DNA of 64,000 nt, taken from contig NC_021921.1 of assembly GCF_000470655.1 (NCBI RefSeq), forward strand, positions 2,170,001 through 2,234,000, written 5' to 3'. Made by a program: the position numbers and the translations under genes. Positions 1 through 64,000 of this stretch are shown piece by piece. This stretch comes from Halorhabdus tiamatea SARL4B (GTDB taxonomy: Archaea; Halobacteriota; Halobacteria; Halobacteriales; Haloarculaceae). Position 1 is the stretch's first letter, and every line of letters starts with the position of its first letter. A model generated the notes under the pieces. It made no database searches. It had not been told where the DNA came from and saw only the letters and a list, made by a program, of their open reading frames with translations.

Positions 1-1
1 C

Positions 2-241
2 TATCGCGCCTGGGTAGACATGACCGACGCGCTCGACGTTCCCAATCGGGCGGCGACGACGCCAGGGGAGTTCGCCGACGTCGCGATCGAGGCCGGGATG
101 GCACCGCGGGACGTCGAGGAACTCACGCGGCTGTTCGAGGATGTCCGGTACGGCGACGCGCCCGTCTCGGCGGCGCGAGAGCGCCAGGCGACCGACGCCC
201 TGCGGCGGATCGAATCGACCTACGCCGGTGATGAGTCGTGA
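2..241 (+). CDS. DUF4129 domain protein, C-terminal end (partial)
   Basis: The frame is open to the left edge, so only the last 79 residues are present. The visible part (PGEFADVAIEAGM, then a VEELTRLFEDVRYG-type segment) is the typical C-terminal motif of DUF4129 proteins, which in archaea sit beside DUF58 and MoxR genes and are usually membrane-anchored with a transglutaminase-type partner. The stop overlaps the next start by four bases (GTGA), so the genes are translationally coupled. An internal ATG at 20 is probably not the start, because the motif begins upstream of it. Confidence 0.75.
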   Translation, partial: YRAWVDMTDALDVPNRAATTPGEFADVAIEAGMAPRDVEELTRLFEDVRYGDAPVSAARERQATDALRRIESTYAGDES

Positions 242-2160
242 GCCGGACGACCGACCGCTCCCGACGCCCCGACGACGAGGTCGACGAGGCCTCCGCGGTC
301 GGCCTGCGACGGTTCCTGAGTGTCCTCGGGGTGTTCGTGGTCGCCGCCGGATTCGTCGTGTTGCTCTCGCCCGACGTCGGGCGGTCGCTCTCGGTCCAGT
401 ACCTGGTCGTGATGGGCGTCGGCGTCCTGTTGATCGTCTTCGCCGCCCGCCGGTGGTTCAAGCGCTTGCTCTCGTCGGTCGATACTGTCCGAACCCCGCC
501 CGTCGAGCGCCGGACGACGGTGTCGGTGCCGGGCGCGGACTTCGACGCGTTGCTGGCTGCGGACGCACAGAACGCCATTGGCCGACTCCAGGTCAGGACG
601 ACGGCACAGGACCGCATCCGGACGGCGGCCGAGACGGTCCTCGAAGGGGACGGCGGGGCTGTCGACGAGCAACTCGCGGCCGGGTCCTGGAGCGACGATC
701 CCGACGCAGTCGCGCTGTTCGCCGACGAACCGACCAGCGTCCGCGATCGGGTGTCGTCGTTCGTCAGCGGGACGTCGATCCTCCAGCGACGGGTCCGCAG
801 CGCGATCGCGGCCCTGGGACGTCTCGCTGACGAGGACGTCTCGTGGGACGAGTCCACGGCCGACACCGAAGGGACCGAACCGGCCGATCCGGGCACCCAC
901 GCGACCGATCGCTGGAACGGACTCACCGCGATCGCGCTGACCACCGTCGGCCTCGGTGTTCTCACGAGTCAGGCCAGCCTGGTTCTGGTGGGGGCCGCCC
1001 TTTCGGGACTCGGTGCGTACGCGGTCGCCGGGTCCTCGCCGTCGACGGCCGTGCGGATCTCACGGGAACTCCAGCCGGCCGATCCGCGCCCCGGCGAGTC
1101 CGTCGACGTCACCGTCGAAGTCGAAAACGTCGGCGAGCAACTCCTCTCAGACCTCCGGGTCGTCGACGGCGTGCCGGCCGATCTCACCATCGAGGCGGAC
1201 AGTCCGCGCCACGGGACCGCACTCCGGCCGGGCGCGACGATGGAATATACCTACACCGTGGCTGGTATCCGGGGGAGTCACACTTTCGAGGACGCCTTCG
1301 TCGTCTCGCGGAACCTGCCGGGGACGCTCGAAGCAGTCGAGACAGTCGGTGTCGAGGGCGATCAGACGGTCACCTACGACGTCTCGACGGTGCTGGATCT
1401 GTCGGTCCCGCTTCGCAAACAGGCCTCGATGGATGTCGGGCGCGTGTTGACCGACACCGCCGGGAGTGGCCTGGAGTTCCATTCGATCAGGGAGTACCGC
1501 AGCAGCGATCCGCTGACGCGCATCGACTGGAGCCGGGCGGCCCGCGGTGAGGACCTGGCGACCTTGCAGTTTCGCGAGGAGCGCTCGGCGACGGTCGTCG
1601 TGGTGATCGACGCCCGCAAGGAAGCGTACGTCGCCAGCGACGACGACTCCCCCTCGGCCGTCGACCGGAGCGTCCTCGCGGCGGCTCAACTCGCATCGGC
1701 GCTGTCGGCTGCCGACGACCGGGTTGGGCTGGCCGCGCTCTCGCCCCGGCAATGCTGGCTGGCCCCCGGGGCCGGACACACCCACCTCGCACGCCTCCAG
1801 GACGTCCTCGCGACCGACGACGCCTTCGCACCGTCACCGCCGACGCTCCCGTACTACCGGCGCATCAACCTGCCAGCCCTCCGGAAACGACTCTCGACCG
1901 ACAGCCAGCTGATCGTGTTCTCGCCGCTGGTCGACGACGAGGTCCTCGCGGTCGTCCGGAAACTCCACGCGGCCGGCCATCCGGCCACGGTCATCAGCCC
2001 CGACGCGACGGCTACCGGCACGCCCGGCCGGACGCTCGCCCGACTCGAACGGGACAACCGGCTCTCGAAGCTCCGGCGTGCCGACGTCCGTGTGGTCGAC
2101 TGGGACGCCGACGAATCGCTCGCACTCGCACTCACGACGGCCGGCCGGCGGTGGTCCTGA
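238..2160 (+). CDS. DUF58 domain membrane protein
   Basis: 640 residues with a GTG start. Two N-terminal transmembrane segments (about residues 25-65) and a further hydrophobic pair near 225-265 precede a CARDB/DUF11-like domain (about 280-370) and the DUF58 domain. The DUF58 hallmark YRSSDPLTRIDWSRAARG lies near residue 420, followed by a von Willebrand A-like VVVVIDAR strand. Family members are linked to MoxR AAA ATPases, as here (MoxR is encoded convergently at 2653-3600). The role is probably in assembling or remodelling cell-surface complexes; this comes from family knowledge and is not shown here. Confidence 0.85.
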   Translation: MSRTTDRSRRPDDEVDEASAVGLRRFLSVLGVFVVAAGFVVLLSPDVGRSLSVQYLVVMGVGVLLIVFAARRWFKRLLSSVDTVRTPPVERRTTVSVPGADFDALLAADAQNAIGRLQVRTTAQDRIRTAAETVLEGDGGAVDEQLAAGSWSDDPDAVALFADEPTSVRDRVSSFVSGTSILQRRVRSAIAALGRLADEDVSWDESTADTEGTEPADPGTHATDRWNGLTAIALTTVGLGVLTSQASLVLVGAALSGLGAYAVAGSSPSTAVRISRELQPADPRPGESVDVTVEVENVGEQLLSDLRVVDGVPADLTIEADSPRHGTALRPGATMEYTYTVAGIRGSHTFEDAFVVSRNLPGTLEAVETVGVEGDQTVTYDVSTVLDLSVPLRKQASMDVGRVLTDTAGSGLEFHSIREYRSSDPLTRIDWSRAARGEDLATLQFREERSATVVVVIDARKEAYVASDDDSPSAVDRSVLAAAQLASALSAADDRVGLAALSPRQCWLAPGAGHTHLARLQDVLATDDAFAPSPPTLPYYRRINLPALRKRLSTDSQLIVFSPLVDDEVLAVVRKLHAAGHPATVISPDATATGTPGRTLARLERDNRLSKLRRADVRVVDWDADESLALALTTAGRRWS

Positions 2161-2651
2161 TGGACGAGGACGTCCGCCCGCCGCGATTCGCCGTCCTCCT
2201 GACCGGCGGTGCGGTCACCGTCGCGACGCTCGCGCTTTCGCTCGTGCCGGAAGCCGGCGTGCTCGCACTCGTCGGCGGCGTGCTCGCAGTCGCCGGGACT
2301 GCGCGCGGATCGCGACGCGTGCTTGGCCTCGGGACCCTCCTGGAACTGGCTGGCGGCGTTCTCGCCGGGGCGGCTTCGCTCCCGGCTGGGCTGGTGCTCG
2401 TCGGAATTGTGGGGGCCGTACTCGGGTGGGATATCGGCGAGCAGTCGATCAACGCCGCCCAGCAACTCGGCTCTGACGCCGTGGTGGTTCGATCGGTCGT
2501 CGTCCACGCGGCGGCTTCGACGCTCGTCGGTGCCGTCTCGATCGGCCTCGTCTATACGACCTATCTCGTTGCGACCGGTGGCCAGCCTCTCGCCGTCCTG
2601 GCGGCGTTTCTCGTCGGCGGCGGACTGGTCTTGCTGGCGATGCGGGCCTGA
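2160..2651 (+). CDS. Small multi-pass membrane protein of the DUF58/MoxR cluster
   Basis: 163 residues. The ATG shares its A with the stop of the DUF58 gene, giving coupled translation. It is almost wholly hydrophobic, with four to five predicted helices and short polar loops. No catalytic motif is visible. Small membrane proteins of this kind commonly follow DUF58 in haloarchaea. It ends one base before the convergent MoxR gene's stop. Confidence 0.7.
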   Translation: MDEDVRPPRFAVLLTGGAVTVATLALSLVPEAGVLALVGGVLAVAGTARGSRRVLGLGTLLELAGGVLAGAASLPAGLVLVGIVGAVLGWDIGEQSINAAQQLGSDAVVVRSVVVHAAASTLVGAVSIGLVYTTYLVATGGQPLAVLAAFLVGGGLVLLAMRA

Positions 2652-2652
2652 G

Positions 2653-3600
2653 TCAGACCGTCGGGACGGGAACCTCCTCGAGGATCCGGTCGATCACCGA
2701 GGACTTCGCCACCTCGTCGACCCTGGCGTCGGGCGTGAGGACGAGCCGATGGGCGAGTGCTGGGCGTGCGACGCGTTTGACGTCGTCGGGCGTGACGTAC
2801 TCACGCCCCGAGAGTGTCGCCCGCGCCCGCGCGACCTCGAACAGTCGCTGGCTCCCCCGCGGCGAGACGCCGACCTCGACGTGACGGTGTTCGCGCGTCG
2901 CCCGCGTGATCGCGGCCATGTATTCGAGGACGTCCTCCTCGACGCGGACTGTCTCGGGAACGCCCCGGAGGGCCGTCACCGACTCGGCGTCGAGGACTGT
3001 CTCGACCGCTGGACTCTGGTCGTCGCGGCCGGCCCGTCGTCGGAGGAGTTCGACCTCGCCGTCGAGGTCGGGATAGCCCATCGTCGCCTTGATCGCGAAG
3101 CGGTCGACCTGGGCTTCGGGCAACTCGAACGTCCCCTCCATCTCGATGGGGTTCTGGGTCGCGATCACGAAAAACGGGGTCGGCAGCTGGTAGGTTTCGC
3201 CGCCGGCGGTGACCTGTCCCTCCTCCATCGCTTCGAGCAACGCCGACTGCGTCTTCGGCGGTGCGCGGTTGATCTCGTCGGCCAGCACGACGTTCGCGAA
3301 GATGGGGCCTTCGCTGAACTCGAAGGTCCGGTCGCGCTCGTTGTAGACGTGGGTGCCGGTGACGTCGGTCGGCAGCAGGTCCGGCGTGAACTGGATGCGC
3401 GAGAACGAGAGCCCGAGCGCTTTCGCCAGACTCCGGGCGGTCAGCGTCTTGCCCGTCCCGGGGACGTCCTCGAGCAGGACGTGCCCACGACCGAGGACCC
3501 CGAGCAAAACCGTTTCGAGGAACTCCTGGTCGGTGATGATCGCCGATTCGAGTTCGTCCAGCAGCCGGGTACACGTATCGCTCGCCTCGGAGACGTCCAT
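2653..3600 (-). CDS. MoxR-type AAA+ ATPase
   Basis: 315 residues. Walker A GTGKT follows the strand HVLLEDVP; Walker B is LADEINRAPPKTQ; sensor 1 is ATQNPIEMEGTF with the arginine-finger region QVDRFAIK after it. This is the full MoxR signature. The ATG at 3600 was chosen because the longer in-frame extension to 3780 runs into the tRNA and has no family similarity. MoxR proteins act as chaperone-like ATPases with DUF58/VWA partners, which are encoded convergently next door. Confidence 0.93.
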   Translation of the reverse strand: MDVSEASDTCTRLLDELESAIITDQEFLETVLLGVLGRGHVLLEDVPGTGKTLTARSLAKALGLSFSRIQFTPDLLPTDVTGTHVYNERDRTFEFSEGPIFANVVLADEINRAPPKTQSALLEAMEEGQVTAGGETYQLPTPFFVIATQNPIEMEGTFELPEAQVDRFAIKATMGYPDLDGEVELLRRRAGRDDQSPAVETVLDAESVTALRGVPETVRVEEDVLEYMAAITRATREHRHVEVGVSPRGSQRLFEVARARATLSGREYVTPDDVKRVARPALAHRLVLTPDARVDEVAKSSVIDRILEEVPVPTV

Positions 3601-3726
3601 GGACCGATGGTCGCTCCACGCACCCTTAGTTTTCGTGGTAGGGCCTGTCGGGGTCGTCGTCGGCGGACTGCCGTGGTGCGTCCAGATCGAAACGGATAAA
3701 CACGGAACCGGACTACCGGAGCATGA

Positions 3727-3811
3727 GCCGAGGTAGCCTAGCCTGGCCAAGGCGCCTGCCTCGAGAGCAGGTGTCCTCACGGACTCGGGAGTTCAAATCT
3801 CCCCCTCGGCG
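3727..3811 (+). tRNA. tRNA-Ser (CGA)
   Basis: Acceptor arms GCCGAGG (3727-3733) and CCTCGGC (3804-3810) pair fully, with G as discriminator. The anticodon stem CCTGC/GCAGG encloses loop CTCGAGA, anticodon CGA. A long variable arm (GTCC-TCAC-GGAC) marks a type II tRNA, and the T arm GGAG-TTCAAAT-CTCC follows. CCA is not encoded. Its 3' end is partly duplicated near 5455. Confidence 0.95.
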
Positions 3812-4141
3812 CTTCTCGCGAACTCACTTGCAAGCGACTGCTTTGCATGTCGCGATCACTTGGTCGGAAGAACGACTGATAGAGATTTGAACGTTCCAGC
3901 GGGAGGTGAGCGAACGGGAGTGAGAGACGTTCAATTGAGGTGGCGCGGAGTTTCCTTCCGCCCACGGCTTCTTTCAGGGGACAGTACGCGGCGTTCTACG
4001 CCGCGGTTTCGAGGCGATAGCCTTCTTTCGTCGCATACGCGGAAGAAACCGTAACTGAAGCGATGAGTAAAGTGGGGATGAGCGCGCACTCTTCTGTCAA
4101 ATATAGAAACATATAAGTGTAAATCTACATGTGTTGAATAC
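3812..4141. other. Gene-free stretch, probable left end of the solo tnpB element
   Basis: No convincing gene. It contains a perfect stem of eight pairs, CGCGGCGT-TCT-ACGCCGCG (3987-4005), of the triloop type seen at other IS200/IS605-related ends in this window, and an AT-rich stretch near 4096-4130 that could be the tnpB promoter. The exact left boundary cannot be fixed from one copy. Confidence 0.4.
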
Positions 4142-5410
4142 GTGGCAGACGAATACGTGCGTCGGACGGCAATCACACGTCTCGAAGTCACGGACGAGCA
4201 ACGCGACCTCCTCGAAGAGACGATCTCCGAGTGGAAGCGTGGTTGCCAGATCGCCACCGACATGGCGTGGGGCAAGTGTAACACAAAAAGCGACGTACAG
4301 CCCCTCGCCTACGACGACGTGCGCGAACACACTGACCTCGGGAGTCAGCATGCGATTCTCGCCACCCACCAAGCCGCCCAAGCCATCACCGGCTGTATCG
4401 AACGCCGGTTGAACGGCAAGAAGGTAAGCAAGCCATCCTTCACCGCTCCGACGGTAAAGTTCGACGCCCGAACGATGACCCTGTTTGACGACGATTCGGT
4501 GTCGCTCTCCACAACAGAGAGTCGTGTCCGGTGTAAACTTGCTCTCCCCGAATCAGATGATGGCTACCAACGGCAGTACCTCGACTCGGACATATGGACC
4601 GTCACGGAAAGCACGCTCACTGCCCGTGACGGCGACTACTTCCTGCATATCGGCTTCCGCCGACACAAGACCGATACCGAACGGAACACCGCCGAGGACG
4701 GAACGGTCCTCGGGGTTGACCTCGGCATCGAGAACCTCGCCGTCACAAGTACTGCCTCCTTTTTTAGCGGGCGGGAGTTAACCCACAATCTCCACGAGTT
4801 CGAAAAGGTACGTGCCGGCCTCCAACAAACCGGCACCCGGAGCGCTCACCGAACACTTGAACAATCGAGTAATCGGGAACTTCGATACGTGCGTGACGTA
4901 CTCCACCGGGCGTCAAACGCCATTGTAGATGAAGCACTCCGCCACGGATGCGATATAATCGCGTTCGAGGACCTAGCCCACATCCGCGACCGCACCGGAG
5001 CGTCGTGGGGGCACAGATGGGCGTTCCGAACGTTGTACGAACAGGTGGAGTACAAAGCCGAAGCAGAAGGCATCGCGGTAACACAGGTTGATCCGGCATA
5101 CACTTCCAAGCGGTGTGCCGAGTGTGGCTTCACGGCTGACGAGAATCGCCCGACCCGTAGCGACTTTCGGTGTCAGAAGTGCGATTTGGAGGCGAACGCA
5201 GATTACAATGCGGCGAAGAACATCGGATTACGACATGTCCGTCAAGGCCAACAGTCGTCTCGGCGGACGGGCGACAGTCAACTCGCCCTAAAGTCTGGAA
5301 CAGTGACGCCGAACGGCGGATTTACCGCCTACCCTGATGGGTTCGAGGCTGAGTTCACGGACAAGCCCCAGTGCAGGCCCACGGCCTGCACGTCGTCAGA
5401 CCACGTCTGA
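4142..5410 (+). CDS. tnpB: Solo TnpB (IS1341-type, RuvC-like RNA-guided nuclease family)
   Basis: 422 residues from GTG. The RuvC-like triad is visible: D193 in GVDLGIENLA, E276 in AFEDLAHIR and D354 in NADYNAAKNI. The zinc ribbon CAEC...CQKC lies between the last two. The N-terminal helical region fits OrfB. No TnpA gene lies nearby, so this is a solo element. Characterised TnpB proteins are nucleases guided by an omega RNA from the 3' end of their own gene. Here that end overlaps two strong hairpins (5371-5412). It lies between tRNA-Ser and a partial copy of the tRNA 3' end. Confidence 0.9.
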   Translation: MADEYVRRTAITRLEVTDEQRDLLEETISEWKRGCQIATDMAWGKCNTKSDVQPLAYDDVREHTDLGSQHAILATHQAAQAITGCIERRLNGKKVSKPSFTAPTVKFDARTMTLFDDDSVSLSTTESRVRCKLALPESDDGYQRQYLDSDIWTVTESTLTARDGDYFLHIGFRRHKTDTERNTAEDGTVLGVDLGIENLAVTSTASFFSGRELTHNLHEFEKVRAGLQQTGTRSAHRTLEQSSNRELRYVRDVLHRASNAIVDEALRHGCDIIAFEDLAHIRDRTGASWGHRWAFRTLYEQVEYKAEAEGIAVTQVDPAYTSKRCAECGFTADENRPTRSDFRCQKCDLEANADYNAAKNIGLRHVRQGQQSSRRTGDSQLALKSGTVTPNGGFTAYPDGFEAEFTDKPQCRPTACTSSDHV

Positions 5411-5412
5411 CG
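5371..5412 (+). repeat. Paired triloop hairpins at the tnpB 3' end (right end / omega RNA region)
   Basis: Two perfect hairpins two bases apart: GTGCAGGCC-CAC-GGCCTGCAC (5371-5391) and CGTCAGAC-CAC-GTCTGACG (5394-5412). Both have the loop CAC and overlap the tnpB stop. The position matches the right end of IS200/IS605 elements and the omega RNA scaffold. The AGGGTGGGGTAGTTGAC stretch just after (about 5433-5449) may be the element's right tip. Confidence 0.55.
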
Positions 5413-5504
5413 GAACCCTCCACCAGCGAAGTAGGGTGGGGTAGTTGACATCGCTCCCTCGGCGTTTTTCTCGCCACAACCTGCCGAGCGATGCGAGTCG
5501 CCGC

Positions 5505-7361
5505 TCACGTCAACAAGAACAGCAGGAGGCTGATCGCGACGACGGCGAGGGTGAAGATGCCGGCCAGCGGCGCGCCGAGCGAGACGACGGCGTTGGCGGT
5601 ACTCGCGAGCGTTTCGGTCCGATCGGTGCCAAAGACCGTGACCTCGGCCTGTTCGCTTGCCATCCCGGCCTCGACGGGTTCGAGGTCGGCGAGTGCGTCC
5701 TCGACCAGGCCGTCGATCACGTCGATGAGTTCCGCGCCCGGAATCTGATCGCCGACCTGGTTTTCGGCCTCGACCGTATTGACGACGTGGGTGTCAGAGG
5801 TCATCACCTCAAGGAGGTCGACCTGGTCGATCGCGGCGACGATCTCCTCGCGGAGTCCGGGTTCCATGTTGTTGCCGTCGATCAGTACATACGCGGTCGT
5901 CTCACCCTCGACTTCCACGACGGCCACCCGGACGCCAAGCGGGCCGATCCCGTCTTCGGGTTCCCAGGGTGTCTCCTCGTGGGCCGTCCCGAGGCGAAGC
6001 GTTCCCTGATCGGCTGCCGCGAGCGCCTCGCCGAGGCGGTCCGCACCGTGGATCAGGTCGAAGGAGCGCTCGCCGCCGGGGACGACGTGTCCCAGGTTCT
6101 CGCCGTCGAGGCCGTTGTTGCAGTTGTGGGCGTCGACGAGCATCACTTCCGAGAGGTGGCCGTTGCGCGCCTCGGCGGCGGCCGAGAGGCCGACAGCGTA
6201 CTCGACGTCGTCTGCGTACCCGGGCGAGAACGTCACGGTCGCGAGCGCGTGATCGCCGAAAGCCTGGCCCGTCAGCGTCGCTTCGCCCTCCGCGATGCGT
6301 TCGCCCGCCGTCGCCGTCTCGGAATACTCGATGCGTTCGTGGGCTTGCTCGGCGGCGTCGAGGACGGTCTCGACCTCCCGTTCGGTCACGAGATTGAAGT
6401 CATGCCCGGCAGTGGCGTGTGGGGGAAAGCCCAGGCCGTCGGCCTCTTGGGCGATCCGCTTTGGGAGGTTGCCGCCACCGATCTCACCCATCGGGCCAGG
6501 GTGGATCATCGGCAGGACGAACCGGGCTTTCTCCTCGCCGGCGGGCCGTCGAAACGAAAGGACCGTCACCGGGACGAGCGCCTCCTCGCCGATCTCCTCG
6601 AAGAACTCCTCGAGTTCGTTCGAGCCTTCGGCGATGTGGCCGATGAAGCCCTCGAGGAAGTCCAGGGCGCTGACGCCGAGGCTCCGCCGCCAGGGCCAGT
6701 CGATGACGACGAGAAACAGCCAGACTGCGATCGCATAGAGCAGACAGAGCAGCGCTAGCACGAGGAAATCGTTCGGTAACACGACCAGGAGTTCCGGCGG
6801 GGCCTGCTCGGGCCGCGAGAGGTACGACCTGGCGAGAGGGCCACCGATCTCCAGGTAGCGCATGGTTCCACTGTAGACGAATAACAGGACGGCGGCGGCG
6901 ACCGTCTGGATGCTCGCCGGAATCGCGGCGACAGCCAGTCGGTGGCGCGAGACGGCCATCACGACCAGGAGCCGGACGGCGAAGATGGCTGCAAGCGCGA
7001 ACAGGAGGGCGTCGAAGACGAATATCTGCCCGAGAGACGTGAGCGCGGCGACGAGACTTGCGCTGGTCATGATCGCGATGACGAGCAACTCACAGCCGAG
7101 TGCGAGCAGCGAGGCCCGACTCGGCGTCAACTGGCCGCCGATCAGCCGATCGACCGGCGGCGTCAGGACGCCGGCGGCAAGCGTCGGCAAGCCGATGTAG
7201 AAGATCCCCTGCCAGGCGTCCTCGAGAATGTACCGCGAGTCGAAGGCCGCGACGCCCACCAGCGCCGCGATCAGCAGCGCAAACCCGATACTGGAGTACC
7301 ACCGCGGGGCACGGAAGATATATCGAGAGAGGCCGGCGAGATTGCCCTGCGTCGTCGTCAT
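5505..7361 (-). CDS. DUF2070 family multi-pass membrane protein
   Basis: 618 residues. The N-terminal 230 residues hold about six to seven transmembrane helices, a soluble middle domain follows (about 240-580), and a hydrophobic helix forms the C-terminus. The soluble part carries HPGPMGEIGGGNLPKRIAQE, ATAGHDFNLVTE, LVDAHNCN and DGNNMEPGLREEI, all typical of archaeal DUF2070. The histidines and aspartates suggest a metal-dependent activity, but no function is established. The ATG at 7361 precedes a hydrophilic leader and the first helix. Confidence 0.85.
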   Translation of the reverse strand: MTTTQGNLAGLSRYIFRAPRWYSSIGFALLIAALVGVAAFDSRYILEDAWQGIFYIGLPTLAAGVLTPPVDRLIGGQLTPSRASLLALGCELLVIAIMTSASLVAALTSLGQIFVFDALLFALAAIFAVRLLVVMAVSRHRLAVAAIPASIQTVAAAVLLFVYSGTMRYLEIGGPLARSYLSRPEQAPPELLVVLPNDFLVLALLCLLYAIAVWLFLVVIDWPWRRSLGVSALDFLEGFIGHIAEGSNELEEFFEEIGEEALVPVTVLSFRRPAGEEKARFVLPMIHPGPMGEIGGGNLPKRIAQEADGLGFPPHATAGHDFNLVTEREVETVLDAAEQAHERIEYSETATAGERIAEGEATLTGQAFGDHALATVTFSPGYADDVEYAVGLSAAAEARNGHLSEVMLVDAHNCNNGLDGENLGHVVPGGERSFDLIHGADRLGEALAAADQGTLRLGTAHEETPWEPEDGIGPLGVRVAVVEVEGETTAYVLIDGNNMEPGLREEIVAAIDQVDLLEVMTSDTHVVNTVEAENQVGDQIPGAELIDVIDGLVEDALADLEPVEAGMASEQAEVTVFGTDRTETLASTANAVVSLGAPLAGIFTLAVVAISLLLFLLT

Positions 7362-7432
7362 TGCAACTGAAGGTTCGCCCGACAGGGGTTAAAAGTACCT
7401 GACTGTGACTCAGCCGCTGTGAAACTCGGAGT

Positions 7433-9514
7433 CTACGTGACGCTACGGTAGCTGCGCCGGTACAGCGCGAGTACGTCGCCGACGTCGACGCCGCCGTCGC
7501 CGTCGAAGTCGTAGGCGTCGGCGTGTTCCTGGACCATCTCGCTGTTGAAGTTAGTCAACAGCGATCGGACGTCGCTGATATCGGCGTCGCCGTCCCCGTC
7601 GACGTCTTCGTACAGGCCGTCGCCGTCCAGATCCTGGGACGACCCCTCGCCGCCGGGCAGTGCATCGGCCGGCGTCCCCTCGCTATCGCTGGTTTCGTCG
7701 TCATCTTGCTCACCCTCGCTTTCGCCGGACGTGACCGTCTCGGTGCCGTCATCGGTTTCGACCGCCGTCTCTCCGGGGTCCTCTCCGACTGGAAGGTCGT
7801 CGGCTCGCACCCCCCGGGCGAAGTCGATCACTGCGAGGCCGCCGATGTCGACTGTCTGGGCCGCTGCGCCCAGCCAGATCTCGGTCCACCACTCGCCGGG
7901 GGCGGCCGATACGCCGAACTCGATCGGGAAGTAGTATCGCTGCCACTCGGTATCCAGTGGCGGCTGGGCCCGGGTAACGTAGTTGTCTGACTCGTTGCTA
8001 GACGCCGTCGACTTGTAGGTCACCGAGGCTTCCTCATCGGGCGTGCGCATGTACGCGACACCGAGGAGGACGTGCCCGCTCTCCAGTTCACGCTCGCCGA
8101 CGGACTTGAGGGTGATCTCCCACGGGTTCTCCGGTGTGTCGGTCACCTCGAAGCGGGCCGCCTCCGAGAACGGCACCTCGTCGCTGACGGCCAGTGACGA
8201 CCGCTCGAGTCGGTCGGCGTTGCCGCCGTCGATCTCGTAGGTATCCCAGACTGTCGCCTCCTCGTTGCCATTGACGAACTGGCCCGCGCTGGCGAGGTTG
8301 TATCCCTCGAGATCACTGACGAGCGTCGAGTAGTACGGGTCGTCGGTGTCCGACCACGTCTCGTATCTGTCATCTGTCCCATCGCCACCGCCATCACCAG
8401 TCCCGTCGTCACTGCCACTGCAGTAGCCCCCTTCGCCGGGGATGGGCATCTCGATCGACGGCGTTCCGTCACAGCCGATGATGGGCCACCCGTCCTCCCA
8501 CCGGATCGGATCGACGAACAGTTGCCGTGCCGGCGGCCAGCCGCTGTCGACGAACGCCGGTCCCTCGGTGTCGTAGGCGTGATAGACGAACCAGTAGGTG
8601 CCGTCGTCATCGACCGTTACGTCTCCGTGGCCCGGCCCGACGAAGCGATCGTTGTCACCGAGGTGAGTCGGCCCCGCGTTCCACTCGTCACGCTCGAGCA
8701 TCGGGGTGCCGTTCCGGTCGTGGTACGGGCCGAGGAAGTACTCCGACCGCCCGACCTCCACTTCATACGTGCTGTCGAAGCCATCACAGCAATCGCCGGT
8801 GGAGCCAAACACGTACCAGTAGTCCCCTCGCTTGAAGATGGCCGGCCCCTCGTAGGCGCTTCCGGCGATTTGGTCGAAGGTCCCTGCCCGGTAGTCCCGT
8901 AGATCGTCGGTGAGTTCCACCACGTTGATGCCTGCAAAGTTGGCCCAGAAGAGGTACGGTGTCTCGTTGTGGAAGACGAAGTACGGGTCGATCGTGTTGC
9001 CAGGATAGGGGTGATCCGGGTTGGAGAGGATCTCGCCATGGTCCGTGAATGGGCCATCGGGCGTGTCTGCCGTGGCCACCCCGATTCCGGGTACTTGACT
9101 GTCGTCGTCTCCGCGCGGCCAGAGGGCGTAGAACAGCACCCACTGGCCGTCGTGGTAGTGGACGTCGGGTGCCCAGATCGATCCATACAGCCAGCCTGGT
9201 CGGGAGTCGAACGCCTCGCCCTCGTACGTCCAGTTGACGAGGTCCGGCGAGGAGAGGATCGGTACTAACTCCTCGTCGGCGTCGTCAATATAGCTCATGT
9301 TCGAGGCGTAGGCCCACCACGTCCCATCGTCCGCACGGTGGATCGTGGGGTCCGCGAAGTCAGGTCCGTACAGCGGATTCGAGTAATGAGTTCCGTCGCT
9401 GTCAGCTATCACTGACCTCGCGCTGAGTACACTCGTGGTGCCGACCGCCCCAGCCCCGATCGATTTGAGTACGTGACGTCGATTCAGCGTGTGCGTGTCA
9501 TCCCCCGCCGTCAT
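7433..9514 (-). CDS. Tat-exported GH43-family glycoside hydrolase with dockerin-like C-terminus
   Basis: 693 residues. A Tat signal (NRRHVLKSIGAGAVG) opens the protein. The five-bladed GH43 domain follows, with the expected acids: base D55 (DFADPT), pKa-modulating D176 (NTIDPYF) and acid E222 (YEGPAIFK). GH43 enzymes cleave arabinan or xylan side chains. A Gly/Asp linker near 365 leads to a second beta-rich domain (about 385-570) that could be carbohydrate-binding. The last 65 residues carry two Ca-binding loops (DLDGDGLYEDVDGDGDAD and DFDGDGGVDVGD) like dockerin type I. It probably acts outside the cell on plant polysaccharide; the exact substrate is unknown. Confidence 0.88.
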   Translation of the reverse strand: MTAGDDTHTLNRRHVLKSIGAGAVGTTSVLSARSVIADSDGTHYSNPLYGPDFADPTIHRADDGTWWAYASNMSYIDDADEELVPILSSPDLVNWTYEGEAFDSRPGWLYGSIWAPDVHYHDGQWVLFYALWPRGDDDSQVPGIGVATADTPDGPFTDHGEILSNPDHPYPGNTIDPYFVFHNETPYLFWANFAGINVVELTDDLRDYRAGTFDQIAGSAYEGPAIFKRGDYWYVFGSTGDCCDGFDSTYEVEVGRSEYFLGPYHDRNGTPMLERDEWNAGPTHLGDNDRFVGPGHGDVTVDDDGTYWFVYHAYDTEGPAFVDSGWPPARQLFVDPIRWEDGWPIIGCDGTPSIEMPIPGEGGYCSGSDDGTGDGGGDGTDDRYETWSDTDDPYYSTLVSDLEGYNLASAGQFVNGNEEATVWDTYEIDGGNADRLERSSLAVSDEVPFSEAARFEVTDTPENPWEITLKSVGERELESGHVLLGVAYMRTPDEEASVTYKSTASSNESDNYVTRAQPPLDTEWQRYYFPIEFGVSAAPGEWWTEIWLGAAAQTVDIGGLAVIDFARGVRADDLPVGEDPGETAVETDDGTETVTSGESEGEQDDDETSDSEGTPADALPGGEGSSQDLDGDGLYEDVDGDGDADISDVRSLLTNFNSEMVQEHADAYDFDGDGGVDVGDVLALYRRSYRSVT

Positions 9515-9677
9515 ACACCGGCAGACACCGCCTACCTACAAATGGTTTTTCATTATTGAAATTCGAATTATTCCGATAGGATCTATGACTGAGAGTACGG
9601 CGTGGACGCGGTTCGGACGCAGAACCCACCACCCGTTTTGGTGCTCGTCGATTACGGTCGCTGCGACAACGGGCCAC

Positions 9678-10226
9678 TCACTCACAGATGGACAGAAAGT
9701 TCTCGAAGACTGCCTCGCCCTCCTCGGTGTGGGCGACTTCCGGATGCCACTGGACGCCGTAGAGATCCCGGTCGGTGTCGCTCATCGCCTCGACGTCACA
9801 GACGTCGGAGGTCGCGGTTCGCTCGAAGCCGGTCGGGACTTGCGTGACCTCGTCGGCGTGGCTGGCCCAGACCCGCGTTTCGGGTGCGAGCGAGCCGACC
9901 AAGGGGTCTGCGTCGTCGAGGATCTCGACGGTCACGTCCGCGTAGCCGCCGTAATCGCCTTCCCCGACTGCCCCGTCGAGTTCGACCGCCATGAGCTGCA
10001 TCCCGAGACAGATGCCCAGGACCGGAATGTCGCGATCGAGGTACTCGGGGCTGTTCCCGATCCGGTCCATCGAGGGGCCGCCCGAGAGCACGAGGCCGTC
10101 GGCATCGATCTCTTCAGGTGGCGTCGTGTTGTCGATCAGCGACGACTCCACGCCGATGTCCCGTAACGCCCGTTGCTCGAGGTGGGTGAACTGGCCGTGG
10201 TTGTCGATCACGTCGATGCGAGTCAT
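9678..10226 (-). CDS. guaAA: GMP synthase, glutamine amidotransferase subunit A
   Basis: 182 residues, the usual length for the stand-alone archaeal subunit. It is a class I glutamine amidotransferase: nucleophile cysteine in GICLGMQ, catalytic His/Glu in WHPEVAH, and oxyanion strand LSGGPS. It releases ammonia from glutamine for the separate ATP-pyrophosphatase subunit (GuaAB), which aminates XMP to GMP. The GuaAB gene is not in the window, which is normal for archaea. Confidence 0.93.
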   Translation of the reverse strand: MTRIDVIDNHGQFTHLEQRALRDIGVESSLIDNTTPPEEIDADGLVLSGGPSMDRIGNSPEYLDRDIPVLGICLGMQLMAVELDGAVGEGDYGGYADVTVEILDDADPLVGSLAPETRVWASHADEVTQVPTGFERTATSDVCDVEAMSDTDRDLYGVQWHPEVAHTEEGEAVFENFLSICE

Positions 10227-10287
10227 ACCTGGCGCTAACGGGGAAGTGAATTTATATCCCCGGAAACAGGTCGACAGTGACGGCCCG

Positions 10288-11328
10288 CTACTCGCCGAAC
10301 GTGACCGGCATCGCTCGCTGGACCTGGAGCGTCACCGCAGACGATTCTTCCTCGACGGTGATCGTCCCGCCGTAGCCACGGACGATCCATCGGACGAGCC
10401 ACAGGTTCAGCCCTTCGCTGTGTTTGAGCGGAGTCTCCGTTCCGTCTTCGAGCGTTTCGATCGCTGCCGGCGTGAGTTGTCCGCCGACGATCCGGATCGA
10501 CACACGGCCAGCGTCGGTCTGCTCGACACTGATCGAAACTGTCGGTTCCTCGTCCTGCGGGCGGACAGCTTCGAGGACGTGTTCGATCGCAGTCTCGAGC
10601 ATCCAGTCGGCCTGGGCCCACGCCGCCTCGGGAAGGTCTGTCTCGACGGCGAGACTGGGGTCGGGTTGTGCCGTCTCGGCCACACTTTTGACACACGCGA
10701 CGACGTCTGTTGGATGGCAACGGCGCTTGTCACGAATTACGGCGAGTTCGACCAGCCGGGCCTGTTCTGAGAGCGCGGCCACGTCTCCGACGGTGGCCCG
10801 GATCGAACGTGCCGGCTCGAAAGTGTCGTCTGGGTCGTTCTCCAGACGGTCGAGTTGTCCGAGGATGACCGTCATGTCGTTGCGGAGGTTGTGCCGGAGG
10901 ACACGCGAGAGCACTTCGGTGCTTCGGGTGAGCGTCGTCGTCGAGCGGTCGAATTCCCGAATCGTTCCGGCTACTGCCCCGCCCGTCCCACCGAGGGCAA
11001 TCGAACTCATCAGGAGCGTCGTTTCAGACGTCCCCGGGTCTGGGACTCGTGTGAGGACGAGGACCAGCAGGCTCCCGAGCGTGACGATCCCGATTCCGAG
11101 GCCAGCGTGGATCGCGACCCGCCAGACCTGCTCGCCCGTCAGCCCGACGTGATCGAGCCAGTAGCCTGACATCGCCAGCGCCGCCGCCGCAAGGACGCCG
11201 AGTCCCCCCACGATCGCGGCCGGGGGGTCGATAGTCCGCCCTGCCAGTAGTGGGACGAACAGCCCACACAGGAGGAGTCCCGTCCCGGTGACGTAATTTG
11301 CGCCGAGTGCCCGTTTCGTGACCACCAT
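10288..11328 (-). CDS. Membrane sensor histidine kinase
   Basis: 346 residues. Four hydrophobic helices fill about residues 10-115. The H-box VLRHNLRNDMTVI, typical of haloarchaeal kinases, follows at about 143. The HATPase part is recognisable by its end, GLNLWLVRWIVRGYGGTI, but the N-box is weak (ADWMLETAIEHVLEAV). No response regulator is adjacent, so its partner is unknown. The provirus-like region has a relative at 58748. Confidence 0.82.
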   Translation of the reverse strand: MVVTKRALGANYVTGTGLLLCGLFVPLLAGRTIDPPAAIVGGLGVLAAAALAMSGYWLDHVGLTGEQVWRVAIHAGLGIGIVTLGSLLVLVLTRVPDPGTSETTLLMSSIALGGTGGAVAGTIREFDRSTTTLTRSTEVLSRVLRHNLRNDMTVILGQLDRLENDPDDTFEPARSIRATVGDVAALSEQARLVELAVIRDKRRCHPTDVVACVKSVAETAQPDPSLAVETDLPEAAWAQADWMLETAIEHVLEAVRPQDEEPTVSISVEQTDAGRVSIRIVGGQLTPAAIETLEDGTETPLKHSEGLNLWLVRWIVRGYGGTITVEEESSAVTLQVQRAMPVTFGE

Positions 11329-11437
11329 TCTCTCGCAGTTTTGGCGTTCTCCCAGTGGCTACTTATGGTTGACCGGGAGATTATCATACGTGATAACTCG
11401 GGCGAGAGTGGTCAGACAGACACTCGAATCGACCCCG

Positions 11438-11610
11438 TTAGCCGCCGTCGTCGCGCCGGTCGGCTGCCGACTCGAAGCCCAGTTCCGCCTGCTCCCGACT
11501 CCGCCGGGCTTCCCGGGCGGCGATCGCCTCGGGGTCGGGCGACGCTGGGTCCGCGACGCTCGCCCAGGAGTCGTGGACCTTCGCGTGACACCACCGACAG
11601 AGGTGAACTG
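11438..11610 (-). pseudogene. C-terminal fragment of HNH-type protein split by the IS200/IS605 element
   Basis: The last 57 residues or so: HLCRWCHAKVHDSWASV is the end of an HNH/zinc motif, followed by a charged helix rich in Glu and Arg. Joining base 11610 directly to 13714 gives one 621-nt frame (206 residues) reading ...ITIYRRGRASAVHLCRWCHAKVH. The two pieces are therefore one gene cut by the insertion. Confidence 0.8.
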
Positions 11611-11685
11611 CCTCGGGGTCAAGTGGTTCGAGACGCGAAGCGTCTCGTCATCACGGAAGACTTTGTCTTCCGTACGACCCCGAGG
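11611..11685. repeat. IS right-end structured repeat (copy 1)
   Basis: Outer stem of ten pairs (11611-11620 with 11676-11685). Inside are CGAGACGC-GAA-GCGTCTCG and CGGAAGAC-TTT-GTCTTCCG. Copy 2 is at 13637-13713 in the same orientation, with compensatory base changes. Confidence 0.8.
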
Positions 11686-11850
11686 CTTCCCGTGGATTAG
11701 TCGGACACGCCTCGGATACCATCGGGATGATGCCCTCTCGCGGTATCCGAGGTCACGGTCGGGGCGTCCACGGCCCCCGATGCCTGCCGTCGTCGCCCGA
11801 AAATCGGAGATTTTCGGGATCACGAGAGACTCCGTCTCTCGTTCGACACC
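11686..11850 (-). ncRNA. Putative omega RNA / right-end RNA region of tnpB
   Basis: This is the 3' end and downstream part of the minus-strand tnpB. It is rich in stems: CCCGAAAATC-GGA-GATTTTCGGG (11796-11818), CGAGAGAC-TCC-GTCTCTCG (11823-11841), and a longer CCTCGGATACC/GGTATCCGAGG stem near 11719-11752. Known TnpB omega RNAs come from exactly this position. Its ends are inferred, not seen. Confidence 0.45.
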
Positions 11851-13028
11851 TTCCTGACTTGGGGAAGGCTGTTGAGAGCAGGCACATTCCAGTCTTGATG
11901 CTTCTTGATACCTTTCACAGCGATGTTGACGCTTGCACCACGGTCGGCGTGGTCTTGATGCTGGCACGACCGGCACTTGAACCGTTTTTTGCGGCGGTTC
12001 GCCCGTTCTGTATGTCCACACAGCGGACACTGCTGACTCGTGTATTCAGGCTCAATCCACGCCGTTGGCACGCCCTCGAAGGCGGCCTTGTACGACGTGT
12101 AGTATTGAAGCGCACGGAACGGCAGGTGGTGCAAGCGTCGGTTCATCCGCGTTCCGTAGTCGATACTCTCGCGCATCTCTTTGAGGTCTTCAAAGACGAT
12201 GCACGGGTTCTCGAACTGACGGCTCCACTCCACGATGTGACGACTCACCTTGTGGAGTCGGTCACGGACGAACCGTTCTTCCCGTCCTTCAAGCGTATCA
12301 TGCATACTCGGTTTCTCGGCGTTCTGCACGCGCTTTCGCATCGTGAAGTAGCGGTGACGCTCGAACTTGATTTCGGCGAAGTCGATGACCAATGTGTCCT
12401 CGACGCCATCCTCGGAGAGCGCGGTCAACGCTACGTTGTCCTCGTTCACGTCCACGCCGACAACCGTCCGTGAGTCTTGTTTGTCTCGAACGGTCTGCTC
12501 GGTGTTGGTGACGTTGACGTGCAACTCGGCGTTATCGTTGTGGAATAGGGCTTCTGCCGTCCCAATCTTCCACTCGTCGCTCGTGAGAGCGGTCTTGAGA
12601 ATGTCGAGGTGGGCGTCGTCACCTTCGAGTACGCCCTTGACGTGATTGTAGGGCTTCGCGCTGATGCGGAACGTCACGTCGCCGTCGTCGGTGAGCGACA
12701 GGTTGTATCCTTCCTCGTAGTTCGCTCGGAGCGGGTACGCGCCGTCCTTGGTGTGGCTCGGTTGGTCGAAGTCGTCGTACTCGTAGTAATTCTCCATCGC
12801 GCCGAGTGCTTTGGCGACGACGCGCTGTGTCGTGTTCTTCACGAGGTCGGCGTCGTCGGCCACGCGGTCGGGAATCGTGTCCCAGTCCACCCCCTGCTTG
12901 GCGAGGCGGATGGTTTCGTTGTACGCCGACCGTGCTTCGAGTGTAGCGTCGTACAGCAGGCTCTCGTTGTCACTCTGGATGTTCAGTTGGAAATCCAGCG
13001 TCTTCACGAGAGCCTGTGAGTCGGTCAT
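11820..13028 (-). CDS. tnpB: TnpB (OrfB), RuvC-like nuclease of the IS200/IS605 element
   Basis: 402 residues. The triad D in VVGVDVNEDN, E in VFEDLKEMRES and D in HADRGASVNIA is intact, and the zinc ribbon CPLCGH...CRSC is present. It belongs to a different TnpB lineage from the protein encoded at 4142. Its ATG overlaps the stop of the small RHH gene (ATGA), so the two are coupled. The 3' end overlaps strong hairpins (omega RNA region). Confidence 0.92.
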   Translation of the reverse strand: MTDSQALVKTLDFQLNIQSDNESLLYDATLEARSAYNETIRLAKQGVDWDTIPDRVADDADLVKNTTQRVVAKALGAMENYYEYDDFDQPSHTKDGAYPLRANYEEGYNLSLTDDGDVTFRISAKPYNHVKGVLEGDDAHLDILKTALTSDEWKIGTAEALFHNDNAELHVNVTNTEQTVRDKQDSRTVVGVDVNEDNVALTALSEDGVEDTLVIDFAEIKFERHRYFTMRKRVQNAEKPSMHDTLEGREERFVRDRLHKVSRHIVEWSRQFENPCIVFEDLKEMRESIDYGTRMNRRLHHLPFRALQYYTSYKAAFEGVPTAWIEPEYTSQQCPLCGHTERANRRKKRFKCRSCQHQDHADRGASVNIAVKGIKKHQDWNVPALNSLPQVRKVSNERRSLS

Positions 13029-13162
13029 TCTTCGGATTCGTTGAGCCAGTCTTTGACGAGTCCACGCACGACTTCGGATTTGGTTTTCTCAGCGTCGATA
13101 CACTGCTTCGAGAACTCCTTGTATAACTCGTCCTCGAAGTCAACGGTGAGTCGTTTAGTCAT
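13025..13162 (-). CDS. Small ribbon-helix-helix (CopG-like) protein of the IS
   Basis: 45 residues, starting MTKRLTVDFEDELYKEF, a beta strand then helix, and continuing KTKSEVVRGLVKDWL. This is a classic single RHH fold. It lies in the tnpA/tnpB divergent intergenic region and overlaps tnpB by four bases. Probable role: repression of the divergent promoters (inferred). Confidence 0.75.
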   Translation of the reverse strand: MTKRLTVDFEDELYKEFSKQCIDAEKTKSEVVRGLVKDWLNESEE

Positions 13163-13218
13163 CTCACACGTATTGCTTATTCACTGAAATGCTTAAGTCT
13201 TGTCCACGTACTGTCTGT

Positions 13219-13617
13219 ATGGGCGAGAAACGGTCAAACCACACAGTATACAACGTCAACTACCACTTTGTGTGGTGTCCGAAGTACCGACACCCGATAC
13301 TGGGTGTGATAGAAGATTCACTGGAATCGAGTTTTCGAGAGGTGTGCGACGACTACAACTACGAGATTCTGTCGTTGCACATCTCACCCGACCACGTACA
13401 CCTGTTTCTGTCAGCACATCCCAAATACGCCCCGAGCGAGATTGTACGGACAGTCAAGAGCATTACAGCACGAGAGATGTGGCAACAGCACGAACCTCTG
13501 TTACAGGAATACCTGTGGGGCGGTGGGTTCTGGGAGGAATCGTACTACGTCGGGACGGCTGGTGACGTTTCGACCGATACGATTGAACAGTACATCGAGC
13601 GAACGGAACACGTTTAA
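13219..13617 (+). CDS. tnpA: TnpA, IS200/IS605 Y1 transposase
   Basis: 132 residues. The HUH motif is HISPDHVHLFL and the catalytic tyrosine lies in EESYYVGTAG; the start NYHFVWCPKYR is typical. It forms the single-strand transposase dimer that recognises hairpins at both ends. The ATG at 13219 is chosen over 13189 because family proteins start just before the H(T/N)VYN segment. It appears intact. Confidence 0.93.
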   Translation: MGEKRSNHTVYNVNYHFVWCPKYRHPILGVIEDSLESSFREVCDDYNYEILSLHISPDHVHLFLSAHPKYAPSEIVRTVKSITAREMWQQHEPLLQEYLWGGGFWEESYYVGTAGDVSTDTIEQYIERTEHV

Positions 13618-13636
13618 CGGGGCTTACGGCCTTCAC

Positions 13637-13713
13637 CCTCGGGGTCAAGTGGTTCGAGACGCCGGAGGCGTCTCGTCATCACGGAAATCTTTGATTTCCG
13701 TACGACCCCGAGG
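13637..13713. repeat. IS left-end structured repeat (copy 2)
   Basis: Same layout as copy 1: outer stem 13637-13646 with 13704-13713. The inner stems are CGAGACGCC-GGA-GGCGTCTCG and CGGAAATC-TTT-GATTTCCG. Relative to copy 1, two base pairs in the second stem are swapped and one pair is added to the first. Confidence 0.8.
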
Positions 13714-14161
13714 CACTCGCCCTGCCCCGCCTGTAGATCGTGATCTCGTGGGCCAGCGGGTCAGGTGTCCCCGAACTGTCGGCCGGTCGTCTTCGGTCCG
13801 CGGCCCGACCGTCTCTCTCGGCGTAAGAGAGGTGGTGCTCTTCGAGCAGGGGGCGTTCGTCGCTGTGAGCCGACCGGCGTTCTTCGAGACCACAGCGGGC
13901 ACACTCGCGGTCACGGTTTCGCGCCCGCATGTGCGGACAGTCTTTCCAGTCCCACGGTCCCGTCAATCCGGTCTCCTGGGCGTCGCCGACGACGGGACAC
14001 CGGAAGTCACAGCCGCTCAACTCGTCGGCGAATTCGGGGTCGGCGTCGCCGCGTTCGACGGCGAAGCGACACCGTCCGTCGTCGGTGCAGTGATCGCAAC
14101 GCTCGACGTACGCGTAGGGGTCTGCGACGCCGACAGTCGTCCCTGCGTCCGTCTTCTTCAT
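13714..14161 (-). pseudogene. N-terminal fragment of HNH-type zinc protein split by the IS
   Basis: About 149 residues. The N-terminal half holds CDHCTDDGRCRF and further cysteines. CARCGLEERR then leads to LLEEHHLSYAERD, the first half of an HNH-like motif whose second half lies in the fragment at 11438. Without the IS the protein would be 206 residues. Such proteins are common single-copy haloarchaeal genes of unknown function. The reading now ends in the IS after a dozen foreign codons. Confidence 0.78.
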
Positions 14162-14262
14162 ATACCCCTCTACGCGTCGAAGTTAAAAACCGATACGCCA
14201 TCCGGGAGGGGCCGTCGACGGACAACCCCTAACGTTATTCTCCCGCCTTTCGACCGTCGAAT

Positions 14263-14625
14263 ATGCGCGTCGTGCACGAGCCAGCGGACGGCGGCGAGAA
14301 TCGGACGCTGGCGACGGACGTCGAGATGGCCGAGGGAGTGCTGGCGAAAGTCCGCGGACTCCGGTTTCGCCGATCGCTTCCCGACGACTACGCGCTCGTG
14401 TTTCCGTTCGGGCACGCGGGCCGGCGAGACATCGACATGCTGTTCGTCCGCACGGCGATCGACGTGCTCTGGATCAGTGACGATCGCGTCCAGCAGGTAA
14501 AGACACTCCGGCCCTGGATCGGCTTCGGCCTGGCACGCGCCGACTGCGTCATCGAGTTACCGCCCGGCGCGGCCGATGGCGTCGAGACTGGGGATCGGGT
14601 CGTCGTCGAATCCGACGAGACGTGA
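14263..14625 (+). CDS. DUF192 family protein
   Basis: 120 residues. The sequence matches DUF192: a LAKVRGLRFRRSLPDDYALVF segment, then HAGRRDIDMLFV, KTLRPW and a final VIELPPGAADGVETGD. The family is a small beta-barrel of unknown function, usually secreted in bacteria but lacking a signal in haloarchaea, as here. Confidence 0.85.
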   Translation: MRVVHEPADGGENRTLATDVEMAEGVLAKVRGLRFRRSLPDDYALVFPFGHAGRRDIDMLFVRTAIDVLWISDDRVQQVKTLRPWIGFGLARADCVIELPPGAADGVETGDRVVVESDET

Positions 14626-14715
14626 GACGTGGGTAGCCGAGGGACTCGACCGGGACCAGTATCTTCATGAACGTCGAGCACATTTCGAGAGATACAATGT
14701 CGGACTACCCGACGA

Positions 14716-16323
14716 GTGAGGATAGAGGAAGTCGCCGCGAGGCGGCTGGGCGCGAAATTCGCCCAGCGTAGCGAGGACCGAATTTTGCCAGGACTGTTCG
14801 GCGAGCATCCCGCGACCGAGCCACTCGAATCGCTCTCGGACGTCGGACTGCTCGATACGACGCTTCGAGACGGTGAACAGGCACCCGGGGTATCGCTGTC
14901 GCCCGCGGAGAAAGCACACATCGCCCGCGAACTCGACGCCGCCGGTATCGACGTCATCGAAGCCGGCAGCGCCGTCACCGGGCCGGGCGAACGCGAGACG
15001 ATCCGGCGCGTGACTGACCTCGATCTCGACGCGACGGTCACGAGTTTCGCCCGCAACGTCGAGAGTGACGTCGACCTCGCCTTAGAGACCGGCGTCGACG
15101 GCGTCCACCTCGTCGTCCCGGCCAGTGACCGTCACATCGAGGACAAGATCGGGACGACCCGCGAGGATGTCATCGCTGATACCGCAGCCCTTGTGGAGTA
15201 CGCCACCGATCACGACCTCTGGGTCGAGGTGATCGGCGAGGACGGCTCCCGGGCCGACCTGGATTTCCTCGAGGAACTCATGGCCGAGGCCCTCGACGCC
15301 GGCGCGGATCGGGTCTGCTATGCCGACACCGTCGGTCACGCGACGCCCGACCGGACGCTAGACGCCGTCTCGCGACTCGCCGACCTCGGGCCGACGAGCA
15401 CCCACACCCACGACGACCTCGGGCTGGCGGTCACCAACGCCCTGGTCTCGCTGGCGGCCGGTGCCGACCTCGTCCACGGGACGATCAACGGCATCGGCGA
15501 GCGGGCGGGCAACGTCGCCTTGGAGGAGGTCGCCATCGCCTTAGATCACGGCTACGGCGTCGAGACGATGGATCTCACGCGGGTCCACGACCTCGCCCAG
15601 CTCATCGCCAACAAGACCGGCATCCCGCTGGCCCCGAACAAGGCCGTCGTCGGCGAGAACGCCTTCACCCACGAGAGCGGTATCCACACTGACGGCACGC
15701 TCAAGGACGACGCGATGTACGAACCCTACCCGCCGGAGAAGGTGGGCCGGGAGCGCCGTCTCGCGCTCGGCAAACACGCCGGTCGGGCCGGGGTGAACGC
15801 GGCGCTCGCTGAACACGACATCGACGTCTCCGACGACGAACTCGACGCCGTCTTCGAGCGCGTGAAGGACCTCGGCGAGCGCGACAAACGCGTCACCGAC
15901 GCCGACCTGCTCGCCATCGCCGAGGACGTCCAGGACCGCGAACGCGAACGGCGGATCGAACTCGTCGACCTGAACACGGTCGCCGGCAGCGGCACCCCGA
16001 CCGCCAGCATCCGCCTGCTGGTCGACGGCGTCGAGCGTACCGAGGCCTCGGTCGGCGACGGCCCCGTCGACGCCGCGATGAACGCCGTCGAGGCCGCCCT
16101 CGGCCACGACGTCGACTGGAGTCTCGACTCCTATCACGTCGACGCGATCACCGGTCAGACCGACGCCGTCGTCACCGTCGAAGTCGAGATGTCCCGCGGC
16201 GACCGCTCTGTGACGGTCGCCCGCAGCGACGCCGACATCACCCGGGCCTCCGTCGAGGCCATGGTCGAGGCCATCGACCGCCTGGTCGAGACGGAGTCCG
16301 GACCGCTCGTTGCTGACGACTAA
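14716..16323 (+). CDS. (R)-citramalate synthase / 2-isopropylmalate synthase family
   Basis: 535 residues. DRE-TIM metallolyase: LDTTLRDGEQAPGVSLS gives the first metal/substrate loop, HTHDDLGLAVTNAL the histidine metal site, and GENAFTHESGIHTDG the family's flap. The C-terminal regulatory domain (about 410-520) is present. It condenses acetyl-CoA with pyruvate or 2-oxoisovalerate in isoleucine or leucine synthesis; CimA is favoured from the sequence around ITGPGERETI but is not proven. The first 42 residues do not match the family. The GTG at 14716 may be an artefact of the hairpin insertion, with real translation starting downstream (TTG near 14785). Confidence 0.85.
   Translation: MRIEEVAARRLGAKFAQRSEDRILPGLFGEHPATEPLESLSDVGLLDTTLRDGEQAPGVSLSPAEKAHIARELDAAGIDVIEAGSAVTGPGERETIRRVTDLDLDATVTSFARNVESDVDLALETGVDGVHLVVPASDRHIEDKIGTTREDVIADTAALVEYATDHDLWVEVIGEDGSRADLDFLEELMAEALDAGADRVCYADTVGHATPDRTLDAVSRLADLGPTSTHTHDDLGLAVTNALVSLAAGADLVHGTINGIGERAGNVALEEVAIALDHGYGVETMDLTRVHDLAQLIANKTGIPLAPNKAVVGENAFTHESGIHTDGTLKDDAMYEPYPPEKVGRERRLALGKHAGRAGVNAALAEHDIDVSDDELDAVFERVKDLGERDKRVTDADLLAIAEDVQDRERERRIELVDLNTVAGSGTPTASIRLLVDGVERTEASVGDGPVDAAMNAVEAALGHDVDWSLDSYHVDAITGQTDAVVTVEVEMSRGDRSVTVARSDADITRASVEAMVEAIDRLVETESGPLVADD
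14734..14765. repeat. Paired hairpins in the 5' end of the synthase gene
   Basis: GCCGC-GAG-GCGGC (14734-14746) runs straight into TGGGCG-N7-CGCCCA (14747-14765). An ATG at 14697 with an MSDYPTSEDRGS-type start is in another frame and hits a stop just after these hairpins. This suggests a palindromic insertion displaced the original start. Confidence 0.5.
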
Positions 16324-16342
16324 GAGACCACCTTTTTACTTC

Positions 16343-16386
16343 GGTGGGTGTCCTCGGCTCGCGAAGCGAGCCTGCGGGCACCCACC
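16343..16386. repeat. Nested palindrome after the synthase gene
   Basis: Outer stem GGTGGGTG/CACCCACC (16343-16350 and 16379-16386) encloses GGCTCGC-GAA-GCGAGCC (16356-16372). It could serve as a terminator but has the triloop style of the IS ends. Confidence 0.6.
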
Positions 16387-16410
16387 TCGCAAAAAGCTGG
16401 ACCAAAAACA

Positions 16411-16454
16411 CCTGCTGGCTTCGCCAGCAGGGAAACGGCGGCCGTCGGCCGCCG
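16411..16454. repeat. Paired triloop hairpins before the SMR gene
   Basis: CCTGCTGGC-TTC-GCCAGCAGG (16411-16431) is followed after four bases by CGGCGGCC-GTC-GGCCGCCG (16436-16454). With the nested palindrome upstream it fills the intergenic space. Confidence 0.6.
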
Positions 16455-16552
16455 TATGCCCGCTTTACTGCCATAGTGCTGGTTCCCTCCGTTTGCGGGA
16501 CGCCGTTGTAGACCACCACGTTCATCCGCCGGAATGGCCTAGCCGGGCAGTG

Positions 16553-16876
16553 ATGTCCTGGTGGCTCCTGTTCGTGGCTGGGCTGTTCGAGGTCGCGTGG
16601 GCGATCGGGCTCGAATACTCCGATGGCCTGTCGAAACCACTGCCGACGCTCGGGACAGCTGTCGCGCTCGTGATCAGCATGGTTCTGCTGGCCCAGGCCG
16701 TCAAGGAACTCCCCGTGGGGACGGCCTACGCAGTCTGGACCGGGATCGGGGCCGTCGGGACGGCGTCGCTGGGGATCGTCCTCTTCGACGAACCGGCGAC
16801 GCTCGCGCGGATCTTCTTCATCGGGACGATTGTCGTCGGCATCGTCGGCCTGCATCTCGTCTCCGGCAGCGCCTGA
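16553..16876 (+). CDS. SMR family small exporter, SugE/Gdx-like
   Basis: 107 residues, four transmembrane helices. The membrane glutamate is E13 in LFEVAWAIGL, and LPVGTAYAVWTGIGAVG is the SugE/Gdx signature. Gdx-type members export guanidinium as antiparallel dimers. The ATG at 16553 gives the exact family length. It stands alone, without the paired subunit found in heterodimeric SMRs. Confidence 0.88.
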   Translation: MSWWLLFVAGLFEVAWAIGLEYSDGLSKPLPTLGTAVALVISMVLLAQAVKELPVGTAYAVWTGIGAVGTASLGIVLFDEPATLARIFFIGTIVVGIVGLHLVSGSA

Positions 16877-16892
16877 CTTTTGCCGGGGTCTC

Positions 16893-17567
16893 TCAATCAC
16901 TTGCGGGCGGCTCTCCGTCGAGAATCTGCGGCACATCCGCGAGCCCGTCGATCTCGTATTCGGGTGTGACCGACAGGTTCTCGCCAGCGCGGTGGGGTCG
17001 ACGGACGAACGCCGCGTCGATGCCCGCGGCATGGGCCGCTTCGACGTCGGTCTCGCTGTCGCCGACGTAGAGTGCGTCTGCCGTTCCGAGATCCGAGAGA
17101 GCCTGCTGGATGTAGTACGGCGCGGGTTTCTTGCGTCGGAGACTCTCGACGGTGGGTTCCCGACCGTAGACGGTCTCGAAGTGCCGGGCAAGATCAAACG
17201 CGTCGAGCCCGAAATCGACGGTCGCCTGCTGGTTGGAGCTCACGATTCCGGCGGGTCGATCCAGCGCGTCCAGTGCCGTGACGTCGTCGTAGACGCCCTT
17301 CTCGCCGCGGCGGATGGCCGCTTGCTGGCGTCGAGCCATCAGGTCGTCTCGGGTCCGCCAGAACTCCGGGGGATCGAGGCCGTAGTGATCACAGACAGCG
17401 TGAAGCTTCGGAACCGTGACGCCGATGCTCATCGCTTCGACGTGTTCGTCAGCGGGATCGGCGACGCCGACGGCTTCGAACGCATCGCGGGCGGCCCGCC
17501 GGTGGAGGTCCATCTCCGTCAACTCCATCAGCACGCCGTCGTTGTCGAAGACGATGGCCTCGTACAT
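16893..17567 (-). CDS. HAD superfamily hydrolase (phosphoglycolate phosphatase-like)
   Basis: 224 residues. Motif I is FDNDGVL, with an unusual Asn-Asp in place of the common Asp-x-Asp spacing (nucleophile D, acid D retained). Motif II is GIVSSNQQ, the motif III lysine is in RRKKPAPYY, and motif IV is YVGDSETDVEAAHAAG. The helical cap lies between I and II. It is a small-molecule phosphatase; the substrate is unknown. The ATG at 17567 was chosen because motif I follows at once. Confidence 0.85.
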   Translation of the reverse strand: MYEAIVFDNDGVLMELTEMDLHRRAARDAFEAVGVADPADEHVEAMSIGVTVPKLHAVCDHYGLDPPEFWRTRDDLMARRQQAAIRRGEKGVYDDVTALDALDRPAGIVSSNQQATVDFGLDAFDLARHFETVYGREPTVESLRRKKPAPYYIQQALSDLGTADALYVGDSETDVEAAHAAGIDAAFVRRPHRAGENLSVTPEYEIDGLADVPQILDGEPPASD

Positions 17568-17631
17568 GGATGAGAGATGAGTCGTCGGCATCGAAACCGT
17601 TGCGATTTCCGGCCGTGAACGGGGCACGCAC

Positions 17632-18213
17632 TTATGGTTCGACTTCCAGTCGGAGCGCATCCGCCTCACCAGCCACGACCGTCACCACGTCTGCGGGTGG
17701 TCCCGCTGGATCGAAGGACAGCTGCATCAGCGTCGCTACCGGCGTCATCGCATCACCGCAAGGCTCATCGGCTGGGGATGTCCGGTTGATCCCGACCGAC
17801 ACCGATACCACGTCGTCGGTCATCTGGGGCTCGCCGTTCAGGCGGAGTTCGTAACACGTCTGGCGCGCGACCGCACGGACGTACAGGAGCCGTTCACCGC
17901 CTTCGAAGTCCGTCTCTTCGACGAACGTCTCGGCGGTGGTGTCGCCGAAGTAATGCAGTGCCACATCCTGACTGCCGAGCAACACCCCACCGGGTTCGTA
18001 TCGCCAGTCGTTCAGGTCGACGGTCACCGACTGGTCGCTTACGTTATATCCCGTCAGGACTGGCGTGTCGGATCCGCCGTCGGGTTCGGTGGGACTATCG
18101 CCCTTGCCGTCTCCAGTGGTTGTCCGGTCTGGAATCCCGTCTTCCCCGAGACAACCACTCACCGGTCCCGAAAGGGCGAACCCTGCGCCAGCGAGGAACT
18201 GCCGCCGATTCAT
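17632..18213 (-). CDS. Tat-exported lipoprotein, hypothetical
   Basis: 193 residues. The leader MNRRQFLAGAGFALSGPVSGC combines twin arginines and a lipobox cysteine, so it is probably lipid-anchored outside the cell. A Ser/Thr/Asp-rich linker leads to a beta-rich domain with two conserved-looking cysteines. No known function. Confidence 0.75.
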   Translation of the reverse strand: MNRRQFLAGAGFALSGPVSGCLGEDGIPDRTTTGDGKGDSPTEPDGGSDTPVLTGYNVSDQSVTVDLNDWRYEPGGVLLGSQDVALHYFGDTTAETFVEETDFEGGERLLYVRAVARQTCYELRLNGEPQMTDDVVSVSVGINRTSPADEPCGDAMTPVATLMQLSFDPAGPPADVVTVVAGEADALRLEVEP

Positions 18214-18477
18214 GGATACGTGGGTGTAGGCGGGAGGGTTTCATACCTGTTCTGGAGGTTCAGTTGACTTTTTTATCGCCACAACCGGGCGTTTGCTTTC
18301 CAGTTGGACGCTCTTTCGTCAGTGCTTCCGGGTGCGGTCAGTAGAATTCGGCAGACCTCGCCATGTCGATCGAAATCCGGCAAACGACCACGAGAAACCG
18401 GTGAGTGTGTCGATCTGACCATCTTTATATCTCCGTCATAGCAAGGCACTCGTTCTGCGGGCCACTTCCCCTGGTCG

Positions 18478-18903
18478 ATGACCGGAGAGACCACGAAACT
18501 GGGATTCATTTGTGTCCAGAATGCGGGCCGCAGCCAGATGTCGACGGCTTTCGCCGAGCGCGAGCGGGAGCGCCGCGGGCTCGAAGACGAGGTAGAGATC
18601 GTCACCGGCGGGACCCATCCGGCCGATTCGGTCCACGACGAAGTGGTCGAGACGATGGCCGAGATCGGTATGGATCTCGCGGATCGTCAGCCCCGCGAAA
18701 TTTCGACCCCAGCGTTGAACGAGTGTGACGTCGTCGCGACGATGGGCTGTTCGACGCTCGAACTCGAGGCCGACGTCGAGGTTCGTGACTGGGCGTTGCC
18801 GGATCCCGACGGACAAGACCAAGAGCGCGTCCGTGAGATCCGCGAGCAGGTCGAGGCACGCGTTTCGGCACTCTTCGACGAGTGGTTCGGCCCGGCCGAG
18901 TGA
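18478..18903 (+). CDS. ArsC-like arsenate reductase / low-Mr protein tyrosine phosphatase
   Basis: 141 residues. The P-loop is CVQNAGRSQM (C-x5-R-S) and the late acidic motif is WALPDPDGQD, both as in thioredoxin-coupled ArsC and low-molecular-weight phosphatases. It converges with the ArsR/ArsP group, which favours a role in arsenate reduction. A TTTATAT box at 18422 is about 55 bp upstream of the ATG. Confidence 0.82.
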   Translation: MTGETTKLGFICVQNAGRSQMSTAFAERERERRGLEDEVEIVTGGTHPADSVHDEVVETMAEIGMDLADRQPREISTPALNECDVVATMGCSTLELEADVEVRDWALPDPDGQDQERVREIREQVEARVSALFDEWFGPAE

Positions 18904-18918
18904 TCCTCCCTGGCCGTC

Positions 18919-19254
18919 TCACTCGAACTGCTGGATCACGTCGATGACGTCCTTCCCGCAAGCGGTCGGTTGGTACGTCACGTAGTTGCCGTCACGATCT
19001 GTGCTCACCAGCCCTGCGTCCTTGAGCACTTTGAGGTGATAGGAGAGTTTCGAGTACTCGATGTCGAAAATCTCGACCAGATCACAGACACACAGGTCGG
19101 ACTCGCCGAGCAATCGCATCACCGTCACGCGACGCTCGTCTGACAGTGCCTCGAAGATATCCACGGCGGTCTCGAGGTCACTCCCCTCGACGATCGATTC
19201 CAGGTCGGCCATCGTCTCTCGGTCGACCCGGTAGTCCTTCGATTGTGACGACAT
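18919..19254 (-). CDS. ArsR-family winged-helix repressor
   Basis: 111 residues. Winged helix: IFEALSDERRVTVMRLL, then the metal-site motif ESDLCVCDLVEIF (ELCVCDL type), then SKLSYHLKVLKDAGLV. It probably senses arsenite through the Cys pair and represses the permease transcript. The ATG at 19254 was chosen; the upstream extension has no family match. Confidence 0.88.
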   Translation of the reverse strand: MSSQSKDYRVDRETMADLESIVEGSDLETAVDIFEALSDERRVTVMRLLGESDLCVCDLVEIFDIEYSKLSYHLKVLKDAGLVSTDRDGNYVTYQPTACGKDVIDVIQQFE

Positions 19255-19345
19255 TCGTGTACGTAGTTTCACGGGATCCAGACACAAATCAGTATCTGCG
19301 CCGGCTTCACAGACCGCAGACCTCTCGATTCGTTCCGGCTGACAT

Positions 19346-19585
19346 CTACACCGACTCGAAGACGTCGACCAGCCGATCGACGTCCGGAATGTCTCCTTCG
19401 GTCTTGACTTCACCGTCGACGGCGACGGCGGGCGTATGCATCACACCGCGGTCGATGATTTCCATCTGGCCCTCGACTTTCTCGACGGTCGCCTCGACGC
19501 CGTCGAGGGTTTCGAGTGCTTGGTTGACGCGCTGTTCTGTCTCTTTGCACCTGGGGCAACCAGGGCCGATGACTTCGATTTTCAT
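19346..19585 (-). CDS. Thioredoxin-like redox-active small protein
   Basis: 79 residues. The active site GCPRC comes directly after the first strand (MKIEVIGPGCPRCKETE), and the cis-proline motif is HTPAVAVDGEV. It matches the small family often next to permeases and ArsR genes. A likely role is recycling of thiols on the metalloid-binding CSC of the permease (inferred from position). Confidence 0.85.
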   Translation of the reverse strand: MKIEVIGPGCPRCKETEQRVNQALETLDGVEATVEKVEGQMEIIDRGVMHTPAVAVDGEVKTEGDIPDVDRLVDVFESV

Positions 19586-19624
19586 GGGTTGTGTTGGTTC
19601 GTGTGGTGGTTCGATAGCGATACC

Positions 19625-20785
19625 TCAGACGAGTAGCAGGCCCCAGATGAGGCCCGCGATGGTGGCCGCCACGGCGACGAGACTGACGTACAGGGCCGTC
19701 CGCTTCGTGCCGATCGTTTTCCAGATCACGAGCATGTTCGGCAACGACAGCGACGGCCCGGCGAGCAACAGTGCAAGCGCCGGCCCGTCGGCCATCAATC
19801 CCTGCGAGTACCCGAACAGCGACCCGACGATCGGGACTTCGAGCAGCGTCGGCATGTACAGGATTGCGCCGATGACCGACCCGAGACCAGCCGACAACAC
19901 GGTCGTCTCACCGAAGACGCCCTGGGTGAGCAGTCCGGGGGCGACCTGGTGGGCGAGGAACGTCTCGCCCCCCTTCGTGATCGTCTCCAGGGGACCCATC
20001 CCCTGGGCGATGGCGGTGATCGCGCCGACGATGCCGATGACGAACGTCCCGACGATCAACAGCGGGAAGATCGTCCGCGTGAAGAACCACGTCTCCTGGA
20101 GCCACTCCTCGATCTCGCTGCGATCGAATTTGGCCCACAGCAGATAGCCCAGCACGGCGAACAGCGGCGCGAGCAGCGGTGCCTTGACCGCCCAGGTCAG
20201 CAACCCTGTGGCGGCGATCAGCAGGATCGCGACCTGTGTCCCGAAGAAGCCGCCCGTCACCCACAGGGGGCGCTCGCGCTCGGTGACGACCGTTCCCCCA
20301 TCGGTGGCGACTGACTGTCCCTCTGGACTGTCGCTGTCGTCGCTCCCGAAGACCAACGCCATCGTCAGCCCGATCGCACCAGCCATCGCCACCGCGAAGA
20401 AGGCGCGTGCGCCCCCGAGCGGGAGGCTGAGCGCACTCGCGGTGAACACGACCGCGAGGACGTTGATCGCCGGCCCGGAGAACAGAAAGGCCGTCGCGGG
20501 ACCGATCCCCGCGCCCTTCTTGTAGAGGCCGGCGAACATCGGCAAGATCGTACAGCTACACACCGCCAGCGCGATGCCCGAGACCGACGCGATCGAGTAC
20601 GCCTGGATCTTCGGGGCGTCCGCGCTCAGGTACTTCCGAACGAAGTGATCCGAGAGGATCGCCGAGATCCCCCCGGCGACGAAGAAGGCGGGCACCAGGC
20701 ACGTGACGACGTGCAACGTCAGGTACGACAGTGTCTCGTCGATCCCTGCCCGGAGTATTTCGACGAGCAGTGTCACCAGTGCCAC
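19625..20785 (-). CDS. ArsP/SO_0444-type permease (DUF318)
   Basis: 386 residues from GTG, with nine to ten predicted helices. The signature ALAVCSCTILPMFAGLYKKG, the FLFSGPAINVLA motif and the second half GVFGETTVLSAGLGSVIG define the family. ArsP members export trivalent organoarsenicals through the paired cysteines. It is first in the minus-strand group with the thioredoxin-like and ArsR genes. Confidence 0.85.
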   Translation of the reverse strand: MALVTLLVEILRAGIDETLSYLTLHVVTCLVPAFFVAGGISAILSDHFVRKYLSADAPKIQAYSIASVSGIALAVCSCTILPMFAGLYKKGAGIGPATAFLFSGPAINVLAVVFTASALSLPLGGARAFFAVAMAGAIGLTMALVFGSDDSDSPEGQSVATDGGTVVTERERPLWVTGGFFGTQVAILLIAATGLLTWAVKAPLLAPLFAVLGYLLWAKFDRSEIEEWLQETWFFTRTIFPLLIVGTFVIGIVGAITAIAQGMGPLETITKGGETFLAHQVAPGLLTQGVFGETTVLSAGLGSVIGAILYMPTLLEVPIVGSLFGYSQGLMADGPALALLLAGPSLSLPNMLVIWKTIGTKRTALYVSLVAVAATIAGLIWGLLLV

Positions 20786-20839
20786 TGTCTGACCACCATT
20801 TCAAACTAATCTAAAACGTGCGGTGGCATATAGCTAGCG

Positions 20840-20859
20840 GTTTCAAAAACGATTGAAAC
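20840..20859. promoter_or_regulatory. Candidate ArsR operator upstream of the permease
   Basis: Perfect inverted repeat GTTTCAA-AAACGA-TTGAAAC about 55 bp upstream of the permease start. The TTCAA/TTGAA half-sites resemble ArsR-type operators. A TATA-like CATATAGC lies between it and the gene. Confidence 0.55.
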
Positions 20860-20924
20860 AGAACTGGTCGAATTTGATCAGTCGGCTGATGGGAACTGGA
20901 CGGATTCCGCGTGATCGTGCGTTT

Positions 20925-21452
20925 TCAGAAGTCCATATCTTCGGTGTCGTCGGAGTCCTCTGCCGAGTCGAACGTCGGGTCCGTAAAGGAGTTCAGGTCG
21001 CCCTCGACGTCGGGGTCCTCGTCAGGTTCGAACGCTTCGGGGGGACGGCCCGCCTCGTCGATGACCTCGTCACTGATGACGACCGGGCAGTCATCCCGGA
21101 GGGCAATCGCGACCCCATCGCTGGGACGAGCGTCGAAGACCGCGTTCTTTCGTGATCCATCGACGTACTGTTCGGCGTCGATTTTCGCGTAGAACGTCCC
21201 GTCCGAGAGGTCGTCGATCCGGACGCGGTCGATGGCTGCACCGAACTCTGAGATCATCTCGATCAACAGGTCGTGGGTGAGCGGTCGCTCGAACGGTTCG
21301 TTTTCGATGGCGAGTTGCATCGACTGGGCCTGATCGCCGCTGACGAAGATGGGCACGAGTTGCTCGCGAGCACGCAGCAGGACCACCGGTGCCCCTGCAC
21401 CTTCCTCCCCGACGCCGACGCCCACACCCTCGACGGTCGCTTCGTGTTCCAT
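20925..21452 (-). CDS. DUF151 (bifunctional nuclease) family protein
   Basis: 175 residues. The core VVLLRAREQLVPIFVSGDQAQSM and RPSDGVAIALRDDCPVVISDEVIDEAG segments are diagnostic of DUF151. Some members have nuclease activity; no role is established in haloarchaea. The tail is very acidic (EDSDDTEDMDF). Confidence 0.85.
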   Translation of the reverse strand: MEHEATVEGVGVGVGEEGAGAPVVLLRAREQLVPIFVSGDQAQSMQLAIENEPFERPLTHDLLIEMISEFGAAIDRVRIDDLSDGTFYAKIDAEQYVDGSRKNAVFDARPSDGVAIALRDDCPVVISDEVIDEAGRPPEAFEPDEDPDVEGDLNSFTDPTFDSAEDSDDTEDMDF

Positions 21453-21878
21453 ACCGTGCGGTTGGGCGTGCGTGGTAAAAAGTACTCCCCCGACAGTATC
21501 AGGCGGGGGCCAGCTGTCGACTCAGGTGTCGTGGTGCCCGGACGGATGAGCGTCGTCGGTCCCACGTCCCTCCAGTTTTCCCCGCTCGAATGCGGCCCGG
21601 AGATCACTACGTCGATGTCCAGATCAGCGACGAACATGGTGGGTGCTTGTCCCTTCCGACGTGGCCACACTCGTTTTCGACGACGTCGGTGGCTCTGCTG
21701 TCAGTTTCGAGGACTGTATCGAACGACGCTTGCCCGAAATGGTCCGACAGTTTCGCGTCGAACCCGCTGTGATCGGGATGCAGACGCACATTGTTCGAGG
21801 GAAGCTCCCGAGAGCCCTGAACGGTTCTCCGTGCTGTCTTCGCACAACACTCTCCAGCGCTCGTCTCGTCGCTCGTGG
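21453..21878. other. Intergenic region without a convincing gene
   Basis: Short frames exist on both strands (for example a 99-codon plus frame at 21643), but none shows family motifs or a plausible start context. GC is lower than in the flanking genes. It could be decayed sequence. Confidence 0.4.
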
Positions 21879-23738
21879 TCACCGCTCACAGAATCCCACA
21901 GCCCTCTGGACGGCATCTGGCCGACCGATGAACGTCAGGTGATCTCCCACCTGAATCTCCTGTTCGGGATGGGGGAGATGGTTGTTCCCGCCACGACTGA
22001 TGAGAGCGAGGTGTGCGCCATCCGGGAGGTCGTCCCCGAATTGAGCGACTGTCTCGCCGGTACGACTGGTATTCGTGACTTCGACTTCCTGGACGTCACC
22101 GCTCTGGTCGAACTCGGACATCCAGCGGGCGATCGCCGGTCGCTCGATACGGTTGTCCATCGCCCATGCGACCGAGCGCCAACTCGGGACGGTGTCGACG
22201 TCGAGATCCTCGAACGCGTCGGCGTTCGTCGGTTCGTTCACCCGCGCGATGACTGTCTCGACGCCGAACTTGTTTTTGGCCAGCTGGCTGACCAACAGGT
22301 TGACGTCGTCGTCGGGCGTCGCGACTGCGAGAACCTTTGCGCTCGCGACCCCGGCATCTTGCAGGGTGTTCCGCTCGGACGCGTCCCCCTCTCGAACAGT
22401 ATAGCCCTCAGACCGGAGCCGTTCGGCGACGTCCGGGTCTTTCTCGACGATGACGACTTCTTCGTCGCGGTCTTCGAGTCGCGTCGCCAGTTCCCGTCCG
22501 ATCCGGCCGCCGCCCACGATAAGTACACGTTTCGGTATCACGTCGAGTGCCTGGGCGATATGTCGAGCGCCACCCCCTTCAAACACGACGGTCAGCAGGA
22601 TGACCAGAAACACCATGCCGACGAGGGTCGTCGCCGCCTGTGGGTCCTGGGGTTGGAGTTGTAGGGCAAACAGCGTCGCGACCGACGCCGGGATGATCCC
22701 GCGCGGTCCCATCGCACTCATAAACGCTCGTTCCCGGACGGAGACAGTGTCCCCGATCGTACAGGCCATGACAGCCAGCGGACGCACGACGGCCGCGATG
22801 AGGACTGCAGCGGCCACGCCCGCCAGACCAAGGGTCTGTAGATCACCTACTGATAGTAGCGAGGCGAGCGTGATGAAGACGAAGGAGTTGACCAGCAGCG
22901 TCACGTCGCCTTTGAACTGTTCGATCGTGTCCCGATAGGGTATCTTGAAATTGCCGAGGACGAACCCGGCGGTGGCGACCGCCGCGACCCCTGCCTCCTG
23001 GAAGCGTGCTTCCGCGACGCCGTAGGCGATCAGCGCGGTGACCAACACGATCAATCGCGCGTTCTGTGGGCCGTTGTCCGAGCGACTCAACCGTGTGAGG
23101 GCGACCCGAGCGAGACCCGCGATCACGAAACCGATCGCGATGCCTGCCCCGAACCGGAGGAGGAACTCCCCAACAATCATCTCGACGCCGCGCCGGGTGA
23201 GGACGACGTATTCGAAGGTGACGACGGCCAGGATCGCAGCCGTCACGTCGTTGACGACACCCTCGATCTCGAGGGTCGAGGCGACCCGCTCGCGCACCAT
23301 CACGACGTCCATGATCGGTGTGATGACCGTCGGGCCGGTCGCGACCAGCAGTGACCCGATTAACAGCGAGACGTCCCACGGCGCACCGACGAGATAGTGG
23401 ACGATCACAGTCGCTCCGAGCAGCGTCGCCGCTGCGCCGATCGTGACCAGTCGGAGCGTACTCCGTGGCGCTTCCTGTATTCGCTCGATTTCGACGGAGA
23501 ACGCCCCCTCGAAGACGATGATGGCGACGCTCAGGCCGACGATCGCGGGAAGTGCCCCATCGGGGCCGCCGAACACCTCGGGCGTGACGAGTCCGAATCC
23601 TTCCGGGCCGACGACGATACCTGAGAGGATAAGGAACAACACGCTCGGAATTTGCAGCCGATCTGCGAGGATTTTCGAGCCGACGCCTAACCCAACGATG
23701 GTCGTGACGACGGCGATAATTTCGACCGGGGTGCTCAC
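21879..23738 (-). CDS. CPA-type cation:proton antiporter with C-terminal TrkA-N/TrkA-C domains
   Basis: 619 residues from GTG. Residues 1-390 hold about 12 helices with the Na/H exchanger motif ATGPTVITPIMDVV and EIEGVVNDVTAAIL. The Rossmann domain VLIVGGGRIGRELATRLE and its ligand region VVIVEKD follow, then a RCK/TrkA-C domain to the end. Such fusions exchange Na or K for protons under nucleotide control. The longer in-frame extension to 23927 lacks family similarity, so GTG 23738 was preferred. Confidence 0.88.
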   Translation of the reverse strand: MSTPVEIIAVVTTIVGLGVGSKILADRLQIPSVLFLILSGIVVGPEGFGLVTPEVFGGPDGALPAIVGLSVAIIVFEGAFSVEIERIQEAPRSTLRLVTIGAAATLLGATVIVHYLVGAPWDVSLLIGSLLVATGPTVITPIMDVVMVRERVASTLEIEGVVNDVTAAILAVVTFEYVVLTRRGVEMIVGEFLLRFGAGIAIGFVIAGLARVALTRLSRSDNGPQNARLIVLVTALIAYGVAEARFQEAGVAAVATAGFVLGNFKIPYRDTIEQFKGDVTLLVNSFVFITLASLLSVGDLQTLGLAGVAAAVLIAAVVRPLAVMACTIGDTVSVRERAFMSAMGPRGIIPASVATLFALQLQPQDPQAATTLVGMVFLVILLTVVFEGGGARHIAQALDVIPKRVLIVGGGRIGRELATRLEDRDEEVVIVEKDPDVAERLRSEGYTVREGDASERNTLQDAGVASAKVLAVATPDDDVNLLVSQLAKNKFGVETVIARVNEPTNADAFEDLDVDTVPSWRSVAWAMDNRIERPAIARWMSEFDQSGDVQEVEVTNTSRTGETVAQFGDDLPDGAHLALISRGGNNHLPHPEQEIQVGDHLTFIGRPDAVQRAVGFCER

Positions 23739-24008
23739 GCGCGTACTACCAGGCCGATTTCCATCAATATGGCGCTCACCCCGGCGGCGGACTGTGATAT
23801 CCATTCGATTCGTCTCTGAACGCCGAAAAGACGCCCGTCGAAAGCCGACGCGTGGAATTCTGTATCGAGTCGCGATCGCTGTCCAGTCCTTCGTTGTCTG
23901 TCGACAACGGTCTTTGAGTACTAACAATGCAAAATTATCTTACACAATGGAATGAACCGGTATTTAGTGGTGAAAATTACGCTCGACTGGATCGTTGGTT
24001 GTATTGCG

Positions 24009-24182
24009 ATGACAGAGGACGATTCACCACCGATGTCCCCAGCCCGTTTCTTCGAGGTCGTCCGATCGGCCGTCAACGACGGGTTCGAGGAGGCGATCGC
24101 CCAGCACGAACGCCGGCCGACGCCGTCGAAACTCGCTGAATTGCGAGCGACAGAAGTGCTCCGGCAGGGACCTCTACACTGA
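24009..24182 (+). CDS. Small hypothetical protein at the edge of the integrated element
   Basis: 57 residues, acidic start MTEDDSPPMSPARFFEV then a helix FEEAIAQHERRPT. No family recognised. It ends 47 bp before the integrase. An attachment site could lie here, but no tRNA is present. Confidence 0.45.
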   Translation: MTEDDSPPMSPARFFEVVRSAVNDGFEEAIAQHERRPTPSKLAELRATEVLRQGPLH

Positions 24183-24188
24183 GTTCAA

Positions 24189-24202
24189 TGCCATACATAT
24201 AA
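24189..24202 (+). promoter_or_regulatory. TATA box of the integrase gene
   Basis: CATACATATAAATG lies about 30 bp upstream of the ATG at 24229. This spacing suggests a leaderless transcript, common in haloarchaea. Confidence 0.5.
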
Positions 24203-24228
24203 ATGGCTGGCTGGTATACGGACCGTCC

Positions 24229-25443
24229 ATGTACGACGAGACTGATAAGTACGAAAACCTCCGCGAGCGTATCCACGACAGCGCCGACATCAGCGATGCC
24301 GATGCGGAGGCACTCGACGCCTTCGCGGAACGTCTCGATCTCCTCAACAGCGAGTACTCGGTCGCGCGGAAGGCCAAGCTGCTGAACCATCTCGTCATCA
24401 TAGCAGAGTCCCACGGCGACCTCGCGGCCGTCCTCGAGGATCGTGACGCTGCCGAGAGTGCCGTCGCCTGGATCAACCGCCGCTACGACAACGAGGAGAC
24501 CAACCGGGACTACCGCGTTGCACTCCGCGTGTTCGGCCGCCACGTCACCGACGGCGACGACGTGCCGCCGACCCTGGAGTGGATCCCCTCCGGTACCCCC
24601 TCGACGCACGACCCGACGCCCGACCCCAGTCAGATGCTCCGGTGGGAGGCCGACGTCCAGCCGATGCTCGAAGCGGCGGCGAACGATCGTGATCGCGCCG
24701 CGGTCGCGTTGCAGTTCGACGCGGGCCTGCGCGGCGGGGAGTTCGCCGGACTGTCGGTCGGTGATCTGACCGACCACAAGCACGGCCTCCAGGTCACCGT
24801 CGAGGGCAAACAGGGCCGCCGGACGGTCACGCTGATCCCCTCGGTCCCGTACGTCGAGCAGTGGCTCGCCGAGCATCCTGCCCCCGAGGATCCGGAGGCC
24901 CCGCTGTGGTGTCGCCTCGACCGCCCCGATGACACCTCGCAGGCCTTCAAGATCAAGATGCTCAAGCGCGTGGCCGACCGCGCGGGCGTCGACAAACCGG
25001 CGACGCCGACGAACTTCCGCAAGTCCTCGGCTGCCCACCTCGCCTCGAAGGGGATGAACCAGGCTCACCTCGAAGATCACCACGGGTGGGTCCGGGGGAG
25101 TGACGTCGCCTCCCGCTACGTCTCGGTGTTCGCCGAGGAGAGCGACCGGGAACTCGCTCGCGTCTACGGTGCCGATATCGAAGAGGAGGCCTCCGACGAC
25201 GAGATCGCGCCCTTGGAGTGTCCCCGCTGTGGCGAGAAGACGCCCCGCGAAAAACCGCTCTGCGTGTGGTGCGGGCAGGCGCTGGAACCCGGTGCGGCCG
25301 AGCGGGCCGACCGCCTCGAAGAGATCGTCGTCGAGGAGGCCGCCAAGGCCGATCCCGCCGATGCCGAACAGTTCCTCGACCTCCGCCGGCAGATCGCCGA
25401 CGACCCCGAGGCCCTGGCCGACGCGATCGACGAGCTGCGCTGA
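24229..25443 (+). CDS. int: Tyrosine recombinase (integrase) with C-terminal zinc ribbon
   Basis: 404 residues. An N-terminal SAM-like core-binding domain (about 1-125) precedes the catalytic domain: R168 in DAGLRGGEFAGL, the second Arg in NFRKSSAAHL, HHGW, and nucleophile Y297 in ASRYVSVF. A zinc ribbon CPRCGEKTPREKPLCVWCG (about 331-349) and a helical Ala/Asp/Glu-rich tail follow. This is the phage/XerCD family usual for haloarchaeal proviruses and integrative plasmids. It is the first gene of the element and is transcribed towards its interior, convergent with the tiny-gene operon. Confidence 0.92.
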   Translation: MYDETDKYENLRERIHDSADISDADAEALDAFAERLDLLNSEYSVARKAKLLNHLVIIAESHGDLAAVLEDRDAAESAVAWINRRYDNEETNRDYRVALRVFGRHVTDGDDVPPTLEWIPSGTPSTHDPTPDPSQMLRWEADVQPMLEAAANDRDRAAVALQFDAGLRGGEFAGLSVGDLTDHKHGLQVTVEGKQGRRTVTLIPSVPYVEQWLAEHPAPEDPEAPLWCRLDRPDDTSQAFKIKMLKRVADRAGVDKPATPTNFRKSSAAHLASKGMNQAHLEDHHGWVRGSDVASRYVSVFAEESDRELARVYGADIEEEASDDEIAPLECPRCGEKTPREKPLCVWCGQALEPGAAERADRLEEIVVEEAAKADPADAEQFLDLRRQIADDPEALADAIDELR

Positions 25444-25445
25444 GG

Positions 25446-25595
25446 TCATTTTCCCTCCCTCTTCGCGTGCCGGTGGAGTGCACGCACGACCCGCTCGCCG
25501 TCCTCGGTGGCGGTGCCGTTTTCGAGGATTCGGGCGGTGAGCGCTTCGAGACTCTCTTCGTCGTCGGTGTCGCGATCGCGTGCGCTGGCGCTCAC
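25446..25595 (-). CDS. Tiny acidic protein, last gene of the minus operon
   Basis: 49 residues from GTG. A GGGGGGTGGT Shine-Dalgarno-like stretch, itself part of the GCATGC palindrome, lies a few bases upstream. The sequence is a short helix-rich acidic chain (DRDTDDEESLEALTARILENG). Function unknown. Confidence 0.55.
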   Translation of the reverse strand: MSASARDRDTDDEESLEALTARILENGTATEDGERVVRALHRHAKREGK

Positions 25596-25601
25596 GGGCG
25601 A

Positions 25602-25627
25602 CCACCCCCCGCATGCGGGTGGGGGGT
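25602..25627. promoter_or_regulatory. GCATGC palindrome with poly-C/poly-G flanks (copy 1)
   Basis: Core CCCGCATGCGGG at 25608-25619 with runs of C before and G after. The right-to-left G run doubles as a ribosome-binding site for the gene ending at 25446. Confidence 0.55.
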
Positions 25628-25638
25628 CGTGACGTCGA

Positions 25639-25740
25639 TCACGCCCGCCCACCTCCGCAGGCACTGTAACCACACTCCGGACACCACTCACAGCCAGCTT
25701 CGGGACGAAGCCGAGTGCTACCGCAGTTGGGACACGTCAC
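25639..25740 (-). CDS. 33-residue zinc-ribbon protein
   Basis: Starts V/MTCPNCGSTRLRPEAGCEWC and continues CPECGY. Four Cys pairs form one zinc ribbon. The GTG overlaps the previous stop (GTGA). Confidence 0.65.
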   Translation of the reverse strand: MTCPNCGSTRLRPEAGCEWCPECGYSACGGGRA

Positions 25741-25856
25741 TGTTGCTCACCTCGTGGATCGTTGAAACTGGTCAAGCTGTCCTGTCGATCTTCGCCTCGG
25801 CCCTTCAATGCCCGGAATGAGCCAATCTCACGCTCAGTGAACTCACTCACCTTCAT
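25737..25856 (-). CDS. 39-residue hypothetical protein
   Basis: Starts MKVSEFTEREIGSFRAL, charged and probably helical. It overlaps the previous gene by 14 bases and the next by four. No family recognised. Confidence 0.5.
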   Translation of the reverse strand: MKVSEFTEREIGSFRALKGRGEDRQDSLTSFNDPRGEQQ

Positions 25857-25992
25857 CACCCCCGAGTGCCCGCGCACACACGGGACAGACCGGCGCTTCG
25901 CGGACGGCACAGTAACCCGCGGCCTGGCGACCACAGGCACACTCGTCGGGCGCGACCGCGACCGTGCGACGCTGGGGTGCGCGCCGGCTCAC
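25843..25992 (-). CDS. 49-residue zinc-binding protein
   Basis: Basic N-terminus (SRRAPQRRTVAV), then ECACGRQAAGYC and CPVCARALGG. This is a compact zinc-finger pattern. The GTG overlaps the upstream stop by four bases. Confidence 0.6.
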   Translation of the reverse strand: MSRRAPQRRTVAVAPDECACGRQAAGYCAVREAPVCPVCARALGGDEGE

Positions 25993-26297
25993 GCGTCGGC
26001 ACCTCCGTTGGTGGCGAACAGCGATCGCCCGGCCAGCGCCGGGACGCCACACTCCTCACAGACGGCCAACTCCATCGTCTGGCTCGTCCGGTAGACGGCC
26101 GTGTGGGTCGCGTCCTGGCCGCACTTCTCGACCTCGTCGTCGGTCCACACCCAGTGCTGGCACGACTCGGCGATGGGCTCGGCGAAGACGCCGACGAACT
26201 CGGGTTCCTCGTCGGGCGTCGCCAGCCACGCCCAGTCCTCGTACGGCGGCTGCTCGCCGTCGGGGGCTGTCTCGGGAGCCGGCGTCTGGCCCCTCAT
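25989..26297 (-). CDS. 102-residue zinc-binding hypothetical protein
   Basis: Pro/Glu-rich start, then ESCQHWVWTDDEVEKCG and LAVCEECGVPAL. Cys/His spacing suggests one zinc site, as for a treble-clef or ribbon. It is coupled by overlap to the J-domain gene upstream. Confidence 0.6.
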   Translation of the reverse strand: MRGQTPAPETAPDGEQPPYEDWAWLATPDEEPEFVGVFAEPIAESCQHWVWTDDEVEKCGQDATHTAVYRTSQTMELAVCEECGVPALAGRSLFATNGGADA

Positions 26298-26893
26298 GAC
26301 AACATCGCCTCCTTCGCGCGCTTCACGCGCTTGAACGCCTCGCTACTCCCGCCGACGTCGGCGTGGGTCTCCTTGGCGCGCTCGCGGAACGCCTCGCGAA
26401 CGGTCGCGGGATCGGCGTCCGGCTCGACGCCCAGGACTTCGTTCGGTGGCTTCTGGCCCGCGATTGCGTCTTCGTCACCGGAAGGAAGCCGCGCCGTTGC
26501 GAACTCGTCCTGGCCGGTCACGACCGGTCGGGATGCCATCTTCCGCTTCTCACGGACGTACAAGCCAATCGCGCGGGCGTTGTCCCGCCAGTCAGTGTAG
26601 TGATCGCAGGCGACGGCGTACTGGTCGCCATCCTTCGTCCATCGCACGACAACACTCGGTTCGTCCGGGTTCGCGTCCGCATAGGGCCGACCGTCGCTCT
26701 TCCGGTGTGGGGCAGCCGTCGAAATTCGGACATCGTCGGCATCGACGCGCTCGAGAAGTTCGTCCTCGAGTTCGGAAATGGCGTCGTGGAACGTGACCGA
26801 GAACTTCGACGTTCGAACGCGATCGGCGGGGTCCGTGCGCTCGAAGCCGGCCGGCCAATCGATCTCGCCCGCCGTGCAGTCAGTCGTGCTCAT
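26294..26893 (-). CDS. J-domain-containing protein of the integrated element
   Basis: 199 residues. The last 55 (PPNEVLGVEPDADPATVREAFRERAKETHADVGGS...) form a J-domain with the key HPD replaced by HAD, so Hsp70 stimulation may be lost or altered. The N-terminal 130 residues form an alpha/beta domain of unknown function. Similar proteins are frequent in haloarchaeal viruses and plasmids. It has four-base overlaps on both sides. Confidence 0.75.
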   Translation of the reverse strand: MSTTDCTAGEIDWPAGFERTDPADRVRTSKFSVTFHDAISELEDELLERVDADDVRISTAAPHRKSDGRPYADANPDEPSVVVRWTKDGDQYAVACDHYTDWRDNARAIGLYVREKRKMASRPVVTGQDEFATARLPSGDEDAIAGQKPPNEVLGVEPDADPATVREAFRERAKETHADVGGSSEAFKRVKRAKEAMLS

Positions 26894-27177
26894 ACGAAGG
26901 TCACCACCGAGCCGTTCACCAGAAACTCGTAGGGGTTACCACACTCGGGGCAGTCGAGCGGTCGCCCGGGCAGATGCAGGCGGTGCTCGTCGTCGACGTA
27001 GGCGGGCTCATCGAGCGTGATCGTCTCGGGATCGTGCTCACAGATCGGCTCGCCGTCAAACTCGACATCCCGGGCAGCGGTGGCACACTGCCACTCGATT
27101 TCGGTCTCGCCAGCGATCTTCTCGAACGGATCTCGGTAGGTCCGGCCGTCCGGGCTGGCGGTCTCCTCGGTACTCAC
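26890..27177 (-). CDS. 95-residue zinc-binding hypothetical protein
   Basis: GTG start. The sequence carries WQCATAARDVEFDGEPICEHD and, near the end, CPECGNPYEFLVNG. It is very acidic and probably a single zinc ribbon with a beta tail. It is coupled to both neighbours. Confidence 0.6.
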   Translation of the reverse strand: MSTEETASPDGRTYRDPFEKIAGETEIEWQCATAARDVEFDGEPICEHDPETITLDEPAYVDDEHRLHLPGRPLDCPECGNPYEFLVNGSVVTFV

Positions 27178-27293
27178 GCCGATGCACCTCCGTCGAGATC
27201 ACTGCGGTCCACACCGCAGGCGGGACACGTCGCCGACAGCGCCGGGATCTCTGTGCCGCAGGCTCGACACTGGACGGTCGTGGCCTCAGTCAT
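27174..27293 (-). CDS. 39-residue zinc ribbon
   Basis: MTEATTVQCRACGTEIPAL then CPACGVDRSD: two CxxC knuckles in a 39-residue chain, a minimal double zinc ribbon. It overlaps both neighbours by four bases. Confidence 0.65.
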   Translation of the reverse strand: MTEATTVQCRACGTEIPALSATCPACGVDRSDLDGGASA

Positions 27294-27541
27294 GCTGTCT
27301 CACCGTCCTCACGGACGCGATCGAGCGCGACCTGCGCCCGCGCGACCTCGCCGCCGGCGTGGGCGATCGACTTCCGGATCTCTTCGAGGCGGTGGTTGAC
27401 GCCCTCGATCGCCTCGGCCGACCACTCGCCCTCCGCCTCCAGTTGCGGGATCGACTCTTCGAGTTCGGCGAGCAGGACGTAGGCTTCGTCGACGCCGTCG
27501 TAGGCCTCCTCGATCGCGGGGTCAGAGTCGACGTCAGTCAT
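27290..27541 (-). CDS. 83-residue coiled-coil protein
   Basis: Heptad-like helix throughout (AYVLLAELEESIPQLEAEGEW, then VNHRLEEIRKSIAH). No motif or TM segment. The ATG overlaps the upstream stop. Confidence 0.6.
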   Translation of the reverse strand: MTDVDSDPAIEEAYDGVDEAYVLLAELEESIPQLEAEGEWSAEAIEGVNHRLEEIRKSIAHAGGEVARAQVALDRVREDGETA

Positions 27542-27762
27542 CGCTGGCCACCTCCCAGGCCGGGCGTGGGTGGTTGCGATGGCGTCTGTGGCCCGTAGAT
27601 CGCGGGCCGGGACAGTTGCTCGTCGACGTGTTGTCGGATGCGTTCGCTGCCTTCGTGGAGACACCACAGGCAGAACTCCCGGTCGGGATCGTACTGCCGG
27701 CCGCCACAGCCGGGGCACTCTACGGTCGGAAACTCGAAGGTCGTCGTGGGGTGGGCACCCAT
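27538..27762 (-). CDS. 74-residue zinc ribbon, first gene of the minus operon
   Basis: MGAHPTTTFEFPTVECPGCG, then CLWCLHEGSERIRQH: two CxxC pairs, Pro/Gly-rich tail. It leads a ten-gene minus-strand chain down to 25446. A second short frame (27720-27881, MRKRTRNPLEP start) overlaps its beginning and cannot be excluded as a gene. Confidence 0.6.
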   Translation of the reverse strand: MGAHPTTTFEFPTVECPGCGGRQYDPDREFCLWCLHEGSERIRQHVDEQLSRPAIYGPQTPSQPPTPGLGGGQR

Positions 27763-27888
27763 ACGTGGGAGGGCGTCTGGGCGTCCCTTAGGGCTCGGCG
27801 TGTCGTTTCCAGGTTTCTGGAAGCCCCGTCGATCACCATCTCGTCTGGCGGTTCGAGGGGGTTCCGGGTCCGTTTCCGCATTGTGAGA

Positions 27889-27904
27889 CACCCGCATGCG
27901 GGTG
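27889..27904. promoter_or_regulatory. GCATGC palindrome (copy 2)
   Basis: A 16-nt perfect palindrome, CACCCGCATGCGGGTG, upstream of the minus operon and followed by a G run. It is the longest copy in the window and a candidate operator. Confidence 0.55.
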
Positions 27905-28029
27905 GGGGGTGTGGCCCGTGGTTTCGGGTGGAGGTGAACGATTCTACAGCAGTCCCAAGCGGCCGCACCTCCGCGACACGTGGCGGGTGGGTTTTTCACC
28001 CTGCCGGGAGTCACGCCGCCAACGGATCG

Positions 28030-28314
28030 ATGTTCGGCGACGACCCGCCCAAGGTTCGACTGAGCCGGTGGTTCCACTCCGAGAGCTTCGCGAAGACGGC
28101 CGCCGCCGCGGTCGTGAAAATGGCCCTGGGCTATCTGCTGTGGATCTCGGTGCTCGGTGTCGTAACCACGATCGCGATCGTGGTTCCTCTCCCTCTCCTC
28201 GGTAATGCGCCGTTGTTCGGTCTCACTCACCTGGTAGCGGCGAACGCCACTGCGTGGACGGCCACGGGAGTTGGATTCTGCATGTTCACGTTGTCGGCTG
28301 ACGACCTCGATTAG
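28030..28314 (+). CDS. Small membrane protein of the element
   Basis: 94 residues, two helices (about 30-55 and 65-88). The N-terminus is basic/acidic mixed (FGDDPPKVRLSRWFH). No family recognised. It converges with the membrane gene ending at 28311, overlapping it by four bases. Confidence 0.55.
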   Translation: MFGDDPPKVRLSRWFHSESFAKTAAAAVVKMALGYLLWISVLGVVTTIAIVVPLPLLGNAPLFGLTHLVAANATAWTATGVGFCMFTLSADDLD

Positions 28315-28880
28315 CTGATGACCGCGACGAGACTGCCGTCGCCGACGACGTCGAGGTCGATCCCACGGACCCCGATCGTTTCGAGGGCCGCGACGAGGCC
28401 CCGGATGAAGAGGAACAGTGGGGAGTGGCCCGTGAGACTCACCAGCGCTTTGTCGACCATCGGCACCAGCAGCGCGACGAGGACGCTGGCGGTCGGGACG
28501 AGGACGGCCGCCACCACGCCGGCCAGCAGCTGCAGGTTCATGTAGGTGGCCATCACGAAGAGTAGGGCCAGGAACTCTCGGGGGGCAAGGTCCGCCGACG
28601 TGTCCTCGTCGCTGTACTGCCGTTCGAGCAGTTCCTTGACACCGATGACGGTCCCACCGAGATACACGCCGAACAGCGCCGGGAACGCGATCGTCGGGCC
28701 AATTCCTTCGGCCAGGATGGCCCCGCCGAATGTGGGCAGGGTCACGATCGGCAACCAGATTAGTCCTGTGACGGCACTGACTGTCACCACGGCGAGGATG
28801 TCCCTGAGCGTCCCCGCGAACGTTCGGGGTGGCTCGGACTCGATCGCCGTGGCCATGACGGTTGTGAGTAGGGTGTGCAT
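28311..28880 (-). CDS. Multi-pass membrane protein of the element
   Basis: 189 residues, four to five helices, with a soluble loop QYSDEDTSADLAPRE in the middle. No catalytic motif. Function unknown. Confidence 0.6.
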   Translation of the reverse strand: MHTLLTTVMATAIESEPPRTFAGTLRDILAVVTVSAVTGLIWLPIVTLPTFGGAILAEGIGPTIAFPALFGVYLGGTVIGVKELLERQYSDEDTSADLAPREFLALLFVMATYMNLQLLAGVVAAVLVPTASVLVALLVPMVDKALVSLTGHSPLFLFIRGLVAALETIGVRGIDLDVVGDGSLVAVIS

Positions 28881-29082
28881 GGCTGAAAAAGGTACGGCTG
28901 GGGGTGGTTCTACAGCGATGCGACCTGTCTTTTCCCGCAGTCGTGTCGTGGGTCATGTGTGGTCGTGCGAGAGCGCGCCCACCCGGCCCGTGCGGCCGGG
29001 GTCACTCGTTTTGGCGACGTCGCGTCGGACAGGGGCGGGTGGGGCACTTCACATTCTAGTCGCAAACTAACGGAAATACTAA

Positions 29083-29109
29083 TAACTTTGGTATAGTTAT
29101 TGGAAATAT
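29083..29109. promoter_or_regulatory. Operator/promoter copy 1, before the winged-helix gene
   Basis: Contains the inverted repeat ATAACT-N7-AGTTAT, with a nearly identical 27-nt copy at 29492. TATA-like TATAG lies inside, so a bound protein would block the promoter. Confidence 0.6.
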
Positions 29110-29194
29110 GCGAGTAAAAGCCGAGAACTCGAATAGCTGTATTAAGATTGAAGATTCCGGTGTAAATATACGGGCGCGCCCGGATGGGGGAGGT

Positions 29195-29476
29195 ATGACC
29201 AAAGAGGACCGCCGCCGGCAGGTCCTGGCGTTCATGAAGGATCACCCGCTGGCACTCTCTCCTCTCCTCCTTTACCGGAACATGAGGCTTCACCAAACAG
29301 TCACGTTCAGCGTCGACAGCCTCCGGAACTATCTCGAAGAGTTCGCCGAGGAGGGGCTGGTCCTGCGCGTAGAGAAAGAACCACTTGACGACGGACGGAT
29401 TGTCGAAGCCGATTCCGGGACACGCGCCTACTACGTGATCTCCGACGAGGGCCGCGAGTATCTGGATGACGGTTGA
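29195..29476 (+). CDS. Winged-helix transcriptional regulator
   Basis: 93 residues from ATG 29195. A longer form from ATG 29108 is possible, but its first 29 residues look like leader and overlap the operator. The fold shows QVLAFMKDHPLALSPLLLY, recognition helix region TFSVDSLRNYLEEFAEEGLV, a wing with ADSGTRAYYVISDEGREYL, and an acidic end. It is probably autoregulated through the flanking operators. Confidence 0.75.
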   Translation: MTKEDRRRQVLAFMKDHPLALSPLLLYRNMRLHQTVTFSVDSLRNYLEEFAEEGLVLRVEKEPLDDGRIVEADSGTRAYYVISDEGREYLDDG

Positions 29477-29491
29477 TTACCATTGATATCG

Positions 29492-29518
29492 TAACTTTAC
29501 TATAGTTATGGTAAATAT
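29492..29518. promoter_or_regulatory. Operator/promoter copy 2, after the winged-helix gene
   Basis: TAACT-N7-AGTTA core with the same flanks as copy 1. It lies 118-144 bp upstream of the tiny-gene cassette, so the same regulator probably controls it. Confidence 0.6.
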
Positions 29519-29564
29519 TAAGTACCTCCAGTCGTTACTGTAGGATGGAAACACCGGTCCCTCG

Positions 29565-29609
29565 GGGCGATTCGTGACGTAGAATCGCCCGCCTGCTGGA
29601 ACAGGCGGG
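29565..29609 (+). promoter_or_regulatory. Leader hairpins before the tiny-gene cassette
   Basis: GGGCGATTC-N8-GAATCGCCC (29565-29590) and CCCGCCTG-N6-CAGGCGGG (29588-29609) share three bases, so they stack or exclude each other. Both lie in the expected 5' leader of the gene at 29636. Confidence 0.45.
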
Positions 29610-29635
29610 CCGGGTTCCGATGGAGTCCAGAACCC

Positions 29636-29866
29636 ATGGCAACCAACGCAACCGACCGCCAAAACGCTGACGCACCGCCCGCTGACAACCGCACGCGCGT
29701 CCCCGTCGACGGGGGCGTGCTCGTCTACGAAGCGCGCGCCCTCGGCCGCGAGTTGATCGGCTTCGAGGACGTGGATTCGTGGGACGCACTCGCCGACGCG
29801 CTCGCCGCACGGGGCCACGATCGCGGCGCTGCGTTTCACAAGCCGGAACTCGACGCGGAGGTCTGA
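29636..29866 (+). CDS. 76-residue hypothetical protein of the tiny-gene cassette
   Basis: Polar start MATNATDRQNADAPPADNRT, then VPVDGGVLVYEARALGRELIG and a helical acidic end. No family recognised. First of four plus-strand genes. Confidence 0.55.
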   Translation: MATNATDRQNADAPPADNRTRVPVDGGVLVYEARALGRELIGFEDVDSWDALADALAARGHDRGAAFHKPELDAEV

Positions 29867-29870
29867 GACG

Positions 29871-30035
29871 ATGACACAGACACTCCTCGATCACCTGGAG
29901 GTTGAGGACCTCCTCGGTGCGACCGTCATCGCCGATTCGACCGGCCGGGCGACGGTCTACGCCTGGAACGAGTGGCTCCACCCGGGCGACACTGCGGTTC
30001 ACGATCTCGCCCGCGCGGTAGGAGCGGAGGCCTGA
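29871..30035 (+). CDS. 54-residue hypothetical protein, paralogue of the next
   Basis: MTQTLLDHLEVEDLLGATV..., with the ending DLARAVGAEA. The layout (a strand with TVYAW, then WLHPGD, then the helix DLARAVG) repeats in the following gene, which ends DLAHAVGIEA. Confidence 0.55.
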   Translation: MTQTLLDHLEVEDLLGATVIADSTGRATVYAWNEWLHPGDTAVHDLARAVGAEA

Positions 30036-30038
30036 CCG

Positions 30039-30194
30039 ATGTACAAAGACACCGTCCACATCGAGTCGGTCCTGGGCGCGGAGATCCTCGTCGCCGAGTC
30101 CGGCGTGATCGCGATCGATCACTGGAGTGACTGTACGCACCCGTGCTCGCCCGCAGCCCGCGATCTCGCCCACGCGGTGGGGATCGAGGCATGA
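30039..30194 (+). CDS. 51-residue hypothetical protein, paralogue of the previous
   Basis: MYKDTVHIESVLGAEILVAE..., then IDHWSDCTHPC and DLAHAVGIEA. The shared plan with its neighbour points to tandem duplication. It overlaps the next ATG by four bases. Confidence 0.55.
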   Translation: MYKDTVHIESVLGAEILVAESGVIAIDHWSDCTHPCSPAARDLAHAVGIEA

Positions 30195-30415
30195 CCGAGG
30201 GCGTAACCGTGACCTACCGCCCCGCTGACGACGCGAACCGTCGCGTCCGCTTCGAGCCACTGGCGCGGCCGGCCCACTCCGACGAGTGGTACCGCCGGGT
30301 CACCGAACGCTACGTCGACGGCGGCTGGCGCAAGGAGGGGAGCGAACCCGTCCGGCAGGTCGAGATCGAAGCCGGCGACGGCGAGAGCGTGGCGACCGTT
30401 TTCTCAGGCCCGTAG
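30191..30415 (+). CDS. 74-residue hypothetical protein ending the cassette
   Basis: MTEGVTVTYRPADDANRRVR, beta-rich, ending VEIEAGDGESVATVFSGP. No family recognised. Coupled by ATGA overlap to the gene before. Confidence 0.55.
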   Translation: MTEGVTVTYRPADDANRRVRFEPLARPAHSDEWYRRVTERYVDGGWRKEGSEPVRQVEIEAGDGESVATVFSGP

Positions 30416-30432
30416 GCGCGATCGGGCGCTCG

Positions 30433-30528
30433 CCCGTCGTATTATACGCGCTCGCGATCGCGCGACTGTCCGTCTGGGAAGCGCGACCGCGCGGGACGGA
30501 CTATCACGTGGTTGCGGGCGTGTGAGTG
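30433..30528. repeat. Structured direct repeat, copy 1 (left of the HNH gene)
   Basis: 96 nt, GC-rich with CGCGATCGCGCG and GCGCGACCGCGC inner palindromes and a CCGTC/GACGG outer pairing. It aligns end to end with 32333-32427. Confidence 0.6.
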
Positions 30529-30702
30529 TCTGGAAATTCGTCTTCCTTCCAGAGGCTGTTCAGTATTATTCTGTCGAAGATGTAGATTGGTAGCGCCGTG
30601 CTGAATACAACGCGCATATCTCCACGAGAAAGTGTCGGTCCCGAATAGTTGAATCAGTCAGTACAGATAAAATATAACCGACAGCCAAGCAAAACCCTAA
30701 GC

Positions 30703-31935
30703 GTGACTAAAAAATGCCGTCTCTGCGGAGACCAAGCCACCCTTCAAAACAGCCACGTCATTCCCCGATTTGTATTTAGGTGGGTTAAGAAGACCGGTGC
30801 TACCCCGTTTCTGCGAAACTCAGAAAATCCAGATACGCGAGTCCAAGATTACCATGAGAAACTACTCTGTGAGGATTGTGAGCAGAGCTTCTCGGATTAC
30901 GAGAGTAAATTCGCATCTAACATTTTCTATCCATTCATTGATGGAAAGTCAACGTCATTTGCATACGACGAGTGGCTCCAACGATTCATTATCTCTATCT
31001 CGTGGAGAGTGATTGTTTCCGAGCAGACCGACCTCTCTGAATTTGATCATATACATGCTGAGGCTATTCGAGAGGCTAAGGACCTATGGGCAGACATTTT
31101 GAGGGGAAACCTACGGCTGAGTACAGATGTATATACGCACTACATCTTCTTCCTCGATGATTTAGCTGACGCCAGTAATCCAGACGAGGTACCCGATAAC
31201 TGGGAATTCTATATTGATCGAGGAATTGATGCAACCCCAGTCCACGGCCCTGGTACCACAGCTATCTATTTTAAATTGCCCCAGATGCTATTCTTCTCCT
31301 GCATCCAACCACCGTCAGATCCCCAACTGTCTGATTTAGAAGTAGAACGTAGTGGAGAAATTGGTCCGCCTCAAACACTGGGTCCTGATTGGGGAACCTT
31401 CTTAATTAACAGAGCAGATCGCGTCTCTAGTCGGTCCGTCTCTGAATCTGAGCAAGAGAAAATTAAAGAACGGATTCTGGAAAACCCCAAAGAAGCCCTC
31501 CAGTCCAATTCAGTTGAGGCGTTTAAGAAGCAGATGGAGAGAAAGATAGAGAACCACGACCCAACTAAACATTTTGGGGAAGAATGTACAGTCTGTCATA
31601 CCCATCATCGAATTATAGAATTTCTGCCCAATCGTCCATTGAAGAAGCCAGAAGTTGAAAGAATGGCTGTGAAGAATCCGTTCCTCTCTGGGATCTACCT
31701 TGATGGTGAATTAGCTGTAGCAAACCAACCGGAGGACGTTGCTCCGTCATTTGTTCTTTCGTCGGCTGATGAAACGATCATTGTCACGTTATACCCCGAT
31801 GAGGGATGGGTTGTGGAGCGGGAGATTCCACACCCAGAAGATTCGGACCCAGAAGAAATCGGTCAAATGATCGCTGAGGGCCACCGCCAGAATCTTGTCA
31901 AATGGGCTAAAGAGCAACGCGCGAATTCAATCTAA
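30703..31935 (+). CDS. HNH-like zinc protein, island cargo gene
   Basis: About 410 residues from GTG 30703; an upstream TTG at 30649 would add 18. CRLCGDQATLQNSHVIPRFV and LLCEDCEQSFSDYESKF form an HNH-like zinc module. A second Cys/His site (CTVCHTHHRIIEF) lies near residue 305. AT content and codon use differ strongly from the flanks, so it is probably transferred. Similar HNH-headed proteins occur in defence islands; a nuclease role is possible but not shown. Confidence 0.7.
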   Translation: MTKKCRLCGDQATLQNSHVIPRFVFRWVKKTGATPFLRNSENPDTRVQDYHEKLLCEDCEQSFSDYESKFASNIFYPFIDGKSTSFAYDEWLQRFIISISWRVIVSEQTDLSEFDHIHAEAIREAKDLWADILRGNLRLSTDVYTHYIFFLDDLADASNPDEVPDNWEFYIDRGIDATPVHGPGTTAIYFKLPQMLFFSCIQPPSDPQLSDLEVERSGEIGPPQTLGPDWGTFLINRADRVSSRSVSESEQEKIKERILENPKEALQSNSVEAFKKQMERKIENHDPTKHFGEECTVCHTHHRIIEFLPNRPLKKPEVERMAVKNPFLSGIYLDGELAVANQPEDVAPSFVLSSADETIIVTLYPDEGWVVEREIPHPEDSDPEEIGQMIAEGHRQNLVKWAKEQRANSI

Positions 31936-32332
31936 TTGGTGTTTGATGAGAATCATGGAACTACAGTTGGCAATCTGATGTTCATTCAGAGCACTGGGTG
32001 AAAACAACCGGAGGGTACGCACGTTCAGCAATCATCTGGTTCGCCAGTTTCAGCACGGAATAATCGAGATTATCGTGATTAACACACACCCTATATTCAG
32101 CACGGTCTGTCTAACAGACTCTCGATATATCGACTTAGCATACAGCGAACCCCAGGCTATCACCTGACTCCCGGGGCTTGGAGACCTCCTCTCTCATCGA
32201 AACTCGCGAGCACGTTCAGGCGGTTTGTGGCCGCGATCGAGGCGCACCCGCGTTTGCGGGCGTGGACGTACTCGCGCCCGGTGTGGGTCCGCCTGGACGC
32301 TAGAATGCACGCTCACGACGGACACGTGCCCG
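31936..32332. other. Gene-free stretch after the HNH gene
   Basis: An AT-rich first half with no frame of note passes into GC-rich sequence near 32200. That part resembles the outside of the repeat (CGCCCGGTGTGGGTCCGCC at 32273). Confidence 0.45.
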
Positions 32333-32427
32333 CCCGGTGTACTGCGCGCGTTTGCGATCGCGCGGTGTCTGTGCGAGAAGCGCGGCCGCGCGACACCGGG
32401 TAACATGTTGTCGAGGGCGTGTGAGTG
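32333..32427. repeat. Structured direct repeat, copy 2 (right of the HNH gene)
   Basis: 95 nt. The outer stem CCCGGTGT/ACACCGGG is perfect. Inner GCGATCGCGCG and GCGCGGCCGCGC match copy 1. Confidence 0.6.
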
Positions 32428-32437
32428 AATTGAACGA

Positions 32438-35434
32438 TTATGACTTGCTGTCGGGCAACTCATTCAACCATGATTCGACAGTATCTGCTTGAGGATGGTC
32501 GATATCGCGGAAAATGAACAAACTCTGCTGGAGGTACTCATGGGCCTGCTCGTACTCACCTTGGCCCCGGGCGACTAGACCGAGATTCCCGAGGCTATTT
32601 GCTTCAGTCCAACGGTCACCCATTTCGCGTGCAAGTTTTAGACACCGTTGGTGGTACTCTCTAGCCTGATCAACCTCGCCAAGACTTCCGGCAACAAGTC
32701 CGAGATTCCCGAGAGTTTTCGCTTCATTGTTGCGGTCACCTAGTTCGCGTGCGAGTTGCAAACTTTGTTGAAAATATTCCCTGGCTTGTTCGTACTCTTC
32801 TAGTTCTAGAGCAACACTTCCAAGATTATTTAGGGTACTCACCTCGCCTGGTTGGTCGCCAAGTTCACGTTTAAGTTTCAGACTCCGCATGTGATACTCT
32901 CGGGCCCCCTCAGACTCACCTAGTTCATCACTGACTAGTCCGAGATTCCCGAGACAAGTCGCTTCGAGTCGACGGTCGCCAACTTCGCGGGTAAGGTCTA
33001 GACTCTGTTGGAAGTACTCGCGTGCCTGTTCATACTCGCCCAATTTTTGGGCAATAGATCCAAGGTTATTGAGAGTCTTGGCCTCGCCCTGACGGCGATC
33101 CAGTTCGCGTGCAAGGTCAAGACTACGCTGGTGGTACTCTTTGGCCTGATCGAATGCTCCAAGATTCCCCGCGATTATCCCGAGGTTACTGAGACTTTTG
33201 GATTCGCCCTTGACGTCGCCCAATTCACGTTCGAGTTCCAGAGCCTGCTGAATGTACTTTCTGGCCTTCTCGTACTCGCCCCGCATTTCCGCGACTATTC
33301 CCAGATTACCTAGGCTGTTGGCCTTGAGCTGGCGATCCCTTGTACTCTGTGCATCCTCCAGTAGACGTTCGTATTCTCCTCGTGCTTTCAGGTAAGTTCC
33401 ATAGTCGAGTTGAGCATGGCCACGCAAATACATAACTAGCTGACACGTCTTATCCGAACAAGCCGTCGGCAAGTCGTATCTCGCAGTCGTTTCTGTACCG
33501 GCCAAGGGGGCCAACGTTGACCACCGCCTAGTCAATCCGAAGACCAATTTCACGTATTCGTCAGCTTTCGCTTCCAAGTTACGCTCAACAATCTTCAACA
33601 TTGAAGACTCAGGGAACTCCTGTGATAGAGCCTCTCGGTGTGCCTCGTCGTCGAACAACGCAAAGAGCGAATCCATACAACGAGCCGCACGTGGCTCGGA
33701 TCGCTCACGCCGCCGACTGTTCGCCCTTTGCTCCAGATAATCCCGGGCCACCGCCCGCAGATACAACGTTGACCAGAGGTCGTGGGTCGTTCGCACCTGC
33801 TCACTGTCGTCGTCTACCGGAAACAGGAACCACCCTTCCAGGGCCTTACGAATCCCCTCAATCTCGTCGTGAGTCTCGACGTCGTGGCCGTACTCGTACC
33901 CCAGCGCGTGGACTAACTCCGGATAGATGCCGATCCCGCTGGCGTTCAACAGATTGACCATCACACCCACGTCAGCCAGCAGATCCGCGTCGAAGCGCGA
34001 GAGATCACGCAACGCCTCCTCGCTCCCTGGATTCATCAGCGTCCGGTATCGCGACCGAACGTGGGTCTCCAGCCCGCTCTCGTTTTCACCCCGCTCTACG
34101 GCTCCGTCACCGAACGGGAGGTGGAACGAGAGCAGCAAGAACCGCCCGATGCCTTCGCCGCCCTCCGCACGGATTTCCTCGTACAACTCACCGGCCGACC
34201 GGTCGACAGTCCGGCCGGTCGCGCCCTCGAACGCGGCGATCGTCCGCTCGACGTCGGCCTCCGAGATCGCGGGTAGATAGTATCGCTCGATCGAACCCGC
34301 AACGCGAAGCTGTCGCCGTTCACCACTCTGGTCCAGCGTCTGGGCGTCGGAATCGCTGTCCAACTCCTCGGTCCGGGCGTCCAGCAGGAACGTCACGTCC
34401 GCGACGGCGTCGTACTCCTCGATCACGTCGAAAATCGCCCGCGCGTTCGCCCGGATCGCATCTTCGACGACCACCAGGACGTGCCCGTCCCCCCGATCGA
34501 TAGCCTCTCGCAACGCCTCCGTACTCTCGAAGCCCCCACCTGCATCGCTGTCCCGATACAACACCTCTCCTAACTCGGAATGCTGGTACCACGCGACCGC
34601 GACCTGCTTGCAGAGCGTGCTCTTGCCAGCGCCGGCCCGGCCGACGACGAGCCGATCCTCTCCTTTCCGCAGCGCCGCCAACAGCTCCTCGTCGGCATAC
34701 TGATCGTCGTGGCCATCCCGCCGTGCCGGAATGCCCGCCTCGACATCCGCCAGTGTGAACGTGGTCCGCCAGGAGGTCTCCGGGGTCGGCGTCGCCCGTT
34801 CGAAATACACCGGCGACAACTGGCGGAACCCTTCGTTCCGGGCGTCCTGTGTCAACAGTGCCGAAACGTCGGCCCCGATCTTCCCCACCCGTGCTTGGAG
34901 ATCGCCGAGTACCTCGCGGATGTCCAGCTGTAGTTCCTGCTGAAACACATCGGCGAGATCCGTCTCGGCGATCCGTCCTTCGAAGGCGACGATCGCCTCC
35001 CGATAGGCGTTGCGGACCGCCGCGACGAGTTCCTCTCGCAGCTGGGGTGTCTCTGCGAGATCGAACCCTTGCACGGTGGCGATCGCGTCGGCGATGTGGA
35101 TGGCGGCGTCTTCCTCGTCGGCGAAGAGATGGCCGACGTCGTCACGATCACAGTTGTCGTCGCCGATCTCTTCGGCATCCGATCCGATCACCTCCGCGAC
35201 GACGGCCTCCCAGTCGTCGGTGACGCCCGCGAGTTCGTTCGTGTCCCGCCGGTCGTGTTCGGCCTTGATCGCGTCCTGCAGCTCCTCGGCGAACACCGAC
35301 GCGACGTGTTCCCGGTCGTCGTCGTACTGCCGCCGCCGGAGCACGTCTCGGACCTTACCCTCCGTGACGTTGGCCCCCGCGGCGATCCCCGTTGCGAGTA
35401 GGTTGATGCCCAGCGATGTCGTGAGGGGATCCAT
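32438..35434 (-). CDS. STAND-type NTPase with C-terminal TPR array
   Basis: 998 residues. A helical N-terminal domain (about 1-240) precedes a P-loop NTPase: Walker A GRAGAGKSTLCKQ near 264, Walker B HVLVVVEDA near 317, sensor-like FLLDARTEEL. A winged-helix/helical region follows (about 430-740). Seven TPRs of 40 residues end the protein, each with a (S/T)LxNLG(S/L)(I/V) helix, alternating YFQQSL and YHQRSL types. This is the plan of STAND switch ATPases, many of which are antiviral sensors whose repeats bind the trigger. The N-terminal domain may be the effector; its activity cannot be read from sequence. Confidence 0.8.
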   Translation of the reverse strand: MDPLTTSLGINLLATGIAAGANVTEGKVRDVLRRRQYDDDREHVASVFAEELQDAIKAEHDRRDTNELAGVTDDWEAVVAEVIGSDAEEIGDDNCDRDDVGHLFADEEDAAIHIADAIATVQGFDLAETPQLREELVAAVRNAYREAIVAFEGRIAETDLADVFQQELQLDIREVLGDLQARVGKIGADVSALLTQDARNEGFRQLSPVYFERATPTPETSWRTTFTLADVEAGIPARRDGHDDQYADEELLAALRKGEDRLVVGRAGAGKSTLCKQVAVAWYQHSELGEVLYRDSDAGGGFESTEALREAIDRGDGHVLVVVEDAIRANARAIFDVIEEYDAVADVTFLLDARTEELDSDSDAQTLDQSGERRQLRVAGSIERYYLPAISEADVERTIAAFEGATGRTVDRSAGELYEEIRAEGGEGIGRFLLLSFHLPFGDGAVERGENESGLETHVRSRYRTLMNPGSEEALRDLSRFDADLLADVGVMVNLLNASGIGIYPELVHALGYEYGHDVETHDEIEGIRKALEGWFLFPVDDDSEQVRTTHDLWSTLYLRAVARDYLEQRANSRRRERSEPRAARCMDSLFALFDDEAHREALSQEFPESSMLKIVERNLEAKADEYVKLVFGLTRRWSTLAPLAGTETTARYDLPTACSDKTCQLVMYLRGHAQLDYGTYLKARGEYERLLEDAQSTRDRQLKANSLGNLGIVAEMRGEYEKARKYIQQALELERELGDVKGESKSLSNLGIIAGNLGAFDQAKEYHQRSLDLARELDRRQGEAKTLNNLGSIAQKLGEYEQAREYFQQSLDLTREVGDRRLEATCLGNLGLVSDELGESEGAREYHMRSLKLKRELGDQPGEVSTLNNLGSVALELEEYEQAREYFQQSLQLARELGDRNNEAKTLGNLGLVAGSLGEVDQAREYHQRCLKLAREMGDRWTEANSLGNLGLVARGQGEYEQAHEYLQQSLFIFRDIDHPQADTVESWLNELPDSKS

Positions 35435-35678
35435 CGATACGAGCGTCTTGACGTGTCTCGTATTTGAATATATGGGACGGTCCGGACAAACGCACTCGAA
35501 GTTACAGGCGGGGGCGTATTTACCCGCAGAGGGGACCGAACGACCTCTGGATACTCTAAGCCATGCTCACGACGCGAATGGGTGCCTGTCTGGAGTATTC
35601 TATCTAAGTAAGATCTGGTCTCTACCCACTCATATTGGTAGATCCATCAAGTAATTGCAATCTATAACTATCGCCCGT

Positions 35679-36332
35679 CTATGATTCTTGAGTGTCGGAA
35701 TCCCCTTTCTCTGCTTCGTTATCATACTTCTTGTAAAGGATATAGTAAGAGATCCCCAGCATCACCAGTACTGAGCCAATGCCGATTACAAGGGCGCTTT
35801 CTCGACTTGGTGTCGTCACCAATAGTCCAACACTGGTAGAGAAGGACACAAGACCTACGATCAGGAAGTTGTACGTATAACGGAGTTTATCTGCCTTTGA
35901 AGAGAGGACACGATTGTTCTTTTTAATGTTCTTTGCCAAGTTCTTGGACACTATCCCAGGATATGATTCCCGACTAACATCACCTTCAGTCAATCCGTCT
36001 GAAAGGTGCGTCCCAGGACCATACCCCACTTTCACGTTGAGAATGCTGACTGCGGCGAAAACCAGTGATACCAGCAGCGAGACAACTCCTATTGTGAGGA
36101 AAAATATTACAGCAGGAGATAATGTTACATCGTTTCCCTTCCCCTGTGCTACAATTGAGAACCCAGTCAGGAGAATTCCAAGTATAATCCCGATCAGACG
36201 GGCCGCTCGCCAAGCGTTCGTGTCGATATTAGTAAGAGCACGTAACTGACTTTCAACCATTCGGTCATATTTCTCTGCCAAGTGAAGGTGGGGTTCCAAA
36301 CCATCATTCTCTGGAGAGTCATTGCCGGTCAT
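35679..36332 (-). CDS. Four-TM membrane protein of unknown system (gene C)
   Basis: 217 residues. Helices at about 46-63, 74-98, 154-173 and 180-200 are separated by a soluble basic loop (SKNLAKNIKKNNRVL). The 2TM-loop-2TM plan resembles SLATT or Pycsar-type pore effectors, but I see no decisive motif. It is third in a minus operon, six bases after gene B. AT-rich. Confidence 0.6.
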   Translation of the reverse strand: MTGNDSPENDGLEPHLHLAEKYDRMVESQLRALTNIDTNAWRAARLIGIILGILLTGFSIVAQGKGNDVTLSPAVIFFLTIGVVSLLVSLVFAAVSILNVKVGYGPGTHLSDGLTEGDVSRESYPGIVSKNLAKNIKKNNRVLSSKADKLRYTYNFLIVGLVSFSTSVGLLVTTPSRESALVIGIGSVLVMLGISYYILYKKYDNEAEKGDSDTQES

Positions 36333-36338
36333 GACCAG

Positions 36339-37478
36339 TCAGTACTCTCCGATGGTAGGCTGTGTATAATCCTTTGAGTCGGTGTCATCGTCTGGACTCC
36401 CTGGTTCAGTCAGCTCTTGTAGATCGTCCGTGTCGAGTTCGACTTCGTTCTCACAGTGCCATCCTGCAAACAGCATCGCCAGGTCTGAAAACTCTCCACC
36501 ACGAACGATGACGTCCTTGTACTCTCGGCGTTTCTCGCGGAGATTACGGAAGTCGATTTGGTATCGATTATCAGTCAGCTTCTGAGCTGTTTCGACAACA
36601 CAAAGATATTCTAAGGTTTCTTCAACCCATTCCGAACTGACAGATCCATTAGGAATGTAGTCGTTATTGAGATTGTCCGTTAGAGAGTTGACCTCTACTT
36701 CGAATGTGAGTGTTTGGTCTGGATCCTCACGTTGCCATTCAATGCGCTGACTATCGTTGAGTTGGTCATAGAACACCCGATCCCACATATGGCAGGCGAG
36801 ATAGAGACTCGGGGGTTGTTTGTTGCAGAGTACGCCAGTCGCTTTATTCCGGTCAAAATCTGAGATTGGAATTTGAATACTGGCTAAGCCCCCGTCTGAA
36901 GACATTTGGGTACTCATCTGAGAGTGATCTGGCAGCGATCCATCCCGAAAATTCTCTCCAACCAACGACATTCTCTCAAACTTATACTTTGGTATGGTGT
37001 CTTGGTCAATAAGGCTAAATTGTAATGGGACGAGATGAGGATCCCGAAGAAACTCATCGTCAAAAGAGTTGAGGTGAACTCGTGCAGATTGGGCTTGTTC
37101 ATCTGTGATGTGCAGACAGATGTCTATGGTCTCTGGCGAAGTACCATTATGGGAGATATCACTCGTCTCAATAGTGGTGAATGGGGCTAATCGCTCTCGA
37201 AAAGCCTGTGCATCACTGGGAACCTCCTGTATCACATCAGCCACAATGCTGTACTCTGGGGTGAGCGATGCAGTGAATGTCGGCGTTCGTTCAGAGCCAG
37301 AGTCGCTCGTAATTGGTTTCGGAAACCATCGGAATTCGAAAGCGGATGTTATGCTGATATCACTTAGAAACTGCTCCCAAGCGGCCACAATATCGACAAC
37401 TTCGTCATAGGAAGAGAACTCAGTGAATGCTTGCTCGACACAGCGTTCGTACTTGTCCTGTCCCTTCACTACGGTCAC
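36339..37478 (-). CDS. Unknown soluble protein (gene B of the three-gene operon)
   Basis: 379 residues from GTG, overlapping gene A's stop by four bases. Beta-rich middle (SARVHLNSFDDEFLRDPHLV, LASIQIPISDF) and an acidic C-tail. No TM, signal, P-loop or nuclease motif. Function unknown; the coupling implies it acts with gene A. Confidence 0.6.
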   Translation of the reverse strand: MTVVKGQDKYERCVEQAFTEFSSYDEVVDIVAAWEQFLSDISITSAFEFRWFPKPITSDSGSERTPTFTASLTPEYSIVADVIQEVPSDAQAFRERLAPFTTIETSDISHNGTSPETIDICLHITDEQAQSARVHLNSFDDEFLRDPHLVPLQFSLIDQDTIPKYKFERMSLVGENFRDGSLPDHSQMSTQMSSDGGLASIQIPISDFDRNKATGVLCNKQPPSLYLACHMWDRVFYDQLNDSQRIEWQREDPDQTLTFEVEVNSLTDNLNNDYIPNGSVSSEWVEETLEYLCVVETAQKLTDNRYQIDFRNLREKRREYKDVIVRGGEFSDLAMLFAGWHCENEVELDTDDLQELTEPGSPDDDTDSKDYTQPTIGEY

Positions 37479-38593
37479 CCCTGAACGAAGTACTTTTCGG
37501 GGTCCTTACTGCGTTCCTTCCCTTCGGAGACAGTCCCTTCAAGAAACCCTTGGTTGATCCGGTTACAGATCCGGGATAGGGCCTTTCGGGAAGCATTGAA
37601 CCCTGGGACAATACTCACACGACGGTCTGAAGTGAGGAAGACGTCAGCGTTTGTCCCATCTTCGTAGTCCAAGACTGACGCATGCATATACGGATTCTTA
37701 TGATAAACGGTAATCGACGAGCGTTTCAGGCCCTCAAGTGCGTTAATCAAGCGAACGTTTTCTTCCCGCCCTTTGATCGACCCTTCCTCATATGTGATTT
37801 CTATCGTCTCAGCCTCTCGGGAACCGTATTCTCGTGCTTTATCGTTGAACAGGTCTCCCTTTTCCGAGAGAAGTGTCGCAAAGTTCGGGAGAATTTTATT
37901 GAAGTAGATACTTTCGCTACCACTCACGTAGCGCGAGGCCCCCTTCCGAGAAATCTGGCCCTGGAATTCGTGATTGGCCTGTCGAAGTTCGAACTCAATT
38001 TTATCAACGTAGTAGTTTTGCTGACTGACTTCCTCGGTGTTGAAAAGTTCGAAATACCGGCTGTTATCGAAGTATTTGACCTCGGTGTCGCCGCTTGGGG
38101 ATTTCGTCACCCCCTTTGTCACGTAGAGGTTGCCGTTGATCTCATCATTGAGCTTATTCAATAACTGTTGGAGTTCATCGGTGGAAAGAAATGACGTCGA
38201 AATGGACGGTGGGAGGGCTTGGATGTATCTGCGGACTGCTTGGTTGAAGAATTCTCGGTCAGAGACTGAGAACGCTGTGTAGGCTTGCGTTTTGTTGTGG
38301 TTAAAAATATAGACTGAGCCCGACAGGAACTTGTAGCCGTCTTCATTGTACTCCTCGCCCGACCCTTTGATTCGGCGGGTCAAATCAAGTCGAAAAAAAT
38401 CCTCACGATCCTCAATTTCAACAGAAAATCCTGTAGGGGCATCGCTCGCGAAAATCTGCTTTGGCTTCTCTTCTGCAATGAATGTGAGCGATCTGACCGG
38501 GTTCTCCTCCTGCTCGATTGCCTCACTGGCCCATGCGTACAGCGTTTCAAGGCTTTCGAGATCGGTGAACTGGTACAGATTGGTGTCTTGCAC
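37475..38593 (-). CDS. Unknown soluble protein (gene A of the three-gene operon)
   Basis: 372 residues from GTG. Alpha/beta with tyrosine- and phenylalanine-rich strands (YKFLSGSVYIFNHNK, KIEFELRQANHEF) and an end with winged-helix flavour (SRKALSRICNRINQGFLEG). No known family recognised. It leads the AT-rich operon A-B-C next to the STAND gene. Confidence 0.6.
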   Translation of the reverse strand: MQDTNLYQFTDLESLETLYAWASEAIEQEENPVRSLTFIAEEKPKQIFASDAPTGFSVEIEDREDFFRLDLTRRIKGSGEEYNEDGYKFLSGSVYIFNHNKTQAYTAFSVSDREFFNQAVRRYIQALPPSISTSFLSTDELQQLLNKLNDEINGNLYVTKGVTKSPSGDTEVKYFDNSRYFELFNTEEVSQQNYYVDKIEFELRQANHEFQGQISRKGASRYVSGSESIYFNKILPNFATLLSEKGDLFNDKAREYGSREAETIEITYEEGSIKGREENVRLINALEGLKRSSITVYHKNPYMHASVLDYEDGTNADVFLTSDRRVSIVPGFNASRKALSRICNRINQGFLEGTVSEGKERSKDPEKYFVQG

Positions 38594-38859
38594 GGTCGCC
38601 CTCTTCTATGATTTGGGTTGGTTTCTGAATTCAGCGGCTCCCATTAGTTTCTTGCGCCTTAGGTGGATATAGAGTGTGCAAGAGTATCAAGGTGGGGTAA
38701 CCATAGTGAAAGTGAATATGGAGCTGACATTTACATCGCCCGGGTTCAAGAAATCTGAGCAGCAAATACAATGGAGAGTATTGGAAAATGATTACCCTAT
38801 TCGGTCTCTTCCTTCAGAATCTCGGCTACCTTTGATATTTAATATCATACGGCCCTGTG

Positions 38860-40319
38860 CTACCGCGCCACCCGCCGCCCAAGCACGAACACCAACAGGG
38901 CAACGAGGATCGCCCCGACCAGCGACTCCCCCGCGACGAGTACCCGCGACCACGCACTCGCGGGCGAGAGGTCCCCGTACCCGATCGTCGAGAACGTGAT
39001 CACACTGAAGTAGACGTTCAACAGCACGTCACTGACGCCGGCCCACGTCCCCAGCTCCCCAAGCGACGCGATCGCGTGCGTCGTCCCGTCGGGCTCCTTG
39101 ACCCCGCCGACGAACGGGAACGTCAGCCCCGCCAGGACGATCACACCAACCCACCACGCCAACAGGCGCTTGACGCTCTCACCGTGTTTCGACAGCGCCC
39201 ACATGAGTGTCTTCACGTGCCGGCGCGGGTCGCCGCGCTCTTTCAGCAGCTTGCGTTCGGCTTCTTCCTTGCTGATGTGGTAATCTCGTGCCTCTTCCGA
39301 TAATGCGTTCTCCTCGTGTAGTGCTTCGAGGCGACGGTAAACCCATCTCGAAGCAGCGAACCGGTTGACGCCGTCGGGGAGCGATTCTGATTTCGGCACC
39401 TTTTCTTTGGACTCGGTGCCTGGATTTTCTTCATAGACACAAGTCGGGCGCGAAGCGAACGACGAACCCCTCCCGAGTGCAGATTTCACTGACTGACCAA
39501 TACGTGAAATTCGGGAGAGAGACTCACTGGAGTCATAGAACGTACTTTCACGGTCAAAAAATGTAGTTTGAGAATTGATGCGCGTGTCCTTAAAGACAGT
39601 TTCATAGAGTAGTGTGCTCGTGAATGTGGCATAACGACAGTCAGTATCCGCTAAAACGGTGTCTTGTAGGTTAGCATGCCGAAAGACTGCTCTACTCGCA
39701 TTGGCATCGGAGAGATCGGCTCCCAGAAGATTACTGTCAGTGAAATCTACGCTTCGGATGTGGGCATTGAGGAACTTGGCATACCGGAGGTCGGCATTAT
39801 GGAAGTTTGCGCTTAGAAGGTAGGCATTGAGGAAGCGGGCGTTCCGGAGTTTGGCAATGGGGAACTCAGCGTTCATGAGGTTGGCATCTGGGAACTTGGC
39901 GTTCCAGAGGTCGGCATCGGGGAACTCAGCGTTCATGAGGTTGGCATCTGGGAACTCGGCGCGTCGGAGATTAGCATCGGGGAACTCAGCGTTCATGAGA
40001 TTGGCATCTGGGAACTCGGCGCGTCGGAGATCTGCAGCAGGGAATTGAGTTCTTGTAAGCGCTGCCCTCCCAAAATCAGCACCCGGGAGAGCCACTCCTT
40101 CAAATGTGGCTCCAATCAGTCCACATTCTACGAACGAAACCGGAGTGTTTGTCTCAGTCCCACGGAGGATTGCCCCATCCAGTCGTTCCGGTCCGTCTAC
40201 TCGGTGAATGCGGAGTTCTTCACCGGTTTTGTCATTAATATCCGCATGCCAGAAACACCGGCTTGTCTCCTCATGCTCATCCCACACAGGCCGCCAGCAA
40301 CTGACGGCCTCAATATATT
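38860..40319 (-). pseudogene. Pentapeptide-repeat potassium-channel-like protein, main part (5' end cut off by ISH6)
   Basis: About 485 residues remain. A-(N/D)-L-x-x pentapeptide repeats (ADLRRAEFPDANLMNAEF and so on) fill about residues 70-240. Two helices at the C-terminus flank the K+ selectivity filter TIGYGD. A short frame can still start in the ISH6 end (MRHDQ...), so a near-complete protein might be made. The missing start is at 41766-41879. Confidence 0.8.
40312..40319. repeat. ISH6 target duplication, left copy
   Basis: AATATATT, repeated at 41766-41773. Confidence 0.9.
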
Positions 40320-41765
40320 GGTCGTGTCGCAAAGTCCTCTAGAGTTCAGTAACTGACTCCCCTGAGGAAGGGGACGCCTCTGGTGTCCACTCCGAGAGGT
40401 GCCCCATGCACGCCACAATCGACGTGCGGTTGACCGTTAGCATCGACGACGACAAAACGATACCGCTGGCCACGCTTGCCGAGTTCATCACCGATCAGAA
40501 CATCGAATCAGTTCTTCTCGAAGGACTCGTCGAGAGCCTCGACGCGGCTCGCGTCGAGGCGCTCTGTGGTGAAAAACACGCCCACGGCAACGGTGACCAG
40601 CGCTACCAACGCGCCGGTACCGATACCCGCACGGCCGTCACAACCGCCGGTGAGCACGAATTCGACCTTCACTACGTCGAAGATACCGCCGCTGACCACG
40701 ACGAACCCAGCTACTTCCGCCCCGTCGAAGATGTTCTTAGCTTCGACGGAGAAAACCGTTATCAGCAGGACATTGCGGCCAAGAGCGTCGATCTCGCTAC
40801 CTCGCTCAGCTATCGTGACGCCGCTGACCACGGCGACGGCATCCTCTCGGAGATGCCGTCGCCGACCACGATCAACCGCCGCGCCAGAGAATACGGCAGC
40901 AAGCTCAAACAGTTCCTTCCAGACTGTGTCGCTGACACAGACGCTGATGCGGTTATTCCTGACGCCACGAAGTGTCACAGTCAAGACGACGACCGCTCGT
41001 ACCACTCCGTCCAAGCCACGCTCGGCAAAGATACTGCCGAGGAGTCCCGCTCCCTGCTGGATCTCTCGGTCAACGCTGACTGGGACGAGACAGCCGCCGA
41101 CCTCGACGACATCGACGCAGTCACTGACGACGCGACGGTCGTCAGTGACGCTGAGGAGGGTATGGTCACGGCCTTTACCGACGAAAATCGCAATCACCAA
41201 CTTGATCTCGTCCACGTCGGCCGAACACTGGACTACAACCTCTGGGACGACGGCGTGTTCTCCTTGGATCGACGAAACGAGATCGTCTCGGAGGTGATCG
41301 ACGAGGTGTTCCATCTGAAGAATTCGGTCGCCAAGCACCGGCCGGAAGAGGAGTTCGCGGCGATCCGCGAGCGGATCGCGCGAACGACCGAGCGTATCGA
41401 GAAGACAGCGTGGCAGTTGGATCAGTACGGGTCAGAGAAGGCTGCGGGGTATCTTCGGCGGTGGGTGCCGTCGATCGTGACGTTTGCCGAGCAGGCTGTC
41501 GAGGGGTTCGAGGTGCCGTGGACCTCGAACCCCGTCGAACGGCTGATGGGCGAAGTCAGCAAGCGATGCAAGAACCAGTGGATGCGCTGGACAACGGAGG
41601 GATTAGAGGCGATACTCCAGCTTCGGCTGGTGAAGTACGCTGATCCAGAGCACTACCAGGCGTTCCTTGATGAACTGCTCCAGCGATCGACCAAAACAGC
41701 AATGAGCTGTGACCTCTCAATTGAGAGTACCAGAGGCAAACTCTAGACCGCTTTGCGACACGACC
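40320..41765 (+). mobile_element. ISH6-family insertion sequence
   Basis: 1446 bp with terminal inverted repeats GGTCGTGTCGCAAAG / CTTTGCGACACGACC and an 8-bp duplication AATATATT. It inserted into the 5' part of the pentapeptide-channel gene. Intact transposase, so possibly active and recent. Confidence 0.92.
40406..41746 (+). CDS. ISH6-family transposase
   Basis: 446 residues, full length for the family. The middle has DATKCHSQDDDRSYHSV, then TVVSDAEEGM, and the C-terminal TSNPVERLMGEVSKRCKNQWMRWTTEG, as in the ISH6/mutator-related DDE group. It fills the element. Confidence 0.9.
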   Translation: MHATIDVRLTVSIDDDKTIPLATLAEFITDQNIESVLLEGLVESLDAARVEALCGEKHAHGNGDQRYQRAGTDTRTAVTTAGEHEFDLHYVEDTAADHDEPSYFRPVEDVLSFDGENRYQQDIAAKSVDLATSLSYRDAADHGDGILSEMPSPTTINRRAREYGSKLKQFLPDCVADTDADAVIPDATKCHSQDDDRSYHSVQATLGKDTAEESRSLLDLSVNADWDETAADLDDIDAVTDDATVVSDAEEGMVTAFTDENRNHQLDLVHVGRTLDYNLWDDGVFSLDRRNEIVSEVIDEVFHLKNSVAKHRPEEEFAAIRERIARTTERIEKTAWQLDQYGSEKAAGYLRRWVPSIVTFAEQAVEGFEVPWTSNPVERLMGEVSKRCKNQWMRWTTEGLEAILQLRLVKYADPEHYQAFLDELLQRSTKTAMSCDLSIESTRGKL

Positions 41766-41879
41766 AATATATTCATACCACGCAGATAGGGCATTATAAT
41801 CATCTTCCGCACCAACATCCTCCGGCTGCAGAGTAAACCCACACCGGCCGTCGGGAACGGCCGCCTCGTCCGTGGCCAT
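41766..41879 (-). pseudogene. 5' fragment of the pentapeptide-channel gene
   Basis: Starts MATDEAAVPDGRCGFTLQPE and reads to ...SAWYEYI at the target site. Joining it to 40311 with one AATATATT gives a 522-codon frame (...AWYEYIEAVSCWRPVW...). This shows where the original start lay. Confidence 0.8.
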
Positions 41880-41956
41880 ACCCCCTGCGTTCCACCGCCG
41901 GGGTAAAGAAAACTCTCCTCACCTTCAAAGACCAGCATGCACCCCAACCCTCGTCG

Positions 41957-42208
41957 ATGCCCACCACTGACGATCTCCACCCTCGATACTGGCTGTAAAT
42001 CGTCCAGACCCTCGACGAACTCGCCGATACCACACCCACGTGGCCGCTACCACCACGCGTCGTTCATGCCAAAACACTCATCGGCCGGATCGTCGCCAAG
42101 CAAAGCCTGCCCTGCGACGTGATCCACACCCAGCTCGATCGGATCTGGAGCGGCCCGACACCCACGAACCCGATACCGGACATACCACCAAAACACAACC
42201 ACCTTTAG
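41957..42208 (+). pseudogene. Hypothetical gene with in-frame stop
   Basis: MPTTDDLHPRYWL, TAA at 41996, then an open frame IVQTLDELADTTPTWPLPPR...AKTLIGRIVAKQSL to 42208. The codon pattern is protein-like on both sides of the stop. Function unknown. Confidence 0.5.
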
Positions 42209-42212
42209 CCCC

Positions 42213-42452
42213 GTGCCGGAACCAGCACCCACGTCCCACGCCCTCCCAACCTTGGAAGTCGTCACCGGGACCGTCCTCGCCCTGCTGACGTACGGCCTTG
42301 CGACGACGGCCAACTACCTCAATGAATTCGCCTTCTTCGGCGCGATCTTCGTGGTGGGGCTGTTCGTCGCGATCCACGGCCTGTTTCAAGGCATCAAGAG
42401 TGCGGTCGCCACCGCCACGGCACCCGACGAGCAAGCAGCCGACCCCGAGTGA
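42213..42452 (+). CDS. Small two-helix membrane protein
   Basis: 79 residues from GTG. Helices near 17-35 and 42-62 with NYLNEF between. Acidic tail. It begins four bases after the broken gene. Confidence 0.55.
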   Translation: MPEPAPTSHALPTLEVVTGTVLALLTYGLATTANYLNEFAFFGAIFVVGLFVAIHGLFQGIKSAVATATAPDEQAADPE

Positions 42453-42481
42453 TCGCAGCGACGCCCTCACAGACGCGTCCG

Positions 42482-42530
42482 CCCGGAGTACTACACGCGT
42501 TTGCTGACGCTCGGCTGCATGTCCAGGAAG
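42482..42530. repeat. Partial third copy of the structured repeat
   Basis: CCCGGAGTACTACACGCGTT and what follows align with the first half of the copies at 30433 and 32333; the second half is lost. Confidence 0.45.
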
Positions 42531-42571
42531 TCCGCATACCGTAGGCAACCATCTGATCGCGAGCGTCGAAG

Positions 42572-42925
42572 CTACGCGGCCTCGGCTGTCGCCCGATACT
42601 GTTCGACGCCGTTCGCAGGCGAGAATGAGAAATCGACTCGACGACTGTTGTCGCCCTCGATCTCGACGGTCTGCTCGTGGCGGTTGATCGTGTTCCCGTT
42701 CGCGTCTTGGGTTTCGATTTCGACGGTCACGTCACCCGTGTCACCACGGTTCTCGACGAGCACGTACACGTCGACCTCGCCACCAAGCGCCCCGCTGAGA
42801 CCAGCATTCGACTCGGTATCGACGACTTCTGGATCTGGCCCTCCCATAACCCCGTTACACCCGGCGATCACGCTCACACCGGCGGCGACACTGGTACCGA
42901 GGACGTCACGTCGTGTCACTCGCAT
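42572..42925 (-). CDS. Tat-exported lipoprotein, hypothetical
   Basis: 117 residues. The leader MRVTRRDVLGTSVAAGVSVIAGC has twin arginines and a lipobox. The mature part is one FxLYD/CARDB-like beta sandwich (VDVYVLVENRGDTGDVTVEIE). It diverges from the transglutaminase-like lipoprotein. Confidence 0.75.
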   Translation of the reverse strand: MRVTRRDVLGTSVAAGVSVIAGCNGVMGGPDPEVVDTESNAGLSGALGGEVDVYVLVENRGDTGDVTVEIETQDANGNTINRHEQTVEIEGDNSRRVDFSFSPANGVEQYRATAEAA

Positions 42926-43103
42926 ACGCGAATAGGCATTCTTCTGTGACAAATAGCTGCCGAAGACTCGCCAACGGCGTGCGGACGCACTCGCTGACGC
43001 GATCGCGGCCAAGGCACTCAGACCGACCGACGACTGGCCCGCCGACGCCGAGAACCTATAGCCAAGACTTGAAATACACGGCCAGAGAACCCACCGCCTA
43101 TCG

Positions 43104-44468
43104 ATGCGCCGACGTGCCCTCCTGGCTACGCTCGCGACTGGCCTACCGACGCTGGCCGGGTGTCTCGACGATTCCGCTACGCCTGAACCGAACGAACCGA
43201 CACGCGCCGAAGACGCGACCGCAGCGTGGTCCGAGGCGTACCTCGACGACGGGTATCGCGTGACGGTGACGATCGCCCTCAACGACAAAGCCCGTGCTGA
43301 GATCGAACGGCTGGGGGAAGGTACGATTCGGACGATCACCCAGAGTGGGACGTATACGGTCGCAGGCCCCGACACAGATCACGGCGTAGCCAAGGCGAGT
43401 GAGATGTTCACGCTCAAAACACCAGCGAGATCCTTCGACGGCATGATGTCGGCCTCCTCTTTCGTGGTTGGTTCACAGGTGACGCCCGACATCTCGGTCC
43501 CACCGATGCATCTGCTCGGTGTCAGTGGGAGTACGGATCCGGACCTGGAAACGGCCGATACGATGATCAAGACCTACACGCAGGAGTCCGTGGCTGGCCC
43601 TTCGTCACTCGTCCTCGAAATCCCAGAAACGCTCCACACGTACTACGAGAACCGGCGGCGCGTCCCGCAATACGGAGCCTACGTCTCGGACTCCTACGAC
43701 GACCCGTATCTCGACAACCTCGTCACGGAGTTCGAAGACTTCGCGGCCCAACAAGGGACCGACACCGATATGGCCGTGATCGAGCACATGATGTCCTTCG
43801 TCCAGCATCTCGAATACACGACAGACGAGGTCGGCACCGGATACAACGAGTACCCGAAATACCCGATCGAGACGCTGGTCGACAAGGACGGCGACTGTGA
43901 AGACACGTGCATTCTCCTGGCGTCGCTACTGGAGCAGTTCGACTACGGGACGACCCTGCTGATTTTCCCCAACCACCAGCACATGGCGGTCGGTGTCCTC
44001 GGCGAGGCAGGGCTCGACGGCACCGCCTACGTACACGACGGCCAGCACTACTACTACGTCGAGTCGACCAACCCGGAGTGGGGTCTTGGCGAAGCGCCAC
44101 CGGACTTACAGAATGCGACGCCGGAGTTCGCACCCGTCAACTCCAATCCCGTCTTCGTCTTTTCGTATGCCGTCACGATTTCGGACAAACGCCTGCAAGT
44201 CGAGGTGAAGCTGAAAAACGTGGGGGATGCACCGGGCCAGCCCACGGTCGAGACTCTCATCGAGGATAAATCCGAAACGGTGGTCGCCTCGGACCGAGTG
44301 ACTGCCTCCCGGCTCGCCCCAGACGCTGAGACCACGAGCCAGTTGCATCCGGAACCACCGGATGGCAAACCGCTTCGTGTGAAGGTGCGGATTTCCAACG
44401 ATGGCACCCCACACGATATGCTGACCAGCGAGTACCAAGAGCCGATCCCCGTCGACAGCTCGTCGTGA
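43104..44468 (+). CDS. Transglutaminase-like lipoprotein
   Basis: 454 residues. Signal with lipobox LAGC at 19. A transglutaminase-type core: nucleophile Cys in KDGDCEDTCILLASLLE, His in NHQHMAVGVLG, Asp/Asn region YYYVESTNPEW. The C-terminal 100 residues form a beta sandwich. It may cleave or cross-link cell-surface proteins; the substrate is unknown. Confidence 0.75.
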   Translation: MRRRALLATLATGLPTLAGCLDDSATPEPNEPTRAEDATAAWSEAYLDDGYRVTVTIALNDKARAEIERLGEGTIRTITQSGTYTVAGPDTDHGVAKASEMFTLKTPARSFDGMMSASSFVVGSQVTPDISVPPMHLLGVSGSTDPDLETADTMIKTYTQESVAGPSSLVLEIPETLHTYYENRRRVPQYGAYVSDSYDDPYLDNLVTEFEDFAAQQGTDTDMAVIEHMMSFVQHLEYTTDEVGTGYNEYPKYPIETLVDKDGDCEDTCILLASLLEQFDYGTTLLIFPNHQHMAVGVLGEAGLDGTAYVHDGQHYYYVESTNPEWGLGEAPPDLQNATPEFAPVNSNPVFVFSYAVTISDKRLQVEVKLKNVGDAPGQPTVETLIEDKSETVVASDRVTASRLAPDAETTSQLHPEPPDGKPLRVKVRISNDGTPHDMLTSEYQEPIPVDSSS

Positions 44469-44593
44469 GACTGGCGTCGCTAGCGCCATCGCTTCCCGCC
44501 TACGCTGTTTCGAGAGGCGTCCGAAGACCCCTCTGTGAGCGAGCAACCAACCCACCACACAGATTTACGTCCCAGCCGCCCAACCGCTCCGCC

Positions 44594-45079
44594 ATGGCCT
44601 CTATCCTGTCGGGGGTCGGGTTGGACGACTACCTCCACGATCGCGAAGAAGTCTATCACCGGACGGAGACGTACAATGCGGCCGTATCGGGCGAGTACAT
44701 GGATTCGGTCGACCTCGCGTGTACGTCGCACCGAGTCGTGTTCACGACCGGCTCCAGAGTCGTCGATATCGACCTCCACAGCATCGATGCGATCGAGTAC
44801 GAACCGCCGACGATCCCGCTCGACTACCTCGTCGGTGCGCTCGTAACCTTCGTCGCCGCCTACGCGTACTCGACGACGGAGATCTTCCCGGACCTGCTCC
44901 CGGATCTCGTCGACGTCGGCCTCTCGGCTCTGTTGTGGGTCGCTGGACCGGCGTTGATCGTCGGCGCACTCCTCACCTACGGCCCGACGCTGCTCCTCCG
45001 GACGTCGAGTAACACGTACACATTCAAACGCGGAGACTTAGAAGAGGTTCCACACGCGATCAGAGGCGCACAGCAGTGA
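44594..45079 (+). CDS. Membrane protein with PH-like domain
   Basis: 161 residues. The start resembles a bacterial-PH fold (EEVYHRTETYNAAVSGEYMD, LACTSHRVVFTTGSRVVDID). Two helices (about 76-95, 105-130) follow, then a second short strand pair (SSNTYTFKRGDLEEV). Function unknown. Confidence 0.65.
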   Translation: MASILSGVGLDDYLHDREEVYHRTETYNAAVSGEYMDSVDLACTSHRVVFTTGSRVVDIDLHSIDAIEYEPPTIPLDYLVGALVTFVAAYAYSTTEIFPDLLPDLVDVGLSALLWVAGPALIVGALLTYGPTLLLRTSSNTYTFKRGDLEEVPHAIRGAQQ

Positions 45080-45275
45080 GCACTGGCAGCAGGGCAAACT
45101 TCTCGTCCTGAAGCTACGCGTTCGGTTTACATACACGCCCCTCGACAGGTACTCTTGGGTCGGGGCGTGCCCCCGTTACCGGCCCGGCGATACGTTGCGA
45201 TCTGCCCGGCCGGTCTCCCTGGCCGGTGCAATCAATTGCCAGTCTCCGGGTCCCCCGACCCGGTATTTTCCCTCC

Positions 45276-45287
45276 CCCGCATGCGGG
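45276..45287. promoter_or_regulatory. GCATGC palindrome (copy 3)
   Basis: CCCGCATGCGGG in a 280-bp stretch with no clear gene, about 70 bp upstream of the small gene at 45358. Confidence 0.5.
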
Positions 45288-45357
45288 TGCTCTGTCGACA
45301 CCGTCCAGCCATGCGATTCGGCCACAAGATTCTTGCCGCTGTCGCCGGGACGTGGCG

Positions 45358-45543
45358 ATGGACCGGAAGACTTCCACCCCCCACCCTCTCCCCAGAGGGA
45401 CCCGAGTGGACCGGACGTTGTTTGAGTATACTCCGTTCGCGGTCCACCATTCCCGGTCCGTCTTTCATTACGACCAGCGGTGTGAGACACTCGTCGGCAG
45501 TCGCGGACGCGCCCAACAGAAACACGAGTTATACCGCCACTGA
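45358..45543 (+). CDS. Small hypothetical protein
   Basis: 61 residues, His/Arg-rich (FEYTPFAVHHSRSVFHYDQR). It abuts the convergent gene at 45544. Coding status uncertain. Confidence 0.35.
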   Translation: MDRKTSTPHPLPRGTRVDRTLFEYTPFAVHHSRSVFHYDQRCETLVGSRGRAQQKHELYRH

Positions 45544-45885
45544 TCAGACGCGCTCGACGTGAACCCCGCCACAACTCCGGCACGTATCGATCTCCGTCGA
45601 CGGAGTCGTCCGATACGTCTCTCCACAGGACTTGCACACGTGGCTGACGTCTCCCTGTCCAGCTGCGCCGGCACTTCTGGGTTGGCTCGTCCGCCGGGTC
45701 GATGTCTCGCGACCCGGTTTGTCCCGCCCGACCAGGACGTAGATCAACACGCCGAAGATGCCGCCGATGAAGACGGCCAGTCCCCAGAGAAACCCACTCT
45801 GAGAGCTGTTGATACTCGCGTCGATCCCCACTGCGATCCCCAGCACCACCCAAAGCACCAGGATGAATCCGAGGAAACCCGCCAT
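45544..45885 (-). CDS. Two-helix membrane protein with C-terminal zinc ribbon
   Basis: 113 residues. Helices about 3-22 and 32-52, a Ser/Arg/Gln linker, then CKSCGETY...CRSCGGVHVERV. The plan suggests membrane-tethered zinc ribbon; partner unknown. Confidence 0.65.
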   Translation of the reverse strand: MAGFLGFILVLWVVLGIAVGIDASINSSQSGFLWGLAVFIGGIFGVLIYVLVGRDKPGRETSTRRTSQPRSAGAAGQGDVSHVCKSCGETYRTTPSTEIDTCRSCGGVHVERV

Positions 45886-46074
45886 AGTGTGGTACTCGGC
45901 GAAACCCAGTTTAGAAGTTTCGAATTCCTATAAAGTGTCTGCGCTTGCCATGCACGGTGCTGTGTCCGACCGGCTCTTTCGCCATACCGCATGCGGGGGC
46001 CATTGTATCTGCGAGTGATCTGCCAATCACCATCGCGCGTGAGCTGCCGCAGGCCTCGCCAACGTGCCTTGGAA

Positions 46075-46119
46075 TTGGTCTGCTGACCAATACTCTTATG
46101 CCGTTGGTCTGCGTACCAA
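46075..46119. promoter_or_regulatory. Paired operators of the TumE-like pair
   Basis: TTGGTCTGCTGACCAA (46075-46090) and TTGGTCTGCGTACCAA (46104-46119), 29 bp start to start, just upstream of the toxin ATG. The spacing suits two dimers bound near one DNA face. Confidence 0.65.
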
Positions 46120-46128
46120 TGGTTGAGG

Positions 46129-46522
46129 ATGGCCGCACCGACCGACGACGACCTGGATGGCGTAAGCGAAGCGAGGAAGTACCCCGATGGGACCGTCGTC
46201 CGCGTGTTCTGCATGCGGACAGATCGTGACGCGTACCCATCTGGGTGGGCCTACAAGCTCCACTACGGCGCGACCGAGCCGGATCCACCTCGCACGCTTG
46301 CCGATGGGACGATTCGTCGGTATCTCGAAAATCGAAGATTTTCGACGACTCGTCGAAACGGCGCTGCCGTTTCGAGACGACAACTCCCACGAAGACACTA
46401 AGGGACACGAACTGCACGTCGCACCGGATCCCGACCCGGAAATCATCGACTTCCCCGGGATGGTCGAACTCTGGGAACGGTTCTGGAGCGAGATCCCGAA
46501 GTCCGAGTTCGACGTCGAGTGA
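46129..46522 (+). pseudogene. TumE-family toxin gene broken by a palindrome insertion
   Basis: The first 65 codons read MAAPTDDDLDGVSEARKYPD...DGTIRRY. Then 55 bases (46324-46378) intervene, and the frame resumes one base off as DNSHEDTKGHELHV...PDPEIIDFPGMVELWERFW to 46522. Without the insert the protein would be about 112 residues, matching haloarchaeal TumE-like toxins. It pairs with the gene at 46547. The inserted DNA probably inactivates it. Confidence 0.7.
46323..46377. repeat. Gapless cloverleaf palindrome
   Basis: Outer stem TCTCG/CGAGA; arms AAAATC-GAA-GATTTT, CGACGA-C-TCGTCG and AAACGG-CGCTG-CCGTTT. They follow each other without an unpaired base. It lies in the TumE-like gene. Confidence 0.75.
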
Positions 46523-46546
46523 GGCCACTACACCACGGTGATCCCC

Positions 46547-46996
46547 ATGAACGATACCACGCCGCCGCTGCATCCGATGGAGCGCGAACAGCTTCGAGCC
46601 GAAACGACCCTCATCGTGACTGTCAAGTCGGCCGACGAGTTCCACGACGACGTCACCGATGGCATCGAGGGACTCGAAGAAGGTGACGCGGTGGAGGCCA
46701 CGCCGACGATCTCGTTCACGAGCTACGACGACCTGATGGCAACGCTGACGCCGCGCGTCCTCGATCTCATCGAGGCCATCCGCCAGGAAGAGCCAGCCAG
46801 CATCAACGAGACTGCACGCGTTGTCGATCGGGACGTGAAGAACGTCCACGAGGAACTCAGTCGACTCGCCCAGCTGGGCATCATCTTCTTCGAGGAGGAC
46901 GGCCAACGGAAACGACCAATCGTCTGGTTCGACGAACTTCTCATCACTCTCCCGTTCGATCCAGCGTCTGGCGATACAGCTGCCGCAGCGCCGTGA
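46547..46996 (+). CDS. HVO_A0114-family DNA-binding antitoxin-like protein
   Basis: 149 residues. The winged helix ALTPRVLDLIEAIRQEEP-type region appears here as TLTPRVLDLIEAIRQEEP, then SINETARVVDRDVKNVHEEL and a wing. ATG 46547 has GGTGATCC eight bases before it, better than GTG 46538. It is the usual partner of TumE-like toxins and probably binds the paired operators upstream. Confidence 0.8.
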   Translation: MNDTTPPLHPMEREQLRAETTLIVTVKSADEFHDDVTDGIEGLEEGDAVEATPTISFTSYDDLMATLTPRVLDLIEAIRQEEPASINETARVVDRDVKNVHEELSRLAQLGIIFFEEDGQRKRPIVWFDELLITLPFDPASGDTAAAAP

Positions 46997-47383
46997 CTCT
47001 GGAGGATCGACGATAGCTGCGTAGTCGGCGTTCTGCAATCCATTCCGCCTCAATCCCACCCACGGTCACGAGAACGGGTCCGACCGGCATCGGCCCCTAC
47101 TCGCTGACCCGTGCTACACGAGGTCGGCGAACCAGTCCGGCGCTCCCGTTTGCTCTGCCCAGCAGTGCTTGTGACACGGCTCACCCCGCGGGGTTCGGGA
47201 TCACCTCGTCGAGATCGATTTAGTCGTCACAGAGAGCCTGTCATAGGACTGTTTTACAGGACCGTTTGTTCTATGCGAGGAGTGAAACAACTGTTCAGTG
47301 AGTATGCCCATCGATCATGGGATTCTGGCGGGACTCTGAATAACGAAATTGGATTAGCAACGACACGTACCCTGCATTACGGG
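46997..47383. other. Intergenic region without a supported gene
   Basis: A 122-codon plus frame starts at 47111, but its last third opposes the lipoprotein gene and it has no recognisable motif. Otherwise nothing seen. Confidence 0.35.
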
Positions 47384-48217
47384 TTAATCCGATACGCTCT
47401 GACCGAGAGTAAGTCGATAGACTTCGGCGTCGTACCCGACATACCAGCTGTGACCGTGTTCTTTCGATTCCCCGAGTAGATCACGAACCGTCTCATACTC
47501 GTCGGGCGGAATGTAGTAGCGCTCTGCGATTTGATTCTCCTCCCACCTCGGGATACCCTCAATCTCGTCGCTGCAGCCTGCGATCGTGAGTACTTCTCCG
47601 AGGTGCTCGTGTTCGTTGAGGTCCGTTTCGACGGCATCGATCACGACCGCGTCGTCGGGGACGGACTCGACGGCGTAGATATTGATCCATGCATGCTTCG
47701 TCGCGTCATAGTCGTAGCCGATGCCGAGTTCGAACGGGAGCGGACTCGCTCCGAGCGAGAGTCCGTAGACGTCGCCCTGGTATGTTACGTACCATTTCGG
47801 GCTGAGGCCCACGGTTTCGATCGATTCGTACTCGTTGAGCGACTCCTTGACGTTCGCGTATCTGTCTCCGTTGCCGAGTTTGACGCTTCCCGTCTGCTGC
47901 ATTTCTCCTTCTTCGTCAATCTCGCTGATCCGGTCCTCAGCCTCTGAGCGAGTCTCTCTCGCGTGCTCCATCTCGGCTTCGATAGCGTCGTACTCGATGA
48001 TACCCATTTCCTCGATATCGATGACTGCTGCGTCGTCGGGGACGGCCACGGGGACGCCAACGGTGAGTATCCCGAACTTGCCCTTGTAGGGCTCGCAGTC
48101 GAGATCGATCGGTTCGTTCGAACCGCCGTCATTCGTTCCGTCGAGGCTGCCGAGACAACCACTCGATCCGAGAAGCAAGCCCGTACTGCCCGCAACGAGG
48201 AGATCCCGTCGCTTCAT
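47384..48217 (-). CDS. Lipoprotein with duplicated domain, hypothetical
   Basis: 277 residues. Leader MKRRDLLVAGSTGLLLGSSGC (twin Arg-type, lipobox). The mature part repeats a plan: VPDDAAVIDIEEMG... and VPDDAVVIDAVETD..., each ending in a W-Y-V-(T/G)-Y strand (PKWYVTYQGDVYGL, HSWYVGYDAEVYRL). An internal duplication is likely. Function unknown. Confidence 0.7.
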   Translation of the reverse strand: MKRRDLLVAGSTGLLLGSSGCLGSLDGTNDGGSNEPIDLDCEPYKGKFGILTVGVPVAVPDDAAVIDIEEMGIIEYDAIEAEMEHARETRSEAEDRISEIDEEGEMQQTGSVKLGNGDRYANVKESLNEYESIETVGLSPKWYVTYQGDVYGLSLGASPLPFELGIGYDYDATKHAWINIYAVESVPDDAVVIDAVETDLNEHEHLGEVLTIAGCSDEIEGIPRWEENQIAERYYIPPDEYETVRDLLGESKEHGHSWYVGYDAEVYRLTLGQSVSD

Positions 48218-48398
48218 AGTGTCTGATTGTTCGAATGATACAAATAACTACTCCAGAGTCAAAGAGCGATTTTGAGCTATCATGGGTTGTTATCTACACA
48301 CTCTATATTGAGCACCGCTGATCGCATACACCCCTCTCCGAAGACACTCGCAGCCAGGTGACAGTGCTGTACACCGAGGTGTTTTTGACCTGCTGGTC

Positions 48399-48671
48399 TC
48401 ACTCGGAGCCCCAAATTTCGTTGGCCTCTTCATGCAATTCCTCCTCGCTCATCTTTGCTTGTTCTGGCTCACGGCGAATGTCCCGTTTTTCGACGAGTTC
48501 CCAGAACGACCGGTCGTAGATATTCTCAAGGGCTTTGTGACAATTCGGGCAGACGGTTACTAAGTTCTCGTCGCTATCGGGCCCATTTCGACGAGCCGGA
48601 ATGAGGTGGTGTTCTTCGAGTATCGATTCGTTCTGGTGGCCGCAGATCTGACAGGACTCGCTAGTGGGCAT
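48399..48671 (-). CDS. Small HNH endonuclease-like protein
   Basis: 90 residues. CQICG...ILEEHHLIPARRNGPDSDENLVTVCPNCHKALE is a complete HNH core with both zinc CxxC pairs. Acidic tail. It diverges from the serine recombinase with a 62-bp spacer. Confidence 0.85.
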   Translation of the reverse strand: MPTSESCQICGHQNESILEEHHLIPARRNGPDSDENLVTVCPNCHKALENIYDRSFWELVEKRDIRREPEQAKMSEEELHEEANEIWGSE

Positions 48672-48734
48672 TGACTATAGTATGTGCCCATCTGGGCATT
48701 AACCTTTTCTTTAAATACTGTGAACTGGTGGGCA
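48665..48734. promoter_or_regulatory. TGGGCA operator cluster between HNH and recombinase
   Basis: Perfect palindrome TGCCCA-TC-TGGGCA (48685-48698), plus half-sites TGGGCA at 48665-48670 and 48729-48734. The outer two touch both start codons. Confidence 0.6.
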
Positions 48735-49384
48735 TGAACGTCGCGACCTATCACCGCGTGTCGACCGCAGACCAGAACCTGTCTCGGCAGACGGATGCAA
48801 CGGCTGAATACGTCGAAGCGAACTTTCCAGAGGCCAACGTGATGACGTTCGCTGATGCTGATACTGGTACCGACACTGACCGGGAGGCGTATCAGGACCT
48901 CATGGCTGCTGTCGACGAAGGCGAGATTGACGTGGTCGTCGTTACAGAGATGTCTCGGATCGCTCGATCGGTTCGGGATTTAGTGCGCACGGTTGAGCGG
49001 GTGCGCGAGAGTGACGTCGAACTCCATTTCATTGACGATCCGGTCGAAGTGCGTGCCGACGACGACGACCCAACTCAAACACTCATCTTGCAGGTGTTGG
49101 CTGCCGTCGGGGAATTCGAAGCCAAAATTACACAACGGCGGGTGCGTGACGGGATTGCAGCACGGAAACGGAACGACGAATATCACCATGGGCCGGCCCC
49201 ACTCGGTTTCGAGAAAGACGATGGGAGGTTGATCGAATCGGTAGAGTATGATCGCGTCTGTGCCGTGCTTGATATGGTCGATGTAGGCGAACTGAGCCAG
49301 CGTGAAGCCGCTGACCGACTGGACTGTGGCCGGAGAACCATCCGTCGGGCACTCGAAGACCGGCGCGAGTTGTACGGGCTGTAG
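48734..49384 (+). CDS. Serine recombinase (resolvase/invertase family)
   Basis: 216 residues. Catalytic Ser in YHRVSTADQNLSRQ, the arginine region VTEMSRIARSVRDLV, the E-helix ILQVLAAVGEFEAKITQRRVRDG and a C-terminal HTH (LSQREAADRLDCGRRTIRRAL). Full length. It could act at the TGGGCA sites or at the direct repeats just downstream. Confidence 0.9.
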   Translation: MNVATYHRVSTADQNLSRQTDATAEYVEANFPEANVMTFADADTGTDTDREAYQDLMAAVDEGEIDVVVVTEMSRIARSVRDLVRTVERVRESDVELHFIDDPVEVRADDDDPTQTLILQVLAAVGEFEAKITQRRVRDGIAARKRNDEYHHGPAPLGFEKDDGRLIESVEYDRVCAVLDMVDVGELSQREAADRLDCGRRTIRRALEDRRELYGL

Positions 49385-49394
49385 CCGCCACCAA

Positions 49395-49451
49395 CGACTA
49401 CATTGAGTACACCGGTCGGCAGCTGGCCGAGGAGGCCGACGACGTCTGGGG
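49395..49451. repeat. 57-bp direct repeat, left of the RHH/RelE pair
   Basis: 54 of 57 bases match 50143-50199. Both encode DYIEYTGRQLAEEADDVWG before a stop in one frame, so each looks like the end of a lost gene. Confidence 0.8.
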
Positions 49452-49543
49452 CTGATGACCTCTCTCTTGGGCCCGCTGCGTCTGCCTGATGATGGTTTGC
49501 TCCCCAAAACAGCTATTTGTACGCGCGATAGACACACGTACGT

Positions 49544-49819
49544 ATGTCAGAAACCGACGCCAACGACCCCGATCCCGAGATCGACCGGATCAACCTCCGG
49601 ATCTCGCGGTCGTTTCTCGACGTCGTCGACGAGTCCTGGCGCGAACGGGGGTTCAACAGCCGGAGCGAGTTCATCCGATATGCACTCCGCGACGCGGTCA
49701 ACAACCCAGAAGGCGCGGGCTTCTGGAAGGACCTGGCGATCAGTGAAGCCGATCTCACCGATGGCGACGTGATCTCCAGCGAGGAGATGCGGGCGACCTA
49801 CGGCCACGATGACGAGTGA
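49544..49819 (+). CDS. RHH (CopG/ParD-like) antitoxin
   Basis: 91 residues. RINLRISRSFLDVVDESWRE and SRSEFIRYALRDAV form the RHH fold; the acidic C-tail would bind the toxin. The toxin gene overlaps its end by 11 bases. Confidence 0.85.
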   Translation: MSETDANDPDPEIDRINLRISRSFLDVVDESWRERGFNSRSEFIRYALRDAVNNPEGAGFWKDLAISEADLTDGDVISSEEMRATYGHDDE

Positions 49820-50096
49820 CGACGACGCGTGGGACTGGGCGTTCTCCCCACGGGCGGAGGATCAGTTCGCCCAACTCGACGACGACACCCAGGAACGCAT
49901 CATGGACAAACTCGACGAAGTGGTCTCCTCGGAGTGGCGCGAACCCGGCGATTACCTGGAACCGCTGACGAACTCGCCGTTCAAGAAACTCCGCGTCGGT
50001 GACTATCGCCTCGGCTGCCGTCTCTTACACGACGAGCGTCTGCTTCGCGTCGAGAGTGTTCGCTCCCGAGGCGGGGCGTACACGGCCGACGACTAA
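49809..50096 (+). CDS. RelE/ParE-family toxin
   Basis: 95 residues. WAFSPRAEDQFAQLDDDTQERIMDKLDEV then FKKLRVGDYRLGCRLL and LLRVESVRSRGGAY match the RelE/ParE fold. It is translationally coupled to the antitoxin. Confidence 0.85.
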   Translation: MTSDDDAWDWAFSPRAEDQFAQLDDDTQERIMDKLDEVVSSEWREPGDYLEPLTNSPFKKLRVGDYRLGCRLLHDERLLRVESVRSRGGAYTADD

Positions 50097-50142
50097 CCCC
50101 TTCCCGCTACCGACCCCTTCTCGCCGATCTCCCCAGTGCGAG

Positions 50143-50199
50143 CGACTACATCGAGTACACTGGTCGGCAGCTGGCCGAGGAGGCCGACGACGTGTGGGG
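50143..50199. repeat. 57-bp direct repeat, right of the RHH/RelE pair
   Basis: Second copy, 748 bp from the first. It runs to the stop just before the HicA gene end. Confidence 0.8.
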
Positions 50200-50204
50200 G
50201 TAAC

Positions 50205-50444
50205 TCACCGGTTCTTGTCGATCCACTCGCAAAACGCCGCGAAATCGTTGGCCCCACACTGATCAGCGATACTGTGGAGCGTTCCAGTATCGAGTTCGTC
50301 GTGCAGCGGCACCGTCACGTTCCGCACCTCGCCGTCGTCGGTCACATCCCGCATCTGAATATGACTCCCGGTCCGGGTAACGAACTCGTAGTCGTGTTTG
50401 CGGAGCACCTTCACGACGTCTCGTCCGGAGAAGCGTGCCGACAT
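50205..50444 (-). CDS. hicA: HicA toxin
   Basis: 79 residues. FSGRDVVKVLRKHDYEFVTRTGSHIQMR has the HicA fold with catalytic histidine in GSHIQ. The end EWIDKNR is typical. HicA is an mRNA interferase neutralised by HicB, whose gene lies three bases upstream. Confidence 0.88.
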   Translation of the reverse strand: MSARFSGRDVVKVLRKHDYEFVTRTGSHIQMRDVTDDGEVRNVTVPLHDELDTGTLHSIADQCGANDFAAFCEWIDKNR

Positions 50445-50447
50445 CGA

Positions 50448-50699
50448 TCACTGCATGAAATCGGGAAGCTCTTTCGTCGGCTCGACTTCGTCGGGATCGA
50501 TCCCGATCTCCTTGAGGAACGCTTCCTCGTCCTCGATTGGTTCCCCGATCTCACCCTTGTGTAGGGCCACAGCCTCGTCGAGGTTTTCCAGTGCCGCCTC
50601 ACGACTCTCACCCTGACTGGCGACGCCGGTCTCCTCGTCGACCGCCGACCACCAGCCGGAGTCTTCTTCGATCAGGCGGATCTCTCGGCCCGTACTCAT
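50448..50699 (-). CDS. hicB: HicB antitoxin
   Basis: 83 residues. IRLIEEDSGWWSAVDEETGVASQGESREAALENLDEAVAL is the partial RNase H-like HicB fold. ATG 50699 gives the right length. It precedes hicA in the same minus operon. Confidence 0.87.
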   Translation of the reverse strand: MSTGREIRLIEEDSGWWSAVDEETGVASQGESREAALENLDEAVALHKGEIGEPIEDEEAFLKEIGIDPDEVEPTKELPDFMQ

Positions 50700-50813
50700 G
50701 GGTACAGATACGCGAACGGATCGGATAAGCGTTCGGCCCATCTCGCTACGGGCTTTCACAGCTTGAGAGGACGACATCTGAACACAAGCCTACCATACGC
50801 TCACAGGTTGGCG

Positions 50814-51115
50814 TCAACCGAACAGTTCCAGAAACTGCTTGATGAGCCAAACGACCGGCCGCACCAGATCAGCAGCAACATCTTGATAATCGGGGAAGAA
50901 TAGCTGGAGCAACATCGCTGCGAGGAACTCAGCGGGGAAACTTATGCCGAGAACGACCGCCAACAACAACCCGTAGTTCGACTGTTCGAGTTGGAGTGCG
51001 ACCCATCGAGTCCCCCACGTTCTTCGATGACCTCTCCGGTTTTGGTCCCTGGATTGAAGTCGTGGGTTTCGTCGCCGCCACTGTCTGGAGGGGATAGGAA
51101 CTCACTGTCGTTCAC
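50814..51115 (-). pseudogene. Frameshifted membrane protein gene
   Basis: GTG 51115 starts MNDSEFLSPPDSGGDETHDF...TGEVIEERGG. The frame then slips by one, and a second frame reads TRWVALQLEQSNYGLLLAVV...VVWLIKQFLELFG to 50814. Total length is 302 bases, not a multiple of three. It may be a real decay or a sequencing error. Confidence 0.55.
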
Positions 51116-51290
51116 CTATTGATACGCCCATGGCCACTACCGGGGACACATTGTGGCCTGATACCTTCAATTGCATTTTCTATTGATAGAAAAAAGCGTT
51201 CGGCATACTTGCAGAGTGAGCAGATGAACCGTGTTCAATTCAGAACCCGTAGCAAACTATTACAGTGCTACCGGACTCTCGTTCTCATAG

Positions 51291-51803
51291 ATGGTCACTA
51301 AGAGAACGGCGAGATACTTCGCGAAGATTGGGTTTTACCTCCATTACAAACCACCACTCCGAGGGATCGTGCGGGGGGTTGGTGGGTTGGCAGAGCGCGG
51401 TCGCCAAACCGTCTCACAACTGGCCAAGCCGGTTGCGAAGCGTGCCGCACCGCGTCCGATTCAAGAAGACGAGTACGCCGGGACGATCGACAAGTCGCTA
51501 GACGAAATCGAGACACTCCTCAAAAAGCGTGGCTTCATCCGAAATCTCTTGTCCCGACTGAAAACGCGTGACGGCGATCCGGAAGTCGGTTCGTGGGTTT
51601 ATCGAGAGGAACCACGAGCGGAGTACCAACTACACGTGATGCTGTTCCCTGGTGAAGGAGACACCGTCGACGTGTACGCCCACCATGAATATTCAAGTGT
51701 AAACTCGGACGTCGCGTACAAACATTTTAGCGGGCAAGCACTCGATCCTAAGCGGGGCGTCGAGATGGCTCGCGAAAAGCTTCCAATCGGCGGGGAGGGG
51801 TGA
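51291..51803 (+). CDS. Hypothetical protein
   Basis: 170 residues, basic N-terminal half (TKRTARYFAKIGFYLHYKPP) and a beta-rich C-terminal half (EYQLHVMLFPGEGDTVDVYAHHEYS). No TM or known motif. Lower GC than the provirus. Confidence 0.65.
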   Translation: MVTKRTARYFAKIGFYLHYKPPLRGIVRGVGGLAERGRQTVSQLAKPVAKRAAPRPIQEDEYAGTIDKSLDEIETLLKKRGFIRNLLSRLKTRDGDPEVGSWVYREEPRAEYQLHVMLFPGEGDTVDVYAHHEYSSVNSDVAYKHFSGQALDPKRGVEMAREKLPIGGEG

Positions 51804-51918
51804 CACACTACATTAGTCGATCGGGCACCCAGACCAGTGACGATTAACTGATCACCGGCCTCCCACGCCCGCCCGCCGGCCGACCTGTCTTTTACCGGAC
51901 TAGCATCCAGCCCCGGGT

Positions 51919-52035
51919 ATGCAGCACTGCAAGTGCTGTGGCACCCGACTGAACCGGTTCAAGGTCCGGGTGTTCGGCTCGACGTACTGTACCGACTGCG
52001 CACCGCTCTCGGCCGTAACGGGGGTGACAGCGTAG
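51919..52035 (+). CDS. 38-residue zinc-finger protein
   Basis: MQHCKCCGTRLNRFKVRVFG then YCTDCA: two CxxC pairs. Its stop abuts the next ATG, so it leads the structural-gene operon. Confidence 0.6.
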   Translation: MQHCKCCGTRLNRFKVRVFGSTYCTDCAPLSAVTGVTA

Positions 52036-52428
52036 ATGGCGTTCGGTAAGATCGATCTCAACGACGCGGTCGTGAGTCCGTTCTTTGTCCTCGCGAGTGG
52101 CGTCAGTGTCGGTCTGTTCGACCTGACGCTGTTCGGGTTGGACTTCGCCGACCCGCTGTTCCGGCTGGGATCGGGCACGACGCTGGACTTCTCGTTCGCG
52201 GCGCTGGTCGCGATCCTCGCCGTCGGGATCGCGTACCTCACGAACGGCCCCGAACTCGACAATCTCGGCCTGGTCGAGACGTGGACGGTCGCGATCACGG
52301 TCCTACTCGTGCTGGGCCAGCCGTTCGTCCCGCTGCTGGACTCGATCCTCCAGTCGAGTCCAGTCGTCGGTCTGGTCGCGCTCGTGATTCAGGCAGGTGG
52401 ATTCTACACGCTCAGTTACCTCGGGTGA
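52036..52428 (+). CDS. VP3-like four-helix membrane protein, copy 1
   Basis: 130 residues with four hydrophobic segments. It is a clear paralogue of the next gene, sharing the plan LFDLTLFGLDFADPLF / LDLYAADLGLIDLGAPF and QPFVPLL / PPFVPFM. Size, topology and place before the spike fit pleolipovirus VP3, the inner membrane protein. Confidence 0.65.
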   Translation: MAFGKIDLNDAVVSPFFVLASGVSVGLFDLTLFGLDFADPLFRLGSGTTLDFSFAALVAILAVGIAYLTNGPELDNLGLVETWTVAITVLLVLGQPFVPLLDSILQSSPVVGLVALVIQAGGFYTLSYLG

Positions 52429-52479
52429 TCCCATGCATGCCAGATACTCACACATTCACAGTTCGCGGAGGGATCACGC

Positions 52480-52872
52480 GTGACCCAGATGACCGTCGAC
52501 GTCGAGGACTTGCTGGCGCTGCCCGTCTTCATCGCTGGGAATCTCGCCCAGTTAGACCTCTACGCCGCGGACCTGGGCTTGATCGACCTCGGCGCTCCGT
52601 TCCACACGGTCTCCGCTGGCGGCTACACGACCGAGCTATCGCTGGGCCTGGTCGTGGCGCTGGCGGCGCTGGGCTGGGTCCTGTACACGAACGACGTCGG
52701 CTTCTCCGGGTGGTCGGCCATGCAGTCCTGGCTGATCATCACCGTGGTCTGGCTGACGATCTCCCCACCGTTCGTCCCGTTCATGGGGGCACTGCTGGGG
52801 ATGGAAGTCGCTGCCACGGCGGCGATCGCCGTCCAATCGATCGGCTACATCGCGCTGCTGTACATCGGGTGA
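52480..52872 (+). CDS. VP3-like four-helix membrane protein, copy 2
   Basis: 130 residues from GTG 52480 (ATG 52489 is possible). Same length and topology as copy 1 and about a third identical by eye. Tandem duplication within the virion-type cluster. Confidence 0.65.
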   Translation: MTQMTVDVEDLLALPVFIAGNLAQLDLYAADLGLIDLGAPFHTVSAGGYTTELSLGLVVALAALGWVLYTNDVGFSGWSAMQSWLIITVVWLTISPPFVPFMGALLGMEVAATAAIAVQSIGYIALLYIG

Positions 52873-52879
52873 TTCATTC

Positions 52880-53683
52880 ATGAAACTCAACTCCAAAAAC
52901 GGTACGACACTGCGGTACGGTATCGGCCTCGGAACGCTCACACTCGCGCTCGTGCTCGTCGGCGCGATCATCGCGGGAGCGGCCGCAGGCGCGGTCGCGA
53001 CGGACACGATCGCGGTCGACGACCCAGGCAACCAGTCCGTCGACGTCACGCTGGACTTCTCGGCGGCCACGAACGCGACGGTCGCCCTGGAGTCCGGTGA
53101 GACGACGTACGATTCGACGACAGTCAGTGGGTCGGCTGGCGGTACCCAGACGGTGACACTCTCCGCGGCGACCGCGCCCCAGGGCAACGTCACGCTAAAC
53201 GTCACCGCGACCAACGAGACAGCCGTCTCGGTCAACCAGACGACCCTCGTCACCGAGCGGACGGTCTCCGTCGCGAACGCGACCACCGAGACCGTCGACG
53301 TCGACGTCGCCTACCAAGCCAACGGCACCACCGACGTCACGGTCCTCGACGACGCTGGGACGACGCTGCTGACGGACTCGATGACCTACGATGGAAGTGA
53401 CGACGACGGCGTTCTCTCCCGGTCGTTCAACGATAGTGACGGGATTCAGAGCGGCAACCTAACGGTTACGCTCGCGACAAGCCCGGCGACAGCCCACGAC
53501 TCGGTCGCAGTGGATGTCTCGCCGGTCAATGACGCCCAGACCGGCGGTGGCTGGGTGCCCGACGTGGGTGGGATCAGCATTCCCGCACCGAGCGTCGATC
53601 TCGTGCCTGGTGGAACGGCCACCCTCGCCGGCGGCGCGATCGTGCTCGTCCTGATCGGGGCAGCAATCCTCGGGCGGAACTAA
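52880..53683 (+). CDS. Surface protein with signal and C-terminal anchor
   Basis: 267 residues. Signal helix about 14-40, then a Thr/Asn/Val-rich beta domain with many N-x-T/S sites (likely glycosylated), a Gly/Pro stretch and a last helix LAGGAIVLVLIGAAILGR. Candidate second virion surface protein. Confidence 0.65.
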   Translation: MKLNSKNGTTLRYGIGLGTLTLALVLVGAIIAGAAAGAVATDTIAVDDPGNQSVDVTLDFSAATNATVALESGETTYDSTTVSGSAGGTQTVTLSAATAPQGNVTLNVTATNETAVSVNQTTLVTERTVSVANATTETVDVDVAYQANGTTDVTVLDDAGTTLLTDSMTYDGSDDDGVLSRSFNDSDGIQSGNLTVTLATSPATAHDSVAVDVSPVNDAQTGGGWVPDVGGISIPAPSVDLVPGGTATLAGGAIVLVLIGAAILGRN

Positions 53684-53700
53684 CGGGGTGATCTGATTTT

Positions 53701-55413
53701 ATGAGCACACGCAGACACATTGCGGCAGTCGCGTTGATCGCGCTACTCGTGCTGTCGCCCATCGCCTCGACGATGTCGCCGGTTGGCCCGGTGGGAACCG
53801 CGACGGCGGATTCGGATGGCTGTTCGCTCATCGAGCAGATCTTCAATCCCGCGACCTGCACTGCGGCGGAGGCGATCAACGACTTCGCCCCGAGTGAAGA
53901 GTTCGCCAACAAGCTCGACGCGTACAACAATCTCCAGCAAGCCGAATCCTACATCGACAATGGGTTGACGTCGGCCGAGAACAGCGTCTACGACGCGGAA
54001 AACCAGGGCTGGCTCGAAGCCGAGTCCGCGTTCTTCGAAGCCTACCAGGCCGGCGACAACTACACCGAGGCCAAAGAAGCCGGACTTGACGCCCTCGCCG
54101 ATCATTACGCGACCCGCCAGAAGCAGTTGATCGAACTCCAGAACAACGTCGTCACGGATCTCTACACCACGCTCAACGAGTCCAAGCACTTCTCGATGCC
54201 TGGTGACGTCAGCGCTCTCGAATACGGCATTCACACCTACTCCTACTACCCCCAGGTGGTGCTGTACACGACCGATCACGGTTATGGCTACACGCACAAT
54301 TACCCGACGACCAACACGTACACGATGTCGATCGATATCGTGGGCGTCCAGGCACAGCCCCGTGAACTCGTCGACGGCACGACCAAGCAGACCACGACGT
54401 TCAAATTCGGCTCACCGAACGAAACCTACTACGGGCTGAATAGCGACGGCACGTGGCAGGAGATTTTCTACGACAGCAACAACGAATTCTCCTACTGGAG
54501 CCAATCGCACTACTCGCTGCTCGAGGGCGAGACAGAGGTACGGATCGCCCCTAGCTCTGGAACCGATTACGACGATATGTATTGGGCGAACATCTCGTCA
54601 GTGCGAGCGCTGCACTACCCCGATGACTACCCGCTGAAAACCGCCAAAACCAACGGGATCACGGATCCCTCGCGGTGGCACGACATCTGGACTGACTACG
54701 AGGAATCCTATCAAGAGCAAAAGGCCGCCTTCGAGACCTTCGCGAACAATAGCTATCACGAACTCGAAAACGGAGGGTCGGACTTCGCGATTACGGATCT
54801 CCTCTCACGACTCTCCCAGATGAACGAGTACAGCCTCGATCTGGGTGGCAACGCCACCTTTAACGAGGGTGTGATCGCGCTCTCCTCGCAGGGGCTCGCG
54901 GCTCCCGGAGCGAATACCAGCTACATGAACATCACCTACCAGACGAGTCCCGGTGGCAATCAGACCACCGTCGACGGGATGCTGATGTCTCAGGAAGAGC
55001 CCATCGGCGGGTGGGAGACCGACGTCTGGTACAACACGACGGACGTGCCTGGTGCGCAGATCGTCGTCGAACTCGACGGCAGCCAGCACCTCGTCCGCGG
55101 GGACTTCCGCTTGAACGGTGTCTTCGATTCCCAGGGTGTTGAGATCTCCGACCCGAATCTCTCCTCACCGGATCGCGATTTCCAGGCGACGAATCTCAGC
55201 GGCCTCCGCCAGGACATCCGGAACATGAGCGATCGCATCGCCGATATTCGCAACCAGACGGCGACACCAGGCGGTGGTGGCGGTAGTGGCTCGTTTGCGT
55301 GGCCGTCGATCGGTATTCCCAATCCGTTCGCCGCGCTGGGTGCCCTCGGCCAGTGGATCGTCCTCTTCGTGGTCGCGCTGGGCGCACTCTTGCTCCTCTC
55401 GGTGGTGAACTGA
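53701..55413 (+). CDS. VP4-like spike protein
   Basis: 570 residues. Signal peptide (about 1-35), a helical N-terminal region (about 55-165) and a long beta-rich ectodomain with N-glycosylation sequons follow. A GGGGGSG linker and one C-terminal helix (about 548-568) end it. This is the layout of pleolipovirus spikes, which bind the host and fuse membranes. Position after the VP3-like genes agrees. I do not recognise a specific named virus. Confidence 0.65.
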   Translation: MSTRRHIAAVALIALLVLSPIASTMSPVGPVGTATADSDGCSLIEQIFNPATCTAAEAINDFAPSEEFANKLDAYNNLQQAESYIDNGLTSAENSVYDAENQGWLEAESAFFEAYQAGDNYTEAKEAGLDALADHYATRQKQLIELQNNVVTDLYTTLNESKHFSMPGDVSALEYGIHTYSYYPQVVLYTTDHGYGYTHNYPTTNTYTMSIDIVGVQAQPRELVDGTTKQTTTFKFGSPNETYYGLNSDGTWQEIFYDSNNEFSYWSQSHYSLLEGETEVRIAPSSGTDYDDMYWANISSVRALHYPDDYPLKTAKTNGITDPSRWHDIWTDYEESYQEQKAAFETFANNSYHELENGGSDFAITDLLSRLSQMNEYSLDLGGNATFNEGVIALSSQGLAAPGANTSYMNITYQTSPGGNQTTVDGMLMSQEEPIGGWETDVWYNTTDVPGAQIVVELDGSQHLVRGDFRLNGVFDSQGVEISDPNLSSPDRDFQATNLSGLRQDIRNMSDRIADIRNQTATPGGGGGSGSFAWPSIGIPNPFAALGALGQWIVLFVVALGALLLLSVVN

Positions 55414-55417
55414 ATCC

Positions 55418-55984
55418 ATGTATCGCCGAGAGACTGGCATCGTAGCAGTACTCGCGGCTGTCCTGCTACTCATGGGGACAACGGCCGCGGTCCTGCCGGC
55501 GACGGGTGCAACGGCGACGACAGTGTCGTTAGACGGTGCCCTGTATCAAAACGAGCCAGGATCGGGAGAGTACCTGGTGAAGGCGAAACTCAACAACACG
55601 GGATCCGAGGCTCGGACTGTCACGGTCAACTGGACCATCGGTGGCACTCAGATCGCCGAGAAGACGGTCACCGTCAACGCTGGAGAGGATACCTATTACT
55701 CAAAAGCGCTGAACTGGACTCAGTTAGAGCCTCACGCTGGTCTCGATGGGACGTTCGTTGCCCATCTCGAGGGGACGGCCCAGAGCCACGAATTCGCCTA
55801 TGAATCGATCCCGTACGAACCCTCGACGACGGAGTCACCGGGCGAAACGACCACGACCGAATCAAGCGTCGAGACGCCCATCGGTAGTACTGGCGCGATC
55901 CTCCCCGCGTCAGGAGTTCCGCTGTGGGCTCAGATTGGCGCGATCGCAGTTATCGTACTCCTGCTGCTGTCGATTCTCACGTAA
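55418..55984 (+). CDS. Membrane-anchored surface protein
   Basis: 188 residues. Signal helix, a CARDB-like sandwich (YLVKAKLNNTGSEARTVTVNW), a Thr/Glu stalk (TTESPGETTTTESS) and a C-terminal helix. Starts four bases after the spike. Confidence 0.6.
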   Translation: MYRRETGIVAVLAAVLLLMGTTAAVLPATGATATTVSLDGALYQNEPGSGEYLVKAKLNNTGSEARTVTVNWTIGGTQIAEKTVTVNAGEDTYYSKALNWTQLEPHAGLDGTFVAHLEGTAQSHEFAYESIPYEPSTTESPGETTTTESSVETPIGSTGAILPASGVPLWAQIGAIAVIVLLLLSILT

Positions 55985-55986
55985 CC

Positions 55987-56529
55987 ATGATCCGACATAC
56001 TACTCTCACCCTGGCGGTGCTCGCGGCCGTCCTCCTCGTTGGACTGACGGGCCCCGTCGCCGCACAACAGGGCACGACGACACCCAACGCGACCGACGCG
56101 ACCGAAACGGAACGCATCGACGCCCAGACCACACTGCTCGACTCGAGATACAATGCCACTACCGGGATGGCCTACGTCGAGATTCAAAGTGACGCCCTCC
56201 AAGAGATCGCCGTCACCGACGGGTCGTATCTGATGCAGGGTGGTGAAGCCACGACCCGGTCGGTAATGGTCAAACCAGGCGAGACCACGACGATCGAGAT
56301 CCCTGCGGACATGGTTCGCGGGTACGTCTCGCTGTCGATCGGCACGTCCCAGACATTGTACGGTGAACTCATCGAGACCGGGCAAGGATCACTATTCACG
56401 GGCGAGGCCACGTGGGGGACGGCCCAAGCCGCGGGCGCGGCCGGATTCGCGGGCGGGCTTTCGATCGTGGTCGTACTCGCGTACTGGCGCGTTCGCGGGG
56501 GCAAGCAGGAGGTGGAGCAAGTCGTATGA
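55987..56529 (+). CDS. Signal-bearing membrane protein
   Basis: 180 residues. Signal helix 7-25, beta domain, and a C-terminal helix near 145-168 followed by basic residues. It overlaps the next ATG by four bases. Comparable small ORFs sit between spike and NTPase in pleolipoviruses. Confidence 0.6.
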   Translation: MIRHTTLTLAVLAAVLLVGLTGPVAAQQGTTTPNATDATETERIDAQTTLLDSRYNATTGMAYVEIQSDALQEIAVTDGSYLMQGGEATTRSVMVKPGETTTIEIPADMVRGYVSLSIGTSQTLYGELIETGQGSLFTGEATWGTAQAAGAAGFAGGLSIVVVLAYWRVRGGKQEVEQVV

Positions 56530-57344
56530 CCGACTCGAAGAACCCGCTGGTGGACGACTCGCGACCGGCCTGGCTCGAACTCGCGATCGCCTACCGCTAC
56601 TGGATTGGCGGTGGATTGACGGTTACGTTCTTGACGCTCCTTCTCGGCGTCGTGGTCTTCGGCCTCGAACTGCCCGAGATTTCTCTCAACCAGCCGACGA
56701 AGGTGTTCCTCTTCGGCGGCCTGCTCGCAGCGATCAGCGGCGCGCTCCCAGCGGCGAAGATCATCGACTGGCTGTACGACCCACCGAAGCGGTACGTCGT
56801 CTCACTCGGCCTCAAAAAGTCCGAAACCCCGGCGATCTACGAACTGACACCGACCGCGTGGGAGTCAGTGTGGGTCGAAGAAGGCGATCTCTACCAGTGG
56901 GAGAACACGAACCACCCGGTCTACGAGGCCGAGAGCTTTGATCCCGAGAATCTGATCGCCGAAGGCACGTGGCGCGGATCGAAATCCGACCGTGAACTCC
57001 TCAGAGCCGAGAAGAAAGTCGAGGAACTCCGCGAAGAAATCGAGAAAGAGGCCGATATGTCCATCGACCTCGAACTGTCGATCGCCAGCCGGGTTCGCAA
57101 AGCGACGAAGGCGATCGGCCAGGTCATCATCGAGGACTACGCGGCCACGTCCACCTACGAGGGCGAGCGCGTCCGGGACGTCCTCAGCGACCTCCGCCAG
57201 GACGTCGAGGACGATACCGGCGATGGACCACACACGACCGGTGAGAAGCCAGTCGTCGGTGAGACCGAGCTGGAAGCGGCTGTCGACGGGCTCCAAGCGG
57301 CGGCCGCAGAAGCTCGGCCGGATGGGGGTGAAGAAAGTGGCTGA
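56526..57344 (+). CDS. Two-helix membrane protein with cytoplasmic coiled coil
   Basis: 272 residues. Helices about 27-50 and 60-82, a YDPPKRYVVSLG boundary, then a soluble part with a coiled coil (LLRAEKKVEELREEIEKEAD). It overlaps the NTPase start. Probably a partner of the NTPase at the membrane. Confidence 0.65.
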   Translation: MTDSKNPLVDDSRPAWLELAIAYRYWIGGGLTVTFLTLLLGVVVFGLELPEISLNQPTKVFLFGGLLAAISGALPAAKIIDWLYDPPKRYVVSLGLKKSETPAIYELTPTAWESVWVEEGDLYQWENTNHPVYEAESFDPENLIAEGTWRGSKSDRELLRAEKKVEELREEIEKEADMSIDLELSIASRVRKATKAIGQVIIEDYAATSTYEGERVRDVLSDLRQDVEDDTGDGPHTTGEKPVVGETELEAAVDGLQAAAAEARPDGGEESG

Positions 57345-58470
57345 CGCCGATTCGACGAAAGTCAGCGAACAGGTCACCTACGCCGCGGGCCAGTTGCGCG
57401 AGCGCCTGGGCGAGATCGACGAAGCGCTCCCGCACGCGGGCGTCGTCCAAGACGACGACCGGCGGGCGCTGCTGTCCTGGCTTGCAACGATCTACGGCGA
57501 CGACATCACCGAGACGGAACTCTACCGGGACCTCGTCGCTACCGAATCCACCGACTCGCTGACCGAGGCCGTCCAACACGGGAACGTGAGCCAGATGCAG
57601 TACGCGGTCGGTCTTGTGAACGGCGACGACGACGCGAGCGAGACGAACACCCAGGCGTGGATGCGCGACGCTGTACTCGACGAGGCCTACGTTGGAATGG
57701 TCGTCGGCGGCATGGGCACGGGCAAGACCGCGTTCGCGGCCGACCGCGCGGACGACTGGCACATGGCCACTCGGGGCCGCGTCGCGACGAACGTCCGGAG
57801 TCTGGCCGAACGCAACGATGTCCCGGAGTTCGTCGACGACTGGGACGGCCTGGAGGCGTTCTTCAAAGAAGCGCGAACGGACGTGCTGTTCGTCCTCGAC
57901 GAGACCGACCAGTATCTCTCGGGGAAGGGCGAGAACCAGCAGCGCGGGGACGCGCTCGCGAACGCGCTCAAACTCGTCCGCAAGGGCGAAGCGCCCGAAG
58001 GGACCCAACGCGGCATCCTGCTCGTCGGGCAGTCGATCAAGGGTGCGACCAAGGAACTGCGGCGGCTGGTCTCGATGAACGGACACCTCTGGCGGAAGAC
58101 CGCCAAAACCACCGTCGAAGTGTACGACGACGTTACTTCGGGCGAACTCGACCGGATGCACCCCGTGAAAGTGATCCAGGGGGTGCAGGACGCCCGCTGG
58201 GACTTCCACAGCGGCGAGGAGTCGACGTTCGACTTCGACGGTGCCCTCGACGACGGCGACGGCGATCAGGACGGTAACGCCGGTGAACTCACGCGAGACC
58301 AGGCGATCGCCCAGGTGATCCGGGCCTACAAGCCCTGGAGCGATGACACCGGTGTCACGATGCGCGAGGCCGGCACTATTGTCGACAAGTCGGCGGGCTG
58401 GGTCTCCGATCGGATCAACGAGTGGCGCGGGGGCCAACACCGCGATCTCGTGAACGACCCGACCGCCTGA
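57337..58470 (+). CDS. VP8-like P-loop NTPase
   Basis: 377 residues. Walker A GGMGTGKTAF near 123-131, Walker B DVLFVLDETDQYL, sensor-like GILLVGQS. The C-terminus carries an HTH (VTMREAGTIVDKSAGWVSDRINEW). GTG 57337 was chosen because GGGGTGA lies just upstream; ATG 57322 is also possible. Pleolipoviruses end their conserved cluster with such an NTPase. Confidence 0.7.
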   Translation: MADADSTKVSEQVTYAAGQLRERLGEIDEALPHAGVVQDDDRRALLSWLATIYGDDITETELYRDLVATESTDSLTEAVQHGNVSQMQYAVGLVNGDDDASETNTQAWMRDAVLDEAYVGMVVGGMGTGKTAFAADRADDWHMATRGRVATNVRSLAERNDVPEFVDDWDGLEAFFKEARTDVLFVLDETDQYLSGKGENQQRGDALANALKLVRKGEAPEGTQRGILLVGQSIKGATKELRRLVSMNGHLWRKTAKTTVEVYDDVTSGELDRMHPVKVIQGVQDARWDFHSGEESTFDFDGALDDGDGDQDGNAGELTRDQAIAQVIRAYKPWSDDTGVTMREAGTIVDKSAGWVSDRINEWRGGQHRDLVNDPTA

Positions 58471-58747
58471 AAGCGCCCGCCCGCGTGGGTGTGGCTGTCG
58501 CGTTCACGTTCGTCGGGCGAGCATATATAGTATATAACACGGGCGCATGGGCGAAATTCTGAACGCCGGGGGTCCCGATTCACCGGATGGGGGAGGTCAG
58601 CTGCGATCAGCTGGCGATTGGGTGGGTTGGCCACGGCGATCGCCGTGATCGTGCCGCTAGGGTAGGATGAGTGTCGGCCAGATCCCGTCCGGGTCACCGT
58701 CGTGCCGAGCATAGCTTTTTCACCTCTCCTTATCAAATTTGATCACT
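58471..58747. promoter_or_regulatory. Regulatory gap after the NTPase
   Basis: TATA-rich ATATATAGTATATAAC near 58523, a repeated CAGCTG pair (58598-58613) and a 16-nt perfect palindrome CACGGCGATCGCCGTG (58632-58647). It holds the promoter of the next gene; an origin is possible. Confidence 0.45.
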
Positions 58748-59830
58748 ATGGATTCGGGGCGATTGTCGTATCTGTTCACAGCGGTCGGCGTCGGGTTCGT
58801 TGCACTCGCGCTCACGCAGTTCCTCACGGCCGATCTTTCGACGATCCCTCGATTCCACATCGTGAGCAACCTCCTCGTTACCGGCGGCGTCGGTACTGGC
58901 CTGATCTACACTGGCTATTGGCACTCTCAGCGATCGTTCGAGCCAGCGCAAATCCGCCGTATCCTCGGCTGGACAGTCGGCGGGTGTGTGGTTCTCACTG
59001 CGGAAACGATCATCACTCAGCCCCTCGTGCAAGAACGGATAACTCGAAGCGAACTCGTCCATATTCTCCAGGTCAACGTCGGGACGGGCTTGCTGTTCGG
59101 CGCGATCGCCGGCTCCTACGGCGCGCGAGCACTCGCCAACGCGGAGACGGCCGCACGGGCCGAGGCCCGTCTCGAAGCACTCGAGAACGAGCAAGAGTAC
59201 TGGAATCAACTGAATACGGTCCTGCGTCACTACATTCTCAACTCCGTGACGGTCATCAACTATCGCATCGACCAGCTCCGCTCAGCTGTTCGGGACGATG
59301 CACACCTCCATCTGGATACGATTGCAGATCGCATGCAAACGATCGCGACGATCGGCACGCACGTCGATCGCCTCGGGCCGTCTCTCCGGGAGGAAGAAGA
59401 TTCGTGTTCGACTGTCTCTGACTTACAAGCCGTGTTCGAGGCGGCGATAGCACGGGCAGAGATCAGCGCGCCGGTCACGATCGATACACCGCCTGCGGGC
59501 AAGGTGGTCTGTGTTGGCGATGGCATCGAGAACGACCTTGCACTTCTCGTCGAGGCACTGGCGTCAGTGATGCATGAGGACGGCACGATCACGTGTACGT
59601 GTACTTCGACGGCTGACACGATCACGTGCCAAGTGACCGCCACCCCTGCGGAACTCCCACCAGCGGTCGAAGCCGCAATCTTCGAACCGATCGAGCGAAA
59701 GAGTGGCCTCAAACTCTACCTCGCCAAGGTGTCGATGGATACCTACGCTGAGCTGGAGTTGCGGCAAAACTGCGACGAGACCGTCCAGTTCGAAATTATC
59801 TTCGACAAGGCGACGGACGCGGAAACGTGA
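58748..59830 (+). CDS. Membrane sensor-kinase-like protein in the provirus region
   Basis: 360 residues. Four helices (about 5-115), a helix linker, and an H-box-like VLRHYILNSVTVINYRID. The HATPase part is degenerate and lacks clear G boxes. Related in layout to the chromosomal kinase at 10288. It may have become a regulator without kinase activity. Confidence 0.65.
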   Translation: MDSGRLSYLFTAVGVGFVALALTQFLTADLSTIPRFHIVSNLLVTGGVGTGLIYTGYWHSQRSFEPAQIRRILGWTVGGCVVLTAETIITQPLVQERITRSELVHILQVNVGTGLLFGAIAGSYGARALANAETAARAEARLEALENEQEYWNQLNTVLRHYILNSVTVINYRIDQLRSAVRDDAHLHLDTIADRMQTIATIGTHVDRLGPSLREEEDSCSTVSDLQAVFEAAIARAEISAPVTIDTPPAGKVVCVGDGIENDLALLVEALASVMHEDGTITCTCTSTADTITCQVTATPAELPPAVEAAIFEPIERKSGLKLYLAKVSMDTYAELELRQNCDETVQFEIIFDKATDAET

Positions 59831-60375
59831 GAAGACCGGGATCAACGGCCGATCGAGCGGGTTCTAACCGACAATCGCCACAATCGTGCCGATACCGATC
59901 GTCAGCTCGAGTTGCGGACCTACCGTAAGGCCAGCTGGGACAATCCGCCCCCGATTGCCCCCACCACCGCATCCCCACGTTCACTACGTCTACCGGACAC
60001 CAATACCGTTTGACCGGTCCACGAGCGCGCCGAGCGGTATGCGAGGCGCGCAATTGGACCTGCCCCTTAGGGGCAACTACCCTAAGGACAGGTGGGGACC
60101 GGGTGGCCCGGATGCAACGCCGAATTGCTGAAAAGAAGTCCTGACGACCGAGAAAACAGGCGCGTTGGGAAACGACCGCGAAGCGCAAAACCTGGCGATC
60201 GCGACGATCGGGTCGCCTCGAGGGCGCTGGCCAAGTAGAATACACGGCAAAATGATAGACAATATGAACACACAAGCAGAGATTAGAAAACAAACTGGTA
60301 CGAACGCCGAAAAATCGAAGAACAGACGAGTGCAGCGGCTATCGACCCCGGGCGATTCCAGGGGGAAGACGATCG
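59831..60375. other. 545-bp stretch without a supported gene
   Basis: Contains CCTTAGG...CCTAAGG (60065-60071 and 60081-60087) and an A-rich part near 60240-60330. It lies between convergent genes, so may hold terminators; a replication role is possible. Confidence 0.4.
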
Positions 60376-62130
60376 TCAACCGATCCAGTCGTAACCGTCG
60401 ACGCGGATCTTTGCGTCCGTCGCGTCGATGTCGCCGCGTTCGAGGTACCGGCCGATATCGGCGGCCGAATAGACCAACTGATCGACGCGCACCCAGCGAT
60501 CGCGATCGGCCTGCTCGTCGCTGGCCGCCTGGTCGCGATCGTCGTTCCCATCGGGAGCCTCACTGTCCTCGTCGGCCTGGGCCTGCTGCTCGCGCCGCTG
60601 TTCGCGCCGCTCCTCGGCAGCCTCGCGGATGTCCTGGAGATCACGATCGGGGTGGACTTCCTGCAGTTTCTCCCGGGAGTTGAGTCGTAACTCCTCGTTG
60701 TGGAAGACGACCAACCGCGGGTAGGTGGTCCGCCGGAGGACGTCTTCCTCCTCGAACTCCCGGACGATCTCGCGCACGTAATCGCGCGAGTAGCCGGTGG
60801 CCTCGACGAGCTGGTCGTAGGTCGCGCCGTCCTGGGTTGCGACCACCCAGAGGACGTCCCAGCGGGCCTTCGTGAGGCTACTGTAGCAGGTCTTCAGAAT
60901 CCGACGCTCGCGTTCTTCGTTGGCTTCCTGCATGGCCTGTCGCCAGCCCGTCGGGACGACCGTCTCGATCATCTCCCGCTCGTCGGGCTGGTAGTAGTCG
61001 TCGGGCTGCAGGCGGTAGTGCTCGATCCCGCTGCGGATCGCGACGGTGTTGACCAACTGCCGCAGTGTCGCCCGCAGCGCCAGCCACTCGTCGACGTGGG
61101 GCAACTTCGTGCCGTCGTCCGTGCCGGCGAAGAAGGCCTCGAGCTTCGGCTCTGCGAGGCGACTGTCCCGTGGCGTCCCGGCGACGCGATAGACCTTCAG
61201 CCCCAGCTTGTAGCCCTCGCGCGCGGCGAAGCCGGCGAAGCCGATCCGGTCGAACATGTCCGAGACGACCCGTTCCTCGACGGCGGCCCCGTTCCGGTAG
61301 CGCCCGCCACCGTCGGCGTCACCCGACCCACCGAACTCGATTAGCGTCCGCATCGAGCGCAGCCGACTCACGACGGCACTCATCATCTCTGAGGGGATGC
61401 GGTGGTGAACCTCGCCCTTCCAGACTCGCCAGGAGTCTCGGTTCATCGTCTCCCACGCGGGCGACTCACGATCGAGCGCGGCCATCGCGAGCGTGACGAT
61501 CTGGATCGTCCGGACGAGGGCCTCGTCGGCCTCGGCGTAGGTGGTCTGGGTCCGGAACTTCGTCCCCTCGCCGTACTGGCAGATCAGTGGGTTGCCGTCC
61601 TTGTGGACGAGAGCCTCGTTCTGGGGCTGGATCCAGGACTGGAAGGAGACGGGCGTGCGGAGCCCGTCGTCGATCGCGGCGGCGGGATCCGCGACGTCTG
61701 CCTCGGGATCGTAGCGGGCGACCTGCAGGCTGTACTCGTAGCGTTGTCCTTCGACGCCGTCGTCGCCGGCGCGCTCGCCGACCTTCCAGCCCTTCGATTT
61801 GAGCACGAGATGGGCTGGGAAATCGTCGTGCAACCAGTCAACCCGCTCGTGGACGTCCTCGAGTAGGACGTACGGCTCATTGTCGGGTTCGCCGACATGC
61901 TCGCGCCAGGCCCGCCACAGTCGCTTGTACGCGGAGTCCTCGCGATCGTCGGTGTGGTCGTTGATGACCACCTCGACACCCTGGCCGTGGGCGATCGGAT
62001 CGGGGTAGTCGAGTTCGTCGTACGTGCCGGCGGCACAGGCGGGCGGCTCGTCGCCTTCGGTGGCGAGCGTAGTCTGTCCGGCCGGCCCGATGTCCTGTGT
62101 AGAGCCTGGGGTCGACGATGCCCTACTCAT
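60376..62130 (-). CDS. Large replication-type protein with winged helix (candidate Rep)
   Basis: 584 residues. A winged-helix region is clear (KARWDVLWVVATQDGATYDQ, LVEATGYSRDYVREIVREFEEEDVLRR, then RLVVFHNEE). An Arg/Glu/Gln-rich coiled coil and an acidic stretch follow, then a short second DNA-binding-like end (VYSAADIGRYLERGDI). The N-terminal 350 residues have no recognised motif. Long proteins of this type are frequent next to pleolipovirus-like clusters, so a replication-initiation role is inferred. Confidence 0.6.
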   Translation of the reverse strand: MSRASSTPGSTQDIGPAGQTTLATEGDEPPACAAGTYDELDYPDPIAHGQGVEVVINDHTDDREDSAYKRLWRAWREHVGEPDNEPYVLLEDVHERVDWLHDDFPAHLVLKSKGWKVGERAGDDGVEGQRYEYSLQVARYDPEADVADPAAAIDDGLRTPVSFQSWIQPQNEALVHKDGNPLICQYGEGTKFRTQTTYAEADEALVRTIQIVTLAMAALDRESPAWETMNRDSWRVWKGEVHHRIPSEMMSAVVSRLRSMRTLIEFGGSGDADGGGRYRNGAAVEERVVSDMFDRIGFAGFAAREGYKLGLKVYRVAGTPRDSRLAEPKLEAFFAGTDDGTKLPHVDEWLALRATLRQLVNTVAIRSGIEHYRLQPDDYYQPDEREMIETVVPTGWRQAMQEANEERERRILKTCYSSLTKARWDVLWVVATQDGATYDQLVEATGYSRDYVREIVREFEEEDVLRRTTYPRLVVFHNEELRLNSREKLQEVHPDRDLQDIREAAEERREQRREQQAQADEDSEAPDGNDDRDQAASDEQADRDRWVRVDQLVYSAADIGRYLERGDIDATDAKIRVDGYDWIG

Positions 62131-62461
62131 CGTCGATCACCGGCGGGAGCGCCACGGTCAGTTCGTCGACGCCGTCGAGAGTGGCCTCGACACGGCGGTA
62201 GGACTCCGGCGCGATCACGGCGGGGGCCGGGACGATCACGTCCTCGCGTCGGTGGTGCGGACACCGGTAGCCGAACACGGGGACCTCGTCGGCTTCGAAG
62301 GTGGGCGCGAGGAGTGTCGTCGGCACGCGGGGCGTCCCCCACTCCTCGAGTGCCTGCCCGCACAGCGGACAGTAGACGGCGAGGGTGTCGTACACCTCGA
62401 CGTCGGGCGCGACGACCGCGACCCGCGGGAGCGCCTGCGGGTTCGACTGCGAGATCGTCAC
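62123..62461 (-). CDS. 112-residue zinc-binding protein
   Basis: CPLCGQALEEWG and YRCPHHRR form one zinc site. GTG 62461 overlaps the previous stop and has GGGGTGG just upstream; GTG 62470 is an alternative. It overlaps the Rep start by eight bases. Confidence 0.6.
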   Translation of the reverse strand: MTISQSNPQALPRVAVVAPDVEVYDTLAVYCPLCGQALEEWGTPRVPTTLLAPTFEADEVPVFGYRCPHHRREDVIVPAPAVIAPESYRRVEATLDGVDELTVALPPVIDDE

Positions 62462-62529
62462 GCCAGCCACCCCCCAAGTCCGGTGGATTTACGGGACAAC
62501 GGCTCTAAAACGTCGATAGCGAGCGTCAT
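62458..62529 (-). CDS. 23-residue mini-protein
   Basis: MTLAIDVLEPLSRKSTGLGG. Supported only by four-base overlaps with both neighbours and a GGAGGAGGGGG stretch upstream. Confidence 0.35.
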   Translation of the reverse strand: MTLAIDVLEPLSRKSTGLGGWLA

Positions 62530-62675
62530 GGCGCACCCCCTCCTCCTTCGGTTGGAGGGAACGTCCACTGGACCGACACCCGCTCGCCCTGCTCGACATC
62601 GTAGAGTTCGGATGCGCGGACGAAGGTAGGGCTTCGTCCACAGTCGCCGCGGCCCGACTTTGGGTCGCGGGTCAC
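62526..62675 (-). CDS. 49-residue hypothetical protein
   Basis: V/MTRDPKSGRGDCGRSPTFVR, then a beta stretch VSVQWTFPPTEGG. Coupled by four-base overlaps on both sides. Confidence 0.5.
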   Translation of the reverse strand: MTRDPKSGRGDCGRSPTFVRASELYDVEQGERVSVQWTFPPTEGGGGAP

Positions 62676-62986
62676 GACTCGACACCTCCAGCAGCGGCGA
62701 ATCTATCGAGCCCGGTCTGGACGTCCTCCGGGTCCATCGACGCCTCCGTCCCGTCGGACTGGAGTTTCAGGAACGCATCACAGTCCCAGTTCCAGCAGGA
62801 CGTCCATGACGGCGATTTCGCTGGTGGAACGTAGATCCCGACATCCTTGGACTTGCCACAGACGGGGCACGCGACAGTCACGCGCTCGCCGAAGGGCAGC
62901 TCGATCACGGCGTCGACCCGTTCCTCGCGACGGCGGCGAGTCAAGGCGCGCGCGTCCTCGGGGATCTGGGTACTCTCACTCGCCAC
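62672..62986 (-). CDS. 104-residue zinc-binding protein
   Basis: CPVCGKSKDVGIYV and SCWNWDCDAFLKL make one zinc ribbon. GTG 62986 was chosen because GGAGGTGA lies directly upstream. Confidence 0.6.
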   Translation of the reverse strand: MASESTQIPEDARALTRRRREERVDAVIELPFGERVTVACPVCGKSKDVGIYVPPAKSPSWTSCWNWDCDAFLKLQSDGTEASMDPEDVQTGLDRFAAAGGVES

Positions 62987-63092
62987 GAGAATCACCTCCC
63001 GAGCGTCGCAATCGTGCGGCAGCCTCGGCCCACGTCTCGCCCTCGCCGTCGGGCACGCCGATGTCGTCGAGATCGACGTCGTAGTGGCTCAC
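62976..63092 (-). CDS. 38-residue hypothetical protein
   Basis: Acidic start SHYDVDLDDIGVPDGEGE, then an Ala/Arg helix. Four- and eleven-base overlaps with its neighbours. Confidence 0.5.
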   Translation of the reverse strand: MSHYDVDLDDIGVPDGEGETWAEAAARLRRSGGDSRGE

Positions 63093-63406
63093 CGCTCATC
63101 ACCCCCCGCATCATGGTGGTTCTCCCCGTCCGCAGAGTGCGTCCGCTGAATGTACGCCGGATCGAGATCGTCGCCGATGTACCCCTGCTGTTGGAACCAG
63201 CGGTAGCTCTCGGCGTCCATCACCCCGGTCTCGTACCAGAGTCGATAGACGCGATCGGGCGTGAGCCACCGGAACGGTGCGAGATACGCGCGTTTGACGA
63301 CTGCCAGCCGCCGCAGGACGGGCGCGGGGAGATACCGCTTGGAGACCTCGATGAGGGCCACGAACGCCAGCGCGTAGGCCAGTCCGATCACGAGACTGTC
63401 GATCAC
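63089..63406 (-). CDS. Single-helix membrane-anchored protein
   Basis: 105 residues from GTG. One N-terminal helix (IDSLVIGLAYALAFVALIEV), a basic segment and an aromatic soluble part. The ribosome-binding GGTGGTGAGCG lies within the GCATGC palindrome region. Confidence 0.6.
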   Translation of the reverse strand: MIDSLVIGLAYALAFVALIEVSKRYLPAPVLRRLAVVKRAYLAPFRWLTPDRVYRLWYETGVMDAESYRWFQQQGYIGDDLDPAYIQRTHSADGENHHDAGGDER

Positions 63407-64000
63407 CGCTCACCACCCCCCGCATGCGGGTGGGGGTCAGACGGCCCGATCGCGCCCGCGAGCGGCCCCTGGTAGTATGCACTCGCTTGCTCGTCCCAGA
63501 CCAGCCACCCGGCGGCCCGGGCGTCACGCAGGCCACGTTGCAGCGTTCGCTCACCGCTGACGTCGAGACGATCGGCGACGACCCTACTCGTCACCGGTGT
63601 CTCGCCGGTCAGCGCTGCGACGACGGCCCCGTGGTAGCCACGGACGCGTCGTGACGGTGAGGTAACACTATCGCGCCAATATTGTCGACCCCCCGGGGTG
63701 TGATCGTCGAAGAGTGCGGTCAGTGGCCCGGACTCGTACTGGTGGGCGCGTGGCCCGCGAGCGAGCCACCCCAGCGCCAGGGCGTCTTGCAACCCGCGCT
63801 GGATCGAGCGCTCGGTCGACTCGACGGCGAGCAGCGCGTGGACCTGCCGGCGCGTGAGTGGCGGCTCGTAGAACGACAGGTAGGTCGCCGCGATGTGGAA
63901 GGTCTGGATCCGGAGTGGCCGATTTGCGAGCGGCCCGTGCCAGAGGTGGCGTGCCGTGTCGTCGCGACGGCCGAAGCACTGCGGGTTTCCACACGGCCGG
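63403..64000 (-). CDS. Double winged-helix protein (partial, runs off right edge)
   Basis: About 198 residues visible. CGNPQCFGRRDDTARHLWHG opens the visible part. Two similar HTH units follow: ALLAVESTERSIQRGLQDALALGWL and, 85 residues on, DRLDVSGERTLQRGLRDARAAGWL, each followed by a short wing. Probably a DNA-binding regulator of the provirus. Confidence 0.65.
   Translation of the reverse strand, partial: RPCGNPQCFGRRDDTARHLWHGPLANRPLRIQTFHIAATYLSFYEPPLTRRQVHALLAVESTERSIQRGLQDALALGWLARGPRAHQYESGPLTALFDDHTPGGRQYWRDSVTSPSRRVRGYHGAVVAALTGETPVTSRVVADRLDVSGERTLQRGLRDARAAGWLVWDEQASAYYQGPLAGAIGPSDPHPHAGGGER
63415..63436. promoter_or_regulatory. GCATGC palindrome (copy 4)
   Basis: Core CCCGCATGCGGG at 63419-63430, with C and G runs. 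It encodes the end of the upstream protein (DPHPHAGGGER) and supplies the SD of the gene ending at 63089. Confidence 0.55.

Follow-up and report, generated by a model that had tools for sequence, protein, structure and literature searches.

What kind of element do the closely spaced, same-strand genes at positions 51919-58470 belong to, and how did two adjacent genes for VP3-like membrane proteins come to stand in it? The cluster lies in a 64,000-base stretch of the Halorhabdus tiamatea SARL4B genome (here called the window; 2170001-2234000 of the 2,815,791-base contig NC_021921.1, in a genome of 3,146,160 bases). It begins at a CxxC open reading frame and closes with the stop codon of an NTPase gene, so that both ends are gene boundaries (Table 1). 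All of its structural reading frames are intact, with high GC3 and a strong codon signal, and GC3 is highest in the second VP3 gene (VP3b), which may start at GTG 52480 or at ATG 52489. Pleolipoviruses are membrane-vesicle viruses that infect salt-loving archaea; their spikes bind the host and fuse membranes, VP3 forms a lining on the inside of the membrane, and the NTPase probably has a part in assembly or packaging. A preliminary description, made from the sequence alone, had proposed a pleolipovirus-type structural cluster with a duplicated VP3-like gene.

Table 1. Features of the locus, in window coordinates, with the basis for each assignment
Feature	Position	Strand	Basis
Left att-like repeat, TGCTCCGGCAGGGA, of the whole island	24157..24170	+	exact 14-mer; right copy at 64251-64264
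Island tyrosine integrase, adjoining the left att repeat	24229..25443	+	NCBIfam XerA-type 4.8e-11 (under cut-off); phrog_1 2.5e-16
Tyrosine integrase, most likely lost: C-terminal tail, copy 1	49381..49452	+	75% identity to the end of the L044 integrase
Tyrosine integrase, most likely lost: C-terminal tail, copy 2	50123..50200	+	85% identity to the end of the L044 integrase
39-aa CxxC (zinc-ribbon-like) protein, operon head	51919..52035	+	translation
VP3a: VP3-like internal membrane protein (HGPV-1 VP2 family, type I), 130 aa	52036..52428	+	phrog_3232 3.8e-30
VP3b: second VP3-like protein (HGPV-1 VP2 family), 127-130 aa	52480..52872	+	phrog_3232 5.8e-8
Surface protein, 267 aa: signal-like segment, beta-rich ectodomain, 11 N-x-S/T sites, C-terminal anchor	52880..53683	+	
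Spike (VP4/VP5-like fusogen), 570 aa	53701..55413	+	phrog_2231 1.1e-103
188-aa anchored protein with Thr-rich stalk, in the position of HRPV-1 ORF5	55418..55984	+	two hydrophobic segments
HRPV-1 ORF6-like anchored protein	55987..56529	+	phrog_1938 4.5e-36
HRPV-1 ORF7-like protein, two helices	56526..57344	+	phrog_5952 2.7e-77
VP8-like AAA NTPase, 382 aa	57322..58470	+	phrog_1979 1.3e-91
4TM histidine-kinase-like gene (HisKA_4TM), between NTPase and Rep	58748..59830	+	PF16926 2.3e-9
Rep/"transcriptional regulator"-type gene, 584 aa	60376..62130	-	phrog_15150
Right-arm small genes, continuing to 64188	62123..64000	-	gene calls; relatives of some in L041 and L050

Pfam and NCBIfam supplied almost no names for the structural cluster beyond AAA on the NTPase, and the unnamed PHROG families were identified by scanning the proteins of isolated pleolipoviruses (HRPV-1, HRPV-3 and HGPV-1). 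HRPV-1 VP4, ORF6, ORF7 and VP8 fell into phrog_2231, phrog_1938 (1.7e-33), phrog_5952 (8e-100) and phrog_1979, respectively, and HGPV-1 VP2 matched phrog_3232 at 8e-40. The profile search for VP3, VP4 and VP8 that the preliminary description had suggested thus leads to the families of HGPV-1 VP2, HRPV-1 VP4 and VP8, and its reading of the gene order was borne out, families and order both being those of HRPV-1 or HGPV-1 proteins. The family Pleolipoviridae is recognized by four conserved genes in the order spike, ORF6, ORF7 and ATPase (PMC10599561); all four, each of a family shared with HRPV-1, occur in that order at 53701-58470, and a VP3-like internal membrane protein of the HGPV-1 VP2 family is present ahead of the spike, in two copies. 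By tblastn the NTPase matched 16 pleolipovirus records. The predicted model of the spike is of low confidence (pLDDT 52), and its best PDB matches, the only ones with E < 0.001, were the HRPV-6 and HRPV-2 spikes (6qgl, 1e-10; 6qgi, 5.5e-10; TM scores of 0.32-0.37 over the full length). Among viral models its only match below the same threshold was HRPV-11 VP4 (1.2e-15). The phrog_2231 match of the spike does not depend on this model. The span is a pleolipovirus structural module, and the identity of the element as an integrated virus of the Pleolipoviridae is firm.

Membership is claimed at the level of the family and not for the genus Betapleolipovirus. No homolog of HRPV-3 ORF6, a Betapleolipovirus trait, was found between the NTPase and the Rep-type gene, either among gene calls or by tblastn with the proteins of relatives. 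A Rep protein of the HRPV-3 ORF9 or HGPV-1 ORF14 type is a trait of Betapleolipovirus or the proposed Deltapleolipovirus, and the Rep-type gene may be a remote counterpart: HGPV-1 ORF14 matched the same phrog_15150 at 1.5e-6, over part of its length only, and the 584-aa protein is 29-33% identical to its counterparts in L051 and L053. Neither the rolling-circle Rep of the alpha group nor the PolB of the gamma group was represented by a Pfam or PHROG family among the large genes tested between 43 and 62.5 kb. Whether the HisKA_4TM-like gene is part of the virus is uncertain; provirus L037 has a 474-aa kinase-like gene at the corresponding place. Some flanking genes have very high PHROG scores, which suggests that the provirus may itself be included in PHROGs, and the matches of those genes are therefore not independent evidence. 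Close relatives in viral contigs, phages and plasmids were either absent or confined to isolated pleolipoviruses. The Rep-type gene, the 188-aa anchored protein and the end of the element at a tRNA-Glu gene (64251-64325) had not appeared in the preliminary description.

That description had proposed a search for the far end and an integrase beyond 64 kb. The end was found there, exactly at the tRNA-Glu gene, and the integrase was not: beyond the tRNA stand host genes, and the integrase gene is instead at 24229, beside a second copy of the last 14 bases of the tRNA, whose 3' end is the right copy of the repeat. Each of the six other genomes of the genus becomes similar to the contig at 64250-64251, where host synteny resumes. 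In one of them (G005), sequence matching window position 21492 and below is reached about 258 bases beyond the tRNA, and in another (G006) the same two flanks are about 2.3 kb apart. Together, the synteny of the flanks in relatives and the 14-bp repeat by the integrase indicate that the insert is an island of roughly 40 kb, with the virus at its tRNA end. Near 48-51 kb no middle att site was found that would mark off the viral part within the island. The island is mosaic and includes a transposase-like gene.

Of an integrase of the virus's own, only C-terminal tails are present. The two are near-identical, have a 57-bp repeat in common, and agree with provirus L044 in placement and orientation; the first now follows a serine recombinase gene. 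Most likely the virus once had an integrase of its own and lost it. Since that enzyme is reduced to tails, the virus is probably trapped, unless the integrase at 24229 mobilizes the whole 40 kb. Integration at tRNA genes is frequent among pleolipovirus proviruses, several of which can be induced (PMC7911831).

The nearest relatives of the structural genes shift along the operon. A provirus of the same genus, L047 (in G006), is closest in VP3a (53-55% identity), the spike (45%) and ORF6 (50%), with 44% identity in the surface protein and the gene order kept, whereas it has one VP3, lacks the 188-aa protein, has a distant ORF7 and NTPase, and differs further in its Rep and in carrying a gene like HRPV-3 ORF6. 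VP3b is instead closest to the sole VP3 of L041 (G008; 48%), a provirus that has no VP3a-type gene and whose spike is preceded by a different, 174-aa protein. For ORF7 and the NTPase the nearest relatives are in L037/L104 and L103; in L103 (Halovenus salina) and L104 (Salinibaculum litoreum) identities are 43-60% for ORF7 and 55-57% for the NTPase, and L103 also has a VP3 (about 45% identical to VP3a) followed by the surface protein, although each of these proviruses has a single VP3 and their spikes are distant or unmatched. The structural operon, as judged from these comparisons, shows recombination at the level of single genes.

The tandem pair of VP3-like proteins that the preliminary description had reported is real: VP3a and VP3b are both multi-helix proteins of about 130 aa in phrog_3232, and their mutual similarity, at 25% identity (E 2e-11), is far above chance (z = 14 against shuffles). 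Its "duplicated," taken to mean a recent copy, did not hold. A tree of 58 VP3s, short membrane proteins that diverge strongly, was weak in its deep branches. In it VP3b grouped with the VP3s of L041 and L118 (98/93) and VP3a with those of L047 and L103 (92/84, branch not starred), and a sister pairing of the two was rejected (p-AU 1.3e-5). The low identity, the different provirus affinities and the rejected pairing fit recombination better than recent duplication, and VP3a and VP3b were most likely brought together by recombination between pleolipovirus lineages rather than by copying. Gain of a second VP3 lineage in this way is the simplest account of the pair.

A VP3 profile run against 146 genomes of the family Haloarculaceae gave about 75 matches, with an adjacent full-length pair only in the H. 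tiamatea genome, and a phrog_3232 search of 392 genomes of the order gave no adjacent copies among the matches listed. Among 137 fetched loci, some of them repeats of a place already represented (126 with VP3, 77 distinct sequences), adjacent VP3 copies were present in two, the window and L168 (G321). The extra gene of L168 is a divergent VP3 relative, and a similar second VP3-like gene stands beside VP3 in L132 (G436); these two genomes show that VP3 pairs are not confined to the H. tiamatea window. A third arrangement is that of His2 gp26 and its Hardyhisp2 counterpart, each of which consists of two VP3-like halves that are both matched by the VP3 profile (32% identity between the gp26 halves, z = 20). 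A profile built from the extra genes of L168 and L132 and the gp26 halves finds HRPV-1-type VP3s, so that in G321 and G436 an HRPV-1-like subtype stands next to an HGPV-1-VP2-type VP3. Doubling of VP3-type proteins is thus uncommon but not unique, with at least three forms, and two adjacent genes of the HGPV-1 VP2 type were found only in the H. tiamatea window among the genomes and loci examined. In the literature searched, which covered few subscription journals, we met neither a genome with two type I proteins nor a description of gp26 as a doubled VP3.

The glycosylation-rich protein that had been described as an extra before the spike is present as stated, with a hydrophobic signal-like segment at its N terminus, a helix at its C terminus and its 11 N-x-S/T sites. 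Its predicted model is beta-rich, and a fold search gave only matches of low TM-score, too weak to name a fold. Relatives lie directly downstream of VP3 in G002, G003, G006, G052, G371, G424 (two loci) and Halovenus salina, which marks the protein as a regular surface accessory of this provirus clade. The 188-aa protein, in contrast, had no relative in the provirus loci and only weak, unrelated matches across the family, and it is the orphan of the operon.

Internal membrane proteins of pleolipoviruses are divided into type I and type II (PMC10599561), and HGPV-1, HHPV3, HHPV4 and HRPV9 have two small membrane protein types with one spike (PMC7547991; PMC5867852). HGPV-1 resembles the H. tiamatea provirus in its core gene order and in having two small membrane proteins and one spike; its VP2 belongs to the family of VP3a and VP3b, and its Rep-type gene likewise lies on the opposite strand. 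HGPV-1 differs in that its second membrane protein is of a different small type (the 67-aa VP3, phrog_7558), whereas in the H. tiamatea provirus the two belong to the HGPV-1 VP2 type and the surface protein is added. The gammapleolipoviruses His2 and Hardyhisp2 share with the H. tiamatea provirus a signal-and-anchor protein directly before the spike, besides the doubled gp26, but their doubled unit is fused in one gene, and they have PolB replication and a linear genome. In His2 the protein in that position is VP28, which serves as a second spike (PMC7221443) and is unrelated in sequence to the 267-aa protein. The claim of a virion membrane more complex than those already known was overstated, given these two-membrane-protein viruses, His2 with its two spike and two membrane proteins (PMC7221443), and the surface protein, which regularly accompanies VP3 in related proviruses. 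The provirus is ordinary in plan; what is new is two HGPV-1-VP2-type VP3s side by side, and related doublings already exist elsewhere.

We propose that the product of the structural operon would be a membrane-vesicle virion. Its spike would attach to the host surface and fuse membranes, the VP3-type proteins would lie against the envelope from within, and assembly and budding would probably be the task of the AAA NTPase together with ORF6 and ORF7. Recombination between lineages would have joined VP3a and VP3b, each the only VP3 in other proviruses, and the two are probably made together and would form a mixed inner coat. The gene identities and their order, the right boundary, the VP3 phylogeny and the shift of nearest relatives along the operon are established, and joint expression, the presence of both proteins in one particle and any division of labor between them are inferred. 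Taken as a whole, an integrated and probably trapped pleolipovirus with a recombination-joined VP3 pair, a mixed inner coat and an accessory surface protein is the explanation that we consider likely.

Other explanations were weighed against it. A tandem duplication of the VP3 gene inside this virus, followed by divergence, might be expected from two adjacent genes of equal length and one family, but the pair is only 25% identical, each member is nearer to the single VP3 of another provirus, and the AU test rejects their sister pairing; recent duplication was rejected as very improbable. An old duplication in a shared ancestor, after which most descendants lost one copy and the pair survived here as a relic, is less remote yet still improbable. 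It would accord with the VP3-type doublings of other lineages (G321, G436 and, in fused form, His2 gp26), and the VP3 tree, with its weak deep branches, leaves it some room. It would, however, need many losses; the doublings elsewhere pair an HRPV-1-like subtype with VP3; and the neighboring genes are mosaic, as recombination predicts.

Recombination between lineages thus remains the preferred origin of the pair; two further alternatives concern the nature and the present state of the element. Signal peptides, anchored proteins and an ATPase also occur in nonviral secretion, pilus or vesicle systems, and profiles of secretion or pilus-like families were what the preliminary description had named as evidence against a virus. 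No Pfam or NCBIfam secretion or pilus model reached its cut-off for the cluster proteins, every core gene belongs to an HRPV-1 or HGPV-1 family with the order kept, and pleolipovirus spikes are the only significant structural matches of the spike model; a nonviral system was rejected, its probability being practically negligible. A decaying provirus, in which the structural genes are open but no virions are now made and VP3b is a leftover of recombination without a role, deserves more weight, and we regard it as possible though doubtful. The integrase tails with a serine recombinase gene in their place, the HRPV-3 ORF6-type gene that was not found, and the mosaic island with its transposase-like gene are all consistent with it, and the element may indeed be decaying in these respects; against it, the structural reading frames are all intact and have a strong codon signal.

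For general biology the finding of an integrated pleolipovirus with a VP3 pair is modest, being one more provirus of a known family. The part that VP3, the inner membrane protein, plays in pleolipovirus assembly is poorly understood, and a genome with two VP3 lineages, along with relatives that have doublings of other kinds, lends itself to testing directly whether VP3 acts as a pair or as specialized subunits. We suggest, tentatively and as a rather unlikely reading, that two different VP3-family proteins can jointly build envelopes and that this arrangement has arisen several times (in H. tiamatea, in G321 and G436, and in His2 gp26). If so, the inner envelope coat would follow a design principle, paired VP3, that recurs.

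A second VP3-like gene was found beside the VP3 gene in two other genomes, G321 and G436, where in both cases a VP3-like gene of the HRPV-1 type lies immediately upstream of the VP3 gene. In His2 gp26 and its Hardyhisp2 counterpart, the VP3-like four-helix unit is duplicated internally, with both halves of these proteins being matched by the VP3 profile in a profile search. Haloarchaeal pleolipovirus genes were also observed at L108, although its contig is catalogued as Rhizobium sp. S152, probably through contamination or mislabelling.

Features of the window and of the compared loci
Feature	Position	Detail
VP3 + second VP3-like gene	L190:9330-10102	genome G321
VP3 + second VP3-like gene	L132:1498-2245	genome G436
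His2 gp26 and Hardyhisp2 counterpart	L055:8809-9519 and L004:8801-9511	236 aa, about 8 helices
HisKA_4TM kinase-like gene	window 58748-59830	weak ATPase domain; within provirus
Small serine recombinase gene	window 48734-49384	PF00239
Large TPR-repeat protein	window 32438-35434	apparent NTPase motif; translation read
Pentapeptide-repeat protein	window 38860-40332	channel-like end; translation read
Transposase-like gene	window 40406-41746	translation read

The related provirus L037 carries a kinase-like gene at the position matching that of the HisKA_4TM gene. Window 49381-50200 contains two near-identical 57-bp integrase C-terminal tails, between which a toxin-antitoxin pair of the CopG/RelE type is located, and the serine recombinase gene occupies the expected place of the tyrosine integrase body. 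In the remainder of the tRNA-Glu island (window 24157-51000), the TPR-repeat, pentapeptide-repeat and transposase-like genes were recognised from their translations; this region may represent defence cargo.
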